Shown: positions 1-64,000 of the stretch, piece after piece
Layout of the letters: each line of letters starts with the position of its first letter
How positions within the stretch are numbered: position 1 is the stretch's first letter
Assembly: GCF_034355335.1 (NCBI RefSeq)
Contig: NZ_CP136422.1
Coordinates: 573,001-637,000 of the forward strand
Direction: 5' to 3'
From: Blautia coccoides
GTDB taxonomy: Bacteria > Bacillota > Clostridia > Lachnospirales > Lachnospiraceae
DNA: 64,000 bases
Notes under the pieces: model-generated
What the model was told of the DNA's origin: nothing
Seen by the model: the letters and a program-made list of their open reading frames with translations, nothing else
Database searches by the model: none
Program-made: the position numbers and the translations under genes

Positions 1-39
1 GAGGATTTCGGGAGAGATACCCGGGAAGAGACACCATAT

Positions 40-1230
40 ATGCAGCTTACAGAATGTATGGCGCCGGATGACGGCAGTATGCTTGAGGAACTGTCAGCAG
101 GAGTTTCTTTTCTGACAGATTTCTGGCAGGAGAAGTACCTGCAGGAATATATTACGGAAGGCGGAAGCAAGATCAAGTTCGTCAGCGGCCGGAAGGGCAG
201 CGGCAAATCACATTTGCTGAAGTTGACCGCGCACCTGGCAGAGCAGGAAAACTATGTGACTGCGACATTTTCCGCAAAGGATATCTGGATACATGATTTC
301 AGGGAAATTTATGTTGAGGTGCTCAGGCAGAGTGACCTTCTGGCGTGTCTTGAGCGGTGCAGTTATAAGATCATAGAAAACTGCGGATTTGACTACAGGG
401 AGGTTCCGGAGGATATGACATTTATGGATTACCTCTCCAGGGAGAATATGGCGGATGCCATCACCAGAAGGGAAATCCGGCTGCAGCTCAAAAGCATGTT
501 CCTGGAAAACCCTCTGATCGACAATAATTTTGCTCTGGCCTGCAGTCTTTTGACAGGAGGGATACTGGGACATCCCCTTTTGGAGGAACAGAATAAGGAA
601 CTGCTCCTGGGCTGGCTCGCAGGAGACAGGAGTGTGAAGATAACATCCCTTCGCTCTCTCGGCCTGTCCCCGGCACGGATCACCAGGGTAAATGCAAGAC
701 ATATGCTTCGTTCCCTGGCTCAGGTCATTCACATGGCAGGTTATTCGGGACTTTTGGTCACTGTGGATGATATGGAGATCCTTTTGAGCAGATCCAGCCT
801 GGAACCGCTCCATTATACCAAGCTGAAACGTGAAGATACTTACGAGAGCATCCGCCAGTTGATCGATGATATTGATACTCTGAAGAATATTATGTTTATT
901 TTTGCCTTTGACCGGGAACTGCTGGATAACGACAAAGCAGGGATCAAGTCTTATCAGGCTCTTTGGATGCGGATACAGAGCGAAATTGTCAGCCAAAGAT
1001 TTAACCGTTTTACAGATATTGTGGATATGGACAGACTGGCAGCGCAGGAATATACAGAGGCAGTTGCAGAGGATATGTGGGAAAAGCTGGCAAGGTGTGC
1101 AGACAGAGGCGGCATCCGGGCAGCAGCAGTTGACAGGGAGAAGATAAAAGAAATCCTGATCCAGTCAAAAGTGGGCGCCATAGGAATCCCCGGTCTGATA
1201 AACAGGGCTGTGCTGGGAGGTGAGGAATGA
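40..1230 (+). CDS. BREX-like P-loop ATPase, first of two
   Basis: Predicted cytoplasmic ATPase of 396 residues. A Walker A motif GRKGSGKS lies at residues 50-57 and a hydrophobic strand ending in Asp243-Asp244 is a good Walker B. The N-terminus before the P-loop is short, as in its neighbour, and the overall pattern resembles the BrxD/DUF2791 ATPases of BREX systems, although the match is weaker than for the next gene. The reading frame stays open upstream to the window edge and no strong ribosome binding site precedes the ATG at 40, so the true start may lie upstream. Its stop overlaps the next ATG by 4 nt, so the pair is translationally coupled. By analogy with BREX it may drive ATP-dependent assembly or DNA sensing for the Wadjet proteins downstream; that role is inference. 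Confidence 0.7.
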   Translation: MQLTECMAPDDGSMLEELSAGVSFLTDFWQEKYLQEYITEGGSKIKFVSGRKGSGKSHLLKLTAHLAEQENYVTATFSAKDIWIHDFREIYVEVLRQSDLLACLERCSYKIIENCGFDYREVPEDMTFMDYLSRENMADAITRREIRLQLKSMFLENPLIDNNFALACSLLTGGILGHPLLEEQNKELLLGWLAGDRSVKITSLRSLGLSPARITRVNARHMLRSLAQVIHMAGYSGLLVTVDDMEILLSRSSLEPLHYTKLKREDTYESIRQLIDDIDTLKNIMFIFAFDRELLDNDKAGIKSYQALWMRIQSEIVSQRFNRFTDIVDMDRLAAQEYTEAVAEDMWEKLARCADRGGIRAAAVDREKIKEILIQSKVGAIGIPGLINRAVLGGEE

Positions 1231-2429
1231 TGTTTGATATGGAAGCGCGTCACGTGATAGAAGCTTTGCGCTCGGGGATCCCTTCCAGGGCAGTGGGACA
1301 GTATTTTTCTGAGGCACGGCCTAAGATCATGAAGGAAATATCCCAGGAAATGGACAGGGTATGTGAGACCGGAAAATCTTCCGGCAAAATAATCGCAGGA
1401 AAATACGGAGAGGGAAAGACCCATCTGCTGAACACAGTCTTCAATCTGGCCCATTCCAACAATATGGTAGTTTCCTATCTGTCACTGAGTAAGGAGGCAC
1501 CCTTTGACAAGCTTTATCTCCTGTACCAGAAGCTGGTGAACAATACATATCTGCCAAAACGTCTGCAGCCGGGATTTATTCAGGAGCTGGAAAAGATGAC
1601 GCCCAACAGCCCTCTTGCCAGTGAAATGCAGCTCTATGGGGGAAAGGAACTGGAGACGGATAAGTTATATTACCTTCTCAAGTCTTATCTGAATACAGAG
1701 GACCAGGATGAAAAATTTCTGCTGCAGGCAGATCTGGAGGGGGATTTTATTACGAATGCGTCCCTGCGCCAGATTTACCGGAGGATTTTTCAGCAGAGAG
1801 TAAAATATAATGTAAACTTCAGCAAGACGAAGCATGCAATGGATTATTTTGACTTTTTAAGCCATTTGTTTGTGAAAATGGGGTATAATGGCTGGGTGAT
1901 CCTTTTTGATGAGACGGAACTGATCGGACGGCTGGGTAAAAAGACAAGATTAAAAGCCTACAGAAATATGGGTGAGTTTCTGCTTCCGGGGAGCCGTCTG
2001 GAATCCACATATACCATGTTTGCGCTGGGAGCCTCTTACGTGGAGGATGTGGTTGAGGCCAAGCATGAATTTGATACCCTGGCTGAGACCTTTCCTGAGG
2101 ATATGGAGCCTATGAAGACGGTGCTGGGGCTGATCACCGATGCGGAACAGCTTCAGCCGCTGACAAAGGACGAGATTCATGAGATCCTGCAGAAACTCCA
2201 GGAGTTTCACGGAAGGGCTTATGGATGGGAGCCTCAGGTGTCAGTGGAAGAACTGGCAAAGGCAACGCAGACGGGGGGATACCTTCTGCGGACAAAAATC
2301 AGGGCAGCGATCGAATTCCTGGACCAGATGTATCAGTACGGACAGGCCGGGGAAGCGGTGATCGGTGAGATGGAGACAGAGAGTTTTGAGGAGGAGATTC
2401 CTGTTCTGGCGGAAGAGGAAATTGTGTAG
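1227..2429 (+). CDS. BREX system ATP-binding protein (BrxD/DUF2791-like)
   Basis: A 400-residue P-loop ATPase. Walker A is GKYGEGKT at residues 58-65 and Walker B is the strand WVILFDE ending Asp228-Glu229. The opening 'EALRSGIPSRAV' about 50 residues before the P-loop is typical of the BREX ATP-binding (DUF2791, BrxD) family, cytoplasmic ATPases found in phage-defence loci. A good GGAGG lies upstream of the start, which overlaps the stop of the first ATPase gene; the JetD gene starts 3 nt after its stop. The six-gene unit therefore reads as one operon. No BrxC, PglX or PglZ gene is visible, so this is not a standard BREX locus. The family call is fairly secure; the role beside Wadjet is unknown. 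Confidence 0.8.
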   Translation: MMFDMEARHVIEALRSGIPSRAVGQYFSEARPKIMKEISQEMDRVCETGKSSGKIIAGKYGEGKTHLLNTVFNLAHSNNMVVSYLSLSKEAPFDKLYLLYQKLVNNTYLPKRLQPGFIQELEKMTPNSPLASEMQLYGGKELETDKLYYLLKSYLNTEDQDEKFLLQADLEGDFITNASLRQIYRRIFQQRVKYNVNFSKTKHAMDYFDFLSHLFVKMGYNGWVILFDETELIGRLGKKTRLKAYRNMGEFLLPGSRLESTYTMFALGASYVEDVVEAKHEFDTLAETFPEDMEPMKTVLGLITDAEQLQPLTKDEIHEILQKLQEFHGRAYGWEPQVSVEELAKATQTGGYLLRTKIRAAIEFLDQMYQYGQAGEAVIGEMETESFEEEIPVLAEEEIV

Positions 2430-2432
2430 GGA

Positions 2433-3461
2433 ATGAAACGACCGGACTTGGAAAGGATCAAAAAAAACAGATTCGGATATGAGGAAATATTACAGCTTTC
2501 CCCGGATCTGTCATACGAAGAGCTCCATGGAGTATTGGAAGAATTATGTGAACAAGGTGTCATAGCACCGATCAGAAAATCGGGAAAAACATCTTTTGTT
2601 CCCCAGGTATACCGTGAATACCGCAAGGTAGCAGAAAAACGGGATTACAGTTATCTCCTTCCGGAAATACGCAGTCTTCATCCAACCCTTGCCATTGACC
2701 GGTATCTGAAGGAGCCCGGGGAATTTGAGGAGTCCAGGGACTATGTCCTGCAGCTTAGCCGGCTCCTCTGGCAGGAGGATGAGCGCCTGGGCCGGTGGAT
2801 GTCTGTGAAAGAGAAATCATATGCCATCTGGGGGGACGAGAAGTTTTTAGAGAGCAGGCAGGGAAAGGCCATTCTGGCTTTCCATCGCCTGGATGAAGAG
2901 AAACTACGCTATTATCATGCACCGGAACCCTTTTTCTGCCGTGTTTTTCAGCCCGGGGAAAAAGGGGATGTGTTGGTCCTGGAGAATAAGGACTCCTGGT
3001 ATTCTATTGGCAGAGCGCTGAGAGAACACCAGGAAAAACGTATTTTCGGAATCTCTGTTGGGCTTTTAGTCTATGGAGAAGGAAATAAGATCACAAGGGA
3101 GCAGGAAGGCTTATCTGCATTTCTGGAGGAGATGGGATGCAGAAGCACAGGGCAGAGGATTTATTATGCAGGAGACATTGACCGGGCTGGGGTCGGGATT
3201 TTTTACGATGCGAAAAAACAGAATCCGGATTTGTCCATGGAACCATGTCTTCCGCTTTATCATTTTATGGTGCAGCGCGCCCTGGAGGAAAAGCGGGTTC
3301 TGGAAAAATGCAGGGATAAAAGGGAAATCGGCTGGAAAAGGGAATTCCTGGAGTATTTTCCGCTGCCATACCGCAGTTTTGTACAGCAGGTGTTGGAGGA
3401 GAACAGAAGGATCCCCCAGGAAATTTTAAATTATCAGGATTACAGGAATATGTGCAGGTGA
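2433..3461 (+). CDS. jetD: Wadjet protein JetD, Toprim nuclease subunit
   Basis: A 342-residue protein with the JetD (DUF2220) C-terminal Toprim-like domain. The Toprim acidic residues are visible: Glu184 in VLENKDSW, the glycine-rich turn YGEGNK at 214-219, and the DxD pair Asp248/Asp250 in YAGDID. In Wadjet systems JetD is the topoisomerase VI-like subunit that cleaves plasmid DNA after the SMC complex extrudes it. The N-terminal half (about 1-100) looks like winged-helix or adaptor sequence. The start lies 3 nt after the BREX-like ATPase and has a poorly spaced AGGGA, which suggests coupling. JetD lies upstream of JetA, B and C here. The catalytic residues appear intact. Confidence 0.85.
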   Translation: MKRPDLERIKKNRFGYEEILQLSPDLSYEELHGVLEELCEQGVIAPIRKSGKTSFVPQVYREYRKVAEKRDYSYLLPEIRSLHPTLAIDRYLKEPGEFEESRDYVLQLSRLLWQEDERLGRWMSVKEKSYAIWGDEKFLESRQGKAILAFHRLDEEKLRYYHAPEPFFCRVFQPGEKGDVLVLENKDSWYSIGRALREHQEKRIFGISVGLLVYGEGNKITREQEGLSAFLEEMGCRSTGQRIYYAGDIDRAGVGIFYDAKKQNPDLSMEPCLPLYHFMVQRALEEKRVLEKCRDKREIGWKREFLEYFPLPYRSFVQQVLEENRRIPQEILNYQDYRNMCR

Positions 3462-5107
3462 CAGTCATGCTGGAATTTTTAGAAGGATTTGAAAAACGGA
3501 TGGGATTTGCCGCGGTGGTGGATTCGATCGTGAACCGCAAAAACAAAAACAGTGAGATAGAGGATTGGTTTGGGGGAGAAGAACTGGATAATGTGTTCTT
3601 CTCTCTTTTAGTATATATCATGGAACGGACGCTGAATGAAAACGATGATTGTACCATTGAGAAAATGGCCGGTTTTTTAGATGATACGCTTCCCGCATAT
3701 GGGAAAGATTTTTCTTTTGACCAGATACTCCGGCTTACAGAATATATGGTGAGGGACATTCTGCAGAACAAGGGCACAGCCAGGACTTATGCTGTCATGC
3801 ATTACGATAAGGGTATGGTACAGCATCGGGTTCGGCTGATCGAGGATAAGATGACTGATGAGGGGAAAATAGTCTATCAGCTCACGGATCAGGGATATGA
3901 TTTTTTATTCAGGACAAAGGAGATTGACAGGGAGCTTGACTTTAAGCTGGAACAGTTAAAGTTGAAAGAGCTGCTGAAACGGAAAAATTACAAGCATGCC
4001 CTGAAACAGAGCCGTGAGCTGATCAGCATGCTGCGGCAGAAAAAGAGGGAAATCCAGTCTTTTGTGGACCGCATCCGGGAGAACATCCACACCATTGACA
4101 GGGGAGAGCATGAGGAGCTTCTGAAGCAGACCTATCATTTGATCGACGAGGAATATGAGGGAATGCTGGAACTGAAACGGGCTGTGGAGAAGGATGAAGA
4201 GCGGATCCGGGGTGAGATGGAGACAGGCACTGTCCCTGATGCCGCTATGGTGCAGGCAATGGAGAATCTGTCTATGATCAGGCGGAACCTTCAGATTGTG
4301 ATCAGTGAGCAGAGGAACCTGATCGCCGGCCGGTTCCGCATGAATGACATTTACGAGGAGACAATACGGAACAGTTTCTACAATTCCATGATCCGCAGGT
4401 ATGATTTTCAGAAGGAAATACTGGAGCCGTTTACAGGGGCTGAAGGAGAGCAGGTGCAGAGATTATGGGATTTGTTCCGTCCTCTTTCCGGACCAAGGTT
4501 TGAGAAGCGGCTGAATCTGGGGCTGCTTTACCAGAGGCAGGGGAAACTCCGGGATACAGAGGAGGAGGAGACAACTCTGGAGGATGAATTACTGGAAGAA
4601 GATCTGCGCATAGAACGGCAGAGAATGCTGGATGCCATGTATGAGCGTCTGATCGAGCGCATTTTTAAATACGCGGCGGACAGCGGAGGAAGTTATACTT
4701 TTTCCCGGTTATATGAACATATTCGGGAAGTTTCCCCCAGATTCGAGCGATATACCCGGGAAAACAGGATTTTTCTTGTTATGCTGAAGCTTTATGAGCA
4801 TCAGTGTATCAATGTGGAAGAGTGGAAAAACAGAACGGACCGGGGTGTTTCCGGCTCCAACGGGGAATTTGACCTTGCCTGCTGTATGTACCGGATGGAA
4901 ATGGAACATCCCGATTTTTTCGGTGTGGAGGAGCTGCATTTTGAAAAGACCGGAGAAAAGTTCAGGGCAGTTCTGGAGGAGGAACATACGGACAGGGAGG
5001 GGATTGCGGAACTGGTCCAAAGGACCGTAATGATGGATGACCTGAAGGTGTGTGTCAAGCTGCACCGGGGAGAAGAGGCAGAAAGCGGGGATGGAGAGAA
5101 TGCTTAA
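3452..5107 (+). CDS. jetA: Wadjet protein JetA, MukF-like kleisin
   Basis: A 551-residue, highly charged, mostly helical protein of the JetA family of Wadjet systems, comparable to the MukF kleisin. An N-terminal winged-helix-like region (about 1-150) is followed by a long coiled coil (about 170-310) rich in Glu, Lys, Leu and Arg, and a C-terminal region that should contact the SMC head. In Wadjet the kleisin links the JetC ATPase dimer and JetB. The gene overlaps the end of jetD by 10 nt; an alternative ATG at 3467 has a better spaced CAGGTGA. It also overlaps the longest reading of jetB. Membership is called from position, size and architecture. Confidence 0.75.
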   Translation: MQVTVMLEFLEGFEKRMGFAAVVDSIVNRKNKNSEIEDWFGGEELDNVFFSLLVYIMERTLNENDDCTIEKMAGFLDDTLPAYGKDFSFDQILRLTEYMVRDILQNKGTARTYAVMHYDKGMVQHRVRLIEDKMTDEGKIVYQLTDQGYDFLFRTKEIDRELDFKLEQLKLKELLKRKNYKHALKQSRELISMLRQKKREIQSFVDRIRENIHTIDRGEHEELLKQTYHLIDEEYEGMLELKRAVEKDEERIRGEMETGTVPDAAMVQAMENLSMIRRNLQIVISEQRNLIAGRFRMNDIYEETIRNSFYNSMIRRYDFQKEILEPFTGAEGEQVQRLWDLFRPLSGPRFEKRLNLGLLYQRQGKLRDTEEEETTLEDELLEEDLRIERQRMLDAMYERLIERIFKYAADSGGSYTFSRLYEHIREVSPRFERYTRENRIFLVMLKLYEHQCINVEEWKNRTDRGVSGSNGEFDLACCMYRMEMEHPDFFGVEELHFEKTGEKFRAVLEEEHTDREGIAELVQRTVMMDDLKVCVKLHRGEEAESGDGENA

Positions 5108-5786
5108 AAATGCACTGGCAATCTACAGAAGATTAATGGAAAAGGGTGAGCTGGATGCAAAAACAGACAGTGAGCTATATATGGATCTGAAAAATGAAGA
5201 GGTGCGTCAGATCCTGGAGCAGTTTGAAGAAGAGCTGGATTTCCGGCTCCTGGACACGGGGACAAAGGTTTATCTGATCCCCAATATGGACAATGATGTG
5301 ATGGGATATACCATGAAGGACTTCCGCACCAGGATCTCTGCTGATGCCAGGATGGCAGATGCGTATCTGCAGAGCTATATCTGTATATTGATCTTTTATC
5401 TCTTTTACGGGGGAAAGAATACAAATCCCATACAGAGGGAATTTATCCAGACGAAAGATTTGCTTGAGGAGCTGGACCGGAGGATGAAAGGTTATCTGGA
5501 AAATGAGGATGCTGCCATGGAAGCAGAAGAGGTATATGGAGTGAACTTCCTACGGATATCCCAGCTCTGGGATAATAAACAGATCGGGGACAGCGCGGCC
5601 AGAAAGTCAAAAATAGGGACCATAAAACGTGCTTACGCCCAGCTTGAGGAGGAACGCCTCATCCGTATTCTGGAGGATGGAAGGCAGATCCGCAGGACAA
5701 AGCGTATGGACGATCTGTTCCTCTATTATTATCTGGATGAGGAACGGGTACAGGAGATCCACGGAATATTTGCGCAAGGAGAATAG
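5091..5786 (+). CDS. jetB: Wadjet protein JetB, MukE-like (DUF6063 type)
   Basis: A 231-residue acidic, helical protein in the JetB position, between the kleisin and the SMC protein. It resembles the DUF6063 family that accompanies JetA in clostridia and is expected to be a tandem winged-helix MukE-like partner of the kleisin. The conserved part begins at MERMLKNALAIY, so ATG 5091 is chosen; the frame is open to a GTG at 5052, which would add 13 residues without obvious conservation. The start lies inside the end of jetA, and the stop is 3 nt before jetC. No catalytic motif is expected. An arginine/lysine-rich C-terminus could contact DNA. Confidence 0.7.
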   Translation: MERMLKNALAIYRRLMEKGELDAKTDSELYMDLKNEEVRQILEQFEEELDFRLLDTGTKVYLIPNMDNDVMGYTMKDFRTRISADARMADAYLQSYICILIFYLFYGGKNTNPIQREFIQTKDLLEELDRRMKGYLENEDAAMEAEEVYGVNFLRISQLWDNKQIGDSAARKSKIGTIKRAYAQLEEERLIRILEDGRQIRRTKRMDDLFLYYYLDEERVQEIHGIFAQGE

Positions 5787-5789
5787 AAG

Positions 5790-8700
5790 ATGCCTAAGAT
5801 TAACAGAATCCGAATTATAAATTTTTCCTACAACAATGATACCAGAGAAATCCCGGATGAGACTTTCCGGTTTTATGACGGGGAAAATGCGCTTCTGAAT
5901 CTGTCAAACGGGGGAGGAAAGACCGTGCTGATCCAGTTGTTTATGCAGCCTATCCTGCCCGACTTAAAACTGCAGAAGCGGAAAATGACCGACTATTTCA
6001 GGAGAAACAGCGCCCCTGCATATGTTCTCATAGAATGGCTTCTGGACAACCCTTCTGTGAAGGATTATCTGATGATGGGAATTGCCATTGCGCCTGGGAA
6101 TTCTGCAAATATGGAGGAGAGCAACAAGATCCATTACTTTACGTTTGCCAGCCATTATCAGAGAGCCTGTGAATTTGATCTGCAGGCTGTGCCTTTTGTC
6201 AGAATGGATGGGGAGCGGCAGGTGCTCCTGCCTTTTGAGCGGGCAAGGGAAAGTGTGAAGAAGGTGGTGGGAAGCCATCGGGAGATGTTTTACTTCGGAA
6301 GAGAGGATGTGGGCGAGTACAGGAAACTTCTGGGGCAGTTCGGCATTTCCCAGGAAGAATGGAAAAATATCATTGCCCGTATGAACAATGATGAGGGCGG
6401 GATCACACAGTTCTTTGATAAATGCGGCACATCAGACAGCGTGCTGAATGAATGGATCATTAAAAACATAGAAAAATCCCAGCTTGCGGGGCAGACGGAG
6501 GATACAGGGATCCAGGAACTGCTCGCAGGCCTGGTGTCGGATACCATAAAAAACCAGGAGTACATCCGGGCGCAGAAGATCATACAGGAATACCTGGAGG
6601 AACAAAAGGCTCTGGAAACAGACATGGATGAATTGTGCAGAGCGCTTGACACCAGGACGCAGATACAGAACAAGCTGAACGGAATGTATCAGGCTCTTGG
6701 CATTCGGGCAAGGAATGCGGGCGCTGACAGGGAGGAAGTGAATTTCCGGCAGGAAGAACTGTTTGCGGAACTGCGGCATATTGATCAGGAGGAAGCGTCT
6801 GAAACGTACAGACAGTCCCAGGAGGATTTTCTGGAGGCGTCGGAACAGGTGCGGATACTGCAGGCAGAGGGAGAGAGCCTGCGGGAACAGTTGGCCCGGT
6901 GCCGTAGGGAGAAGAACTGCCAGGAGGGCGCAGGGATCATGGAGGAGATCCGGAGACTCCGGGGAAAAATCTCTGCCCTGAAACAGGAAATGGAGCGGGA
7001 ACAGGGAGACAAAAGTCTGGAAAAAAGGCTGAAGGATCTGGCCTATTCCCTGAAACTGCAGAGCAAACAGCGTCAGCGTGCCCTTGAAACAGAAGCGAAG
7101 GATCTGCAGAAAGAGATAGATGAACTCAGCGCTTTGTGCGGAGAACTGAGGGAAAAGGAAGATGCGGACAAGGCAAAGTGGGGGAATCTGAAAGTAAAAG
7201 CCGGGGCGCTTAGAAGCAGGGTGCAGCAGTTTGAAAAGGAGCAGGAACGTGTCTTTGAAAGACTGGGCTTTGCCCTGACAAGAAATGTTCTGGAACAGTT
7301 GGATACCCAGGAGACAGAGAAGTATAAAAAGCTGTTGGAGAAGAATGTGAAGGAGAGCGGCAAAAAGTTCTGTCAGTGCACAGAACAGGAGGCCGGGATC
7401 AGGGAGCAGAGAATAGAACTGGCGCAGAAGGTGACAGAACAGAGCCGCAGCCTGTATGATCTGGAACAGGAACTGGCAGAAGTCCGTCGCGAGCAGTCTG
7501 TTTTCCTGGATGGGAAGGCACAGTGTGAGGCCTATTTGGATAAGTATGGTGTGGAGAAATCACTTTTGTATGAACCGGAAGCCCTCAGGCGTATTTTTGA
7601 AGAAAAGATGGACCTGCAGAAAGCATGGACATATCAGGCGAGAAGCGAACACCGGCAGATAGGAGATATGATTTCCGGAATCAGGAACCACTGTGTCTAT
7701 CTGCCTGAAACACTTCTTGCGGCAGTGCAGGAACAGGATATCAGTTTTCAGACCGGGGAGGCCTATCTGCAGAATCTGCCGGAGGAGAACCGAAAACAGC
7801 AGCTTTTGAGAAATCCCATGCTGCCTTTTGGATTGATCCTGGAGAAGAAAGATTTAGGTAAGCTGGATCATATTTCTTTCGGGGAGTGTTATTTGAGGCA
7901 GATCATACCAGTGTTTACCTATGAACAGCTTGGGAATGAACTGGTACAGGAAAAGCAGAGGGTGATCCTGGGGGAGCAGGCAGAGTTTATTGCGGTTTAT
8001 GAAGAACAGATCTTCTCAGATGTACAGAGAGAGGAGTATCTGCAGCGCCTGGAAATGCAGAGGGAAGATTTGGAAAAGCTCATGAAAAACAGGGGGGAAG
8101 AGGAACAGCAGTTATATCAGGCAAAGATCAGGCTGGAAAGCTTTCATTATAAAAAAGGTACAAAAGAGGAATTTGAAAAACAGATCCTGCAGGGGAAACA
8201 GAAACTGGCAAAGATGACAACGGAAAAGGAGCGCCTGGACATAAAAGCAACCAGTTTGGAAGAAGAACAGGAACGTCTGGCAGAGATGCTGCCAAAGTTT
8301 AGGGAAATGCTGGCTGATGCGAAGGAAAAAGCAGAGTGCTATGAGAAATTTCTGGAAGCGGATGTACAGTATCAGATTGATTTTAAGGCGTATACTGTCA
8401 CCATGGAAGAACTGCAAAAGCTGGATAAAAGCGCAGTAGAATGTAAGAGACAGCTGGAAGCATGCAGGGAAAAAGAAAATCAGCTGCGGGAGCAGTGTAT
8501 ACGGATGGAAAATCTATGTAGGCGGGCAAAAGAGACTGTGGCAGTTTATGCGGAGGCAGAAGAGGCGGAGGTTCTGGACGAAGCATTTGAGAAGATGGAG
8601 CAGGAATACAGGACACTGACGGAAGAACGGGAGAAAAACCAGGCAGCCCTGCAAAGAGAAATGGAAGAAGCCAGAAGAGAGCTTGGCCGTCAGGAGGAAA

Positions 8701-10220
8701 AGACGGAAGAGCTGGAAGTTTCCAGGGAGGAATATGAACAGCTTGCATACCGCCCGGAACGGGAAAGGGAGCTGAAAAAGGATATCAGGGAACTGGAAGC
8801 AAAAAAGGAGGAGAGTGACAAAAATTATCGTGAAACCGGAATCCGGGCTGCAAAAATAGAGACAGACAGGAATCATGCAAAAAGCAGACTAAAGGAACTT
8901 GGACTGGAGCAGCCGCTTGACGATGCAGAGATATGCCAGGATTATGAGCGGAGGAGAAAAAATCTCAGGTTTGAATCAGATAAACTCAGAGAGAGGGCAG
9001 AGGAATTAAAGCGTCTGAGGGAAGACTGTGAAAGCCTGCAGAAAAGGATCCGTGATGTGGTTCCGGCAGCAGCGGGAACGGATGTACATCTGAAGCTGGA
9101 AGAGGATATGGAGAAGCAGTTCCTGGACATGAAGGAGGAATACAGGCAGGCGCGGAGATCAGCAGAGCAGAAAAAGAGGAATTGCAGCAAGAGGTATTTG
9201 GATATAAGGGACCGGTACAGAGGTAAAAATCAATGTGTGGAGGATATTCTGGAATCGCTGTCTTCCATGCCGCTGGAGGATGTGGATCTTTCCTATGATA
9301 CCATTTATTTTTATCTGGAAGAGTTCATGCTCAAGCGTGAAAACCTGGAAAAGCTTCTGGATTATTACAGTACACAGCTGGAGACGATCAGCCGCACCAG
9401 GAACCAGATCGTAGATCAGTGCGTCAGCTACGGAACCGGAATTTATGAGGAGATCAAAGCCATTGTGTCAAAATCCAGGATCCGTCTCAGCCAGAAAAGC
9501 AGGCCGGTCCAGATGCTGAAAATCGACGTGCCCAGGGAACTGGACAACAAAGTACGGGAACGGATGGATGAATATATAAACAGATGTCTGGAGATCATGG
9601 TCTCTTTGAATAAAAAAGAAGATGCATCCGGAAATGAGAAGAAGATACGGGAGAAGCTCTCTGCTCTCACATCCGGCAGAGAGCTGTTGAACCAGGTGAC
9701 GGGAACGAATAAAATACCTGTTTTTGTCTATAAGATCGACTTGAATGAAAAGAACAGCGGCCTGAAACGCTGGGAGGATGCCATGGATCAGAATTCGGGA
9801 GGTGAAAAGTTTGTGGTATTTTTCACTCTGGTATCAACTCTCATATCTTATGTCAGGGAAGTTACCAGAAGAAATGCCGGAGGAGATGCCATGCTGGAGT
9901 CCAAGGTGCTGATAATGGATAATCCTTTTGCAAAGACATCTTCTGAACACCTCTTAAAAGCAGTGATGGATATTGCAAAAACCTTCAAAATACAGCTGAT
10001 CTGCCTGTCAGATCTGAGCCAGAGTTCTATTACCAACCGATTCAGTCTGTTCTACCAGCTCAGCATTAGGAAACGCATGTACAGCCAGAAAGAAGTTGTG
10101 AAGACAGGGCCTGTACAGATAAACCAGCCGGGGATTTCTGAAAATGAGAGACTGGAACATATGGAATTGTATGAGACGGGGAAACAGGGAGAGCTGTGGG
10201 AGCTGATGGGAGAGCTGTGA
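5790..10220 (+). CDS. jetC: Wadjet protein JetC, SMC/MukB-like ATPase
   Basis: A 1,476-residue SMC-type ATPase, the motor of the Wadjet complex. The N-terminal head carries a P-loop at SNGGGKT (residues 39-45). Long coiled coils rich in Glu, Lys, Gln and Arg run from about 270 to 1,250, interrupted near 600-720 by a globular stretch that should be the hinge. The C-terminal head has an ABC-like signature NSGGEK near residue 1,335 and a Walker B strand KVLIMDNPF near 1,372. In that strand the residue after the Asp is Asn rather than the usual catalytic Glu; this may be normal for the subgroup or may change ATP hydrolysis. AAGGAG lies just upstream of the ATG. A terminator-like hairpin follows the gene, closing the operon. 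Confidence 0.85.
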   Translation: MPKINRIRIINFSYNNDTREIPDETFRFYDGENALLNLSNGGGKTVLIQLFMQPILPDLKLQKRKMTDYFRRNSAPAYVLIEWLLDNPSVKDYLMMGIAIAPGNSANMEESNKIHYFTFASHYQRACEFDLQAVPFVRMDGERQVLLPFERARESVKKVVGSHREMFYFGREDVGEYRKLLGQFGISQEEWKNIIARMNNDEGGITQFFDKCGTSDSVLNEWIIKNIEKSQLAGQTEDTGIQELLAGLVSDTIKNQEYIRAQKIIQEYLEEQKALETDMDELCRALDTRTQIQNKLNGMYQALGIRARNAGADREEVNFRQEELFAELRHIDQEEASETYRQSQEDFLEASEQVRILQAEGESLREQLARCRREKNCQEGAGIMEEIRRLRGKISALKQEMEREQGDKSLEKRLKDLAYSLKLQSKQRQRALETEAKDLQKEIDELSALCGELREKEDADKAKWGNLKVKAGALRSRVQQFEKEQERVFERLGFALTRNVLEQLDTQETEKYKKLLEKNVKESGKKFCQCTEQEAGIREQRIELAQKVTEQSRSLYDLEQELAEVRREQSVFLDGKAQCEAYLDKYGVEKSLLYEPEALRRIFEEKMDLQKAWTYQARSEHRQIGDMISGIRNHCVYLPETLLAAVQEQDISFQTGEAYLQNLPEENRKQQLLRNPMLPFGLILEKKDLGKLDHISFGECYLRQIIPVFTYEQLGNELVQEKQRVILGEQAEFIAVYEEQIFSDVQREEYLQRLEMQREDLEKLMKNRGEEEQQLYQAKIRLESFHYKKGTKEEFEKQILQGKQKLAKMTTEKERLDIKATSLEEEQERLAEMLPKFREMLADAKEKAECYEKFLEADVQYQIDFKAYTVTMEELQKLDKSAVECKRQLEACREKENQLREQCIRMENLCRRAKETVAVYAEAEEAEVLDEAFEKMEQEYRTLTEEREKNQAALQREMEEARRELGRQEEKTEELEVSREEYEQLAYRPERERELKKDIRELEAKKEESDKNYRETGIRAAKIETDRNHAKSRLKELGLEQPLDDAEICQDYERRRKNLRFESDKLRERAEELKRLREDCESLQKRIRDVVPAAAGTDVHLKLEEDMEKQFLDMKEEYRQARRSAEQKKRNCSKRYLDIRDRYRGKNQCVEDILESLSSMPLEDVDLSYDTIYFYLEEFMLKRENLEKLLDYYSTQLETISRTRNQIVDQCVSYGTGIYEEIKAIVSKSRIRLSQKSRPVQMLKIDVPRELDNKVRERMDEYINRCLEIMVSLNKKEDASGNEKKIREKLSALTSGRELLNQVTGTNKIPVFVYKIDLNEKNSGLKRWEDAMDQNSGGEKFVVFFTLVSTLISYVREVTRRNAGGDAMLESKVLIMDNPFAKTSSEHLLKAVMDIAKTFKIQLICLSDLSQSSITNRFSLFYQLSIRKRMYSQKEVVKTGPVQINQPGISENERLEHMELYETGKQGELWELMGEL

Positions 10221-10278
10221 CGGCGTTGCTGAACCAGGCATGTTATTAATTATGTGATGTTAAGAAGTTAAAATGAAA

Positions 10279-10331
10279 AAGTCCTGCTGTGGAAGGCTGC
10301 TTAAAAGTTTCCGCAGCAGGGCTTTTGTTTT
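10279..10331 (+). terminator. Rho-independent terminator of the Wadjet operon
   Basis: GTCCTGCTGTGGAA at 10281-10294 pairs, with G-U pairs, with TTCCGCAGCAGGGC ending at 10322, and the stem is followed by TTTTGTTTT. It lies about 60 nt after the jetC stop. Confidence 0.8.
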
Positions 10332-10481
10332 GGCAGAAATAGAGCGATTGCCGGAATAATGTAAAATATAGATATAAAGATGGGTATAAAACAAAAAATT
10401 GTGCGGTTTGTATGGATAGTATATAATCATGTTTTTTACAATTTGGGATGAAAAAAGCCTCGTCAAACGTCCATAAAATGA

Positions 10482-10740
10482 GCAGGCAGTCTGTATAGCG
10501 GGAGTATTTGTCTGGCTGCTTATTGTTTTTTATCCACCGTTTTCTCACGGAACCCTTATCCGCAAATAAATATGAACAAGTGCCTTTTGGGTACTATTGG
10601 CAGAGAAAATATTTTTGAATGTGCTTTTGATGATGCTGATGGGAGGGCTGTTGTACACGGCGTTTGGCAGACGTATTGGTATTCTGAGGATAACAGCGGC
10701 AGGGCAGGTAGTGTCATTTTGTATTGAATTTCTCCAGTAG
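10482..10740 (+). pseudogene. Decayed VanZ-like membrane protein gene
   Basis: Two adjoining frames read as pieces of one VanZ-like protein. From 10482 one frame gives a hydrophobic stretch ending STVFSRNPY. Near 10,605, at an A/T-rich run, the similarity passes to another frame reading IFLNVLLMMLMGGLLYTAFG and then FCIEFLQ, with a stop at 10,738-10,740. The 'NxLLF...G' helix and the 'S..IE.LQ' motif are characteristic of VanZ. There is no start codon in a sensible place and the C-terminal half is missing, so this is a remnant. VanZ-family proteins are small membrane proteins linked to teicoplanin resistance or unknown functions. Confidence 0.5.
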
Positions 10741-10774
10741 TATATTCTTATCATCTGGCTCATGCTTTCTTTTT

Positions 10775-10816
10775 GCATGTTTTTGTTGCTATGAAGCCGA
10801 AAGGCTGAATAGTAAC
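10775..10816 (+). repeat. Dispersed intergenic repeat, copy 1
   Basis: This 42-nt segment matches 43,739-43,780 at 39 of 42 positions. Both contain GCTATGAAGC, GAAAGGCTGAATAGTAAC and, some 25-35 nt further on, a shared TAAAAC...GGCTTG stretch, so the homologous unit is nearer 100 nt. It lies between the VanZ remnant and cas3. Confidence 0.7.
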
Positions 10817-10886
10817 ATATTTTGTTATATACTAAAACGTGAGGCTTGTAAATAAAAGATTTATATGATATTATATGGTTAATATG

Positions 10887-10892
10887 TATAAT
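10887..10892 (+). promoter_or_regulatory. Candidate -10 box for cas3
   Basis: A perfect TATAAT 65 nt before cas3 in a very A/T-rich stretch. No good -35 hexamer sits 16-18 nt upstream, so only the -10 element is supported. Confidence 0.3.
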
Positions 10893-10957
10893 AAACAAGG
10901 ATTAAGATTGAGAAAAGTATAAAAAGTATACAAAAATATGCGAAGGATAAGTTCTTG

Positions 10958-13426
10958 ATGGATAAAATAAACACAAACTTTGAAAAAAATAAGTATATAG
11001 CTCATGTCATACCCGAAACAGGTGATATACAGTTTTTGGAACAGCATTTATTAAGTGTAGAAAAACTTTCCAGTGTCAACTGTCCTTTACAGTTAATGAA
11101 AAATCTGGTGGTCATTACAGCAATACTGCATGATTCCGGTAAATTTTGTTTAGAATTCCAGGATTATATGCAGGCGGTGATAGAATCTAATGGAGAAACT
11201 GTAAGGAGAAAAATCGATCATTCTACTGCAGGTGGAAGAATAGCCCTGGGCTTATTGCCGGGAACCTTGTTGGCAAAAATGATTAGTATAGCTGTGTACT
11301 GCCATCATGGGTTACAGGATTGTATCGATTTGGAATCGGCAGTATCTTTGGAGGAAGAACGACAGAAAAAGGAAATAGATATGCAGACGATCTGCAGCAG
11401 ATACTTTAAACTTTATCCTGTAGAAAATTTGAAGAAGTACTGCTTGCGGGCGCAGGACGATGTGCAGATATTGAAAGACAAAATAAAAACTATAGCTAAA
11501 AGTGGTGGCAGGGAGCGTATTTATGGTACAGAAAATTTTTTCTTGGGAATGTACGAACGAATCTTGCTTTCCCTGTTATTAGACAGTGACTGGTCGGATA
11601 CTGCCGCGTTTAATCAGCATGTCGATGTTACTTTCAGGAAAACAGCAGATGATACACAGAGGATTTGGAGTCAATGTATCAGGTATTTTGAAAGCTATCT
11701 TACTCAGATGAGAAAGAATAAAAAAGACAGCCCTGTTGATAAATACCGACAGGAGATTTCCGAATACTGCAGGAAAACGGCAATCACTTCATGTCGGCTT
11801 TATCGTCTTACAGTCCCAACCGGTGCAGGTAAAACACTGAGTAGCCTCAGATTTGCGCTTTATCATGCTGAAAAGTTTAAAAAGAAGCACATAATTTATG
11901 TGGCACCATACAATTCTGTGTTAGAGCAGAATGCATCTGAAATACGAGAAGCAATCGGAAAACCGGACATTGTTCTGGAACATCACTGTAATGTGGTACA
12001 GGAAAATGATGAAGATGAGGAACGTTACAGACAGTTATCAGAAAGCTGGGATTGCCCGGTTATCGTTACAACTGCGGTACAGCTTTTGAACTCGTTATAT
12101 TCTTCCAGTAAAATGAGTCTCCGAAGAATGCACGTCCTATGTAATAGCGTGATCATATTTGATGAGGTGCAGGCTTTTCCGGTTAAATGTACAGAACTTT
12201 TTAATCTTGCAGTTAATTTTCTTACTTCATTTTGCAGCACGACAGTTGTTTTGTGCTCCGCAACACAGCCTTCTTTAGCAAAAATACCTCAAAATAGAGT
12301 TCTTGAATCAAAAGAAATGATAGAAAATCCTCCAATATATGTACAGGCATTTAAGAGGACAAATATTATTGATAAGACGCAACTGAAAAGTGGTGGACTT
12401 GAAGTTGAAGATTTATTGGACTTTGTTGAGGAACTAATACCGAAACAAAATAAGATTTTAATAATAGTTAACACAAAGCCATGTGCAAAAGAAGTGTTTA
12501 ATGGTTTAAAAGAACGATATGGGGGACAGCAGCATCATTATTTATTTCATTTAAGTGCGAATATGTGCCCGGTTAATAGGAAATCTGTTTTAAGAAATAT
12601 TAAGAAGAAATTAGATGAAAAGAAAAGTGAAGAAGATACAGTTATCTGTGTCAGCACACAGTTAGTGGAAGCCGGCGTTGACTTCTCCTTTAAATGTGTA
12701 ATACGTTCAATGGCAGGTCTGGATAATATTATCCAGGCAGCGGGCAGATGCAACAGACATAGGGAGAGGGATAGCGGAGATGTATATATAGTAAAAATGT
12801 CACAAAAGGCAGAAAACCTTTCCAGAAACAGAGATATCAGAGATGCTCAGACGGCAATGGAGGAGGTCCTGTATCAATTCAACAGCCATGCGGAAATCTT
12901 TTCTGATGATCTAAGTTCACTGGAAGCAGTCACTTACTATTATAACAGATACTATTTGAAAAAAGTTGGTGTGGAGACAAATTTTCCAGCTTGTGTGAAT
13001 GGGATACAAACCACATTGGTAGAATTATTGTCAAATAATCTGATAGGATATAATCGCTATGAAGCGGCTCACAAAAATGAACCTGTTAAAAGAAGTAGAA
13101 TGTTAAACCAGGCATTTAAGACTGCAGGAGACATATTTGAGGTAATTGATGAAGATGGGAAAGTAAAAGTGGTTGCGGCCTATGATGGCATAGCAAAAAA
13201 AATACTGAATGAATTGGAAAATCCTTATATTGATGCGGTCAGTCGCAGAAGAAATCTAAGAGCGATTCAGGGATATACAGTTGGAATTTCAATGGCTATG
13301 AAAGATAGGTTAGGGAGAGCGGTTAGTAATATTTGCGAGGGTAGGATCCTTGTGTTGAGTGATGATTATTATGATGAAGAGACAGGGGTTTTAGAGAATC
13401 CCAAGTTAAAGAATATGTTCATGTAA
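10958..13426 (+). CDS. cas3: CRISPR-associated helicase/nuclease Cas3, type I-C
   Basis: An 822-residue Cas3 that unwinds and degrades target DNA recruited by Cascade. The N-terminal HD nuclease domain has His58-Asp59 in ILHDSGK and a downstream CHHG motif. The superfamily 2 helicase follows: Walker A PTGAGKT with Lys292-Thr293, the DEVQ box at Asp402, CSATQ, STQLVEAGVDF and QAAGRCNRH (motif VI). All visible key residues are present and the length is normal for type I-C. ATG 10958 is chosen; an in-frame TTG at 10955 is equally well spaced from AAGGA. It is the first gene of the cas operon; cas5 follows after 18 nt. Confidence 0.95.
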   Translation: MDKINTNFEKNKYIAHVIPETGDIQFLEQHLLSVEKLSSVNCPLQLMKNLVVITAILHDSGKFCLEFQDYMQAVIESNGETVRRKIDHSTAGGRIALGLLPGTLLAKMISIAVYCHHGLQDCIDLESAVSLEEERQKKEIDMQTICSRYFKLYPVENLKKYCLRAQDDVQILKDKIKTIAKSGGRERIYGTENFFLGMYERILLSLLLDSDWSDTAAFNQHVDVTFRKTADDTQRIWSQCIRYFESYLTQMRKNKKDSPVDKYRQEISEYCRKTAITSCRLYRLTVPTGAGKTLSSLRFALYHAEKFKKKHIIYVAPYNSVLEQNASEIREAIGKPDIVLEHHCNVVQENDEDEERYRQLSESWDCPVIVTTAVQLLNSLYSSSKMSLRRMHVLCNSVIIFDEVQAFPVKCTELFNLAVNFLTSFCSTTVVLCSATQPSLAKIPQNRVLESKEMIENPPIYVQAFKRTNIIDKTQLKSGGLEVEDLLDFVEELIPKQNKILIIVNTKPCAKEVFNGLKERYGGQQHHYLFHLSANMCPVNRKSVLRNIKKKLDEKKSEEDTVICVSTQLVEAGVDFSFKCVIRSMAGLDNIIQAAGRCNRHRERDSGDVYIVKMSQKAENLSRNRDIRDAQTAMEEVLYQFNSHAEIFSDDLSSLEAVTYYYNRYYLKKVGVETNFPACVNGIQTTLVELLSNNLIGYNRYEAAHKNEPVKRSRMLNQAFKTAGDIFEVIDEDGKVKVVAAYDGIAKKILNELENPYIDAVSRRRNLRAIQGYTVGISMAMKDRLGRAVSNICEGRILVLSDDYYDEETGVLENPKLKNMFM

Positions 13427-13444
13427 GGATCAGGAGGTGAGATC

Positions 13445-14188
13445 ATGGAGAAATTCAGGAATACTGTGGAATTTCAGGTGAGCGGTGACTATGCGTTATT
13501 TGCTAATCCTGTTATGCGTGTTGGTGGAGAAAAGTGCAGCTATCACATACCTACATACGAGGCATTAAAGGGGATTCTTCAAAGTATTTATTGGAAACCC
13601 ACTTTGGTTTGGATCATAGATGCAGTGCGGGTTATGAATGGGATACAAACAGAAACGAAGGGGGTAAGGCCAATCGTATATAATGGAGGAAATGACCTGG
13701 CATATTATACATATTTAAAAAATGTGTCTTATCAGGTGAGAGCTCATTTTGAATGGAATGAAAACAGAAAAGAGCTGATTCATGACAGAAATGAAAACAA
13801 ACATCATAATATTGCAAAGCGTATGGTTATGCGTGGAGGGAGAAGAGACATATTTTTAGGAACACGTGAATGTCAGGGACTTGTCCAGGAATGTGTATTT
13901 GGAGATGGAGAAAGTTATTATGATGATATGACGGGTGAAGTGGCATATGGGTTCATGTATCATGGGATAACCTACGCAGATGAGGCGGTACTGGAAGAAG
14001 ATAAAGGGAAAATGACGGTACGTTTTTGGAATCCTGTAATGAAGAAGGGGGGAATAATTGAATTCCAGCGCCCAGAAAAATGTACGATAAAACGATATAT
14101 TAGGCAAATGGGTATAAAATCATTTGGTGAAGGCGAGTTCACAGGATTAAAGGAATTTGAAGAGGAGGAAAGTGCTTGGATTGGGTAA
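13445..14188 (+). CDS. cas5c: Cas5c, type I-C crRNA endonuclease
   Basis: A 247-residue Cas5 of type I-C (Cas5d/Cas5c). In subtype I-C this protein replaces Cas6: it cuts pre-crRNA at the repeat hairpin and stays bound to the 5' handle. The N-terminus FQVSGDYALFANPVMRVGG and the EALKGIL segment are typical of the family; a glycine-rich GGRRDIFLGTRECQG stretch lies near 130. RBS AGGAGGTGA lies just upstream of the ATG. The end overlaps the start of cas8c by 13 nt, which indicates coupled translation. Confidence 0.92.
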   Translation: MEKFRNTVEFQVSGDYALFANPVMRVGGEKCSYHIPTYEALKGILQSIYWKPTLVWIIDAVRVMNGIQTETKGVRPIVYNGGNDLAYYTYLKNVSYQVRAHFEWNENRKELIHDRNENKHHNIAKRMVMRGGRRDIFLGTRECQGLVQECVFGDGESYYDDMTGEVAYGFMYHGITYADEAVLEEDKGKMTVRFWNPVMKKGGIIEFQRPEKCTIKRYIRQMGIKSFGEGEFTGLKEFEEEESAWIG

Positions 14189-16158
14189 GTGAGTTATGTG
14201 ATTTATATGAGAAAAATAAATATTTAGCGGGCGAAATGCGGTATAAAGAACAGATTAGAAAAAATGGATTAGAAAAGATTCCACTGGTTCTGCTTCCTCC
14301 TTTTCATACTACGGTAACGGCACAGATTACGGTGACAATTAGCGAAAGTGGTGAGTTTCAAGATGCAAAACTTGTTGAAAACGAGGACAAACTTACGATT
14401 ATACCAGTCACAGAGAATTCAGCCAGCCGGACTTCAACAGTAGTACCTCATCCTTTATGTGATAATATTAAATATTTGTCAGGTGATTATAAAGACTATT
14501 GCATAGAGGGTACTAAGAACGCTGAAGAGTGCTATCAGTTATATATAGAAGCCTTAAGAAGGTGGCATATCTCATTGTATTCCCATAAGAAGGTAGATGC
14601 ATTATATCTGTATTTGAGTAAAAAATGTCTGATCTGGGATTTGGTGAATGAGGGTGTGCTAAAGCTGGGAGAAAACGGGAAACTATCTGAATCAGTTAAA
14701 ATACAGGGGATTGAGCAGGATAAGTCATTTGTACGATTTCGTATATTAGAGGAATATCAAGGGGATGAGGATATCTTGTCTGATATAACAGGTCAATATT
14801 ATTCAGAATGCTGGTTGGATCGTACTTTGCAGGAGCGATTCATTCAGTATTATCGATCTTTAATGACAGAAAAAGATATCTGTTATTTGTCGGGTAATAT
14901 TGAACAGCCAACCTATTTACATTCCAAAAAAATTAGAAATGAGGGCGATAATTCTAAATTGATTTCTTCCAATGATAAGGATTATTATACTTTTCGAGGA
15001 AGATTTCATAATAAGGAGCAGGCGTTTGCTATTGGCAATGAAACATCCCAGAAGGTACATAATGCCCTAAAATGGATTATCAGAAGACAGGGGAAAAACA
15101 TAGATACATTTTGTATCGTATCGTGGGAATCTGATTTGTGTCCAATGCCGGAGTGGGATTTGGATACAGACTCAATTTGCAGTCAGTATGAAGAGGATTG
15201 GGGCGAGGAGGAGGAAGAGGTTCAGGTATGGGATGGCAATCAAGCAGGAGCTTTCCAATTTAGTGCTGCACTGCTTGGATATCGACGAAAACTGGAGAAT
15301 ATGTCACGTATGGTACTAATGGCATTTGATGCGGCAACTACGGGCCGACTTGCGCTGGTAGAGTACAAGAATCTGGAGACATCACGATATCTGGATAATA
15401 TAAAATATTGGCATAAAGAGTGTGAATGGCTGCATTTAAAGTTTAAGGAGGGTGGTTCTTATTACTATAAAGGGATGGTTGGTGTGAAAGAAATTGCCGA
15501 TATAATTTATGGTACAGAGCAGAATGGAATACTTTCTCTGGGAAATAAAAGTAAGTTATATGGTCAGATTTACAGGCGTTTGATTCCTTGTATATGGGAC
15601 CAGATGGATGTGCCGTTTGATATGGTAAATCTTGCAGTATCCAGAGCGTCATCACCTGTATCCTATGAAAAGAGGTATAACTGGGAGCGGACATTATCAC
15701 TGGCATGCTCCCTTGTAAAAAAGATGAAAAAGCAGCAAAACCCAAAGGAGGTATGGACATTGGCATTGAATAGAAAAAGCCGGGACAGGAATTATTTATA
15801 TGGAAGGCTGTTGGCAGTTGCGGACCGGGTGGAATATAGGACATTTGATAAAAAGGACAGAGATGCGAACAGGGAAACCAATGCCAGAAGGTATATGAGC
15901 ATGTTTTCACAGCGGCCATATGAGACATGGAAGATAATAGAGGAGAGTTTAGCACCATATTTTTCGAAGTTAAAGTATCAGGAGAAAATTTATTATTGCA
16001 AACAGTTAGAAGAAATTTGTGAGTTGTTTGATGAGGAAACTTTTAAGGATAACAGCAAATTAGATGGGCTTTATTTGTTGGGATTTCATAGTGAGTCCTA
16101 TGAGCTGAGAAATAAGGAAGCGGATAAAGCGCAAGATATAACAAGTGAGGAGGAATAA
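14176..16158 (+). CDS. cas8c: Cas8c (Csd1), large subunit of type I-C Cascade
   Basis: A 660-residue Cas8c/Csd1, the large subunit that recognises the PAM and helps recruit Cas3. It begins with TTG at 14176 behind GAGGAGGA, inside the end of cas5c. Family features are the early DLYEKNKYLAG segment, a central INTERACTION-type stretch with AFAIGNETSQKVHNALKWII, and the acidic segment near 345-355. The length is slightly above the usual 570-620 residues because of this acidic insert. The C-terminal helical bundle may act as the small subunit; in I-C an internal start often yields Cas11, which cannot be confirmed here. Confidence 0.92.
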   Translation: MDWVSELCDLYEKNKYLAGEMRYKEQIRKNGLEKIPLVLLPPFHTTVTAQITVTISESGEFQDAKLVENEDKLTIIPVTENSASRTSTVVPHPLCDNIKYLSGDYKDYCIEGTKNAEECYQLYIEALRRWHISLYSHKKVDALYLYLSKKCLIWDLVNEGVLKLGENGKLSESVKIQGIEQDKSFVRFRILEEYQGDEDILSDITGQYYSECWLDRTLQERFIQYYRSLMTEKDICYLSGNIEQPTYLHSKKIRNEGDNSKLISSNDKDYYTFRGRFHNKEQAFAIGNETSQKVHNALKWIIRRQGKNIDTFCIVSWESDLCPMPEWDLDTDSICSQYEEDWGEEEEEVQVWDGNQAGAFQFSAALLGYRRKLENMSRMVLMAFDAATTGRLALVEYKNLETSRYLDNIKYWHKECEWLHLKFKEGGSYYYKGMVGVKEIADIIYGTEQNGILSLGNKSKLYGQIYRRLIPCIWDQMDVPFDMVNLAVSRASSPVSYEKRYNWERTLSLACSLVKKMKKQQNPKEVWTLALNRKSRDRNYLYGRLLAVADRVEYRTFDKKDRDANRETNARRYMSMFSQRPYETWKIIEESLAPYFSKLKYQEKIYYCKQLEEICELFDEETFKDNSKLDGLYLLGFHSESYELRNKEADKAQDITSEEE

Positions 16159-16162
16159 AAAT

Positions 16163-17017
16163 ATGAGCGATTTAATGGGAAAAATTGATTTTACATTATT
16201 TATTTCAGCATTAAATGCAAATCCTAATGGTGATCCGTTAAATGGAAACAGGCCGCGTGTAAATTTAGATGGATATGGGGAGATTTCTGACGTGTGTTTA
16301 AAGAGAAAAATCCGAAATCGTCTACAGGATTTGGGAGGACGGATTTTTGTACAGTCAGATGACCGTTCCGATGATTCCTACACTAGTTTGAGGGATAGAG
16401 CAGAAGGGTGTAAAGAGCTTAAGATTGAAATGGATAAAAAGAAAAAGGCAAACCGTGATATATTTGCGAAAATTGCATGCAGGGAATGGATAGATGTGCG
16501 GAGTTTTGGCCAGGTGTTCGCTTTTAAGGGGGATGATGTATCAGTAGGGGTCAGAGGCCCCGTATCTATACATCAGGCTGTTAGTCTTTCTCCCGTGGAT
16601 GTAATTAGTATGCAGATAACAAAAAGTGTAAATAGTGAATCTGGAAAAGACAGCAAAGCATCAGATACAATGGGAACAAAACATAGAGTAGGGTTTGGGG
16701 TATATAAAGTGCAGGGAAGCGTCAATGTACAGCTTGCCGAAAAAACAGGATTTACACATGAAGATGCACAGTTATTAAAAGAAGCATTAAAGACGTTGTT
16801 TGAAAATGATGCATCGTCTGCCAGACCGGAAGGCAGTATGGAGGTCTGTAAACTTTATTGGTGGCAGCATAAAGATAAGACACCGGCTGTTTCTTCTGGA
16901 AAAATACAGAGGGCATTCAGGATTGAAAAAGTGGAACACCCGAAGTCATTTGAAGATTATAAAATCCATTGGGAACCCTTGGGATGTGTTGAACCGGAGG
17001 TGTATGATTTTGTATGA
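16163..17017 (+). CDS. cas7c: Cas7c (Csd2), crRNA-binding backbone of Cascade
   Basis: A 284-residue Cas7 of type I-C, the subunit that polymerises along the crRNA. The N-terminus has the family motif SALNANPNGDPLNGNRPR and an ISDVCLKRKIRNRL segment, and the central region carries RGPVSIHQAVSLSPV and GTKHRVGFGVY. The reading frame opens at 16145, but ATG 16163 directly follows GAGGAGG with good spacing and begins the conserved sequence. The 3' end overlaps cas4 by 14 nt. Confidence 0.93.
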   Translation: MSDLMGKIDFTLFISALNANPNGDPLNGNRPRVNLDGYGEISDVCLKRKIRNRLQDLGGRIFVQSDDRSDDSYTSLRDRAEGCKELKIEMDKKKKANRDIFAKIACREWIDVRSFGQVFAFKGDDVSVGVRGPVSIHQAVSLSPVDVISMQITKSVNSESGKDSKASDTMGTKHRVGFGVYKVQGSVNVQLAEKTGFTHEDAQLLKEALKTLFENDASSARPEGSMEVCKLYWWQHKDKTPAVSSGKIQRAFRIEKVEHPKSFEDYKIHWEPLGCVEPEVYDFV

Positions 17018-17675
17018 TGAGGATAATTTCCTGCAGTTATCCGGTGTCCAGCATTTTGCATTTTGCAGAAGACAGTGGGCTTTGGCATATATAGAACTTC
17101 AATGGCAGGAAAATGTCCGTACTGCGGAGGGCAGAATACTACATGAAAAAGCCCATGATGTGAGCGCTAAGGAAAAGAGAGGGGAGTTAATTGTTTCAAG
17201 AGCAATGCCCGTCCATTCACGAGTGTTGGGTATCAGTGGTGAATGTGATGTAGTGGAATTCCACAAAAGTCAGGAAGGTATTACATTATCAGGCAGAGAT
17301 GGGAAATATATTGTTATACCTATAGAATATAAACGTGGTGAGCCAAAGGCAAATGATGCAGATAAAATGCAGCTAATGGCTCAGGCTCTCTGCCTGGAAG
17401 AAATGCTATACTGTGAGATCCCTATGGGATATTTATTTTACGGTGAAATACGCCGGAGAGAAAAAGTGGAGTTTAGTGAGGAGCTAAGAGAAAAAACAAA
17501 AGGTGCTTTCGCTGAAATGCATCAGTATTATGAGCGTGGATATACACCGAAAGTAAAGCGTACCAAGAGCTGCAATGCATGTTCTTTGAAAGATATTTGT
17601 CTTCCGGTCTTAAATAAGGGGAAATCTGCAGCGGATTATATAATAAAAAATATTTCGGAGGTGGAAGATGGATGA
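17004..17675 (+). CDS. cas4: Cas4 adaptation exonuclease
   Basis: A 223-residue RecB-like nuclease with an iron-sulphur cluster that trims and orients new spacers with Cas1-Cas2. The early Cys in HFAFCRRQWAL and the C-terminal cluster CNACSLKDIC supply four cysteines; the nuclease core is seen in IPIEYKRG (the E-x-K of motif III). ATG 17004 gives a short spacing from GGAGG at 16996-17000; an in-frame TTG at 17010 is better spaced and would remove only two residues. It overlaps cas7 by 14 nt and cas1 by 4 nt. Confidence 0.92.
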   Translation: MILYDEDNFLQLSGVQHFAFCRRQWALAYIELQWQENVRTAEGRILHEKAHDVSAKEKRGELIVSRAMPVHSRVLGISGECDVVEFHKSQEGITLSGRDGKYIVIPIEYKRGEPKANDADKMQLMAQALCLEEMLYCEIPMGYLFYGEIRRREKVEFSEELREKTKGAFAEMHQYYERGYTPKVKRTKSCNACSLKDICLPVLNKGKSAADYIIKNISEVEDG

Positions 17676-18703
17676 AAAGGCTGTTGAATACCTTGTATGT
17701 AACTTCTAATAACCGGTATCTGTCCCTGGATGGGGAAAATGTAGTTGTTTTAGAAGAACAAAAAGAAATTGGTCGTGTACCTTTACATAATCTTGAATCT
17801 ATTGTAACCTTCGGATATACTGGCGCAAGCCCCGCTCTTATGGGAGCATGTGCTAAAAGGAATATCGATCTGTGTTTTATGTCTGGAAACGGGAGGTTTC
17901 TTGCGCGGGTTTCAGGTGAAGTGCGCGGAAATGTTTTATTAAGAAAACAGCAGTATAAGATAAGCGGAGATAAGGAGCAAAGTCTCTGTATTGCAAGAGA
18001 TTTTATTACAGGCAAAGTATACAATTCCAGATGGGTATTAGAAAGGGCATCTAGGGATTATTCTATGAGGCTGGATTCCGTATTGCTTAAGAAAAAATCT
18101 TCCATGCTGGCGGATAATCTTCATGCTGTGAGAAAATGTAAGAATGCATCAGAACTATTAGGAATAGAAGGAGAATCCGCTTCCCTATATTTTTCAGTAT
18201 TTGATGATTTGATCCTTCAGCAAAAGGAAGACTTTTACTTTAAAGGAAGAAATAAAAGGCCACCGCTTGACCGTGTTAATGCGATGCTTTCTTTTACGTA
18301 CTCTCTTCTTGCCGGGATGTGCGGCTCAGCTTTAGAATCGGTTGGGTTAGACCCATACGTTGGGTTTATGCATACAGACAGACCAGGCAGAATGTCATTG
18401 GCTTTAGATCTGATGGAAGAATTTCGTAGTGTGATGGCCGACCGTTTTGTTCTTACATTGATAAATAAACGTATTGTAAAAAAAGAAGGATTTATTCAAA
18501 AGGAAAATGGAGCAGTGGTGCTGGACGATGAAACCAGGAAATCTTTTTTATCTGCCTGGCAGGCTAAAAAACAAGAAATGATAAAACATCCGTTTTTAGA
18601 GGAGAAAATTGAATGGGGGATGGCACCGTATGTTCAAGCCTTGTTACTTGCCCGCTATATAAGAGGAGATTTAGATGAATACCCTCCGTTTTTTTGGAAG
18701 TAG
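17672..18703 (+). CDS. cas1: Cas1 spacer integrase, type I-C
   Basis: A 343-residue Cas1, the catalytic subunit of the spacer integrase. The N-terminal beta domain begins LLNTLYVTSNNRYLSLDGEN, and the C-terminal helical domain contains YSLLAGMCGSALESVGLDPY, HTDRPGRMSLALDLMEEFR and the metal-binding Glu/His/Asp residues expected there. The ATG overlaps the cas4 stop and lies 6 nt after GGAGGTGG. Length and motifs look intact. Confidence 0.95.
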   Translation: MKRLLNTLYVTSNNRYLSLDGENVVVLEEQKEIGRVPLHNLESIVTFGYTGASPALMGACAKRNIDLCFMSGNGRFLARVSGEVRGNVLLRKQQYKISGDKEQSLCIARDFITGKVYNSRWVLERASRDYSMRLDSVLLKKKSSMLADNLHAVRKCKNASELLGIEGESASLYFSVFDDLILQQKEDFYFKGRNKRPPLDRVNAMLSFTYSLLAGMCGSALESVGLDPYVGFMHTDRPGRMSLALDLMEEFRSVMADRFVLTLINKRIVKKEGFIQKENGAVVLDDETRKSFLSAWQAKKQEMIKHPFLEEKIEWGMAPYVQALLLARYIRGDLDEYPPFFWK

Positions 18704-18712
18704 GTGATATGA

Positions 18713-19003
18713 TTGCTGGTTCTTATTACATATGATGTAAATACAGAAACAGATGCAGGAAAAAGAAGACTTAGAAAGGTTGCAAAACAGTGTGTTAATT
18801 ATGGGCGAAGAGTGCAGAACTCAGTATTTGAGTGCATTCTTGATAATGCTCAATGCGTTTCTTTAAAAGCTATTTTAGAAGGAATTATTGATAAGGAGGT
18901 TGATAGTCTCAGATTTTATTACCTAGGAAATAACTATAAGACTAAAGTGGAACATTTTGGTGTGGATAGGGGAACTGCGGCTGATTCGACTTTGATTTTT
19001 TAG
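18713..19003 (+). CDS. cas2: Cas2, adaptation complex subunit
   Basis: A 96-residue Cas2 of the type I-C family, opening MLVLITYDVNTE with the ferredoxin-like strand and its conserved Asp, followed by RRVQNSVFECILD. It forms the centre of the Cas1-Cas2 integrase. The start is TTG at 18713, 4-5 nt after AGGTGAT and 9 nt after cas1. It is the last gene before the leader and array. Confidence 0.94.
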   Translation: MLVLITYDVNTETDAGKRRLRKVAKQCVNYGRRVQNSVFECILDNAQCVSLKAILEGIIDKEVDSLRFYYLGNNYKTKVEHFGVDRGTAADSTLIF

Positions 19004-19173
19004 TGCGAATCCCAAGCTGACACAAAAATCTTGGGTCATTCGCACCTAAGAATGTGTCGAAAAGTAAATGGATTATATAACAACTGGTAGATGGTAATGA
19101 TTTTATTATCATAATAATAAGAAAATTAGTATTTTTATACAAAAACATCAGAGGAAAATTAGATGTTTTTGCT
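19004..19173 (+). promoter_or_regulatory. CRISPR leader
   Basis: A 170-nt A/T-rich non-coding stretch between cas2 and the first repeat, the expected leader position. It begins with a hairpin (arms 19004-19016 and 19030-19044, stem TGCGAAT-CCCAAG with a 2-nt bulge), and ends with a perfect 9-bp inverted repeat, AAAAACATC at 19141-19149 and GATGTTTTT at 19162-19170, 3 nt before repeat 1. The array promoter and the integration anchor should lie here, but no clear sigma-70 hexamers are claimed. Confidence 0.75.
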
Positions 19174-22113
19174 GTCACCACCTTCGCGGTGGTGTGGATT
19201 GAAATGGCGTATATCTGTACAGTTATGCAGATACGGATGCGTCACCACCTTCGCGGTGGTGTGGATTGAAATGGCATTCTTTTTCTTTTTGGCATATTAC
19301 CATCCGTCACCACCTTCGCGGTGGTGTGGATTGAAATATGCCTATCTGTTTCAGCTCTCGTTCAGTCATAGTCACCACCTTCGCGGTGGTGTGGATTGAA
19401 ATGACTTGACGGTTCAGCAGGCGCTTGCGGATATCGGTCACCACCTTCGCGGTGGTGTGGATTGAAATATTCTATAGGCAGCTGATGATGATTATTAAGT
19501 ACGTCACCACCTTCGCGGTGGTGTGGATTGAAATGGCCAATCCCTGCATAAAGTCCGGCATCCAGGACGTCACCACCTTCGCGGTGGTGTGGATTGAAAT
19601 ATGAGGGAATGTTTTCTGGCCGTGGTCACGAATGTCACCACCTTCGCGGTGGTGTGGATTGAAATGCCCAGCGTTTCCTGGATGATTGAAATGTAATTGG
19701 TCACCACCTTCGCGGTGGTGTGGATTGAAATAATCTGATCTTACCCATACCTTTCACCTATCCCTGTCACCACCTTCGCGGTGGTGTGGATTGAAATGCA
19801 ATGGAGTGGGGGAGACAGACACGCCACGTATCGTCACCACCTTCGCGGTGGTGTGGATTGAAATAAGGCAGATAACAGAAGGGGCAGAAGAGAATGCCAG
19901 GTCACCACCTTCGCGGTGGTGTGGATTGAAATACCGTAATTTCCTATCACCACAGTGGTGAAAATAGTCACCACCTTCGCGGTGGTGTGGATTGAAATGA
20001 TGAGTATGGTGCGCCCTCAATGTCTCCTGCTAGTCACCACCTTCGCGGTGGTGTGGATTGAAATGTGAGCATATTAAAGGTCTCTTCCCAATTGAGCGTG
20101 TCACCACCTTCGCGGTGGTGTGGATTGAAATATCTACCTCGTTGTAGGTGTAGGATATCCTGTCGCGTCACCACCTTCGCGGTGGTGTGGATTGAAATAT
20201 AAGATCTTCGAGATAGAAGGCAATGTGGAACGGTCACCACCTTCGCGGTGGTGTGGATTGAAATATGTCTGATGAGTGTTACAAGATGGCTACGACAGGT
20301 CACCACCTTCGCGGTGGTGTGGATTGAAATGATAATAAGGTGATGTCATGGAAAAAATGGAATTGTCACCACCTTCGCGGTGGTGTGGATTGAAATATAC
20401 CGCGGAATCCTTATTTTCATGGTCACTTCGTCACCACCTTCGCGGTGGTGTGGATTGAAATAAAATTGATAATTAAGTATTGACAATGCCACAGTGTCAC
20501 CACCTTCGCGGTGGTGTGGATTGAAATATAACGAAAACCGTAAATTATGTGATCTGGACAGTCACCACCTTCGCGGTGGTGTGGATTGAAATGTTAAAGG
20601 AAAGCTCTAAAGATTGGACTAGGCGGTCACCACCTTCGCGGTGGTGTGGATTGAAATATGAAAAGATGTACGGTGCCGGAACAGCAGCTTAGGTCACCAC
20701 CTTCGCGGTGGTGTGGATTGAAATATGATGACATTTCAAAGTATGGAGATTTTAACTGGTCACCACCTTCGCGGTGGTGTGGATTGAAATAATTTGCAGA
20801 GCAGGAGATGCGCGGTATTCCGATGTCACCACCTTCGCGGTGGTGTGGATTGAAATGCCTTGTCCTCTTCGTAGCTGTATATGATATCCCGTCACCACCT
20901 TCGCGGTGGTGTGGATTGAAATGAAAACATGACAGAGGAAGAAGCCAAAGCCCTTACGTCACCACCTTCGCGGTGGTGTGGATTGAAATGAAATATCCGA
21001 CCTGGACCCAGAATCGGAATTATAGTCACCACCTTCGCGGTGGTGTGGATTGAAATCTTCGATTCTAGTAGTTAATCTGCCTGAAAGATCGTCACCACCT
21101 TCGCGGTGGTGTGGATTGAAATAAAACACGCTCCTCAGCGATTAGTTAGATAAAAAGTCACCACCTTCGCGGTGGTGTGGATTGAAATACGATGTGGCTA
21201 TACAGAGCTAAGACTTCGGGAGTCACCACCTTCGCGGTGGTGTGGATTGAAATACAACAACAACAGTTACAAATGCTTGCGAGGCGTCACCACCTTCGCG
21301 GTGGTGTGGATTGAAATAATAATTTTGTACCATCTTCGTTATCGATACGTTGTCACCACCTTCGCGGTGGTGTGGATTGAAATGAAGGTATATCGCATTT
21401 TGAGTCCACTCTCGCTCGTCACCACCTTCGCGGTGGTGTGGATTGAAATTCTGTGTTCAATTCTGCATCTCCAAGTTTCTTCCGGTCACCACCTTCGCGG
21501 TGGTGTGGATTGAAATAAAGGCGTATTTCCCATTGGTATTGTTGCCCAGGGTCACCACCTTCGCGGTGGTGTGGATTGAAATGGAGAAACGCCGGAGGCG
21601 GAAGCCCAGCTCGCGCGTCACCACCTTCGCGGTGGTGTGGATTGAAATGAGCGATGATGCGACTGCATACATATTCAAATTTGTCACCACCTTCGCGGTG
21701 GTGTGGATTGAAATGTATTGTCATACACCAACCGCACAAAACTGGTGTCGTCACCACCTTCGCGGTGGTGTGGATTGAAATGTGATAATGCTGTCATCAT
21801 GACCAAGGCGCCGAGAGTCACCACCTTCGCGGTGGTGTGGATTGAAATATTTCCAGCTTGCTGCCGTATATGCCACCTGTGCCTGTCACCACCTTCGCGG
21901 TGGTGTGGATTGAAATAACGAAGAGCCCATCTGCATTGGCCTCTTCTTGTGTCACCACCTTCGCGGTGGTGTGGATTGAAATATACGCCGCAGGCGGCAC
22001 AACACAGATGCTGGATGTCACCACCTTCGCGGTGGTGTGGATTGAAATATCAATAGAAGATCTCACAGCATATGAAAACGCGTCACCACCTTCGCGGTGG
22101 TGTGGATTGAAAT
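19174..22113 (+). CRISPR. Type I-C CRISPR array, 45 repeats and 44 spacers
   Basis: I counted 45 copies of a 32-nt repeat beginning GTCACCACC and ending GGATTGAAAT, with no variation noticed among them, separated by 44 spacers of 32-36 nt (mostly 34). The repeat contains the palindrome CACCACC-TTCGC-GGTGGTG that folds into the hairpin cut by Cas5c, leaving the usual ATTGAAAT-type 5' handle. The first repeat is at 19174-19205 and the last at 22082-22113. Transcription is rightward from the leader next to cas2, so the newest spacers are on the left. The spacers all look different from each other. Confidence 0.98.
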
Positions 22114-22145
22114 GCAATACTATAACCCTTTTCTGTATTTGCCAA

Positions 22146-22231
22146 GTTTTTACCTTCGCAATAGTGCATAATGAAGCCGTCGAAATTTAAGACTGAAGTG
22201 TTACCACCCTTACAAAGGTGTGAATAGAAAT
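22146..22231 (+). repeat. Two decayed CRISPR repeats beyond the array
   Basis: 22,146-22,177 matches the repeat at about 19 of 32 positions, including an intact ACCTTCGC block, and 22,200-22,231 matches at 23 of 32, including TACCACC, GGTGTG and GAAAT. The gaps before them are 32 and 22 nt. They are the leader-distal, oldest end of the array, degraded by mutation. Confidence 0.75.
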
Positions 22232-22335
22232 TATATTCAGTCAAGTGTTCCAGGCCGCATCAGTGAGTAGTAAAGTGAACCATAAGAAATATGACTAAGT
22301 GAATATGGTTTTTCAGAAAGGGGTGTGCATAAGAA

Positions 22336-24040
22336 ATGAATGAAAATATTAAAAAGAAACTTCCCATTGGAATAGAGAGTTTTGATAAAATCCGAACAGA
22401 AGATTTTTATTATATTGATAAAACTGGGCTCATTAAAGAACTTCTATACAATTGGGGTGAAGTTAATCTTTTTACGCGCCCAAGACGTTTTGGAAAATCT
22501 CTTAACATGAGCATGCTGAAAAGTTTTTTTGAAATAAGCACCGATAAAGAGTATAAAAAAAATCTGTTTGGAGGGTTGGATATTTCAGATGAAAGAGATT
22601 TATGTAAGGCATATATGGGAGAATTCCCGGTTATTTCAATCAGTTTAAAAGGTGTAAACGGTACTGATTTTTCGGCTGCACGCTCTATGATGAGTTCAAT
22701 CATTGGAAATGAAGCTTTGAGATTCTACTTTTTGTCAGGAAGTCCTAAACTAAACGAAAAGGAAAAGAAACAATTTGATCAGCTGACAGAGATAGATGAA
22801 AGTAACTGCCAAGGTTTTATTATGTCCGATACAGTGCTGATAAGCAGTTTAAAGGTTTTATCTATGCTGCTTCAAAAGCATTATGAGAAAAAGGTTATCA
22901 TACTGATTGATGAGTATGATGTCCCTTTAGCGAAGGCATTTGACAATGGCTATTATGACGAGATGGTGTTATTGATACGAAACCTGTTTGAACAGGCCCT
23001 GAAAACGAATGACAGCCTGCAGTTTGCTGTATTAACCGGATGTCTTCGTGTATCAAAGGAAAGCATTTTTACGGGGCTGAATAATTTAAAGGTACTTTCT
23101 ATTGCGGATGTGAGGTTTGACGAGTATTTTGGATTTACAGACAAGGAAGTGCAGGAGCTTTTAAAATACTACGAACTTACTGAGTTCTACAGTATAGTGA
23201 AAGAGTGGTATGATGGGGTACTGCTTTGGAAAAGTGCATATTTATTGTCCGTGGGATGTGATATGTTATTGTGATGAACTCAGGTTTGATCCAAAAGCAC
23301 TGCCAAAGGATTATTGGTCAAATACCAGCAGTAATGAGGTCGTCAGGCATTTTATAGAAAATGCAGAAACAAACACAACAAAGCGTGAAATAGAGCGTCT
23401 TGTAGCAGGTGATATAATTAAAAAATAAATCCGCCAGGAACTGACTTATCGGGAGCTATATAATAACACGGAAAACATCTGGAGTGTTTTGTATACAACG
23501 GGCTATCTGACTCAGCAGGGAGAACCGGATGGAGATATATTTAGTCTGGCAATTCCAAATCAGGAGGTCAGAAAGATATTCACCAAGCAGATCACAGATT
23601 GGTTTCGGGATACAGCAAAGAAGGATGGAGAAGCAGTTTAATTCCTATCTCAGGAAGACCATCAGTATCAGGGACACCTTTGTTAAAAAGGACAGAAAAG
23701 AAAACTTTTATAATGGGATTCTGCTGGGATTGCTTGGCTTTAAAGGAATTGGAATGTATGGTCTAATCGTGAATCCGGTGAAGGCTATAGTGATATCCTT
23801 GTAGAAATTGAAGAGAAGGATATGGGGATTGTAGTTGAAGTGAAGTATTCTGATGATGAAAATCTTGAGGCCGGGTGTAAACAGGCGTTGAAGCAGATAG
23901 AGGACAAAAATTATGTTCAAGAACTTCAGGAACTTGGTTTAAATCATATATTGAAATTTGGGATAGCGTGTTATAAAAAACGATGTAAAGTGATTAGTTT
24001 AATGGAAAATAATTATTATCAAAAAGTATTATTATTTTAG
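22336..24040 (+). pseudogene. Disrupted AAA-ATPase/PD-(D/E)XK protein (DUF1703 type)
   Basis: The pieces together read as one protein of about 550 residues: an AAA-ATPase-like domain (PIGIESFDKIRTEDFYYIDKT, then RPRRFGKS as P-loop and IILIDEYDVP as Walker B) followed by a PD-(D/E)XK nuclease-like domain (DILVEIEEKD, VVEVKYSDD). The gene is broken at least four times: a frameshift near 23,215, an in-frame TAA at about 23,426, a frameshift or deletion near 23,625-23,640 and another near 23,760-23,790. Intact members are common in gut Bacteroidetes and Firmicutes; function is unknown. A clear RBS (AGAAAGGGG) still precedes the ATG. Confidence 0.85.
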
Positions 24041-24065
24041 CCTAAAATAAGAGGCAAGAGAGGGA

Positions 24066-24147
24066 GGTGCGGAGAGTCGGTGATGCGGACATTTTAACAG
24101 ACCCTCATAGACTAGCTAAGCTGATGATCCGAGACTGCGTCCGCACC
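24066..24147. repeat. 8-bp inverted repeat in a 145-nt gap
   Basis: GGTGCGGA at 24066-24073 and TCCGCACC at 24140-24147 are perfect inverted copies separated by 66 nt, with partial pairing continuing inward (GAGTC/GACTGC). It lies between the disrupted gene and the convergent MATE gene. It could be a weak terminator region or an element end. Confidence 0.35.
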
Positions 24148-24185
24148 CCCACTATGCTCCATAGGACTCAAACGCAATTACCCCC

Positions 24186-25547
24186 TTACATTACCTTTTC
24201 AACCTTTTCCCATTTCCCTCTCCACCTTCCCGTCAAATACCACCCAAACGATATCACATAGTTAGCCGCCCATCCCATAGGTACAGCCATCCACGCCACC
24301 TGTATTCCATACACCGGTGCGAACACATTAGTCACGATCACCCGGATAGACAGGTTGACAAGATTAGCCACTGTAAAAGCCTTCACATCTCCGGCCCCGC
24401 GCAGCAGACCGTCTGTGGAGGCCTTCAGCCCGATAAAAGCGTAGAAGAAGGAAAGAAATTTCACATAGTCAAGCCCCGTCTGAAAAGCAGCGCTTCCATT
24501 CCCGGCATCTAAAAATGCAGAGACAAACACATTCCCAAACAACTGATAAAGGACACACAAAAACGCCCCGGCACTCAGGACTGCCGCATAGCACATCCGA
24601 TATCCCTTCTTTACCCGTTCCAGTTGTCCGGCTCCCACATTTTGGGCCGTAAACGTGGACATGGCATTTCCCATTGCCAGCATAGGCACAATACTGATGG
24701 ACTCAATCCGCATCCCCGCGGAGTAACCGGCCAGTATAGAGGCACCGAAGCTGTTCACCACTGACTGGACCAGCAGGATGCCGATCTGCACAATCGACTG
24801 CTGTATAATAGAAGGAACCGCAATGCGCACCATGGAAAACATCAGCCCGGTGTCATACAGCCGCCAATGTTCATCTGTTTCATACTTCTTTAATTTCCGC
24901 AGAAGCAGCCAAAAGGATATGACAGCAGACACTCCCTGGGCGATCAGCGTCCCTATGGCAACCCCTCTTACGCCCTGCTGAAACCGGATGACAAACACCA
25001 TATCCAGAAAAATATTCAGCAGAGAGGAAAATATCAGCAGATAAAGCGGTGTCCTGGAATCTCCCAGAGCATTGAAGATGGACGCTTCCACATTATACAT
25101 AAATAAAAAGGGCAGTCCGGCAAAATAAATCGCCAGATAGAGTGCTGCATCCGAAAATACCTCTTGGGGCGTATTCACCCATCCTAAAATCCTGTGATTC
25201 AGAAAAAGGCCCAAAGCCCCAAGACAGATACTTACCACGAAAAAGTTGATTAATGTGGTGAAAACAGCAGTCCTCATCTTGCCTTTCTGTCCTGCTCCAA
25301 GGCATTGAGAGATGATCACCGAGCTTCCGATGCCTCCCCCGATGGCAATGGCAATAAACACATTAGTGATGGCATAAGAAGCCCCAACTGCGGCAAGCGC
25401 CCGCTCCCCCACGAAGTTTCCCACGATCACAGAATCCGCTATATTGTAAAACTGCTGAAAAAGATTTCCTAAAATCATAGGCAGGGCAAAAAGCAGCAGA
25501 GAGCGCCCGGGTGGGTCAGTCAGCATGTTGTATGTTTTTTTCTTCAT
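24186..25547 (-). CDS. MATE family efflux transporter
   Basis: A 453-residue inner-membrane transporter with 12 predicted helices in two related halves, as in MATE drug/cation antiporters. The N-terminus has PMILGNLFQQFYNIADSVIV and VGASYAITNVFIAIAIGGG, both typical. The second half begins near IAVPSIIQQSIVQIGILLVQ. It is driven by Na+ or H+ in the family; the substrate cannot be read. Start ATG is preceded by AGAGGA. It is transcribed leftward towards the disrupted defence gene and lies downstream of the acyltransferase gene on the same strand with a hairpin between them. Confidence 0.9.
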   Translation of the reverse strand: MKKKTYNMLTDPPGRSLLLFALPMILGNLFQQFYNIADSVIVGNFVGERALAAVGASYAITNVFIAIAIGGGIGSSVIISQCLGAGQKGKMRTAVFTTLINFFVVSICLGALGLFLNHRILGWVNTPQEVFSDAALYLAIYFAGLPFLFMYNVEASIFNALGDSRTPLYLLIFSSLLNIFLDMVFVIRFQQGVRGVAIGTLIAQGVSAVISFWLLLRKLKKYETDEHWRLYDTGLMFSMVRIAVPSIIQQSIVQIGILLVQSVVNSFGASILAGYSAGMRIESISIVPMLAMGNAMSTFTAQNVGAGQLERVKKGYRMCYAAVLSAGAFLCVLYQLFGNVFVSAFLDAGNGSAAFQTGLDYVKFLSFFYAFIGLKASTDGLLRGAGDVKAFTVANLVNLSIRVIVTNVFAPVYGIQVAWMAVPMGWAANYVISFGWYLTGRWRGKWEKVEKVM

Positions 25548-25597
25548 AAATCTTTTGTTCCTCTCATTTTTGGTATTTTCCTACTGTTAAATTCAGA

Positions 25598-25656
25598 AAC
25601 GCTGCCTCGGTTTTCTTCCATATAATAATAGAATAACCGAAACAGCGTTTTTTACG
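25598..25656. terminator. Terminator hairpin between plsC-like and MATE genes
   Basis: AACGCTG-C-TCGGTT at the left pairs with AACCGAAACAGCGTT at 25,634-25,648 around an A/T-rich loop. On the plus strand six T follow; on the minus strand (the direction of the acyltransferase) only TTT then A/T-rich sequence follows. It may act in both directions. Confidence 0.6.
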
Positions 25657-25689
25657 ATAAACTGCAGCATAAACTATAGAATTTTATTT

Positions 25690-26430
25690 TTAGAAGCTTT
25701 CTCTGTGTTTTTTCAGCATATTCAAAATAGTTTCCTGCGTATATGTTCCCAGACGTTTCTTATCTTCCTTTGGCAGCCGGTCCGGATAAATGGGAGTTCC
25801 GTATTCCACGATCACCTTAGCAGGCTTGATCTTAGGAAAATGAGCCTCAAAAATCTCAGCGGAATTTGTGATCGCTATAGGGATGATCGGACATCCGGAT
25901 TTCGTGGCAATCTTAAAGCTTCCTTCATGGAAGGGCAGCATTTCCAGCTCACTTTCATTTTTATTCCTGGTCCCTTCGGGGAAGATACAGATGGAAATAC
26001 CGTTTTTTGCCTTGTCGATGGCAGTCAGTATGGTTTTCATACCGGCTTTAATGTCCGTTCTGTCCAGAAACAGACAGTGCAGGTACTTCATCCAGTTAGA
26101 CAGCAGCGGAATCGGCTCCATTTCTTTTTTGGCAACATATCCGGTCAGATCCGGGCACATAACATAGGTGAGGAGAATATCAAAAAAACTTCTGTGATTT
26201 CCTATGTAAAGCACAGCCGTGTCACTGGGAACATTTTCATGGCCGATGATCTCAATATCAGAACCGGTAATTTTAAGTACACATCGGAAAACAGCCTGGA
26301 CGATACGCAGTGAACTGATATCCTTTGCCCTCTGGTTGAATTTGCCGATCACCCATTCTGCCAGCAGAATCGGTATTGATAAAATGAGAAATCCTACAAC
26401 TACAATACATACGAGAATAAAGCGAAACAT
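25690..26430 (-). CDS. plsC: 1-acylglycerol-3-phosphate acyltransferase (PlsC-like)
   Basis: A 246-residue membrane-bound acyltransferase that would transfer an acyl chain to lysophosphatidic acid in phospholipid synthesis. The N-terminal helix (about 2-24) anchors it; the HX4D motif NHRSFFD and the FPEGTR motif are present, with intermediate PlsC blocks FLDR and IVPIAI-like IIPIAI. The frame opens further upstream, but ATG 26430 lies 5-6 nt after AAGGTGAG and begins the hydrophobic segment, so it is chosen. It is probably a single-gene unit. Confidence 0.88.
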   Translation of the reverse strand: MFRFILVCIVVVGFLILSIPILLAEWVIGKFNQRAKDISSLRIVQAVFRCVLKITGSDIEIIGHENVPSDTAVLYIGNHRSFFDILLTYVMCPDLTGYVAKKEMEPIPLLSNWMKYLHCLFLDRTDIKAGMKTILTAIDKAKNGISICIFPEGTRNKNESELEMLPFHEGSFKIATKSGCPIIPIAITNSAEIFEAHFPKIKPAKVIVEYGTPIYPDRLPKEDKKRLGTYTQETILNMLKKHRESF

Positions 26431-26444
26431 AACACTCACCTTTC

Positions 26445-26460
26445 TATACCGTTTGGTATA
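26445..26460 (-). promoter_or_regulatory. Palindrome upstream of the plsC-like gene
   Basis: TATACC-GTTT-GGTATA is a 6-bp dyad 15 nt before the plsC-like start, on the upstream side of its RBS. It could be an operator, or may contain the -10 box; the regulator is not identified. Confidence 0.35.
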
Positions 26461-26524
26461 CATTATTGGATAAGAAACCAGATATGCTGTCCGCATACCT
26501 GGCCGGGAATTTTATTTATTATGC

Positions 26525-26641
26525 GGCACACTGGAAGTGCCGTGAGTCACAGGATGGCATTTCAGTCATACTTTAATGTACCGTGTGACTGTACTGCCTC
26601 CGGGCAGGCGAACAAAAGGGTGCCTCCGATACCTGGAACTC
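26525..26641. other. Hairpin-rich intergenic stretch before the second MATE gene
   Basis: The 450-nt gap between divergent genes has no convincing ORF. Its left part holds several stems: GGCAC/GTGCC (26525-26541), AGTCACA/TGTGACT (26545-26551 with 26584-26590), and the tight CTGCC-TCCG-GGCAG (26594-26607), followed by GAACAAAAGGGTGCCTCC. MATE genes in this group are sometimes controlled by guanidine-responsive riboswitches, but I cannot match the consensus by eye. The strand is undecided. The right part (26,700-26,870) is A/T-rich and probably carries the MATE promoter. Confidence 0.25.
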
Positions 26642-26881
26642 TTCTATATTATACGGAAAACAGGAAAGGGATGCAAGCCATATTTAACCTTAATATACAG
26701 AAAATACAGAACTTGGGCCGCAGGCGGTTTCTCATTTACCGAGATTTCTGCAAATCTTGTTATTCTAACGAAAATTCCCGTAAAAAATCGTCATTATATT
26801 CCATATTATTTTCTTTACAAAGAAGTTTTCCTGTAGTAAGTTATGTAGTATATCGCTGATTTTAGGGGGGCTTAGAGAAAA

Positions 26882-28279
26882 ATGGGAAAGACCGGAGTGA
26901 TGAAGAAGTTCATCGGAGACAAAAATTTTTATAAGATGATTCTTGCTATAGCCGTACCTATTATGATACAGAATGGCATCACCAATTTCGTAGGCCTTCT
27001 GGACAACATCATGGTAGGCAGGATCGGCACGGAGCAGATGTCAGGTGCGGCAATTGTAAACCAGCTTATTTTCGTGTATAACCTCTGTATCTTCGGAGGG
27101 GTTTCAGGTGCGGGTATTTTTACTGCGCAGTATTTTGGACAGAAGGATAATGAGGGAGTCCGCAATACCTTCCGGTATAAATTGTGGATGGCTCTGATAC
27201 TTACAGTGGGAACTGTTGTGGTTTTCCTCATTGGAGGCGAACAGCTCATCAGCATGTACCTTCATGGGGAGGGCAGTGTGGAGAATCTGGCAGCCACACT
27301 GGCCTATGGAAAACAATATCTTTACATTATGCTTATAGGGCTTCCGCCTTTCATGATGGTTCAGGTATATGCCAGTACGCTGCGTGAGTGCGGAGAGACC
27401 GTTACGCCCATGAAGGCCGGTATCACAGCCGTTGCCATCAACCTGGTATTCAACTACATATTGATCTATGGAAAGTTTGGTTTTCCGGCATTGGGCGTCC
27501 GCGGTGCGGCGATCGCAACCGTATTCTCCAGATATGTGGAGGCAGCCATAGTTATTCACTGGACCCACAAGCATAAAGAGGTGAATCAGTACATTGAAGG
27601 CCTGTACAGCACGCTGAAGGTTCCGGCGATGCTGACAAAGAAGATCCTGATCAAGGGAACACCTCTTCTCCTGAACGAGGCCCTCTGGGCAGCCGGTATG
27701 GCCATGCTGACGCAGTGCTATTCCATCAGAGGATTAAATGTAGTTGCGGGTCTGAACATTGCCAATACCATCAACAATGTATTTAATATCGTATTTATAG
27801 CCCTGGGAGATTCTGTAGCCATTGTGGTAGGTCAGCTTCTGGGTGCCGGCAAGATGAAGGAAGCCCGGGATACAGATACTAAGATGATAGCGTTTTCCGT
27901 CTTCTGCTGTACCTGTGTTGCATTGCTGATGCTTGTGCTTGCGCCGCTCTTCCCCAAGCTCTACAACACCAATCCTGAGGCAAGAGAGCTGGCAAAATAC
28001 TTTATCATGGCAACCGCGGTCTTTATGCCGCAGAACGCGTTTCTTCACGCCGCTTATTTCACCTTACGTTCAGGTGGAAAAACCATTGTTACCTTCTTGT
28101 TTGACAGTGTGTTCATCTGGTGCGTGAGTGTGACCATAGCATTCTCTCTGAGCCGTTTCACCCTCATGCCGGTAGTGGCGATCTATATACTGGTGCAGAT
28201 GGGAGATATGATAAAATGTCTGATCGGCTTCATACTGGTGAAAAAAGGAGTATGGCTGCAAAATATTGTGGCCAATTAA
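26882..28279 (+). CDS. MATE family efflux transporter
   Basis: A 465-residue integral membrane transporter of the MATE superfamily, distinct from the one at 24.2 kb. It opens with KMILAIAVPIMIQNGITNFVGLLDNIMVG, split here over the first helix and loop, and the family's GFPALGVRGAAIAT-type block lies near 200; about 12 helices are predicted. The ATG at 26882 follows a GGGGGG run by about 10 nt. It stands alone and ends with a strong terminator. The substrate is unknown; drugs, cations or guanidinium-like compounds are possible. Confidence 0.88.
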   Translation: MGKTGVMKKFIGDKNFYKMILAIAVPIMIQNGITNFVGLLDNIMVGRIGTEQMSGAAIVNQLIFVYNLCIFGGVSGAGIFTAQYFGQKDNEGVRNTFRYKLWMALILTVGTVVVFLIGGEQLISMYLHGEGSVENLAATLAYGKQYLYIMLIGLPPFMMVQVYASTLRECGETVTPMKAGITAVAINLVFNYILIYGKFGFPALGVRGAAIATVFSRYVEAAIVIHWTHKHKEVNQYIEGLYSTLKVPAMLTKKILIKGTPLLLNEALWAAGMAMLTQCYSIRGLNVVAGLNIANTINNVFNIVFIALGDSVAIVVGQLLGAGKMKEARDTDTKMIAFSVFCCTCVALLMLVLAPLFPKLYNTNPEARELAKYFIMATAVFMPQNAFLHAAYFTLRSGGKTIVTFLFDSVFIWCVSVTIAFSLSRFTLMPVVAIYILVQMGDMIKCLIGFILVKKGVWLQNIVAN

Positions 28280-28362
28280 ATACGCAGATAGGAAGTCTGA
28301 TTACAAGATAGTAAGGCAGCAGGAGAAAGCAGTGTGAATACGGTGTCCAATTCTTAAAATAT

Positions 28363-28413
28363 GGCATACCCGGTATTTTCTTTCCAGAGAATCCGGGCGT
28401 GCCTTATTTTTTT
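28363..28413 (+). terminator. Terminator after the MATE gene
   Basis: GGCATACCCGG at 28363-28373 pairs with CCGGGCGTGCC at 28393-28403, followed by TTATTTTTTT. Confidence 0.85.
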
Positions 28414-28556
28414 GCCTGCAAGATGAAAAATACTTCTATCCAAGTCTTTTGGATGGATTTTGCTGTCCCTCTTTTGAAAATTTCTTTGTCATAATCCATT
28501 TTTTCCCCACATACACTATTGCTAAGAGCACCAAAACCAAAGGCGGCCTCCCAACA

Positions 28557-28967
28557 TTGAAAAAATTAATCCTAACACTATGTTTTATCTGCCTCCTGAC
28601 ACTCCCTCTGACCTCCTGCAGCATAGAAAAAGTCAAAGCCCAGGACGGAGTCAAGCCGGAGTACACAGTGATGAAGGAAGAGGATTTTCCTGATAAAGTC
28701 AAGGAACTGATAGAAGAAAACAAAGAATCAGAATTCCAGCTTACATATCAGGACGGTTCCTATCTATACCTTCTCAAAGGCTACGGCAAACAAGAGACTG
28801 GAGGATACAGTATCCAAATTGAGGACTTGTCCCTCTGGGACAATGCCATCCATCTACAGACTACCCTAATAGGGCCGGAAGAGGACAAAGATCTAAAAGA
28901 CGAGCCATCCTATCCATATCTGGTGGTAAAAATGAAATATCGGGAAGAACCGGTAATTTTTGAATAG
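28557..28967 (+). CDS. Small lipoprotein, PrcB-like
   Basis: A 136-residue exported lipoprotein. A signal peptide with lipobox LTSC (Cys about residue 20) is followed by a short domain ending PYLVVKMKYREEPVIFE, which resembles the C-terminal beta hairpin of PrcB-like proteins. The frame is open upstream, but the Lys-Lys-hydrophobic signal begins at TTG 28557, preceded by AAAGGCGG. It sits 15 nt before the SipL gene and probably shares its transcript. Function is unknown; the family match is tentative. Confidence 0.6.
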   Translation: MKKLILTLCFICLLTLPLTSCSIEKVKAQDGVKPEYTVMKEEDFPDKVKELIEENKESEFQLTYQDGSYLYLLKGYGKQETGGYSIQIEDLSLWDNAIHLQTTLIGPEEDKDLKDEPSYPYLVVKMKYREEPVIFE

Positions 28968-28982
28968 AAAAGAGGGCTTATT

Positions 28983-30542
28983 GTGGAATTAATAACAAAA
29001 CAGATGCGTATGATGCATACAAAATGTGAAGCTGTCAGCCAGATTACCTTTGATGAGGATTTAAATGTGCCGGATATTAAGCCGGACGTAGGCCGGATGA
29101 TCCAGAAAAAGGGTGAGATCCACATAGATGATGTCCAGATATCCGAGGGCCACGCGTTCCTGACCGGAGCTTTGATGGTCTATCTCCTCTATGTCAGTGA
29201 CAGTGAGGAGCGAAGGATACAAAGTCTTCTCGGCACGCTCCCCATAGGGGAAACCATGCACCTGGAGGGCCTGGAAAACGGTGACAAAGTCCGGGTGAAA
29301 TGGGATATCGAGGACCTGAGTGTCCAGCTTATCAATTCCAGAAAGCTGAACATCAAAGCCTTGGTAACCTTCACCGCGTCAGTGGAGGAGATGCAGGAGA
29401 CAAATCTCCCCGCAGGTGTGGACGCGGAGGGCATTTCCCAGAAAAAAAAGGACATCTCTGTCATGGGGATCGCGGTGCATAAAAAGGACACCCTGCGGGT
29501 CAAGGAGGATATCGCCCTGGCCTCCAACAAGCCCAATATCCATGAACTTCTATGGAACACAGTGGAAGTCCGTGGTATGGATATCCGGGCAGAAAATGAT
29601 AAGATAGGTGTAAAAGGAGAACTCTTTATATTCGCATTGTACCGTGGGGACGATGACAACAATTCCCTGCAATGGCTGGAGCATTCGGTTCCCTTCTATC
29701 AGGAATTGGAATGTGTGGGCTGCACTGTGGATATGGTGCCCAACATAGAGGTGACCATGCCCCAAAGCAAATTGGAGGTAAAAACAGACAGTGACGGGGA
29801 GGAGCGCCTCATAGGTGTGGATGCTGTCCTGGAATTAGAGATGAAAATTTATGAGGAGGAGGAAATGTCCCTGCTTCTGGACGTATATACCCCTTTAAAG
29901 GAATGCGTCCCTATCCGTGAAAATAAAAAGCTGGAAAGCCTCCTGGTTAAAAATAATTCCAAATGCAGAGTGGGAGACCGCATTAAAATGGAACAGAACC
30001 AGGGGAAAATCCTGCAGATCTGCCACAGCGACGGCAACGTTAAGGTAGACGATACCCATCCTGTGGAGAACGGCATAGAGGTGGAGGGCATCATCCAGGT
30101 GAGGATTCTCTATATCATAGGGGATGACGATATGCCGTTCTATTCCATGGATGCCATGATTCCCTTCTCCCATGTGGTGGAAGCTCCGGGTATAGGGAAA
30201 AATTGTACCTATCATCTGAGAACGGATCTGGAACAACTGTCCACTACTATGATCGACAGTGATGAGATAGAGGTAAAAATAGTCATGAATCTGAATGCCC
30301 TTGTGCTGAAGCAGACAGATACAGGCATAATCCGGGAAATAGAAGAGCGGGAGCTGGATAAGGAGAAGCTCCAGAATATGCCCGGAATCGTGGGATATCA
30401 GGTACAGCCCCAGGATACGCTCTGGGATATCGCCAAGAAATTTTACACTACGATTGAAACCATTGTGCAGCTCAATGATCTGGAAAGTGATGAGGTTAAG
30501 CCATATGACACCCTGATATTGACTAAAAAAGTAGAATCCTAG
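28983..30542 (+). CDS. sipL: SipL-like spore protein (DUF3794 and LysM)
   Basis: A 519-residue protein with repeated DUF3794 (SPOCS) domains over most of its length and a LysM domain at the end (YQVQPQDTLWDIAKKF... about 470-517). The N-terminus has FDEDLNVPDIKPDVGRMIQ, typical of this family. In Clostridioides difficile SipL binds SpoIVA through the LysM domain and is needed for spore coat localisation, so it is expected on the forespore surface in the mother cell. The start is GTG at 28983 behind AGAGGG. It follows the small lipoprotein directly. Confidence 0.88.
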   Translation: MELITKQMRMMHTKCEAVSQITFDEDLNVPDIKPDVGRMIQKKGEIHIDDVQISEGHAFLTGALMVYLLYVSDSEERRIQSLLGTLPIGETMHLEGLENGDKVRVKWDIEDLSVQLINSRKLNIKALVTFTASVEEMQETNLPAGVDAEGISQKKKDISVMGIAVHKKDTLRVKEDIALASNKPNIHELLWNTVEVRGMDIRAENDKIGVKGELFIFALYRGDDDNNSLQWLEHSVPFYQELECVGCTVDMVPNIEVTMPQSKLEVKTDSDGEERLIGVDAVLELEMKIYEEEEMSLLLDVYTPLKECVPIRENKKLESLLVKNNSKCRVGDRIKMEQNQGKILQICHSDGNVKVDDTHPVENGIEVEGIIQVRILYIIGDDDMPFYSMDAMIPFSHVVEAPGIGKNCTYHLRTDLEQLSTTMIDSDEIEVKIVMNLNALVLKQTDTGIIREIEERELDKEKLQNMPGIVGYQVQPQDTLWDIAKKFYTTIETIVQLNDLESDEVKPYDTLILTKKVES

Positions 30543-30903
30543 AGCCTGTTTGAAAGATTATTACGAAAATTTTAAAGAGACATCTCGGTATTCAGCGGGC
30601 AGGTACATTTTCCGTGCTGACCGCAGGAAAGCAGTTTTTGCATACTGTGAACAGTTACTTGAACAGCAACATATTATTTTTAGGTGTTGAAAAAAGGAGG
30701 CATATCGTATAGAATAAAGTGTATAAAAACGAATACAATATACAATAAACATCTGTGACCATTCATAACCTTCTTTTATACCGCTTTGTGATGCACAGTT
30801 CAGCGGTGTATGGCGGGGCAGGGGATGCTCAATGGCTGCAGGTAGTCAACGATTCGCTTTAGATACACTCTGGAGCGCAAGAATGGAAATACAGGAGATA
30901 AAA
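30543..30903. other. 361-nt non-coding gap before ispE
   Basis: No supportable gene. It holds a GTGAACAGTTAC motif at 30648-30659, similar to the ends of other intergenic repeats in this window, an unused AAGGAGG near 30,695, an A/T-rich stretch (30,700-30,770) that may carry a promoter, and a hairpin ATACCGCT...AGCGGTGTAT (about 30,779-30,811). The ispE frame is open back to 30832 but this part looks untranslated. Confidence 0.4.
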
Positions 30904-31776
30904 ATGAGATTAAGGGCACTGGCGAAAATTAATCTGGGATTGGATGTAGTCAGAAAACGTGAGGATGGCTATCATGAGGTCCGCATGATCATGCAGACCA
31001 TTAACATGTATGACCAGTTAGAAATTGATATCAAAGAGGAACCGGGGATTTCCATTACTACAAATCTGCCGTTTATCCCCACAAACGAGAACAATCTTGT
31101 CTATAAAGCAGCGCAGCTTTTGATGGATGAGTTCAAAGTGGAAAAAGGGATAACTGTGGATCTGCAGAAATTCATACCGGTCGCTGCCGGCATGGCAGGC
31201 GGGAGTTCGGATGCCGCCGCCGCCATGATCGGAGTGAACCGACTGTTCGGACTGGGGCTTACTGTGCGGGAGCTTATGGAGCGGAGCGTGAAAGTCGGTG
31301 CGGATGTTCCGTACTGTCTGCTTCGCGGCACTGCGCTTGCAGAGGGGATCGGAGAGAAGCTGCGTGCTCTGCCGCCCTGTCCGGACTGCTATGTGTTGAT
31401 TGGAAAGCCGCCTGTCAGCGTGTCAACGAAATTTGTCTATGAGAAGCTGGATGCATCGGAGATAGAGCATCATCCGGAGATAGACAGAATGCTGGAGGGG
31501 CTTCAATGGCACAATTTGAACAGGATTGCCGAACATATGGGAAATGTTCTTGAGAGCGTGACAATTCCGGCATACCCTGTGATCGAGGAGATCAAACAAC
31601 ATATGAAGGACCACGGCGCGGTCAATGCCATGATGAGCGGCAGCGGTCCTACGGTCTTCGGACTCTTTGATGATAAGGCGACAGCGGAGCAGGCCTGTGA
31701 GGCACTGCGCGAGACTAAGATCGCCAGAACCGTTTTTTTGACTACTGTATTCAATAATGGAGGAAGACACAGATGA
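30904..31776 (+). CDS. ispE: 4-diphosphocytidyl-2-C-methyl-D-erythritol kinase
   Basis: A 290-residue GHMP kinase that phosphorylates CDP-methylerythritol in the MEP isoprenoid pathway, in the cytoplasm. Motif 1 AKINLGLDV, the ATP loop AGMAGGSSDAAAAM and the C-terminal MSGSGPTVFGLF are all present. The ATG at 30904 follows AGGAGAT with good spacing and starts the conserved LRALAKINL segment; the longer reading from 30832 is rejected. The stop overlaps the start of the GntR gene (ATGA). Confidence 0.95.
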   Translation: MRLRALAKINLGLDVVRKREDGYHEVRMIMQTINMYDQLEIDIKEEPGISITTNLPFIPTNENNLVYKAAQLLMDEFKVEKGITVDLQKFIPVAAGMAGGSSDAAAAMIGVNRLFGLGLTVRELMERSVKVGADVPYCLLRGTALAEGIGEKLRALPPCPDCYVLIGKPPVSVSTKFVYEKLDASEIEHHPEIDRMLEGLQWHNLNRIAEHMGNVLESVTIPAYPVIEEIKQHMKDHGAVNAMMSGSGPTVFGLFDDKATAEQACEALRETKIARTVFLTTVFNNGGRHR

Positions 31777-32447
31777 CAACGGATTTGGAAATGCATATGG
31801 ATGAATACCTTCCGCTGCGGGATGTGGTTTTCAATACTCTGCGGAGGGCGATATTAAAAGGAGATTTAAAACCCGGTGAGCGGCTTATGGAGATTGCCCT
31901 GGCGGAGAAGCTGGGGGTGAGCAGGACTCCTATCCGGGAAGCTATCAGGAAACTGGAGCTGGAAGGCCTGGTAGTTATGGCGCCCAGAAAAGGCGCAAAG
32001 GTGGCGTCCATCACAGAGCGTGATCTGAATGATGTGTTGGAGGTCAGAAAGGGCATGGAAGAACTGGCTATCCGTCTGGCCTGTGAGCGGATCACGCCGG
32101 AGGAGCTGGATGAATTGGACAAGGTGGAGCATAAATTCCTGAGCCTGACCGAGAACGGGGATCTGACCCAGCTTGCGGAGATGGATGTGGCCTTTCATGA
32201 CATTATATACAATGCCACCAACAACAAAAGGCTGGTACAGCTGCTTAGCAACCTCAGGGAACAGATGTACCGCTACCGCATCGAATATCTGAAGGATATT
32301 GCGGTGCGCCGTACCCTTGCCCAGGAGCACAGGGCGATCTGTGAGGCGCTGCGCAAAAAGGACAAGGAGTCCGCGCTGAAATATGTCTATGTCCATGTGG
32401 ACAATCAGCAGAAGGCTATCATCAAAAGCCTGAACGAGCAGGAGTGA
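31773..32447 (+). CDS. GntR family regulator, FCD subfamily
   Basis: A 224-residue transcriptional regulator. The N-terminal winged helix (about 10-75) has LKPGERLMEIALAEKLGVSR and TPIREAIRKLELEGLV, typical of FadR-type GntR proteins; the C-terminal helical FCD domain (about 85-210) has the metal/ligand-binding Asp and His positions (DVAFHDIIYNAT). The effector cannot be read. The ATG overlaps the ispE stop by 4 nt, so the two are coupled, an arrangement seen in Lachnospiraceae. A terminator follows. Confidence 0.9.
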   Translation: MTTDLEMHMDEYLPLRDVVFNTLRRAILKGDLKPGERLMEIALAEKLGVSRTPIREAIRKLELEGLVVMAPRKGAKVASITERDLNDVLEVRKGMEELAIRLACERITPEELDELDKVEHKFLSLTENGDLTQLAEMDVAFHDIIYNATNNKRLVQLLSNLREQMYRYRIEYLKDIAVRRTLAQEHRAICEALRKKDKESALKYVYVHVDNQQKAIIKSLNEQE

Positions 32448-32513
32448 TTCCGTCCCATAACCCACGGAACACGGGTACTGTAAGGTATATTAATAGAAGA
32501 AATGGATATTCTA

Positions 32514-32551
32514 AGAGAGATGTAAAAAATACGTCTCTCTTTTTTGTGGTG
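32514..32551 (+). terminator. Terminator after the GntR gene
   Basis: AGAGAGATGTA pairs with TACGTCTCTCT around an A-rich loop, followed by TTTTT. Confidence 0.85.
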
Positions 32552-32610
32552 CAAAAATGATTATATTCCGGGGATACCATAGGGTATGAGAGCAGAAAGG
32601 GGCTTTTGAA

Positions 32611-34119
32611 ATGAAGGACAATGACAAGATATCTATTCACATACAGGAAAATGAGGACTACATCCGAAAGACATTAAAAGACTGCGCTGACATCATTATC
32701 CGTCCTATGATCCTGGGGCAGGAGCAGAAAATCCACTGTCTGGTCGTCTATATAGAGGTGGCAGTCAGCAATATGATGCTGGAGGACTCTGTGATCGGCA
32801 AGCTGGTAAACCATATGTGGGAGATGCCCAAGGACGAGATCCTGGAATTTGTGGACGAAAACGGTCTGGGGATCTCGGATGTAAAAACACTGGACACCAT
32901 GTCAGAAGCACTGGCAGCCATGTTTGCGGGAAATGCCATCTTCTTCTTTGACGGCTATCCCCATTCCATCAAGGTATCCAGCAAAGGCTACCCAAACATG
33001 GGTGTGCAGGAGGCATCCAGGGAAAAGGTGCTGCGCGGCTCCAAGGAAGGATTCTCAGATGTGGTTAAAACCAACTCCGCACTTGTGCGTAAGAGGATCA
33101 GGAATTCCAAGCTGAAAGTCAAAGAAAAGACTCTGGGTGTCAGAAGCCAGACGCTGGTACAGATCCTCTATATGGAGGAGCTGGTGCGGCCGGAGCTTTT
33201 AGAGGAACTGGACAGACGTCTGGAGGATTTTGAGATTGACGGGGTCATGGACAGCGGCATTGTGGAGCATTTGGCTGAGGAAAACTGGCTCTCTCCATTT
33301 CCCCAGTTCCAGACCTCTGAGCGCCCTGACAAATGCGCCATGGAAATCCTCAACGGCAGAGTCCTGGTGCTTGTTGACAATTCTCCCATGGGAATCCTGC
33401 TCCCTGCCGCCTTTAATGATTTTCTACAGGTGAGCGAGGACGAGTACAACCATTTTGAACTGGCAACCTTTCTGAGGATCATTCGGTATATAGCGGCTGC
33501 ATTTGCCATGCTCTTTTCCGGTGCTTATCTGGCGGTGACTAATTTCCATACCCAGGTACTCCCCACCAACCTGATCCTCTCCTTTGCGGAGGCCAGAAAA
33601 GGAGTGCCATTTCCGGGGATACTGGAAGTCTTCTTTATGGAGGTGGCATTTGAGAGCATCCGTGAGGCAGGCGTTCGTGCGCCCGGACCGCTGGGCGGGA
33701 CCATTGGTATCGTGGGCGGTTTGATCATCGGTCAGGCCGCTGTGGAGGCCAATCTGGTAAGCCCTATTGTAGTAGTGGTGGTGGCAGTCACCGCACTGGC
33801 GACCCTGGCTATTCCAAACGAAGAGTTTACCGCGCCGTTCCGACTCCTGAAATTCGGTTTTATTCTTCTGGGAGGCACCATGGGTGTCTTTGGAATGTTG
33901 TTGGGACTTTATCTGGTCATCAGCCATCTGGCAGGGCTTAAGAGCTTTGGAATCCCCTATCTGACACCGTTTGCTGCCCAGAGAAATGCGGGCTACAGAG
34001 GAGAGTCAGACGGCATTGTCATGGCGCCCCTCAGGTTTATGACCAGGCGGCCGCTCTATGCCAGAAAGGAACAGCAGGTGCGCCTCAAGACAAAAGGAGG
34101 ACAGAAGCATGTTCGCTGA
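32611..34119 (+). CDS. gerA: Spore germination protein GerA subunit
   Basis: A 502-residue A-subunit of a GerA-type nutrient germinant receptor. A hydrophilic N-terminal domain (about 1-270) is followed by about five membrane helices (about 290-440) with the family motif PTNLILSFAEARKGVPFPG just before them, and a short basic tail. These receptors sit in the inner membrane of the spore. RBS GAAAGGGG precedes ATG 32611. It is the first gene of a gerA-gerB-gerC operon with overlapping ends. The specific paralogue and germinant are unknown. Confidence 0.92.
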   Translation: MKDNDKISIHIQENEDYIRKTLKDCADIIIRPMILGQEQKIHCLVVYIEVAVSNMMLEDSVIGKLVNHMWEMPKDEILEFVDENGLGISDVKTLDTMSEALAAMFAGNAIFFFDGYPHSIKVSSKGYPNMGVQEASREKVLRGSKEGFSDVVKTNSALVRKRIRNSKLKVKEKTLGVRSQTLVQILYMEELVRPELLEELDRRLEDFEIDGVMDSGIVEHLAEENWLSPFPQFQTSERPDKCAMEILNGRVLVLVDNSPMGILLPAAFNDFLQVSEDEYNHFELATFLRIIRYIAAAFAMLFSGAYLAVTNFHTQVLPTNLILSFAEARKGVPFPGILEVFFMEVAFESIREAGVRAPGPLGGTIGIVGGLIIGQAAVEANLVSPIVVVVVAVTALATLAIPNEEFTAPFRLLKFGFILLGGTMGVFGMLLGLYLVISHLAGLKSFGIPYLTPFAAQRNAGYRGESDGIVMAPLRFMTRRPLYARKEQQVRLKTKGGQKHVR

Positions 34120-35179
34120 CAATCAACGGATATCCCACAGACAGCTCTTCAGACAACTGGTGCTGGGACAACTGGGTATTTATCTGGTCACGGTTCCCGT
34201 CACTTCCTATCTAAACGGAAGGCAGGGGGTACTCTCCCTGCTTCTGATGGGTGTACTATTTCTGGCGGCCAGTATATTTTTTATCCGTATGAAGCCCTGT
34301 TATGCCAATCCTGAGCGGTATATGGGAAAGTACGCCGGAAAGATTTTCTGCCTGCTGCATCTGTCCTATCTCTTCATTACAGGTGTTTTTCTGCTGTTGG
34401 TGACCAGCAGGATCACAGGCCGTTTTTTTATTGAGAGCAGCAAACCCTTTGTGATCATCACAGTCACTGCTGTGGTCTGCTATCTGGGAAGCCATCAAGG
34501 GCTGGAGCGCAGAGGACGAATGGCCGAGCTGTGCTTTCCCATCATTTTGTTTGTCCTGGCTGCCATGCTCTTATTGTGTGTTACCAGAGTCAAGGGGGCA
34601 TATCTGGAAGAGATTGGATACATGTCGGTCCAGGGAGTTATACAGGGATGTTACAGAGTGTTCTGCACGTTCCTGCCGATATTTTTCCTTCCCTTTACCC
34701 TGGGGAATGTGGACCGTGCTGGCAATGCGGGCAAGGCACTGAACGGCTCGGTGTTTCTTCTTCTGGGAATTTTGTCAACAGTGCTGATACTTCTGCAGGG
34801 GGCATTCGGAGCGGGCGGCTATGTACAGAAGTCCTATCCTATTTTTGATATGATGGCAGGGGTGGATCTGCCCGGGGATTTTCTGGAGCGTGTTGATATT
34901 TTCTTCATCGCTGCTGTTATGTTCTGTATCTTTTTTGCTGTGGGGAGTATCTTTTTCTACAACCACGAGCTGCTGAAGCGTGTCCATATGGAAAAAGGGG
35001 CGCCGTATCTGGCGGGAGGCATTCTCATTTGCGCATTGGGATGCGAGAAAGCAGGTATTTCTCTTGAATGGTACCGCGAAGTGCTGCAGAACATCTATGC
35101 GCCGCTGTTTATTCTGCTGGCACTGTGGGCAGGGATCGCATACGGAAGGGGGAAACATCGTGATAAGGAAGAAAAGTAA
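34109..35179 (+). CDS. gerB: GerB-type germination permease
   Basis: A 356-residue membrane protein of the GerB (amino acid permease-like) family with about ten helices. The ATG at 34109 is behind AAAGGAGGA and lies inside the end of gerA; the longer reading from 34058 has no RBS and no conserved N-terminus. MFADNQRISHRQLFRQLV is a typical start. In the receptor the B subunit is thought to bind the germinant. The end overlaps the gerC-like gene by 20 nt. Confidence 0.88.
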   Translation: MFADNQRISHRQLFRQLVLGQLGIYLVTVPVTSYLNGRQGVLSLLLMGVLFLAASIFFIRMKPCYANPERYMGKYAGKIFCLLHLSYLFITGVFLLLVTSRITGRFFIESSKPFVIITVTAVVCYLGSHQGLERRGRMAELCFPIILFVLAAMLLLCVTRVKGAYLEEIGYMSVQGVIQGCYRVFCTFLPIFFLPFTLGNVDRAGNAGKALNGSVFLLLGILSTVLILLQGAFGAGGYVQKSYPIFDMMAGVDLPGDFLERVDIFFIAAVMFCIFFAVGSIFFYNHELLKRVHMEKGAPYLAGGILICALGCEKAGISLEWYREVLQNIYAPLFILLALWAGIAYGRGKHRDKEEK

Positions 35180-35786
35180 AGCAGTGCTGCTGGCTGTTAT
35201 CGTGGCCCTGAACCTGTCTGCCTGCGGGGTGGCTCTGGAGAACCGCAGTTTCCCGTTGTCCATGGGTGTGGACTATCTGGACGGCCAATACCAGGTGTAC
35301 TACGGTCTTCCCGACTTGTCCGGCGTGACAGGACAGAGCAAGGACGGGGAGAATCAAAAGGCCGGCGAAAAAGCGGATTTTTATCAGGGCAGGACCATGG
35401 AAGATGCGGAAAAAGATTTTCAGAACAGCCAGGAGGATTACCTGGATACCGGTCATCTGAAGGTTCTGCTGCTGGGAAACGGTCTTCTGGACCATGAGGA
35501 GGCATATAAAAACCTGCTCCACTATCTGGAAGACAAGCCGTCCATAGCGGGCAACATTTACGTGTTCTCATGCACCCAGCTTGGAGATGTGATGAGCATG
35601 GACGGTCAGCAGATGGATTCTTTGGGAGATTATCTGACGGGCATTGTGGAGAACAGGCCGGACAGCCAGGCACACCGGCAGACAGATCTGCAGGATTTAT
35701 ACAATGCATGGCATAACGGGGAGAAGCGCCCCGCTCTCCAAAAGGTCAGTGCCATGGAAGATAAAATAATGCTGGAAAAGGAATAG
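35160..35786 (+). CDS. Short GerC-like germination lipoprotein
   Basis: A 208-residue lipoprotein in the gerC position. GTG 35160 follows GGAAGGGGG; the signal peptide ends in the lipobox LSAC (Cys about 21). The mature part matches only the N-terminal domain of GerC (the VDYLDGQYQVYY strand and the later VFSCTQLGDVM and GDYLTGIVENR segments). Ordinary GerC proteins have about 370-400 residues, so the C-terminal domains are missing; no frameshifted remainder is seen in the 123 nt downstream. It could be a natural short form or an old truncation. Confidence 0.75.
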   Translation: MIRKKSKAVLLAVIVALNLSACGVALENRSFPLSMGVDYLDGQYQVYYGLPDLSGVTGQSKDGENQKAGEKADFYQGRTMEDAEKDFQNSQEDYLDTGHLKVLLLGNGLLDHEEAYKNLLHYLEDKPSIAGNIYVFSCTQLGDVMSMDGQQMDSLGDYLTGIVENRPDSQAHRQTDLQDLYNAWHNGEKRPALQKVSAMEDKIMLEKE

Positions 35787-35909
35787 GCCTGGAAAGATAC
35801 GGCAATACTCTGTCTATAGAAAAGAAATGAGTAATAAAAATCCGGTGATCAGGTGCGGGGATATGCAGCTTTCCGCATCTGAATACCGAATCAGACGGAG
35901 GGATTTGCT

Positions 35910-36569
35910 GTGAGACGAAAAATGCAGAGAAATATATGGATTGCCGCTGTGATCATCGGACTTCTGGCCACGGTACTGTTGGGAGCTGTGCGCATACATA
36001 CACTGAAGAGAGAGAAAGAGGAGACGCAGCAGCGGCTGGAACATGAGGTGCAGCAGGGCATCGCAAAGGAAATTTTCCGCCTGCACGTGGTTGCCAACAG
36101 CGATACAGATGAGGACCAGAACCTGAAGCTTCATGTAAAGACAAGGATCGTGGACTATCTGGAGGATGTCCTGGGAGAGGACAGATCCCTGGAAGCCACC
36201 AAGGAAGGTGTTTTAACCCACTTAAATGAGATTGAAGATACAGCCAGACAGACCATCGAAGAGGAAGGGTATGACTACCCTGTCACAGCCGCTGTGGAAA
36301 AGACGTATTTTCCTGATAAGACTTACGGGGACTGCACCTTTCCCGCCGGAGAATATGAAGCCCTGAACGTGAAGATTGGGGAGGCAGAAGGGCATAACTG
36401 GTGGTGTGTTCTCTATCCCAGCCTGTGTTTTATTGATGAGTCCCATGGAGTAGTTTCAGAGGAGAAAAAAGAGGACTTAAAGGAAGTTCTGACAGAGGAG
36501 GAGTTTCTTACAATACTGAACGATCCCAAAGAAAGGGATAAGGTGAAAATAGGATTTAAGTGGTTTTAG
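35910..36569 (+). CDS. spoIIR: Stage II sporulation protein R
   Basis: A 219-residue protein with an N-terminal helix (about 9-27) and the SpoIIR domain: FRLHVVANSDTDEDQNLKL, then the C-terminal WWCVLYPSLCF motif. SpoIIR is made in the forespore, exported to the intermembrane space and triggers processing of pro-sigma-E by SpoIIGA in the mother cell. The start is GTG 35910 behind GGAGGG. It is separated by 123 nt from the germination operon; a forespore promoter is expected there but no convincing sigma-F match was found. Confidence 0.93.
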   Translation: MRRKMQRNIWIAAVIIGLLATVLLGAVRIHTLKREKEETQQRLEHEVQQGIAKEIFRLHVVANSDTDEDQNLKLHVKTRIVDYLEDVLGEDRSLEATKEGVLTHLNEIEDTARQTIEEEGYDYPVTAAVEKTYFPDKTYGDCTFPAGEYEALNVKIGEAEGHNWWCVLYPSLCFIDESHGVVSEEKKEDLKEVLTEEEFLTILNDPKERDKVKIGFKWF

Positions 36570-36653
36570 CGGTTGCAGCTTGCATTCTGGCTTCAATGAG
36601 GGTAAAATGGAAACACGGTTAAAATAGAATATAAATTTTAAGAGGGTTTTCAT

Positions 36654-37475
36654 ATGAACCAGAATAAACAGGCACCAATCGGTGTTTTTGATTCCGGAGT
36701 GGGCGGACTTACCGTTGCCAGAGAGATCATGCGCAACCTGCCCGGTGAGAGGATCGTATACTTTGGGGATACCGCAAGGGTGCCCTATGGAAGCAAGTCA
36801 AAAGATATCGTGTTGAAATATTCCCGTCAGATCGTGCGTTTCCTGCAGACCCAGGACGTGAAGGCCATTGTGGTGGCGTGTAATACAGCCAGTGCCATGG
36901 CGCTGGAAACCATACGGGAGGAGATAGATATCCCTATCATCGGTGTGGTGAAGCCGGGAGCAAAGGTGGCTGCACAGACCACCAGGAATAAAAAAATCGG
37001 CCTCATAGGTACAAGAGGTACTGTAAAGTCTGAGCTGTATCCTGCCATCATACATGAATATGATCCACAGATCCAGGTAATAGGCCAGGCCTGTCCCCTG
37101 CTGGTCCCGTTGGTGGAGGAGGGATGGCTAAAGGATGAAGTTACAGTGGAGGTGGCAAAACGCTATCTGGACCCGCTTCTGGAACAGGGGGTGGACACTT
37201 TGATCCTGGGCTGCACCCACTATCCCCTGCTGCGTTCCCTGATGCGTCAGATCGCGGGAGATGGTGTTACTTTGGTGAATCCTGCCTATGAGACTGCCCG
37301 GGCGCTCCGGGAGCTGTTGAAGGAGCATGGGATCGAGAGTGACGGACATGAGGAGGAGGAATTTCCTTACCGCTTCTATGTCAGTGACGCGGAGGAACGT
37401 TTTCAGGAATTTGCAGGTTCCATTCTGCCCTATGATGTGAGGATGACCAAGCAGATTAATATTGAGGAGTATTGA
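36654..37475 (+). CDS. murI: Glutamate racemase
   Basis: A 273-residue cytoplasmic enzyme that interconverts L- and D-glutamate for peptidoglycan. The motifs FDSGVGGLTVAREI, ACNTAS with catalytic Cys76 and GCTHYPLL with catalytic Cys187 are present and correctly spaced. RBS AAGAGGG precedes the ATG. The DUF1934 gene follows immediately, so the two form an operon. Confidence 0.96.
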   Translation: MNQNKQAPIGVFDSGVGGLTVAREIMRNLPGERIVYFGDTARVPYGSKSKDIVLKYSRQIVRFLQTQDVKAIVVACNTASAMALETIREEIDIPIIGVVKPGAKVAAQTTRNKKIGLIGTRGTVKSELYPAIIHEYDPQIQVIGQACPLLVPLVEEGWLKDEVTVEVAKRYLDPLLEQGVDTLILGCTHYPLLRSLMRQIAGDGVTLVNPAYETARALRELLKEHGIESDGHEEEEFPYRFYVSDAEERFQEFAGSILPYDVRMTKQINIEEY

Positions 37476-37477
37476 AT

Positions 37478-37936
37478 ATGACGAAAGATGTGCTGATAAC
37501 AGTAAAAGGGATGCAGGCGATCGACGCCGGAGAGAAACCTGAGGAAGTGGAAGTGGTGGCAAAAGGAGATTATTATTACAGGAACGGCCATCATTTCATT
37601 TGCTACGAGGAGGTTCAGGAAGGGTATGACACCATCACGAAGAATATGATCAAGGTCATGAAGGGCTCTGTGGAGGTGCAGAAAAAAGGACTCACCAACA
37701 CACACATGGTCTTTGAGGAGACCAAGAAGAATCTGACCTATTATGCCACACCATTCGGAGATATGCAGATGGGAATATCCGCCACAAAAATTGACGTGAA
37801 GGAGCAGGAGGAGAATATTGATATCCTCATTGACTATGCTCTGGAGATCAACGAGGTACATACAGCGGACTGCCAGATCTGTGTTAATGTAAAGCCCCAG
37901 GGCGCAGGAAATTTCCATTTGGCGTCATCACGATAA
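37478..37936 (+). CDS. DUF1934 beta-barrel protein
   Basis: A 152-residue protein of the DUF1934 (YwiB-like) family, small calycin-like beta-barrels of unknown function. Recognisable parts are DVLITVKGMQ at the start, YYYRNGHHFICYEE, NMIKVMKGSVEV and the IDYALEIN strand. The ATG at 37478 lies 8 nt after GAGGAG; a TTG at 37472 is the alternative. The gene starts 2 nt after murI and probably shares its mRNA. Confidence 0.85.
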   Translation: MTKDVLITVKGMQAIDAGEKPEEVEVVAKGDYYYRNGHHFICYEEVQEGYDTITKNMIKVMKGSVEVQKKGLTNTHMVFEETKKNLTYYATPFGDMQMGISATKIDVKEQEENIDILIDYALEINEVHTADCQICVNVKPQGAGNFHLASSR

Positions 37937-37987
37937 AACATCCTCCGGTTTAACAGAGATACAGATAAAAAAACAGAGTGAAGATAT

Positions 37988-38036
37988 AAAAAAGCCGTCC
38001 GGGATTTTTCCCGAGCGGCAGTTTTTTATTTTTTCT
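37988..38036. terminator. Bidirectional terminator
   Basis: GCCGTCCGGG and CCCGAGCGGC form a stem around ATTTTT, with A-rich sequence on the left and T-rich sequence on the right. It serves the murI operon on one strand and the convergent small membrane protein gene on the other, whose stop codon lies within the T-rich part. Confidence 0.9.
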
Positions 38037-38517
38037 TCTTTTTGTCTTTGCTTTCCGTTTGGTTTCCCTTTGCAAGATTCTCCGCTTTGAGGCGCATTCT
38101 CTTGAAGAAGCCTTTCTTCTTCTGAGGAGCTTCCAAAGCACCTCGCAGTCCGCGGACACCTGTGATATAGATACCGCTGACCTCTGCTTTGACTTCCTTC
38201 TTTACGGGGATGATCTCAAAGACCTGCTCGTCCGCTACCAGGGTAACGATCCTGGGACCGATTTTGGCTTTGACGATAGGGAGCTTGGAACGTCTCATAA
38301 GCTTCGGTGTCTGGTCGATTACCATCTGGGGAAGACCGGACTGTTTAATGGGAAGCCTCTTTTTATCGATAACCAGCATGGAGACGGACTGCTTTGCTGC
38401 TTCCATCTGTTCCTGCTGTGCTTCCTGCTTTTTCTGTGCCCTCTTGCCAAGAAAATATAAAACGGCAAGAACGACTACTAAAATGATTAAAATAATCAGT
38501 AGAACTTTCCACACCAT
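38026..38517 (-). CDS. Small membrane-anchored basic protein
   Basis: A 163-residue protein with one N-terminal membrane helix (VLLIILIILVVVLAVLYFLG, about 4-24), a short coiled segment, a conserved-looking central part (VIDQTPKLMRRSKLPIVKAK, then VFEIIPVKKEVKAEVSGIYI) and a strongly basic lysine-rich tail. The domain is not recognised. Start at 38517 is supported by AGGAGGT 8 nt upstream; a longer frame from 38664 has no RBS. It is a single gene convergent with DUF1934 and divergent from the PPIase lipoprotein. Confidence 0.75.
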   Translation of the reverse strand: MVWKVLLIILIILVVVLAVLYFLGKRAQKKQEAQQEQMEAAKQSVSMLVIDKKRLPIKQSGLPQMVIDQTPKLMRRSKLPIVKAKIGPRIVTLVADEQVFEIIPVKKEVKAEVSGIYITGVRGLRGALEAPQKKKGFFKRMRLKAENLAKGNQTESKDKKKKK

Positions 38518-38682
38518 TTGTGTTAGACCTCCTAAAATCTGGACTGATAACGCAACTATTATTCTAGCATTGTTTCTGTGAAAAGGCAATAAAAATGTGA
38601 AAGAAAGGGTTCCTTTTTCGGGGCATGTGTGGTATAACTTCCTTATGCGGAAACCAGAAACCACAGACGAAAGGAATTGTAT

Positions 38683-39864
38683 ATGAAGAAAAAACTGATC
38701 ATGGCGCTATTGACACTCAGTATTGCAGTGATGGCAGCAGGATGCGGCGACAAGAAGAGTGACGACAGCAAGAACGATGATAAAAAAACGGAAACTTCCA
38801 CAGAGGATAAAGCAGTAGATACCAACAGCAAAGGCAACGTGGTGGCAGTGGATGTGGATGATATCAGCAAATATGTCAAACTGGGAGATTATAAGAACCT
38901 GGAGGTCACAGAGACAAAGCAGGAGATCGGCGACGCTGACGTGGAGGATTATATCAGCCAGCAGCTCACCTATAAGGCTGAGGAGATCACAGAAGACAGA
39001 CCCGTACAGGAGAACGACACAGTCAACATTGATTACACAGGATACCTGGACGGAGAGGCGTTTGACGGCGGTTCCGCCACAGATGCGGATCTGTTGATCG
39101 GTTCCAATTCCTTTATCGAGGGATTTGAGAGCGGACTGATCGGCAAGAGCAAAGGGGAGGAGGTTACCCTTGACCTGAATTTCCCGGACCCGTACAGCAA
39201 CAATCCTGACCTGGCCGGCAAGGCAGTGCAGTTTAAGGTGAAGATCAACACCATCAAAGCAGCGCCGGAGCTGACGGATGAGTGGGTAAAGAACAACACA
39301 GACTACAAAACAGTAGACGAGTATAAAGAAGAGATCAAGAAATCCCTGAAAGAAAACGCGGACCTGAACTACATGAGCCAGCTCAAATCCGACTTATTTC
39401 AAAAAGTAGTTGAGAACTCAGAGATTACAGAATATCCGGAAAAACCCATGTCCGAGACCATGGAATATGTGAAGAACAAGATCCAGGAGCAGTATGCAAG
39501 CCCAAGCGGCATGACCCTGGACGAGTATTGGGAATCCCAGAGCATTTCCACAGAACAGGCAGAGGAGACCATGACACAGATGGCACAGAATATCCTGCAG
39601 CAGTCTTTGATCGTGCAGGCCATTTTTGACGCGGAAAAAGTACAGCTCTCTGTAAAAGACTATGAAGCGGAGCTTGAGAAGTTTGCAGCGGACTACGGAT
39701 TTAAGGATGCGGCGGCTCTTGAGAGCGCGTACAGCGACGAGACAATGGTGAAGGCCAATGTACTCTGGAGCAAAGCCTGCGAAATCCTTCAGGAGACAGC
39801 AAAAGTGACAGATGTGGCCCCGGATGCGCAGAGCACCGGAGACGAGGGAGAAAAAACTGAATAA
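38683..39864 (+). CDS. Trigger-factor-like PPIase lipoprotein
   Basis: A 393-residue exported lipoprotein with lipobox AAGC (Cys about 21) and a Lys/Asp-rich linker. An FKBP-type prolyl isomerase domain (about 100-190: ENDTVNIDYTGYLDG, IEGFESGLIGKSKGEEV) is followed by a helical trigger-factor C-terminal-like region (about 195-380). It lacks the ribosome-binding domain of true trigger factor, so it is probably an extracellular folding catalyst, comparable in role to PrsA. ATG 38683 follows AAAGGAA. It is a single gene ahead of the PBP. Confidence 0.88.
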   Translation: MKKKLIMALLTLSIAVMAAGCGDKKSDDSKNDDKKTETSTEDKAVDTNSKGNVVAVDVDDISKYVKLGDYKNLEVTETKQEIGDADVEDYISQQLTYKAEEITEDRPVQENDTVNIDYTGYLDGEAFDGGSATDADLLIGSNSFIEGFESGLIGKSKGEEVTLDLNFPDPYSNNPDLAGKAVQFKVKINTIKAAPELTDEWVKNNTDYKTVDEYKEEIKKSLKENADLNYMSQLKSDLFQKVVENSEITEYPEKPMSETMEYVKNKIQEQYASPSGMTLDEYWESQSISTEQAEETMTQMAQNILQQSLIVQAIFDAEKVQLSVKDYEAELEKFAADYGFKDAAALESAYSDETMVKANVLWSKACEILQETAKVTDVAPDAQSTGDEGEKTE

Positions 39865-39873
39865 AGAAAATAC

Positions 39874-39930
39874 TTGACAATAAGTCCTACAGGTGTAATA
39901 TATTGGGTAAAACTATATCTTACGTTTGTA
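39874..39930 (+). promoter_or_regulatory. PBP promoter with two BlaI/MecI-type dyads
   Basis: TTGACA at 39874-39879 and TAATAT at 39896-39901 (16-nt spacing) form a promoter. One dyad, TACAGGTGTA (39888-39897), lies between and onto the hexamers, and a second, TACGTTTGTA (39921-39930), lies 33 bp downstream. Both fit the TACA-N2-TGTA core of BlaI/MecI operators, the second with one mismatch. The gene they precede is a MecA-like penicillin-binding protein, which fits beta-lactam-inducible control. Confidence 0.65.
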
Positions 39931-39974
39931 GGATTTTTGTATAGGGAGTGTATTCTGAATAAGGAGGTTATTTT

Positions 39975-42035
39975 ATGAAGCGAAAGAGAATAGCTGCAGT
40001 GATAGGAGCCATGGCGGCAATTGCCGTCTGTGCGGCGGGAGTATTTCTGTACAAGGCAAAGTTTGAGGAGAAGCGCGAGGATGTATTGAAGGAGTACATG
40101 GGATATATTGAGAAGGGAAGATATGACAAGATGTACGCTTTGCTGGATGAGGCCAGCAGGAATACAGTGAGTGCCGAAGATTTTGTTGTAAGGAACCAGA
40201 AGATTTATGAGGGCATAGAAGCTGATAATATCCGCCTTAATATTTCTGAGAATCAGGAGAAAAGCCAGCCCATATCCTATAAAGTTACCATGGATACCGT
40301 GGCAGGGGAAATTTCCTATGACAATGACACCTTTTTTGAGAAAGAGGGGGGAAAGTGGTGTATAAAGTGGAGTGATTCCATGATATTTCCCGGACTCAAA
40401 GCCTCAGATAAGGTGAGTGTTGTCAGCATAGACGCAAAGCGGGGAGAAATCTATGACAGGAACGGTGAACTTCTGGCGGGACAGGGGACTGTGGCGAATA
40501 TAGGACTTGTACCCGGCAGGATGGCGGTTCAGCCTCAGGATGAGCTGGAAGCTATGGCGGCGCTTCTGGGAACCAGTGCCGGCAGTATTTCCGATAAGCT
40601 GGATGCCTCCTGGGTGAAGGATGATTCCTTCGTGCCGGTGAAGAAGATGACAAATGCCCAGTTGGAGACCCCCGTGGGAGACGGGGAGGCTGCTCTGAAG
40701 GATAAGCTGCTGGAACTTCCTGGTGTGATGATCTCTGACGCAGAGAGCAGGGTTTATCCCTATGGGGAATGTACCTCACATCTTCTGGGCTATGTGCAGG
40801 AGATCAATGCGGAAGAGCTGGAGGAATTAAGAGACAAGGGATATGATGAACAAAGCATTCTGGGGAAAAGTGGTCTTGAGAAACTGTACGAAGACAGGCT
40901 GAAAGCGCAGAAGGGCTATAAGATATCCATTGTGGACTCAGAGGGCAACGAGAAGGAGGCGCTTGCCTCCGCATCTCCCAAGGACGGAGAGAACATCACA
41001 CTGACCATTGATGCACATCTTCAGCAGAGTGTGTATGAACAGTATAAGAATGACAAGAGCAGTTCCATTGTGATGAACCCTAAGACCGGGGAGGTGCTGG
41101 CAATGGTTTCCACACCGACCTTCAACGGCATGGATTTTGTGCTGGGAATGTCTCAGGAAAAGTGGGATTCTTTGAACAATGATGAGAATAAACCCCTGTA
41201 CAACAGAACAAGGGAAAGCTGGGTTCCCGGCTCTGCCTTCAAGCCGGTCACCGGTGCTGTGGGCCTTACGACAGGAACCCTTTCCGCGGACGAGAACCTG
41301 GGAGCCAGCGGGCTTTCCTGGCAAAAGGATGAGAGCTGGGGCGATTACCAGATCACCACTCTGCATGAATACGGGGATGAGGCTGTTCTGCGGAATGCCC
41401 TTATCTATTCAGACAATATATATTTTGCAAAGGCGGCGCTGAAGATTGGGGCGGATACACTGTCAGAGCAGTTGAAAAAACTGGGATTCGGGCAGGATAT
41501 CCCCTTTGAGATCGGGATGAGCAAATCCCAGTATTCCAACGAGGACGGAATATCCTCAGAGATCCAGCTTGCGGACAGCGGCTATGGCCAGGGGCAGATC
41601 CTGGTGAATCCCCTCCATCTGGCATGCATCTATTCTGCATTTGTCAATGAAGGAAATATGATAAAGCCATATCTGGAGATAAAGGACAACAGGAGAGCCG
41701 AATACTGGATAGCAGGCGCGTTCTCCAAGGAAGCTGCCGCTGTGATAAAAGAGGATTTGACAGCAGTCATTGCGGATGAAAATGGAACCGGCCACGGCGC
41801 TTACACAGAAGGAGCAGAGCTGGCAGGCAAGACAGGTACTGCGGAGATCAAGTCATCCCAGGACGATCAAAACGGGACAGAGCTTGGATGGTTTGCCGTA
41901 TTCAATACGGATGGAGAGAAGACAGACAGTTTCCTTATGCTCAATATGGTGGAAGATGTGAAAGACCGCGGAGGAAGCGGTTATGTAGTGGATCTGGACA
42001 AAGCACTGTTGGATGAAATGCTGGCAAAGGAGTGA
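39975..42035 (+). CDS. MecA-like penicillin-binding protein (class B)
   Basis: A 686-residue membrane-anchored DD-transpeptidase that cross-links peptidoglycan. It has an N-terminal helix (about 8-26), an NTF2-like MecA_N domain (about 30-140), a PBP dimerisation domain beginning DAKRGEIYDRNGELLAG, and a transpeptidase domain with Ser420-Ala-Phe-Lys423, Ser479-Asp-Asn481 and Lys619-Thr-Gly621. The MecA_N domain and the BlaI-like operators place it with the PBP2a/PBP3-type group with low beta-lactam affinity, though resistance cannot be read from sequence alone. AAGGAGG precedes the ATG. The next gene starts 6 nt after its stop. Confidence 0.92.
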   Translation: MKRKRIAAVIGAMAAIAVCAAGVFLYKAKFEEKREDVLKEYMGYIEKGRYDKMYALLDEASRNTVSAEDFVVRNQKIYEGIEADNIRLNISENQEKSQPISYKVTMDTVAGEISYDNDTFFEKEGGKWCIKWSDSMIFPGLKASDKVSVVSIDAKRGEIYDRNGELLAGQGTVANIGLVPGRMAVQPQDELEAMAALLGTSAGSISDKLDASWVKDDSFVPVKKMTNAQLETPVGDGEAALKDKLLELPGVMISDAESRVYPYGECTSHLLGYVQEINAEELEELRDKGYDEQSILGKSGLEKLYEDRLKAQKGYKISIVDSEGNEKEALASASPKDGENITLTIDAHLQQSVYEQYKNDKSSSIVMNPKTGEVLAMVSTPTFNGMDFVLGMSQEKWDSLNNDENKPLYNRTRESWVPGSAFKPVTGAVGLTTGTLSADENLGASGLSWQKDESWGDYQITTLHEYGDEAVLRNALIYSDNIYFAKAALKIGADTLSEQLKKLGFGQDIPFEIGMSKSQYSNEDGISSEIQLADSGYGQGQILVNPLHLACIYSAFVNEGNMIKPYLEIKDNRRAEYWIAGAFSKEAAAVIKEDLTAVIADENGTGHGAYTEGAELAGKTGTAEIKSSQDDQNGTELGWFAVFNTDGEKTDSFLMLNMVEDVKDRGGSGYVVDLDKALLDEMLAKE

Positions 42036-42041
42036 TGTGGT

Positions 42042-43262
42042 GTGAGATTAAAAGGGGTTGTGATGTGTGTGACAGCAGTGAGCCTGATCCTTGGAGGATG
42101 CCGGGATACGGCAAAGCAGAAGGCGGACGTGACAGTCAGTGCGGACACAGCGGAGCCTGAGGAACAGGAGGCGGCAGAGGAGGAAAACAGTTACTATGAG
42201 ATGAAGATTCCTGCCGACGAAGCACAAGTCCTCTCTGAGGCTGCTGTACAGGCTGCCAAAAGCTATAAGGACCTGCTTTTACAGGCCAAAAAAAACAGCA
42301 GCAAAGGGGATGTTCTGTCCATGGATACGGTGGCTGCGTTGGTGAAGAAGATGGGGAGTCAGGGCTACGCGGCCCTGGATAAAAGGAACAGGGAGAACAT
42401 GGAGAATTATCAACTGGTAGAAAAGTTTCTGGCAAGTCAGGAGCAAAAAGAGCAGGCTGCTATTACCGTATACAGGATCCATGATGACGGGGGGATGGAT
42501 AAGACCGATTTTACGTCGGACAATACAGGTGCGGTGACTGTCACCGTCACGATCCTGGACTGGAATAAAAAGCAGGAGCCTTATGTGACGGATATGGTGA
42601 GGTACAAGGCATGGAAATGGGAATACACAAAGAAAGGCTATCTGTTCTTTGAGAGATTTATTCCGGATGGGATGGAGGCTGACGGAACGGATGCCATAAG
42701 GGTGCTGCCCCTGGATGAGGAACTGCGCAAAATGTGTGAGGAGTATATAGAACCTATCGGATATGAGGCAAATAACCTGTTCCTGGTGGAATGGGATGAG
42801 GAGAATTTCCAACAGGTGAACTTTAACGATCTTTATGATTTTCTCTATAGGATCGACCAGGGAAGCCTGCCGGACAGCTCCCGGTATCCGAATGGGATTG
42901 GCGGCAGTGAATTTGAAGATTTGATCGAAAAATATTTCAGTATTCCTTTGGAACAATTAAGGCAGCAGGCAGGCTACAACAGCCAAACAGACACATACCC
43001 CTGGACTCAGATAGCAGGGAGCAACAGCGCGGTCTGGACGGAGATGGATCCTGAAGTGGTGGACGCCAGGGATAACGGGGATGGCACCATAACCATGACG
43101 GTTGATGTGGTCAGCCCACAGCTAAGAAGTGATAAACTCTTCACCCACCATGTCACCGTGCGCAGGGCGGACGATGAGGACGGTTTTTTATATGTGTCAA
43201 ACACTCTGGAGCCAGGCGGACAGGTTCCGCCCTATACACCCCGGACAGCGGCCGGACAGTGA
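42042..43262 (+). CDS. Uncharacterised lipoprotein (DUF6070-like)
   Basis: A 406-residue exported lipoprotein; the lipobox is LGGC (Cys about 20), followed by an acidic linker. The mature protein has a helical first part (about 50-130) and a beta-rich remainder with repeated 'TVTVT' strands (VTVTVTILDW; TITMTVDVVS). The fold is not recognised; it resembles the DUF6070 group of clostridial lipoproteins. The start is GTG 42042, 6 nt after the PBP stop, so it should be co-transcribed with and co-regulated by the BlaI-like operators. It may assist or modulate the PBP. Confidence 0.7.
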   Translation: MRLKGVVMCVTAVSLILGGCRDTAKQKADVTVSADTAEPEEQEAAEEENSYYEMKIPADEAQVLSEAAVQAAKSYKDLLLQAKKNSSKGDVLSMDTVAALVKKMGSQGYAALDKRNRENMENYQLVEKFLASQEQKEQAAITVYRIHDDGGMDKTDFTSDNTGAVTVTVTILDWNKKQEPYVTDMVRYKAWKWEYTKKGYLFFERFIPDGMEADGTDAIRVLPLDEELRKMCEEYIEPIGYEANNLFLVEWDEENFQQVNFNDLYDFLYRIDQGSLPDSSRYPNGIGGSEFEDLIEKYFSIPLEQLRQQAGYNSQTDTYPWTQIAGSNSAVWTEMDPEVVDARDNGDGTITMTVDVVSPQLRSDKLFTHHVTVRRADDEDGFLYVSNTLEPGGQVPPYTPRTAAGQ

Positions 43263-43316
43263 CAGGAACCGCTTTTCTGCATATACTGACTATGAGAAGA
43301 ATCAGTGAGGTTTTTT

Positions 43317-43697
43317 ATGGCAGATAAGAGAGTTGACTCCAGGGATGAGATACTGGGGCAGGAGCGGGTGCTGCAGCAGGATATGCGGCGCCTGCGTGCC
43401 AATTATCCGGAGAATGCGGCTTATATCCAGTGCTTTGTGGATGACGCGTGTGACCGTATGGATTATGAGGGCAGCAGGATGTATGATGAACATCCGGATA
43501 AATACATGATGCGCAAGGTCTGTGATTCCATTCACAGTCAGATACGCAGAGAAAGCGGAAGGATGGGCGTAGAATCGGGGTTCTGCAGAAGATGCGGCAA
43601 TCTTCCGGACGAAGCACTGCAGGATTTGATAGAGGTCCTGTTCTTTAATGAAGTGTACAGACGCAGATGCAGGCGCAGACGCTGCAGAAGATTATAG
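43317..43697 (+). CDS. Small protein with Arg/Cys-rich tail
   Basis: A 126-residue cytoplasmic-looking protein, unrecognised. It contains a helical acidic/basic core (QDMRRLRANYPENAAYIQ, then DDACDRMDYEGSRMYDEHPD), a CRRCG pair near 88-91, and ends in RRRCRRRRCRRL. The conserved-looking core occurs in my memory of Lachnospiraceae hypothetical proteins but no function is known. ATG 43317 follows GTGAGG. It stands 55 nt after the lipoprotein gene. The basic tail could bind nucleic acid. Confidence 0.65.
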   Translation: MADKRVDSRDEILGQERVLQQDMRRLRANYPENAAYIQCFVDDACDRMDYEGSRMYDEHPDKYMMRKVCDSIHSQIRRESGRMGVESGFCRRCGNLPDEALQDLIEVLFFNEVYRRRCRRRRCRRL

Positions 43698-43738
43698 TCA
43701 GCTTCGGTTCACAAAACTGCAATTTTTGCAGTCTGTGT

Positions 43739-43780
43739 GCATGCTTTTGCTGCTATGAAGCTGAAAGGCTGAATAGTAAC
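43739..43780 (+). repeat. Dispersed intergenic repeat, copy 2
   Basis: Matches 10,775-10,816 at 39 of 42 positions. A small hairpin CTGCAA-TTT-TTGCAG lies just before it (about 43,717-43,731). It sits in the 220-nt gap before the methyltransferase gene. Confidence 0.7.
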
Positions 43781-43917
43781 TATTAAACAGCATAAAACTA
43801 CACTTGGGGCTTGCGGTTTTGTCATAAAACTTTTACAATAGATATGATACTGTAGCTGTGAAAGTACTAAACAGTTACATGATGCTGATATCAGCATACT
43901 GTTTTAGGAGAGAAAAA

Positions 43918-45078
43918 ATGACAGAACTGGAAAAATTTCTGGATTTATATATAAATGAAGATTTGATCAGGATCATTATCAGCGGCCCCCGTAAAAAAGA
44001 GGGGCCGTCTAAAATACAGATACGCCCTTTATTGCTGAAGGGCCGGGTCATGTATCAGGTTACAAGGACTGTGGGACAGAAAGAGCTTCATGAAAACCAT
44101 GAAAGAGAGGAAGTGCTCTGTCTCACAGACAACTGGATGCAGCAGGATTTCCGCCAGCTTCAACTGGAGGCAAAGGGCATTCAGGGTACAGTTCTTGCCA
44201 GTAAAAAGGGCAGACTTACAATTAAGACTAAGAAAACACAGGGCAGGGAGGATTTTGTTCCCATGCTGACCCACAATCGGCAGAAGAAATATCTGCTGCA
44301 GGAAGGTGTGCCGGTGCCCTATCTGATAGATTTGGGAATTATGAATGAAGCGGGCAGGATCAAGAATGCCCGTTATGATAAATTTAAGCAGCTCAACCGC
44401 TTTTTGGAGTTTATTGAGGATATTCTCCCCAGGCTTCCAAAAGACAGAGAGGTGAATATCATTGATTTTGGGTGCGGCAAATCCTACCTTACATTTGCAA
44501 TGTATCACTATCTGCATGAGCTGAAAGGTTATGATATCCAGGTGATCGGTCTGGATCTGAAGGCTGATGTCATCGAGACATGCAGCCGTCTTGCAGAAAA
44601 ATATCATTACGAAAAACTGCATTTTTATCAGGGAGATATCGCATCCTATGAAGGGTGCAGCCATGTGGATATGGTGGTGACGCTTCATGCCTGTGATACA
44701 GCCACAGATCATGCCCTGGCAAAAGCAGTAAAGTGGGGAGCGTCTGTGATCCTGTCTGTGCCGTGCTGCCAGCATGAGCTGAACCGGCAGATCGCAAATG
44801 ACATCCTGGCCCCTGTGCTTGGATACGGCATATTAAAGGAGCGCTTCGCGGCTATCCTCACAGACGGACTCAGGGCACAGATGCTGGAGAGTGCAGGATA
44901 CGACACGCAGATCCTGGAGTTTATTGATGTGGAGCATACACCCAAGAATCTGCTCATACGAGCAGTGAAAAATGAAAATAAAACAGTCAGCAGACAGCAG
45001 AGACAGGCATGGGAAAAATGCACAGAGGAGTTTCACGCACATCCTACGCTTGCATCACTGTTGTTCTTAGAAGAGTAA
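43918..45078 (+). CDS. SAM-dependent methyltransferase
   Basis: A 386-residue protein with a class I methyltransferase domain (PF13679-like, about 170-330). Motif I is IIDFGCGKSYLTFAMYHYL, the acidic end of strand 2 is VIGLDLKAD, and VVTLHACDTATD and LSVPCCQHEL follow. The N-terminal 150 residues are unrecognised and may bind the substrate, possibly RNA. ATG 43918 has AGGAGAG 6 nt upstream; the frame is open to 43858 but that part looks untranslated. The stop codon lies inside the first arm of the next inverted repeat. Confidence 0.82.
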   Translation: MTELEKFLDLYINEDLIRIIISGPRKKEGPSKIQIRPLLLKGRVMYQVTRTVGQKELHENHEREEVLCLTDNWMQQDFRQLQLEAKGIQGTVLASKKGRLTIKTKKTQGREDFVPMLTHNRQKKYLLQEGVPVPYLIDLGIMNEAGRIKNARYDKFKQLNRFLEFIEDILPRLPKDREVNIIDFGCGKSYLTFAMYHYLHELKGYDIQVIGLDLKADVIETCSRLAEKYHYEKLHFYQGDIASYEGCSHVDMVVTLHACDTATDHALAKAVKWGASVILSVPCCQHELNRQIANDILAPVLGYGILKERFAAILTDGLRAQMLESAGYDTQILEFIDVEHTPKNLLIRAVKNENKTVSRQQRQAWEKCTEEFHAHPTLASLLFLEE

Positions 45079-45207
45079 CAGTTCAGACAGGCTGAACTGT
45101 TACTCATCCGGCCATTAAATATCGCTTCGCGATGGACCGGATGCCTGTTGGCACTACCTGTTCATACGGTCAGCGCAGTAAATGCGCAGACCTGGCTGAA
45201 CGGTTAC
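45075..45207. repeat. MITE-like element with 17-bp terminal inverted repeats
   Basis: The ends GTAACAGTTCAGACAGG (45075-45091) and CCTGGCTGAACGGTTAC (45191-45207) are inverted copies at 15 of 17 positions. The left end also pairs with CTGAACTGTTAC (45092-45103) as a perfect 12-bp hairpin, and inner hairpins occur (CATCCGG/CCGGATG with ATCGCTTCGCGAT inside; GCGCAGTAAATGCGC). The 133-nt unit has no ORF. It may be a miniature transposable element or a structured RNA/terminator. Confidence 0.6.
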
Positions 45208-45224
45208 TTAGAAGGGAACGATAG

Positions 45225-47684
45225 ATGAAAAAGGTATTGACAAAGCTGGGAGTCCTGCTGCTCATATTTATCCTGGGTGTGATAGGGTTCTCCAGTTTTA
45301 TGAATAAAGAGACAACAGATAACAAAATGGATATGGAGGAGGCAACCCTTCCTGTACTTTCCATGATGTACGGAGACCAGGAGATGAACCGTATGTACGG
45401 TTATGCGCAGGAGATGCAGGTGGATTTTATGAGGGACAGCCTGACCCCTGTGGGAACAGATAAGAAAATGACTGTCAGCATCCTGCCATATGACCATAAG
45501 ATAAAAAGCCTTGTCTATGAGGTCAGAACCTCAGACGGCAGCAAGGTGGTGGAAAACGCCAAAATAAAAAATTTTGAAGAGAACGGCAGTGCCAAGACCG
45601 CATCCTTTACACTGGAAAAATCCATTCTGATGAATCAGGAGTATTCCCTGGTCTTCACCCTGAACACGGACAAGGGTTCCTGGCATTATTATACAAGGGT
45701 GATCCAGCGGACAGGCCTGAACGCTGACAAATACCTGGAGTTTGTACAGAGCTTTTCCTCCAAGACATTCAGCAAGGACAATACTGGTGAGCTGAGGACC
45801 TATCTGGAGTCAGACGAAACCGCAGTGAACAACAGCTTTACCAATGTAAATATCCATTCAAGCGCGGATATGGTCACATGGGGAAGTCTTGCCCCTGTTA
45901 TCAGCAGAAAAGGTGTACCCACCATCAAGGACATCAACGAGACAACAGGAAGCCTGACCTTAACCTACTACATCACAGCAAAGGATGAGGAGGGATATGA
46001 GGAATACTATCAGGTGGATGAATTTTACCGTATGCGGTATGGGGATACCAGAGTCATGCTTCTGGATTTTAACCGGTCTGCAAAGCAGATCTTTACAGGA
46101 AACGAGGTGTCTGTGGCCTCAGGCAAGATCAATCTGGGCGTCACGTCAAAGTCTGTCCAGTTTGTGACCAGCCAGGCCGGAAATGTTCTGGCTTTTGTGC
46201 AGCAAGGGGACTTGTGGTCATACAATATCAGCACCAATAAGATGACCCAGGTTTTCAGCTTCAGGGAAGGCCGGGATACAGATGACAGATATGATTACTC
46301 CATGCATGATTTCAAGATCGTGAGAGTGGAGGAAAATGGTGATATGGACTTTGTGTTCTACGGATATATGAACAGGGGAGAGCATGAGGGCTATACAGGA
46401 ACGTGTGTATATCACTATTACAGTGAACAGAACGTGCTGGAAGAAAAGTTTTTCCTTCCAACTACCAAATCTTATGAATTTATGAAGCGGGATGTGGAAA
46501 TCCTTTCTTATGTGAGCACAGATGAACTGCTGTATCTCATGCTTGACGGCAGCCTGTATCAAATCAATATGCAGGATAAGACCTATCAGATCGTGAAAGA
46601 AGATATCGCGAAGGACTGTTTTGTGGCGTCCAATACCAACCGTCATGTGGCGTGGATGGAGGAGATGGACCCTCTTCAGACTACTCATATCACCTTTATG
46701 GATTTGGAGACCGGGGAGCAGAAAAGCATTGCGGCAGATGAGGGGACAAAGATAAGAGCCTTTGGATTTATCAATGAGGATCTGGTCTACGGTACCGCCC
46801 GGGACGGAGACATTGTGGTAGATGCCACCGGAAGTCTGCGCTATGCCATGCATGAAGTGAAGATCCAGAATTTTTCAGGCAAGCTCGTGAAAGACTATAT
46901 GCAGGATGGAGTTTACATCATGGATGTGGATATCCAGCAGGGACTTCTGGAACTGAAGCAGGCCCAGTGGAATGTTGACCAGTATACTGATATACCCAGC
47001 GAGCACATTATGAACAATGTGAAGAATGCGGAAGATGAAGTTATCTCCATTGCCACCACCACAACTGTGCGCCAGGCAAATATCACAAGGCTGATATTTT
47101 CCGAGGACAGCAGGAATAAGAATCCGCTCAGGATGGAGACAAAGCTCATGGTAAATAAGAACGACACTGTTCTGAACATGGACTTGAAGGAGAAGGCTCA
47201 GGATGGCTATTATGTCTATGCAAAAGGAGGACTGGCCGATATCTTCAGCACTCCGGCACAGGCTATCCGGGCAGCAGATGACATGATGGGCGTTGTTCTG
47301 AACCGTTCCCAGCAGTATGTGTGGGAGAGAGGAAACCAGAAGACAAAGGTAACCCTGAATCTGGATGACATACCGGAAGGATTCCGTTCAGCCTCCCTTG
47401 ATACGGCGGCTCTGCAGGAAAGTCTTGGTGACGCCGGGACTGTACTGGATCTGACAGGATGCACGCTGGAACAGGTACTCTATCAGGTAAGTGCCCAGAG
47501 ACCGGTCATCGTGTCACTGGGAGAAAATGACAACCGGGTCATAGTTGGATATGACGGTTATAATACGCTGCTGTATGATCCGGCAACCGGAGAGACAAAG
47601 TATAAAGGACTGGGTGACAGCACCAGGGAATTTGAGGCAGCAGGAAACAGATTCATCAGTTATATAGAGACACTGCCGGAGTAA
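45225..47684 (+). CDS. Large exported or membrane-anchored protein, unrecognised
   Basis: An 819-residue protein with an N-terminal hydrophobic helix (about 7-24, VLLLIFILGVIGF) and no lipobox, so anchored or secreted. The middle (about 320-620) has beta-strand-rich repeated blocks (VLAFVQQGDLWSYNISTNKM; DLVYGTARDGDIVV) that suggest a beta-propeller. The last 70 residues resemble a C39-like papain fold (RPVIVSLGENDNRVIVGYDG, LLYDPATGETKY), but the usual His before the VxxGYD strand is Asn/Arg, so it is probably not an active protease. GAAGGGA precedes ATG 45225. Neighbours suggest nothing specific. Confidence 0.7.
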   Translation: MKKVLTKLGVLLLIFILGVIGFSSFMNKETTDNKMDMEEATLPVLSMMYGDQEMNRMYGYAQEMQVDFMRDSLTPVGTDKKMTVSILPYDHKIKSLVYEVRTSDGSKVVENAKIKNFEENGSAKTASFTLEKSILMNQEYSLVFTLNTDKGSWHYYTRVIQRTGLNADKYLEFVQSFSSKTFSKDNTGELRTYLESDETAVNNSFTNVNIHSSADMVTWGSLAPVISRKGVPTIKDINETTGSLTLTYYITAKDEEGYEEYYQVDEFYRMRYGDTRVMLLDFNRSAKQIFTGNEVSVASGKINLGVTSKSVQFVTSQAGNVLAFVQQGDLWSYNISTNKMTQVFSFREGRDTDDRYDYSMHDFKIVRVEENGDMDFVFYGYMNRGEHEGYTGTCVYHYYSEQNVLEEKFFLPTTKSYEFMKRDVEILSYVSTDELLYLMLDGSLYQINMQDKTYQIVKEDIAKDCFVASNTNRHVAWMEEMDPLQTTHITFMDLETGEQKSIAADEGTKIRAFGFINEDLVYGTARDGDIVVDATGSLRYAMHEVKIQNFSGKLVKDYMQDGVYIMDVDIQQGLLELKQAQWNVDQYTDIPSEHIMNNVKNAEDEVISIATTTTVRQANITRLIFSEDSRNKNPLRMETKLMVNKNDTVLNMDLKEKAQDGYYVYAKGGLADIFSTPAQAIRAADDMMGVVLNRSQQYVWERGNQKTKVTLNLDDIPEGFRSASLDTAALQESLGDAGTVLDLTGCTLEQVLYQVSAQRPVIVSLGENDNRVIVGYDGYNTLLYDPATGETKYKGLGDSTREFEAAGNRFISYIETLPE

Positions 47685-47755
47685 GCGGCAGTTATAAAAA
47701 ACGTAGGGATTTGGCGTGCTCTTTATTGTATCCTTACGGGAAGGCAGGATGATTT

Positions 47756-48871
47756 ATGGATGAGAGAATCAAGAAACTGGCTTATGGACTTGTAAATGAT
47801 TCCTGCGGTGTGCAGGCGGGAGAAAAGGTCTATATCCATTATACAGGATATACAACTACAGAGCTGGCAAAGCAGATTATCCGGGAAGTGTACCGGGCAG
47901 GAGGGACTCCTTTTCCGCATTTTACAGACCCCAAGGTTCAGAGAGAGATGCTGCTCCACTGTACCAAAGAGCAGATTGAGCTTATGGCAAAGGTGGACAG
48001 GGAAGAGATGGAGGCTATGGACTGCTATATTGGTGTGCGGGGAGCAGACAACATTACGGAGTTGTCTGATGTTCCCGCGGAAAATATGGCTGTCTATGAC
48101 AAATACTATAATACCCCGGTGCACCATGAAGTGAGGGTGGCTAAAACCAGATGGGTTGTTCTCCGTTATCCGAATGATGCCATGGCACAGTTATCCGGCA
48201 CCAGTACGGAAGCCTTTGAGGACTTTTATTTCGATGTGTGCACCCTGGATTACCGAAAGATGGGAAAAGCCATGGAGGGACTGGTGGAGTACATGCAGCG
48301 TACAGACCGGGTGCGGATCACGGCTCCCGGTACGGAACTGACTTTTTCCATCAAGGATATACCTGTGATCCCGTGCAGCGGTCAGAGCAACATTCCCGAC
48401 GGCGAGGTATTTACAGCACCTGTCCGGGATTCTGTCAATGGAACGATTCGCTACAATGCGGCGTCCTCTTATCAGGGGTTTGTATTTGAGAATGTAACCC
48501 TCACCTTTGAGAACGGAAAGATCATAAAGGCAGAGGCCAACGACACAGAGAGGATCAATGGGATTTTTGATATGGATGAGGGTGCCCGGTATGTGGGAGA
48601 GTTTGCCATAGGGATGAATCCGTTTATCCTGCATCCAATGAAGGATATCCTGTTTGACGAGAAGATCCAGGGTTCCATTCATTTTACACCGGGAAGCTGT
48701 TATGATGACGCGTGGAACGGCAATGTCTCAGCTATCCACTGGGATTTAGTGCTGATCCAGAGACCGGAGTACGGCGGCGGGGAGATTTATTTTGATGATG
48801 TGCTCATACGGAAGGACGGGCGCTTTGTGGTCCCTGAACTGGAAGCGCTGAATCCGGAGAACCTTAAATAG
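47756..48871 (+). CDS. M29 family aminopeptidase
   Basis: A 371-residue cytoplasmic metallo-aminopeptidase of the AmpS/PepS type (M29), which removes N-terminal residues from peptides. The metal-site segments are visible: SNIPDGEVFTAP (Glu), GEFAIGMNP (Glu in this helix), FTPGSCYDDAWNGNVSAIHW with His, and DLVL after it. The N-terminal domain has GEKVYIHYTGYTTTELAKQI. AAGGCAGG precedes ATG 47756. It appears to be monocistronic. Confidence 0.9.
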   Translation: MDERIKKLAYGLVNDSCGVQAGEKVYIHYTGYTTTELAKQIIREVYRAGGTPFPHFTDPKVQREMLLHCTKEQIELMAKVDREEMEAMDCYIGVRGADNITELSDVPAENMAVYDKYYNTPVHHEVRVAKTRWVVLRYPNDAMAQLSGTSTEAFEDFYFDVCTLDYRKMGKAMEGLVEYMQRTDRVRITAPGTELTFSIKDIPVIPCSGQSNIPDGEVFTAPVRDSVNGTIRYNAASSYQGFVFENVTLTFENGKIIKAEANDTERINGIFDMDEGARYVGEFAIGMNPFILHPMKDILFDEKIQGSIHFTPGSCYDDAWNGNVSAIHWDLVLIQRPEYGGGEIYFDDVLIRKDGRFVVPELEALNPENLK

Positions 48872-48891
48872 AAAAAAGACGGTATTAAGAC

Positions 48892-48952
48892 AAGGGATAT
48901 GGAATATCTGGTCAGGACTTTTAATGTTCGGAGCAGGTGTTCCATATCCCTT
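48892..48952 (+). terminator. Long-stem hairpin after the aminopeptidase gene
   Basis: AAGGGATATGGAA and TTCCATATCCCTT are perfect 13-bp inverted copies with a 35-nt loop, about 20 nt after the stop. Only TTT follows the stem, so termination would be weak; an RNA-processing role is also possible. Confidence 0.45.
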
Positions 48953-49058
48953 TCTGCCAATTTTGCTGTCGGCATGGGGTCTATATTGGCGCTGCCAGTT
49001 TTCACATCTGCCGCGCTGTTGAAAGTGGGCGGAGGAAAAACAGAGGGGGATAGGAAGG

Positions 49059-49934
49059 ATGCAGATGAAAAAGAGAAAAATCCTGGTTTTGGCCGCAGTT
49101 TTGGCAGTCCTGTTTCTCACTGCGGGCTGTGGGGAGACGGGACAGGGAAAGCAGGAAAATCTAAAGGGAAATATGGTGCTGTCCTTTATCAACATCGGCA
49201 AAGGGGACGCATTTTTGATCCAGGTACCGGACGGCGGATACTATATGTGGGATACGGGAAAAGAGGAAGATTATCCGATGGTGGAACGGCTCCTGGACAT
49301 AAAGAAGGTGGAGCGTCTGGATGGGGTTTTCCTCTCTCATGGACATAAGGACCACGCAGGAGGGCTTGAGCTGATAATGGAAAAGTATTCTGTAGAAAAA
49401 GTTTATCTATCAGGAAAAGATGATATCACATATAAAAAAATAAACCCGGAACAGACAGCTTCAGAGTATGGGGCAGAGGTGGTAAAACTGCAGGGGGATG
49501 AAGTTCTCAGCCTTGGAGGAGCCACAGCACAGGTGTGGATCCCCGGAAACAGGGACACGGAAAATGAAAATAATAACTCTATGGTTGTCCGGTGGTCTTT
49601 TAAGGATACATCGTTTCTCATGACAGGAGACATGGAAAAGAAAGAGGAGAAACAGTTCTTGCAGACTTTTGGAGACTGCGGGGCAGATGTTCTGAAGCTG
49701 GGGCACCACGGGGAAAAGGATGCCACATCAAAAGCTCTTCTGGAGGCCGTCATGCCTGTCTATGGGATCATAACGGGGAATGAGGAAGAAAACCCGGATT
49801 CCGTGAACAAAAAGATTGCCAAGAGGTTGAAAAAATACGGGGTGAAAGCATACTATTCAGAAGGGGAACAGACTGCCTGGGATTTCATAGCCGACGGTAC
49901 GTCGGTAAAGGCAGTAAAGGTCATGGATAAATAA
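49059..49934 (+). CDS. Metallo-beta-lactamase-fold lipoprotein (ComEC C-terminal-like)
   Basis: A 291-residue exported lipoprotein; lipobox TAGC (Cys about 25). The mature part is a metallo-beta-lactamase domain like the soluble domain of ComEC: FINIGKGDAFLI, the metal motif SHGHKDHAGG, MTGDMEKKEE and LGHHG. In ComEC this domain may degrade the non-transforming strand; stand-alone forms have unknown substrates. GGAAGG precedes ATG 49059. It converges on the DUF-type membrane protein gene with a perfect 25-bp hairpin in between. Confidence 0.88.
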   Translation: MQMKKRKILVLAAVLAVLFLTAGCGETGQGKQENLKGNMVLSFINIGKGDAFLIQVPDGGYYMWDTGKEEDYPMVERLLDIKKVERLDGVFLSHGHKDHAGGLELIMEKYSVEKVYLSGKDDITYKKINPEQTASEYGAEVVKLQGDEVLSLGGATAQVWIPGNRDTENENNNSMVVRWSFKDTSFLMTGDMEKKEEKQFLQTFGDCGADVLKLGHHGEKDATSKALLEAVMPVYGIITGNEEENPDSVNKKIAKRLKKYGVKAYYSEGEQTAWDFIADGTSVKAVKVMDK

Positions 49935-49936
49935 AA

Positions 49937-49990
49937 AGGGGAAAGTGAAAGAGGAAGAGTGGCTGCACTCTTCCTCTTTCACTTTCCCCT
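49937..49990. terminator. Perfect 25-bp hairpin between convergent genes
   Basis: 49937-49961 and 49966-49990 are perfectly complementary over 25 bp with a 4-nt loop. On the minus strand the stem is followed by TTTTTATTTA, so it terminates the leftward regulator/membrane protein operon; on the plus strand the lipoprotein gene lacks a T-run here. The right arm touches the stop codon of the leftward gene. Confidence 0.88.
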
Positions 49991-50436
49991 CACAGCTTGT
50001 GCATGTAATAAAACGTAAGTCCGGTACCCAGAAGAAGCTGACATATCCCGGCGGCTAAAAGGGTGTAAAAAATAATAATATTGAAGTAACCCGCAATAAT
50101 ACCTGCAAAGATCATGATCACAGAAGTGATGAGCAGCGCCGGCATTCCGGCTTTGGAGCGTATCAGGATCATCCGTTCATCTGTTTCCTTGTTGAAGGAT
50201 TCTCTCAGGCCCCGTTCATCCCTGAGAAGCTTACGGTACTTCATGAGCATAAACAGAGACACAATGGCCAGACCAAGCATAAAGCCTGACTGAAAATCTG
50301 CCAGATGTCTCACATCTGCAGGTATTCCGGTGCGGCCATCCATAATGTAATGTAATAAGGACATGATAAGGTTTAAGAATATAATCAGTCCTAACAATAC
50401 GATTCTTGTTTTTAATGTCTTTTTATATTTTTCCAT
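49990..50436 (-). CDS. Four-helix membrane protein paired with XRE regulator
   Basis: A 148-residue integral membrane protein with helices near 12-30, 48-64, 98-118 and 122-142 and a charged cytoplasmic loop containing RDERGLRESFNKETDERMI. It resembles the DUF2178/DUF6442-like proteins found beside small XRE regulators in clostridia; function is unknown. It starts 5 nt after the regulator gene's stop with a GGAG upstream, so the two form one operon. Confidence 0.75.
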   Translation of the reverse strand: MEKYKKTLKTRIVLLGLIIFLNLIMSLLHYIMDGRTGIPADVRHLADFQSGFMLGLAIVSLFMLMKYRKLLRDERGLRESFNKETDERMILIRSKAGMPALLITSVIMIFAGIIAGYFNIIIFYTLLAAGICQLLLGTGLTFYYMHKL

Positions 50437-50441
50437 AATCT

Positions 50442-50660
50442 TTACTCCTCCTTATTGGCTGCGTCCACATCTGAAAAGTCAAAAACTTCTTCAATGGTCA
50501 GGCCGAAGTAATGTGCTATTTTGTAGGCCAGGACCAGGGAGGCGGTATATTTGCCCACCTCGATGGATGTGATGGTCTGTCTTGTGGTTCCCACTGCGAA
50601 GGCAAGCTCCTCCTGGGAGAGTTTGCGGGCTTTCCGCAGTTCACGTATCTTGGTCTCCAA
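50442..50660 (-). CDS. Small XRE-family repressor
   Basis: A 72-residue helix-turn-helix protein comparable to the YozG/Cro-like regulators: LRKARKLSQEELAFAVGTTRQTITSIEVGKYTASLVLAYKIAHYF, here split as helices 1-5, then an acidic tail. It has no second domain. It is the first gene of a two-gene leftward operon and probably represses it through the four TTTGCA motifs upstream. GGAG precedes the ATG. Confidence 0.9.
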   Translation of the reverse strand: METKIRELRKARKLSQEELAFAVGTTRQTITSIEVGKYTASLVLAYKIAHYFGLTIEEVFDFSDVDAANKEE

Positions 50661-50740
50661 TTTCTGTATCAGCTCCTTTGTTTGGAATGCATAACGTGTG
50701 TACTGTCAGCGCAGGGGTGCGCAAAACGGATGGAATTACT

Positions 50741-50806
50741 TTTGCATAGTTAACTTTGCAATTTTAGTATAGCTTGCTTTGCATAAAATGTCAAGTAAAC
50801 TTTGCA
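50741..50806 (-). promoter_or_regulatory. Promoter and four-copy operator of the XRE operon
   Basis: On the minus strand TTGACA (50789-50794) and TATACT (50766-50771) are 17 nt apart, a near-perfect sigma-A promoter. TTTGCA occurs at 50741, 50755, 50778 and 50801 on the plus strand, spaced 14, 23 and 23 bp, overlapping both sides and the spacer of the promoter. Extended copies share AACTTTGCA. This arrangement suits cooperative autorepression. Confidence 0.7.
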
Positions 50807-50894
50807 AAAGAAAATAAAAAAATATTTTTCCCCTAAATGCAACAAAAGGATGCAAAGGAAACACTATATTTATATAATAAAAAGGGAACAAGCG

Positions 50895-50942
50895 GTTACT
50901 ATTCATAGAACTGCACTTTCTGCAGAGAGTGCGGGCAGTAAC
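50895..50942. repeat. Short palindromic intergenic repeat
   Basis: Ends GTTACT (50895-50900) and AGTAAC (50937-50942) are inverted copies, and the centre CACTTTCTGCAGAGAGTG is a near-perfect palindrome. GTTACTATTC is shared, inverted, with the ends of the repeats at 10,816 and 43,780. Confidence 0.45.
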
Positions 50943-50969
50943 AACAACCGGTATGAGGGATGCCGCGTA
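50943..50969 (+). promoter_or_regulatory. Candidate ECF-type promoter for the sigma gene
   Basis: AACAACC (50943-50949) and CGTA (50966-50969) are 16 nt apart, similar to the -35 AAC and -10 CGTA of Bacillus ECF promoters. It would allow autoregulation. The match is short and could be chance. Confidence 0.3.
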
Positions 50970-51011
50970 CAGATAAGAAGGAATGTATGAAAGAGAAAGG
51001 GAGGTGGCGGC

Positions 51012-51512
51012 ATGACAGACTGTAAGCAGCTGGCGTATGAGGCAAAGCAGGGGAATAAAGAAGCCTTCGGAGAGTTATATCAAGAGGTTTATCAGGATTT
51101 GTACCATTTTGCATTATATGTATTAAAGAATCCGGAGGATGCCCAGGACGCAGTGGCGGAGACAGTGGCAGATGCCTATGCGGCTATTGGGAAGCTGAGG
51201 GACTGTGAGGCCTTTAAAGGCTGGATCTTTAAGATCTTATCCAATAAGTGCAAAAGGAAGCTGAAGGAGTATACCAGGAAAACAGAGCCGTTGTACGAAC
51301 AGGAGGGCAGTGTACAGGGAGACCTGGACCGGGATATGCAGGTACGGGAGGCATTTTTCTCTCTGAGTGATGAGGAGCGTTTCATTGTCGCTATGCAGGT
51401 TTTCGGAGGATATAAGAGTAAAGAGATCGGATCGATCTTACATAAAAATCATAATACGGTGCGCTCCCGCCTGGACAGGGCACTGAAAAAAATGGAAGTC
51501 ATATTACAGTGA
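51012..51512 (+). CDS. ECF sigma-70 family RNA polymerase sigma factor
   Basis: A 166-residue ECF sigma factor with region 2 (about 10-80: GELYQEVYQDLYHFALYVLK, DAQDAVAETVADAY, then FKGWIFKILSNK) and region 4 (about 110-162: LSDEERFIVAMQVFGGYKSK, NTVRSRLDRALKKM). There is no extra C-terminal domain. AAGGGAGGTGG lies upstream of the ATG. Its 3' end leads straight into the membrane-anchored propeller gene, which takes the place an anti-sigma factor usually occupies. Confidence 0.92.
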   Translation: MTDCKQLAYEAKQGNKEAFGELYQEVYQDLYHFALYVLKNPEDAQDAVAETVADAYAAIGKLRDCEAFKGWIFKILSNKCKRKLKEYTRKTEPLYEQEGSVQGDLDRDMQVREAFFSLSDEERFIVAMQVFGGYKSKEIGSILHKNHNTVRSRLDRALKKMEVILQ

Positions 51513-51529
51513 GAAGGGAGGCGAAGAAT

Positions 51530-53785
51530 ATGAAGGATGAGAATTTCAATGACAAGCAGATGCAGGAAGAGAATAAAAACCGGGAAATCATGCACAGGAT
51601 CAAAGAGTCTGCTGAGAAAGAGAAGATTCCAGAGAGCTTAAATCCGGACAATCTGGATGATCTGCTGAAACAAGGGGAAAGATCAAAAAATAAATCCGGG
51701 AAGTGGAGAGTGGCAGCAGCAGATTATGCTTTCCGCTATAGGAAGGCAGCAGCAGCGGCGGCCTGCGTGATCCTGGTGATCGCCGCAGTAAACTTTATGC
51801 CTCTTATGGACTTTAGTACAAAGAGTGACGACAAAGCCATGAGTGCACAGTCCATGGATACATCCTCTGAGCAGGCGGCAGGAGAAGCCGGAACGGAAGA
51901 CACCTCTGCTTCTGAGGCAGGTGCAGAGGAGAAGAAGGAGTCTGGGGAAACAGCAAAAGCAGATGAGGCAGAAGCCGGGAAGAAGCCGGCGGATAAGGAA
52001 GAGAAGGAAGTAAACTCAGCGGAAGGATACATATCCGGAAGCAGTTACGAAGAACTGTATGAGCAGATTTATACAGAGACAGAAAAAGCCCAGGAGGCAT
52101 GGGAACAGAAGATACAGGCAGATACCCGGGACAGCGGGGGGCGGCTTGAAAGCAGCGCTGATGCCAAAAGTGATGGGACAGCCAATGAAATGGCTGCTGC
52201 AGAAGACTCAGCAGCCGGTGGATCAGGAGGCACTGCAGGTATGAAATCCGAGTATTCATCCACGAATGTCCGTACAGAAGGTGTGGATGAAGGCGATATA
52301 GTCAAGACAGACGGCAGCTATATTTATACACTGACGCCTTCCGGTATTCTGCGCATTGTGTCGGCAGACGGAGGTGACTTGTCTGTGACAGGCCAGATTT
52401 CACTGGAGGATCTTACGGATTCCATACAGGAGATGTATGTTGACGGCAATACACTCTGCGTGGTCACCAGCGGATATGATTCCGGCCTGCGCTGGCAGGG
52501 GGATGAGACCTACATGGTGGACAGCCGGGAGTTTATACATCTGTACACATATGACATTACAGATAAGAGCAAAATAACCCTGAAGGGTACTGTGGAGCAG
52601 GACGGCGGATATTATTCCACCAGAAAAGTGGGGAATTATGTGTATCTCCTCTCACAGTTCTATCCGGCCTATAAGGAGGAAACAGACGCGGCGGAGCCAA
52701 GACTCTATGTGCCTTCCGTGAACAGTGAACTTCTGGACAGTTCGGATGTGCTCTATCCGGCTATACCGCAGAGGGAGAGCGGGCAGCTGGTGATCTCCTC
52801 CGTGAACCTGAAGGATCCGGATAAGATACAGGAGAGCAAATCTTTGATCGGGGCATCCGGCAGGTGCTATGTGAGCAAAGAGAGCATTTATATTTTCGGG
52901 GAGGATTACACAGGTGAGGAGATGCGCACCAGAATCGTGCGGTTTTCCTACAAGGACGGAGAGATACAGGCAAGGGCAGCAGGAGAAGTGAACGGGAGTA
53001 TTAACGATACATTTTCCATGGACGAATATGACGGCTGTCTGAGAGTTGTGGCTACCAGATACAAGGACGGATGGTGGGGCGGAAGCATGAGCAACAGCCT
53101 GTATGTACTGGATGATAAACTGAAAATGCTGGGCAAAGTGGAAGACCTGGCAAAAGGGGAGCAGATTTATTCCGCCAGATTTATGGGCAATACAGGTTAC
53201 TTTGTCACATACAGGCAGGTGGACCCGCTGTTTTCCGTTGACCTGACAGACCCGGCAGATCCCAAGGTACTAGGAGAACTGAAAGTGACCGGTTTTTCCG
53301 AATATCTGCACTTTTACGGGGAGAATAAGCTCCTGGGAATCGGATGGGAGACAGACCCGGATACAGGGGAACGGAAGGGATTGAAGCTCTCTATGTTCGA
53401 TATCTCGAATCCGGCGGAGGTAAAGGAGATTGACAAGATGGTGCTGAAGAATGTGGAGTTCTGTCAGGCCATGGAGGATTACAAGACAATACTCATTGAC
53501 CCGGAGGAGAATATCCTGGGATTTCCAATGGGAGTATATGATAAAACCACCTATGACCTGCAGGGCTATTACGGAGTATTTACTTACAATCCTGAGCAGG
53601 GCTTCCAAAAGCTTCTGTACCAGAGTATGAGCAAATGGATGAACGTTTCCGGTTACGGATATATGGAATTGTCCGAGGTGCGCAGCGTCTATATTGGTGA
53701 CACGTTCTATCTGTGCAGCAGTAAAGGGATCAGTGCTTTTGACAGAAAGGAAGAGTATAAAAACTGCGGAAATCTGGAGTGGTAG
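51530..53785 (+). CDS. Membrane-anchored beta-propeller protein, possible anti-sigma partner
   Basis: A 751-residue protein: a charged cytoplasmic N-terminus of about 70 residues (KDENFNDKQMQEENKNREIM), one membrane helix (about 72-92, AAAAACVILVIAAVNF), a low-complexity Ser/Glu/Ala-rich linker (about 100-240), and an extracellular beta-propeller domain (COG4880 type; STNVRTEGVDEGDIVKTDGS is its characteristic entry). ATG 51530 follows GGGAGG and overlaps no other start; the frame opens at 51509. Placed right after an ECF sigma gene, its N-terminus may act as the anti-sigma domain, but the zinc-binding ZAS motif is absent. A terminator follows. Confidence 0.85.
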   Translation: MKDENFNDKQMQEENKNREIMHRIKESAEKEKIPESLNPDNLDDLLKQGERSKNKSGKWRVAAADYAFRYRKAAAAAACVILVIAAVNFMPLMDFSTKSDDKAMSAQSMDTSSEQAAGEAGTEDTSASEAGAEEKKESGETAKADEAEAGKKPADKEEKEVNSAEGYISGSSYEELYEQIYTETEKAQEAWEQKIQADTRDSGGRLESSADAKSDGTANEMAAAEDSAAGGSGGTAGMKSEYSSTNVRTEGVDEGDIVKTDGSYIYTLTPSGILRIVSADGGDLSVTGQISLEDLTDSIQEMYVDGNTLCVVTSGYDSGLRWQGDETYMVDSREFIHLYTYDITDKSKITLKGTVEQDGGYYSTRKVGNYVYLLSQFYPAYKEETDAAEPRLYVPSVNSELLDSSDVLYPAIPQRESGQLVISSVNLKDPDKIQESKSLIGASGRCYVSKESIYIFGEDYTGEEMRTRIVRFSYKDGEIQARAAGEVNGSINDTFSMDEYDGCLRVVATRYKDGWWGGSMSNSLYVLDDKLKMLGKVEDLAKGEQIYSARFMGNTGYFVTYRQVDPLFSVDLTDPADPKVLGELKVTGFSEYLHFYGENKLLGIGWETDPDTGERKGLKLSMFDISNPAEVKEIDKMVLKNVEFCQAMEDYKTILIDPEENILGFPMGVYDKTTYDLQGYYGVFTYNPEQGFQKLLYQSMSKWMNVSGYGYMELSEVRSVYIGDTFYLCSSKGISAFDRKEEYKNCGNLEW

Positions 53786-53832
53786 AGTGCCAAATACCCC
53801 TTGCATAGCAGGAAACAATGAGATATACTAAT

Positions 53833-53867
53833 GTGGAGTGGATAAAAAATCCACTCCGCTTTTTATA
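53833..53867 (+). terminator. Terminator after the propeller gene
   Basis: GGAGTGGAT and ATCCACTCC form a stem around AAAAA, followed by GCTTTTT. Confidence 0.88.
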
Positions 53868-53940
53868 AATTGATATTTTAACGGTTCGGAAGTTTGTTTG
53901 AAGATCAACACCGGGACCGGCAGAATAAAGGAGAATAAAT

Positions 53941-55332
53941 ATGCAGCTTACAACAGTAAAAGAAATTTACAGGGACAAGGAGCAGTACCTGGACAAACAG
54001 GTGACTGTAGGCGGATGGGTAAGAAGTGTCCGTGATTCCAAGACATTCGGCTTCATTGTACTCCACGACGGAAGCTTTTTTGAGACACTTCAGGTGGTTT
54101 ACCATGACAGTATGGATAATTTCCAGGATATTAGCAAATTAAATGTAGGCGCAGCCATTGTTGTAAAAGGTACTCTGGTTGCAACACCCCAGGCAAAGCA
54201 GCCTTTTGAGATTCAGGCAGAAGAGATCACTGTGGAAGGGGATTCCGCGGCAGATTACCCGCTGCAGAAAAAACGCCACTCCATGGAATATCTGCGCACC
54301 ATTTCCCACCTTCGCCCCAGGACCAATACCTTCCAGGCAGTGTTCCGTGTGCGTTCCATGATCGCCTTTGCCATTCATCAGTTTTTCCAGGAGAGAGGAT
54401 TTGTCTACGTACACACTCCATTGATCACAGGCAGTGACTGTGAGGGTGCAGGTGAAATGTTCCGTGTTACAACGCTAGATATGGAGAACCTCCCCAGAAC
54501 ACCGGAGGGAAAAGTGGACTACAGCAAGGACTTCTTCAAGAAAGAGACCAGCCTGACCGTGAGCGGACAGCTCAATGGTGAGACCTTTGCCCAGGCATTC
54601 CGCAATATTTATACCTTCGGACCTACTTTCCGTGCAGAAAATTCCAACACCACACGCCATGCCGCTGAATTCTGGATGATCGAACCGGAGATGGCATTTG
54701 CAGACCTGGATGACAATATGGCTCTGGCTGAATCCATGCTGAAATATATTATCCAGTATGTGCTGGAGAATGCACCTGAGGAGATGGCCTTCTTCAATTC
54801 TTTTGTTGATAAGGGGCTTTTGGATCGTCTGAAACATGTGCTGAATTCTGAATTCGGACATGTCACTTATACAGAGGCTGTTGAGATCCTGGAGAAAGTC
54901 AACGACAAGTTTGAGTACAAGGTGTTCTGGGGCTGTGATCTGCAGACAGAACATGAGCGTTACCTGACTGAGCAGGTGTACAAACGCCCTGTATTTGTCA
55001 CAGACTATCCAAAAGAGATCAAAGCCTTCTATATGAAACAAAACGATGACAACAAGACAGTAGCAGCTATGGACTGTCTGGTTCCCGGAATCGGTGAGAT
55101 CATCGGCGGAAGTCAGAGGGAAGATTCCTATGACAAGCTGAAAGCCCGTATGGCAGAGTTGGATCTGAATGAGGAGGACTATGATTTCTATCTGGATCTG
55201 CGCAAGTACGGTTCCACCCGCCATTCAGGGTTCGGTCTGGGATTCGAGCGCTGCGTCATGTACCTGACAGGTATGCAGAACATTCGCGACGTACTTCCGT
55301 TCCCGAGAACTGTAAATAACTGCGAATTATAA
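53941..55332 (+). CDS. asnS: Asparaginyl-tRNA synthetase
   Basis: A 463-residue class IIb synthetase that charges tRNA-Asn. It has the N-terminal OB fold ([20 protein letters not shown]) and class II motifs: motif 1 with [15 protein letters not shown], motif 2 with [21 protein letters not shown] and motif 3 with [13 protein letters not shown]. The length matches the bacterial family. AAAGGAG lies 6 nt before ATG 53941. The 155-nt upstream gap is too short for a T-box and shows none. Confidence 0.96.
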
Positions 55333-55395
55333 TTTGTTTTTTATGGTCTGTACAGGAAAGGTACAGACCTGCTGTTTATCATAAAAGGAGAACTT

Positions 55396-56451
55396 ATGAA
55401 ATTTTTTCATGCCGCTGACATACATCTGGGCGCAGAACCTGACAAGGGTTTTCCCTGGAGTAAAGAAAGAGGCCAGGAAATATGGGACAGTTTCCGAAGA
55501 TTGATAAGACAGGCCGGCGAAGAAAAAGCCGGCCTGTTTCTGATTGCAGGGGATTTGTTTCACCGGCAGCCTCTGATGAAAGAATTGAAGGAAGTAAATT
55601 ATCTGTTTTCTACCATACCGGATACAAAAGTTGTGCTCATAGCAGGCAACCATGACTATCTGAAACGGGAATCCTATTATCTGCGGTTTCCCTGGGCAGA
55701 GAATGTGTTCTGCCTGTGGGGAGATCAGGAACCCTGTGTGGAATTCCCGGATTTGGGTACAGCAGTTTACGGTATAAGCTATGACAGAAAAGAAATCACG
55801 GATCCCTTATATCACCACATCAGGCCCCAGAGGCGTCAGCCGTTGGAAATCCTGCTTGCACATGGGGGAGACAGAACACATATACCATTTGACAGATCCG
55901 TACTGGAGCAGGCCGGATTTTCTTATGTTGCCCTGGGACATATCCACAAACCGGAGACCCTGGTAAAAGATAAAATAGCCTATGCCGGGGCACTGGAGCC
56001 TATAGATAAAAATGATCTGGGGCCTCACGGTTATATAAAAGGCGTCTGGGTCAATGGGGCAATCAGGACGGAATTCATTCCGGCAGCCAGCCGCTCTTAT
56101 ATCCTGCTGTCCGTAAAGGTAAAGGAGAGTACCACACAGTTTTCTCTTGAACAGGCCCTTGCCAGGCTCATGGAGGAAAAGGGCGGGAAAAATCTGTACC
56201 GGATCCTTATAAAGGGCGAACACGCAATGGGGATAGAGTTTGATACAGAACGGATCATGAAGCTTGGAAATGTTCGTGAAGTGATCGATCAGAGTCATAC
56301 AGTCTATGACAAGGAGTCTTTGATGCGCCGATACAGGGGCAGTCTCATAGAGACCTATGTAAAGCGGTTTAGCGGTGAAGAACTATCAGCCAGGGAAGAA
56401 AAGGCCTTTGCGTATGGCATAGAGGCTCTGATGGCTTCAAGGGAGGAATAA
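55396..56451 (+). CDS. SbcD/YhaO-like DNA repair phosphoesterase
   Basis: A 351-residue calcineurin-like metallophosphoesterase of the SbcD/Mre11/YhaO type. The metal motifs are complete: FHAADIHLG (D-x-H), AGDLFH (G-D), GNHDYL (G-N-H-D), LAHGG and LGHIHKPET. Partner proteins of this family form a nuclease with an SbcC-like ATPase; here that is the next gene, 7 nt downstream. AAAGGAG precedes the ATG. It should act on DNA ends or hairpins. Confidence 0.92.
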   Translation: MKFFHAADIHLGAEPDKGFPWSKERGQEIWDSFRRLIRQAGEEKAGLFLIAGDLFHRQPLMKELKEVNYLFSTIPDTKVVLIAGNHDYLKRESYYLRFPWAENVFCLWGDQEPCVEFPDLGTAVYGISYDRKEITDPLYHHIRPQRRQPLEILLAHGGDRTHIPFDRSVLEQAGFSYVALGHIHKPETLVKDKIAYAGALEPIDKNDLGPHGYIKGVWVNGAIRTEFIPAASRSYILLSVKVKESTTQFSLEQALARLMEEKGGKNLYRILIKGEHAMGIEFDTERIMKLGNVREVIDQSHTVYDKESLMRRYRGSLIETYVKRFSGEELSAREEKAFAYGIEALMASREE

Positions 56452-56458
56452 GCGCTCT

Positions 56459-58084
56459 ATGGTGATTCGGGAACTAATATTAAAAAATTTTGGGAAATTT
56501 CAGAACCGTTCTGTCCGGCTGGATGAGGGGATCAATATTATATACGGGGAAAATGAAAGCGGAAAGAGCACGCTCCATGCTTTCATTCAGTGCATATTAT
56601 TCGGTCTGAAAAAGATGAGGGGACGGGCATCCAGGACGGATACCTATACCCGATATACCCCTTGGGACAATCCTTCCTGGTATGAGGGTACAATACGCTT
56701 TTCCTGCGGGGAAAAAGATTTCAGGCTGGAGAGAGATTTCAGAAGAGGGGAAGAAGGGACAAAGCTGGTCTGTGAAAGTGACGGGGAGCTATTGTCTGTA
56801 GCGGACGGCGATTTGGAGATGCTGCTGGGGGGAATAAGCGAGGCAGTGTATGAAAATACAGTGTCCATAGGACAGATGAAGAGCCGTACCGGGGATGCCC
56901 TGCTTTTGGAGCTGAGGAATTATCTGAGCAGCTATCAGGAGAGCGGAGACGGAAAGCTGAATGTGGACAAGGCACTTTTGCTTCTGAAGGAAAAAAAGAA
57001 AGAATGGCTGAACCGCATGCAGTTGAGGATACAGCAGCAGGAAGCGGAGGAGAAGAAGATAAAGTTTGAAATTGCCTATCTTGAGCAGGAGACAGAAGAG
57101 CTGGAACAGAAGCTTTTAGAGGAGAAAAAGAGGGAAAAGGAAAGACTGGAAGAACAGAAACAGGAGGAACGGAAACAGGAAGAACGGAAACGGGAAGAAA
57201 CCCAGCGGGAAAAAGTTAGAAGGTCTGCCCGGGACAGAAGAAAAGCCGGGGAAAAGCTGAACTGGCGAAAGGTGATCCCGGCTGTCCTTCTGGTGGATTT
57301 TACTGTATGGGTAATTCTCTTCTGTACAGCCGGATGGAAAACCGCCTGCATATCTGCCGCATGCATACTCACAGCAGCCGTTTTATCCATGGTATACGTA
57401 TACACAAAAACTGTGTCAAAGAGATCAGGGACGGAAGAGGAGACAGAGGATACCGGACGGGCTGACCAGGATCATACTTCCGGCAATATCGGGGAAAAAA
57501 ATGTGATGGGTGCCAGTATCCGTCTGCTCACAGCCCAGATTCAGGAAAAAAGGACCAGGATGTCCAATCTGCAGGAGGAGCTTTCAGAGCTGCAGATGCG
57601 GGGAAGTTCGGAGCATGGAGAGATGGAGGAGATACGCAGTATAGAGCTTGCGGCAGAGACCATAGAGAGCCTGTCTGTATCGGCACAGGAATCTGTGGGA
57701 GAAGCATTAAAGAACCGTATCTCAGAGATTTTCTGTACCATGACAAGGGGAAAATACAAGAAAGTTTCGATAGATGAAGAACTGAAGATCGATCTGTTCA
57801 CAGAAACGCGCCATGTGCCGCTTTTCATGGCAAGCCAGGGAACTATAGAACAGGTATATCTGGCGCTGCGCATTGCGGTGGGAGATATCTTCTGCGGCGA
57901 TGAGCCTATGCCGCTGCTTTTGGATGAGGTCTTTGCCATGTATGATGAAGAGCGCATGACAGAGACTCTTCGGTGGCTGTACAAAGAGAAGGAGCAGATC
58001 ATTATTTTTACCTGTAACAGGAGGGAGGCCGAGGCTCTCAAGAGGGCAGGCATTCCTTATAACATGGTGTATCTGCAGCCGTAA
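56459..58084 (+). CDS. YhaN/SbcC-like ATPase, short form
   Basis: A 541-residue AAA-type ATPase partner of the phosphoesterase. The P-loop YGENESGKST lies at 32-41, a coiled coil at about 170-260 contains repeated Glu/Arg/Lys/Gln segments, two membrane-like helices follow (VIPAVLLVDFTVWVILF and ACISAACILTAAVLSMVYVY), and the C-terminal head has ASQGTIEQVYLALRIAV and Walker B PLLLDEVF. YhaN of Bacillus has about 960 residues, so the second long coiled coil is much reduced here. Hydrophobic helices between the coils are also found in YhaN-type proteins. Both ATP-binding halves are intact. Confidence 0.85.
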   Translation: MVIRELILKNFGKFQNRSVRLDEGINIIYGENESGKSTLHAFIQCILFGLKKMRGRASRTDTYTRYTPWDNPSWYEGTIRFSCGEKDFRLERDFRRGEEGTKLVCESDGELLSVADGDLEMLLGGISEAVYENTVSIGQMKSRTGDALLLELRNYLSSYQESGDGKLNVDKALLLLKEKKKEWLNRMQLRIQQQEAEEKKIKFEIAYLEQETEELEQKLLEEKKREKERLEEQKQEERKQEERKREETQREKVRRSARDRRKAGEKLNWRKVIPAVLLVDFTVWVILFCTAGWKTACISAACILTAAVLSMVYVYTKTVSKRSGTEEETEDTGRADQDHTSGNIGEKNVMGASIRLLTAQIQEKRTRMSNLQEELSELQMRGSSEHGEMEEIRSIELAAETIESLSVSAQESVGEALKNRISEIFCTMTRGKYKKVSIDEELKIDLFTETRHVPLFMASQGTIEQVYLALRIAVGDIFCGDEPMPLLLDEVFAMYDEERMTETLRWLYKEKEQIIIFTCNRREAEALKRAGIPYNMVYLQP

Positions 58085-58147
58085 AGAAGGAAAATATTGC
58101 AAATATAAGTAAAAAATTTACCATATTTTTAAATTGAATGGAACTAA

Positions 58148-58176
58148 TTGACTTATTTTCATGACAATTCTATAAT
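58148..58176 (+). promoter_or_regulatory. Sigma-A promoter of the glycoside hydrolase gene
   Basis: TTGACT (58148-58153) and TATAAT (58171-58176) with exactly 17 nt between them, preceded by A/T-rich sequence. It lies 44 nt before the start codon. The ATPase stop is only 65 nt upstream. Confidence 0.8.
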
Positions 58177-58219
58177 CAAGAAAAGATACCGAAAGCTAAT
58201 GAACGCAAAGGAGAAGTGT

Positions 58220-60223
58220 ATGGAGAAAAAAGGAATTCCCTTTCGGCAGATACATCTTGATTTTCATACGTCCCCGTTGATAGGGGATATCGGGGCAGAG
58301 TTTGACGCAGAGGAATTTGCGGATACCTTAAAAAAGGCCCATGTTAATTCCATCAATCTGTTTACAAAATGCCATCATGGAATGTTTTATTATCCCACTG
58401 CAATAGGCACCATGCATCCGGGGCTTACATTCGACCTATTCGGTGCGCAGATGCAGGCCTGCCGGGAGCATGAGATCCGGGCACTGGCCTACACCTGCGT
58501 GTCATGGAACGAGGACTGGGCTGCCCGGCACCCGGAATGGCTTATGGTGAACGCAGAAGGGATATGGGGGAACAAAAAACCTTTTGACAGTTCTTATTAT
58601 TCCTGGAAATGTATCTGCTATAACAACAAGGATTACCGGGAGATCTTAAAGGCAGAAATGAAAGAAGTATATGACAGGTATCATCCGGACGGATTCTGGA
58701 TCGATATTGTACAGGGCAGGGGATGTGTATGTACCACCTGTTCCGGTGACATGAAGGCACTGGGACTGGACCCTGAGAACGCAACAGATGTACGGCGTTT
58801 TGACAAGATATCAGAGACACGATTTTGTGAGGAGTTTTACCGTTATTTAAAATCCCTGGATGGGGACCTTGAAATATATTTCAACTCGTTTCCCTATGAA
58901 CTGGATGACGGTTCTGATACCCTTTGTTCCTCCATTGAAAAAAGAAAATACTTTGATTTTCTGGATATTGAGTCCCTTCCAAGTGAACAGTGGGGATATA
59001 CGCATTTTCCTGTGGCAGCAAATTATCTGAATAAATATGAGAAAGACATCTGCATGATGAACGGGAAGTTTCACACTGCCTGGGGAGATTTTGGATCTCT
59101 GCGCCATGAAAATGCCCTGGAGTATGAATGCTTCCGGGCGATTGCCAATGGGGCAAGGGTATGTGTGGGTGACCAGATGCACCCCTGCGGAAAGCTGGAT
59201 CTTACGGTGTATGAACGGATTGGCAAAGTTTTTGAACAGATAGAAGGTATGGAGCCGTGGCTGTACGATACAAAAAAAGTCAGAGAGACTGCCGTACTGA
59301 TTCCAACCGGGGCGGGGACAGAGGACCCTTCTTTGGGGGGAATGAGCGAGGAGGGAGTATACCGCGTACTCTCAGAACTGCATATTCCTTTTGATTTTGT
59401 CAATAAAGAGGATTCCCTTGCAGATTACAGGCTTCTGATCTTACCGGACCACGCAGAGCTGGACGGGCAGTATGCCGAAACCATAGAGGCATTTTTAAAA
59501 CAGGGAGGAAAGCTTCTTGTGTCCGGTACATCAGGGTTAAAGGACGGAAGATCCATGATACCCGGCATGCCCTTGAAGCATTTGGGCAGAAGTGAATACG
59601 ATGTGCGGTATTTGAGGATGAGGGACAGCGGGATATTCCCAAAAGTCCCGAAGACGGACCATGTCCTGTATGAAGCCGGGGAGCAGATAATGGGAGAGGG
59701 AACTGTGCTGGCAGAGATCATAAATCCGTATTTTTCCCGTACATATGAGCATTTTTGTTCCCATAGACAGACACCGCCCAAAAGAGAGAGCCAAGGGGAG
59801 CCGGCCATTCTGGAGACAAAAGCAGGCATCTATATGGCATTTCCTGTTTTCCGTATGTATACGGACAGCGGTTATACAGTCTATAGGGATCTGGTAGAGG
59901 GGTGCATCCGGCGACTTCTGGATAGGCCGTTGATCGAGACAGATCTGCCTGCCATTACAGAGCTGAACCTCAGACGCCAGGGGCAGGATTTCATCCTTCA
60001 TATGCTGAATTATGTGGTGACAGGCAAAGCAAAGAAGCTGGATACCGTAGAAGAAAAATATATGGTAAAGGATAAATTTGTCAGGATCAGGACAGGGTAT
60101 AGCCCTGCGGGTGTTGTGAGACTGCCGTCTCGGGAATCGGTAAAATTTCATTACGAGAATGGATATACAGATATGGAGATTGATCATTCCGGCGGGTATG
60201 AGGCATTTCTAATTAAACAATAG
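58220..60223 (+). CDS. Putative glycoside hydrolase (GHL6/alpha-amylase-like)
   Basis: A 667-residue protein without a signal peptide, so cytoplasmic. The N-terminal TIM-barrel-like region begins RQIHLDFHTSP and carries NSINLFTKCHHG, ALAYTCVSWNEDWAARHPEW and PDGFWIDIVQGRGCVCTTC, a pattern of the hypothetical glycosyl hydrolase 6 (PF14871) group; the middle resembles a beta-galactosidase trimerisation fold (AVLIPTGAG, LLILPDHAELDGQYAETI). The end is beta-rich. Candidate acids are the Asp of GFWID and a Glu near FLDIESLPSEQ. ATG 58220 follows AAAGGAG; the longer frame includes the promoter and is rejected. The substrate is unknown; fucose- or galactose-containing glycans are possible. Confidence 0.75.
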   Translation: MEKKGIPFRQIHLDFHTSPLIGDIGAEFDAEEFADTLKKAHVNSINLFTKCHHGMFYYPTAIGTMHPGLTFDLFGAQMQACREHEIRALAYTCVSWNEDWAARHPEWLMVNAEGIWGNKKPFDSSYYSWKCICYNNKDYREILKAEMKEVYDRYHPDGFWIDIVQGRGCVCTTCSGDMKALGLDPENATDVRRFDKISETRFCEEFYRYLKSLDGDLEIYFNSFPYELDDGSDTLCSSIEKRKYFDFLDIESLPSEQWGYTHFPVAANYLNKYEKDICMMNGKFHTAWGDFGSLRHENALEYECFRAIANGARVCVGDQMHPCGKLDLTVYERIGKVFEQIEGMEPWLYDTKKVRETAVLIPTGAGTEDPSLGGMSEEGVYRVLSELHIPFDFVNKEDSLADYRLLILPDHAELDGQYAETIEAFLKQGGKLLVSGTSGLKDGRSMIPGMPLKHLGRSEYDVRYLRMRDSGIFPKVPKTDHVLYEAGEQIMGEGTVLAEIINPYFSRTYEHFCSHRQTPPKRESQGEPAILETKAGIYMAFPVFRMYTDSGYTVYRDLVEGCIRRLLDRPLIETDLPAITELNLRRQGQDFILHMLNYVVTGKAKKLDTVEEKYMVKDKFVRIRTGYSPAGVVRLPSRESVKFHYENGYTDMEIDHSGGYEAFLIKQ

Positions 60224-60227
60224 CAGG

Positions 60228-60313
60228 AAACAGCGTTTTGTGTTGCACAGTGTGGAGTCATCCTTGAGCAGAAGGTGATTTTTACGGGCTTCACCAAACG
60301 CTGTTTTGTTTTT
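60228..60313 (+). terminator. Terminator after the glycoside hydrolase
   Basis: AAACAGCGTTTTG (60228-60240) pairs with CAAACGCTGTTT (60295-60306), followed by TTGTTTTT. The 54-nt loop is long, so termination may be partial and the kinase gene may be reached by read-through. Confidence 0.65.
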
Positions 60314-60340
60314 ATGGATAAATATGGGAGAGGGTTAAGG

Positions 60341-62107
60341 ATGAGAGGGGCGGAACGTTTTTCATACAGGAATTTAAAATTAAATATGAAAATATTACTC
60401 ATATATTTTATGGTGCTGGCAGTATTTATCTTGTTCTCTTTCTGGCTGTATAACGACTACACATTAAATATGTCCAAGAATAAAGCCAGGGAATACTCGG
60501 AGCAGGTGTTGTCTGTGCAGGAGTCTTCCATTGAAAATACAGTTAATGGCCTGAATAATATATCGAGGATCATTATTGCCAACCCGTCAGTACAGAATTT
60601 TCTGAAATCTGTGGATGAGAATTATACCGTGCAGTCTAAGGAAGTCTTTTCACAGATCATGACTTATATGGACATATATCCGGTTGCGAAATCCATAACT
60701 ATTTATGACCGTTATCAAAACAGATACGGAATCAATAACAATAAGAAAAATACCTTTGAAGGCGCAGATATCTTCAGTCAGGAATGGTTCAGTGAAGTTG
60801 AGAAGCTGAAGGGCGGGTTCAAGCTCATAGCCAATATTTATTACTATAACGAATACCCGGGAGAGTCCGTGATATCCCTTGTGAGGATCGTCAATGATAT
60901 AGAGACACAGGAACCAATCGGTGTACTGGTGCTGGACATTCTGGAACGTCAGTTTTTGGGAGGGCAGACAAAGCCCTATGATAATATCCCCTTTCTGATC
61001 CTGGATTCTGATAATAATGTTATCATATCCAATACAGAGCGGACAGAGCTTCCGGGGGAAATTCTTGATTATGACGGAAGCACGGAAATATATTCCGTGT
61101 TAGAGAAGAATAGAGGGGAAGAATGTGTTTTTTCTGGCTCTAATATGGAGAAATACGGATGGAAGATAGTAAATACAGCATCACTGAAAAATGTTGAGGC
61201 AGAGAGCAAGACCGCAAAGTCCACGATCCTCATCATGAGTGTGTTCTGTTCCGTTGTCTTTATAGCCGCTTCCTTTCTGATATCGCGTTCGATCACCCAT
61301 CCGGTTCAGAAACTCATAAAATCCATGAATAAAGTAAAAATGGGCAGTCTGAAAAAGGTGGATCTGGATACCGGGAAAGATGAAATCGGAATCCTGAAGG
61401 ATAATTATAATGAAATGATAGAGGAGATAGATTCTCTGATAAAGCGGGGAATCCAGACAGAGAAGGATAAAAGAACGTATGAGCTTAGTGTCCTGTATGA
61501 GCAGATAAAACCCCATTTTTTGTACAATACACTGGACACGATCGGATATCTTGTACTGGCCGGTGATAAGGAGCGGGCATATACCGCCATTGAAAATCTG
61601 GGGAGCTATTACCACGGCAGCCTGAGCCATGGTTCCACGGTTGTCACAGTGGAGGAGGAGTTAAAGATCGTGACGGATTATCTGGAGCTGCAAAAATTGA
61701 GATACGGGGATATCTTTGATCACAAAGCTGAGATTGAACCGGGGCTTGAAAGGAAAAAGGTGCTGAAATTGATCCTGCAGCCTATTGTGGAGAATTCCCT
61801 TTACCACGGAATACGGCCGGGGGGAGTGAAGGGAAGTATTTACATTAAGGTTTTTAGGGTCCAGGAGGAGCTGCATTTGAGCGTAGAGGACACCGGAGTG
61901 GGGATGGAGCCGGAGAAGGTGGAGGAACTCTATTTTGGTGACAAACAGGAGAAAAGCTTCGGACTGTGCGGAACTATGGAAAGGATCCGTATCTATTATT
62001 CTTATAAGGACTGCTGTGATATAAAGAGCAGCAGGGGATCAGGAACAAAAATAACATTTAAGCTGCCGCTGCAGTTATGCAGGGAAGATCAGGGGGATTT
62101 AAAATGA
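60341..62107 (+). CDS. YesM-type sensor histidine kinase
   Basis: A 588-residue membrane sensor kinase. Helix 1 lies at about 16-36, an extracellular double-Cache-like domain at about 40-290, helix 2 at about 294-316, HAMP at about 316-372, then the histidine kinase domain with His392 in QIKPHFLYNTLD and an ATP-binding N-box (PIVENSLYHG) and GTKITFKLP. This family phosphorylates AraC-type response regulators that control sugar ABC transporters. ATG 60341 follows GGGAGAGG; ATG 60314 is a possible longer start. The stop overlaps the regulator gene. Confidence 0.9.
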   Translation: MRGAERFSYRNLKLNMKILLIYFMVLAVFILFSFWLYNDYTLNMSKNKAREYSEQVLSVQESSIENTVNGLNNISRIIIANPSVQNFLKSVDENYTVQSKEVFSQIMTYMDIYPVAKSITIYDRYQNRYGINNNKKNTFEGADIFSQEWFSEVEKLKGGFKLIANIYYYNEYPGESVISLVRIVNDIETQEPIGVLVLDILERQFLGGQTKPYDNIPFLILDSDNNVIISNTERTELPGEILDYDGSTEIYSVLEKNRGEECVFSGSNMEKYGWKIVNTASLKNVEAESKTAKSTILIMSVFCSVVFIAASFLISRSITHPVQKLIKSMNKVKMGSLKKVDLDTGKDEIGILKDNYNEMIEEIDSLIKRGIQTEKDKRTYELSVLYEQIKPHFLYNTLDTIGYLVLAGDKERAYTAIENLGSYYHGSLSHGSTVVTVEEELKIVTDYLELQKLRYGDIFDHKAEIEPGLERKKVLKLILQPIVENSLYHGIRPGGVKGSIYIKVFRVQEELHLSVEDTGVGMEPEKVEELYFGDKQEKSFGLCGTMERIRIYYSYKDCCDIKSSRGSGTKITFKLPLQLCREDQGDLK

Positions 62108-63180
62108 GTGAGCAAAAGATAAAGGTTATGATCGTGGATGACGAGGAGAATACACGCAGTCTGCTGAGGATATGTCTGGATTGGGCGGCGGTTGGATGTG
62201 AGATTGTTCAGGAGGCGGACAGCGGACAGGAAGCCCTGGACTTATTGGGGGAGAACGAAGTGGATATGCTCATCACAGATATTAAGATGCCTTTTATGGA
62301 TGGCTTGGAGTTGTCCCGCCGTGTGGCTGAGGAGTATCCGGACATTAAGATCATTATGCTGACTGCATATGAGATATTTGAATATGCCAGGGAAGGCATC
62401 CGTATGGGAGTGGCTGATTATATCGTAAAGCCTGTCAGAAGAGATGCTCTAAGGCAGAGCGTGTGTAAAGTAAGGGACAGTATTTTGGAAAAGAGAAATC
62501 TTCTGAAGGCACAGCAGGAGTATCAGGAGAGGGTAGATGAGTGTATGGAGGAAATCTGTAAAGCTGTGAAGGCAGGGAAGGAGGAACAGGCATATGGCTA
62601 TATAAACAGCATGTTTAAATGCTATCAGGGAGATTCTGCACTGGAGATCAATGCAGCGAGAATGGATACGGTAAATTGTATCACCCGGTTAATGCGCCTT
62701 GTCTGTGACTATGGTTTTGATATATCCCAGTTCTTTAAGACCAGCAGTGTGCCCTTTAAATATGTAATACGAATGGAGGAAAAGGAGGAGATGCGGAATT
62801 ACCTTTTGAATTTTACAGGGTATATTATAGCGGGCTGTGGGAGTAGAAGAGAATTACCTGAAAGTCATGTGATCCGGCAGGTGTGCAGGGATTTGGAGGA
62901 TAATTACAGAGACAGTGAAATAACATTGGCGGGAATGGCTAAGAAATATTATGTAAACTCAAGCTTTCTATGCCGTCTCTTTAAGCAGGAGATGGGGGTA
63001 AACTTTTCAAATTATTTAATGCGTATCCGGATCGACAGGGCAATTGAACTTTTGAAGGAAGAACACTACAAGATTTACGAAATCGCGGAGTTGGTGGGCA
63101 TACCGGATGCCAACTATTTTTCTAAGTGCTTTAAGAAGATCACAGGGGTTTCCGTGCGCGATTACCAGGAATCCATATAG
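62104..63180 (+). CDS. AraC-type response regulator
   Basis: A 358-residue response regulator. The receiver domain (about 5-125) has IVDDEEN, the phospho-acceptor Asp59 in MLITDIKMPF, MLTAYE and YIVKPV; a helical linker follows; the C-terminal AraC helix-turn-helix (about 255-355) has LAGMAKKYYVNSSFLCRLFK and IAELVGIPDANYFSKCFKKI. The ATG overlaps the kinase stop by 4 nt and lies after AGGGGGAT. It should activate the downstream ABC transporter genes and perhaps the hydrolase. Confidence 0.93.
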   Translation: MSEQKIKVMIVDDEENTRSLLRICLDWAAVGCEIVQEADSGQEALDLLGENEVDMLITDIKMPFMDGLELSRRVAEEYPDIKIIMLTAYEIFEYAREGIRMGVADYIVKPVRRDALRQSVCKVRDSILEKRNLLKAQQEYQERVDECMEEICKAVKAGKEEQAYGYINSMFKCYQGDSALEINAARMDTVNCITRLMRLVCDYGFDISQFFKTSSVPFKYVIRMEEKEEMRNYLLNFTGYIIAGCGSRRELPESHVIRQVCRDLEDNYRDSEITLAGMAKKYYVNSSFLCRLFKQEMGVNFSNYLMRIRIDRAIELLKEEHYKIYEIAELVGIPDANYFSKCFKKITGVSVRDYQESI

Positions 63181-63293
63181 TAATTATTTTCTTTGTTTCG
63201 GTAAATTTTCTCTCTCTACATTTTGGAGGGCAGATGATAGGATAAGACTATAAAACCCGGCCGGTTAAAAATGAGATGAGAGAGGTACAAAAT

Positions 63294-64000
63294 ATGAAGA
63301 AGAGATGGAAAAAGGCATTATGCATTACCACAGCAGCAGCCATAGCGCTGGCAGCAGCAGGATGCGGAGGAGAAAACAGTAAAGAGGAGAAAAAGGATTC
63401 CGGTACCGCGGCCGGCCGGGAGGAGAGTCAGGATAAAGGGGAAAAGGTACAGCTTACAATCTGGTCTCTGTATGGAACGAATCCGGATGATAAGTCAGCA
63501 GTCGCTTTCCAGGAATCCATCAAGGAGATCATGGAGGAGGATCCCACACTGGATATACAGCTTGACTACGCGGAAAATGAGGCATACAAGACAAAGATAA
63601 AGGCAGCCGTGGCAGCCAATGAGGCACCTGATATTTACGGTACATGGGGTGGCGGCTTTACCAAGCCCTTTGTGGAGGCAGATAAGGTACTTCAGATTGA
63701 TGAGTATATGACAGAGGATATTAAGGGGCAGCTTCTTCCGGGTGTTCTAGATTACTTTACTTTTGATGAAAAGCTTTACGGACTTCCGACCAAGATGTCA
63801 ACCTGTCATCTCTTCATCAATAAGAAGATCATGGAAGAGAGCAATGTGGAGATTCCCACAACCTATTCGGAATTACTGGAAGCCTGCAAAACATTGAGGG
63901 AAAATGGTGTGACACCTATCGCTTTGGGAGCAAAAGACAGGTGGGCAATCGGTAAGGTGTTTGATATGATGGGAGTCCGCGCATGCGGAATTGAGAATGT
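63294..64000 (+). CDS. ABC sugar transporter solute-binding lipoprotein, partial
   Basis: The 5' part (235 residues) of an extracellular family 1 solute-binding protein, cut by the window edge. The signal peptide ends in lipobox AAAGC (Cys about 24), followed by a Lys/Glu/Ser-rich linker. The mature part has LTIWSLYGTNPDDKSAV, YKTKIKAAVAANEAPDIYGT and PLYGLPTKMS-like LYGLPTKMS, typical of sugar-binding proteins. AGAGAGG lies 8 nt before ATG 63294. The permease genes should follow beyond the window. It lies 113 nt after the regulator gene. Confidence 0.92.
   Translation, partial: MKKRWKKALCITTAAAIALAAAGCGGENSKEEKKDSGTAAGREESQDKGEKVQLTIWSLYGTNPDDKSAVAFQESIKEIMEEDPTLDIQLDYAENEAYKTKIKAAVAANEAPDIYGTWGGGFTKPFVEADKVLQIDEYMTEDIKGQLLPGVLDYFTFDEKLYGLPTKMSTCHLFINKKIMEESNVEIPTTYSELLEACKTLRENGVTPIALGAKDRWAIGKVFDMMGVRACGIEN

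Follow-up and report, generated by a model that had tools for sequence, protein, structure and literature searches.

Gene Organization of the Locus

The window, i.e., the whole stretch of DNA that was analysed, comprises 64,000 nucleotides (bases 573001–637000) of the 6.10 Mb single-contig genome of Blautia coccoides. In this genome the genes for a helicase, a small protein (g255), two ATPases and the Wadjet proteins JetD, JetA, JetB, and JetC form a tight eight-gene cluster, which begins before the left edge of the window (Table 1). The initial annotation, in which the first reading frame was open at this edge, had foreseen that more genes may lie upstream, and g255 and a divergent helicase gene were found there. 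It had also described the ATPase genes as running into jetD-A-B-C, which the list of open reading frames confirms, with a 4-nt overlap between ATPase 1 and ATPase 2 and a gap of 3 nt between ATPase 2 and jetD. The helicase gene is separated from g255 by 300 nt. Promoter-like sites were found in this gap, two of them facing g255 and one facing the helicase gene (consensus matches only); a promoter scan of the region gave 4 sites against a mean of 2.0 (sd 1.6) in shuffled sequences, and a second scan gave 17 consensus matches against 13.4 in shuffles. From comparison with Blautia schinkii the true start of jetB is probably found near 5091–5100.

Table 1. Genes of the eight-gene cluster. Positions are those of the window unless L004 or C1 coordinates are given.
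Feature	Position	Strand	Evidence and remarks
Helicase, XPB/Rad25-like, 533 aa	Upstream of window; L004:15265-16866 = C1:570265-571866	-	ResIII and Helicase_C domains
g255, 255 aa	Upstream of window; L004:17167-17934 = C1:572167-572934	+	Module gene
ATPase 1, BrxD-like AAA+, 416 aa in full	1..1230, start 20 nt before window	+	PF10923, PADLOC
ATPase 2, BrxD-like AAA+	1227..2429	+	PF10923, PADLOC; Walker B D-E
jetD (type III), Toprim nuclease	2433..3461	+	JetD3, 273 bits; E and GDID motifs
jetA (type III)	3452..5107	+	JetA3 model PDLC00562, 648 bits
jetB (type III, DUF6063)	5052..5786	+	JetB3, 300 bits; 5052 is the listed GTG start
jetC (type III), SMC-like ATPase	5790..10220	+	JetC3, 494 bits

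Genes for type I-C cas3 and cas5 start at 10955, next to the jet genes, a CRISPR array of at least 45 repeats is located at 19174, and transposase-like genes, judged by eye, occupy much of L004:4004-14300.

The jet Genes Encode a Type III Wadjet

The identities first assigned to the four jet genes hold, as the PADLOC models JetD3, JetA3, JetB3, and JetC3 are all matched in one operon, which places the genes in type III of the anti-plasmid system Wadjet. DUF6063 had been tied to JetA; the domain (PF19539) belongs instead to the product of jetB. The acidic residues of the JetD Toprim domain and the Walker A and signature motifs of JetC are present in the translations. The Walker B motif of JetC reads D-N, as it does in those 6 of 24 loci in which a script detected the pattern, and the JetC3 match is the only one in the whole genome. 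Wadjet is described as acting by SMC extrusion followed by JetD cleavage of small circles, in an account where most work concerns type I and types II and III await characterisation (PMC10586767); a Wadjet of C. cellulovorans is the subject of PMC12287153.

The Two ATPases Are of the BrxD Type

That the cluster contains two P-loop ATPases of the BrxD/DUF2791 type, as first proposed, agrees with matches of ATPase 1 and ATPase 2 to PF10923 (BrxC_BrxD) of 111 and 99.6 bits, respectively, well over the Pfam cut-off of 22.2. Both proteins also matched the BrxD and SngB models of PADLOC. The SngB model gave 72 and 62 bits vs. 565 bits for the SngB of Natrinema, and the NCBIfam BrxD equivalog NF033438 gave 74 and 54 bits, below its cut-off of 350. 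The core of ATPase 1 is in addition a weak match to BrxC (19.7 bits). Relatives of the two ATPases at an E-value of 0.001 or better numbered 2236 and 1821 proteins, distant family members included; no relative was confirmed in scans of viral contigs, nor did phage records yield a match.

The Walker B glutamate is the catalytic residue for ATP hydrolysis. In ATPase 2 the Walker A motif and the D-E of Walker B are kept in the 25 aligned proteins. In the 20 proteins aligned for ATPase 1 the first aspartate of Walker B is kept and is followed by D or N; good ATP hydrolysis by ATPase 1 is therefore doubtful. The predicted structure of ATPase 2 (pLDDT 85) fits best to archaeal ORC/Cdc6 proteins and less well to TnsC. 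A Foldseek search with this model gave no match at an E-value of 0.001 or better, BrxC being among the first ten.

Helicase, g255, ATPase 1, and ATPase 2 Form a Conserved Module

Relatives of ATPase 2 were collected in a scan with one genome per species, which yielded 91 loci, 80 of them analysed, and which may omit records very near the genome of the window. ATPase 1 was found beside the ATPase 2 relative in all 73 loci with at least 2300 nt of upstream sequence, and g255 in 72 of these 73. The helicase, g255, and ATPase 1 were all present in 60 of the 64 loci with at least 3900 nt upstream. The helicase gene is divergent from the ATPase genes and upstream of them in 62 loci; where it shares their strand, it lies upstream in one locus and downstream in three. 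The pairwise distances of the four proteins correlate at 0.86–0.95 among 59 loci and the window, a correlation to which shared host history can contribute. These observations demonstrate that the four genes are a conserved module. Its hosts include many Lachnospiraceae, Desulfosporosinus and other Bacillota, as well as spirochaetes in the form of metagenome-assembled genomes.

Outside the four genes little is constant, the commonest protein cluster being found in 14 of the 80 loci. The genes 3′ of ATPase 2 vary between loci, and in 29 of the 80 the next gene is on the opposite strand according to a simple ORF caller. For an inspection of the neighbourhood 249 flanking proteins were chosen (at most two per side, each 150 aa or longer), of which 118, a random draw from those of at most 700 aa, were scanned. 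Septu (PtuA, PtuB), PDC-S01, and PDC-M12 were among the best 25 of 61 PADLOC families; the Pfam result comprises the best 25 of 90 families. In the scans against Pfam, PADLOC, and NCBIfam no model stands for the module as a whole, and in the open-access literature (titles, abstract openings, and passages) no description of the module or of its junction with Wadjet was found. The module is read here as an apparently new member of the helicase-plus-BrxD/SngB kind.

The closest solved relatives of the helicase are XPBII and archaeal RAD25. Its best PADLOC match is PbeA (200 bits, profile positions 250–635 of 672), and SngC is absent among the best 25 of the 26 families that it matched. g255 has 948 relatives; it matched no PADLOC model at an E-value of 0.1 and gave a single marginal Pfam match (0.067, coiled coil). 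Its predicted structure (pLDDT 90) combines an alpha/beta part with a long helical hairpin, and a fold search gave no convincing match, only long-helix matches over residues 1–71. A very weak MutH match (E-value 0.37) prompted the reading that g255 is a PD-(D/E)XK nuclease; the candidate acidic positions are not constant among the aligned proteins, and the reading was therefore rejected.

The Module and Wadjet Usually Occur Apart

JetA3 was matched at an E-value of 0.001 or better in 17 of 291 genomes of the class. PF10923 was found anywhere in four of these 17 and beside jet in the genome of the window only, being on another contig or 3.6 Mb away in the other three. Thus a survey around JetA homologues, proposed earlier as a way to find the same upstream pair of ATPases, finds it in one of 17 genomes, the window's own. 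For 14 other type III loci the sequence reaches at least 2.3 kb upstream of jetD, and at none of them was a module gene seen beside jet (the loci are drawn from 16 other regions plus four more; L153 and L154 are module loci with no jet matches). A weak helicase match was noted about 6 kb from jet in one region (L019).

A similar picture emerged from 397 genomes of the window's family, taken to be the Lachnospiraceae from its named relatives. JetA was matched in 66, weak matches included, and in 29 at an E-value of 1e-20 or better, while full-length ATPase 2 was present in nine; 20 more genomes, making 29 with some match, had weak or partial matches that were dropped. JetA and full-length ATPase 2 occurred together in the genome of the window only, where about 1.5 such genomes are expected by chance. 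In two of the JetA genomes (G467 and G553) the ATPase profile found a match on another contig, weak and short in both. The closest Jet set of this sample (G486; identities 53% for JetD, 60% for JetA, 69% for JetB, and 48% for JetC) is without the module.

Seen from the module the result is the same. Among the 63 loci in which 1500 nt or more follow ATPase 2, jetDABC are present there in one, and this locus (L030) belongs to B. schinkii. The expectation that the ATPase pair is conserved next to jet is therefore upheld for this second species, which has the same arrangement, and fails for the module loci at large. In one further locus (L060) jetB and jetC were observed on the other strand, about 4 kb from the module.

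The Junction Is Shared with Blautia schinkii

B. schinkii carries the same eight genes, helicase to jetC, in identical order. The identities between the two species are 69% for the helicase, 82% for g255, 79% for ATPase 1, 87% for ATPase 2, 66% for JetD, 76% for JetA, 83% for JetB, and 67% for JetC. DNA similarity ends within the helicase gene and at the jetC stop codon, and a protein-level comparison of the B. schinkii flanks (5.8 kb past the helicase gene and 2 kb past jetC) with the window plus its preceding 18 kb gave a single short match, away from the borders. The gap between ATPase 2 and jetD is 3 nt in the window and 29 nt in B. schinkii.

In a tree of the four module proteins the window and B. 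schinkii are sisters (support 0.997), followed by the jet-free locus L031 (1.0), which has no jet genes within 9 kb after the module. The helicase, g255, and ATPase 2 trees agree with this (0.99, 0.93, and 0.93, respectively), and the ATPase 1 tree leaves the three loci unseparated. In the genus sample ATPase 2 was found in one of 20 genomes, which is also the sole carrier of JetA. Given that the joined loci group as sisters and that their flanks are unrelated, module and Wadjet probably came together in a single event and persisted as a cassette of eight genes. One joining followed by long retention would be the simplest account of the trees and flanks; a loss of jet in L031 is possible.

Discussion

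It is likely that the module and Wadjet are two separable systems that were joined once, end to end. The initial annotation proposed a system of six or more components in which BREX-like ATPases act with an SMC-nuclease complex. This proposal is for the most part not borne out, as the ATPases are conserved with the helicase and g255 and not with jet; the claim that BREX ATPases are built into a Wadjet derives from an uncommon junction and from the point at which the window happens to start. As the module is mostly found without jet, and type III Wadjet mostly without the module, a six-component complex is not the usual state of either.

The joining probably took place in the ancestor that the window locus shares with that of B. 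schinkii. The joined cassette would then have been kept, with its main promoter probably before g255. The Wadjet, being complete and of type III, is expected to extrude small circular DNA and cut it by means of JetD, and would be a co-expressed partner of the module, presumably co-transcribed with it, and not part of one machine. ATPase 2, with complete Walker A and Walker B motifs, may form an ORC/Cdc6-like hetero-oligomer on DNA with ATPase 1, which probably binds ATP without hydrolysing it well. It is tempting to speculate that this hetero-oligomer, with g255 as adaptor, loads the helicase onto foreign or abnormal DNA or releases it there. This extends by inference a suggestion in a 2026 BREX survey, where BrxD is classed as ORC/Cdc6 and put forward as loader of the BrxHI helicase (PMC12839542). 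The loading mechanism is tentative, and we give it somewhat less than an even chance. The module is presumed to serve in defence.

Could the eight genes nevertheless form one system, in which the AAA+ pair and the XPB-like helicase act with JetABCD, e.g., by loading the SMC complex or exposing DNA? The operon spacing and the recurrence of all eight genes, identically ordered, in two genomes whose flanks differ would be expected of such a system, and the lack of both ATPase 2 and JetA from the other 19 of the 20 genomes of the genus is consistent with joint arrival. This has to be set against the occurrence of module and jet each alone in most other genomes examined, and against L031, whose module comes next in the tree and has no jet after it. 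Furthermore, the joined proteins have the lengths of unjoined ones (400 and 397 aa for ATPase 2 vs. a median of 402; 551 and 563 aa for JetA vs. 562 in G486), so that there is no sign of a new contact domain. One eight-component system consequently seems quite improbable. The same low probability attaches to its boldest form, a composite immune machine in which the ORC/Cdc6-like pair and the XPB-like translocase would recognise incoming DNA or open it and pass it to the Wadjet SMC nuclease. If true, it would mean that replication-initiator-type loading has merged with SMC loop extrusion.

At the other extreme the genes may be chance neighbours in a defence island, in which case the junction is as meaningless as the adjacency of the type I-C CRISPR-Cas genes. 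The cas3/cas5 genes and repeat array on one side and the transposase-like genes on the other are in keeping with this, whereas preservation of the junction, with gaps of 3 and 29 nt, in two species with unrelated flanks is not; nor is the absence of cas genes within 2 kb past jetC in B. schinkii. We regard pure chance as rather unlikely. It overlaps with the reading as two joined systems, which differs by assigning shared expression to the junction. A different doubt concerns the module itself, which might be a helper in DNA maintenance or of mobile elements and not serve defence at all. A transposase or replicon gene common to the loci is lacking, as beyond the four genes no protein cluster recurs in more than 14 of the 80. 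Together with the fit of the ATPases to the BrxD and SngB models and a patchy presence (9 of 397 family genomes), this leaves a helper role a minority prospect.

For the preferred reading as two separable systems the consequence is that Wadjet is not enlarged by two ATPases; the finding points instead to a helicase-AAA+ module with many relatives. A putative ORC/Cdc6-like pair, one member apparently without the catalytic glutamate, and an XPB-like helicase make up a simple set for testing loading, and the module raises the question whether bacterial defence makes use of helicase loading in the style of replication initiators. For a second question, whether sharing an operon turns two systems into one, the two joined loci provide a natural case.

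Relation to Known Systems

The jet half of the cluster resembles Wadjet type III in all four proteins, in the D-A-B-C order and in the Toprim and SMC motifs. It differs in the four extra genes in front, which are absent within 2.3 kb upstream at the 14 other loci.

For the module itself several known systems were considered. Membership of BREX was rejected on the BrxD score and on missing core genes, as neither PglZ nor PglX was among the families listed for the 11 distinct proteins scanned from L004:14306 to window position 14188, and BrxC was matched there just by the ATPase core of ATPase 1, weakly. PbeABCD was suggested by the helicase, part of which matches PbeA. In published descriptions PbeC is an ABC-type ATPase and PbeB and PbeD are small (PMC6459918, PMC10853773); on these gene descriptions the identification was rejected, and the other module genes gave no match to PbeB, PbeC, or PbeD at an E-value of 0.01 or 0.1.

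The resemblance to Shango (SngABC) is closer, with a BrxD/SngB-type AAA+ ATPase, an SF2 helicase and one further protein in both. However, Shango consists of a TerB protein, one SngB ATPase and the SngC helicase, while the module has two ATPases, g255, and an XPB/Rad25-like helicase, and g255 gave no match to the TerB-type SngA. The BrxD-BrxHI pair of type 2 BREX likewise ties a BrxD-type ATPase to an SF2 helicase, although one of another class, as BrxHI is called Ski2-like (PMC12839542). Distant relatives of the ATPases were found on three plasmid records, two of which were inspected. The Natrinema zhouii plasmid carries a plain Shango, SngA-SngB-SngC, whose SngB is reached by ATPase 2 in tblastn at 22.8% identity. 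On pDESTI.01 of Desulfomonile tiedjei a g255-like protein (profile E-value 8e-7 in a search of 9 proteins with Z fixed at 1000), two BrxD-like ATPases and an SngC/BrxHI-like helicase are encoded in one row. This row differs from the module in the kind of helicase, in having all genes on one strand, and in identities of only about 21–25% in the longer alignments. Seen beside these plasmid relatives the module looks like a cousin of Shango and of BrxD-BrxHI that has two ATPases, a different helicase, and a small subunit of its own; Shango and the type 2 BREX pair BrxD-BrxHI are the systems that it is best read as resembling most.

Walker B residues of the ATPases and JetC

In ATPase 1, the first of the two ATPases encoded directly before jetDABC, the position of the Walker B glutamate (residue 264) is occupied by aspartate or asparagine across the 20 aligned proteins of the family, and in ATPase 2 the Walker B glutamate is kept in all aligned proteins (25/25). 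In SMC proteins the Walker B motif usually reads Asp-Glu. The type III JetC of the window has Asp-Asn (DNPF) at this site, and the same residues stand in JetC of six loci from other genomes (L015, L017, L024, L025, L027, and L030, the last from Blautia schinkii), the six of 24 loci in which a pattern script located its motif.

Genomic surroundings of the module

Past jetC a family scan identified cas3 and cas5 of type I-C, and the third gene of the set is, judged from its position, presumably cas8c. The array that follows holds at least 45 repeats with a spacing of about 66 nt. Upstream of the helicase the stretch is, as judged by eye, filled with transposase-like genes, and the adjoining ABC transporter gene appears to be cut at its 3' end. 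In Schaedlerella arabinosiphila about 4 kb separate the module from jetB/jetC-like genes.

Features around the module and its relatives
Feature	Locus	Coordinates	Remark
Type I-C CRISPR-Cas	window	10955-16158; array from 19174 onward	after jetC
Third type I-C gene	window	14176-16158	
JetC	window	5790-10220	
Transposase-like stretch	L004 (same contig)	4004-14300	
ABC transporter gene	L004	14306-15136	
jetB/jetC-like genes	L060 (S. arabinosiphila)	15192-20390	opposite strand to module
Four-gene row	L160 (Desulfomonile tiedjei pDESTI.01, 27-kb plasmid)	6147-11573	same gene kinds as module
Shango operon, then metallophosphoesterase and SMC-family ATPase	L159 (Natrinema zhouii plasmid)	3455-13200	last two from annotation

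Relatives on plasmids

The Natrinema zhouii plasmid is a further case of a helicase-AAA+ set close to an SMC-type protein. In the row on pDESTI.01 the helicase is of the SngC/BrxHI type, as in Shango and type 2 BREX, whereas the module of the window has an XPB-like helicase instead.
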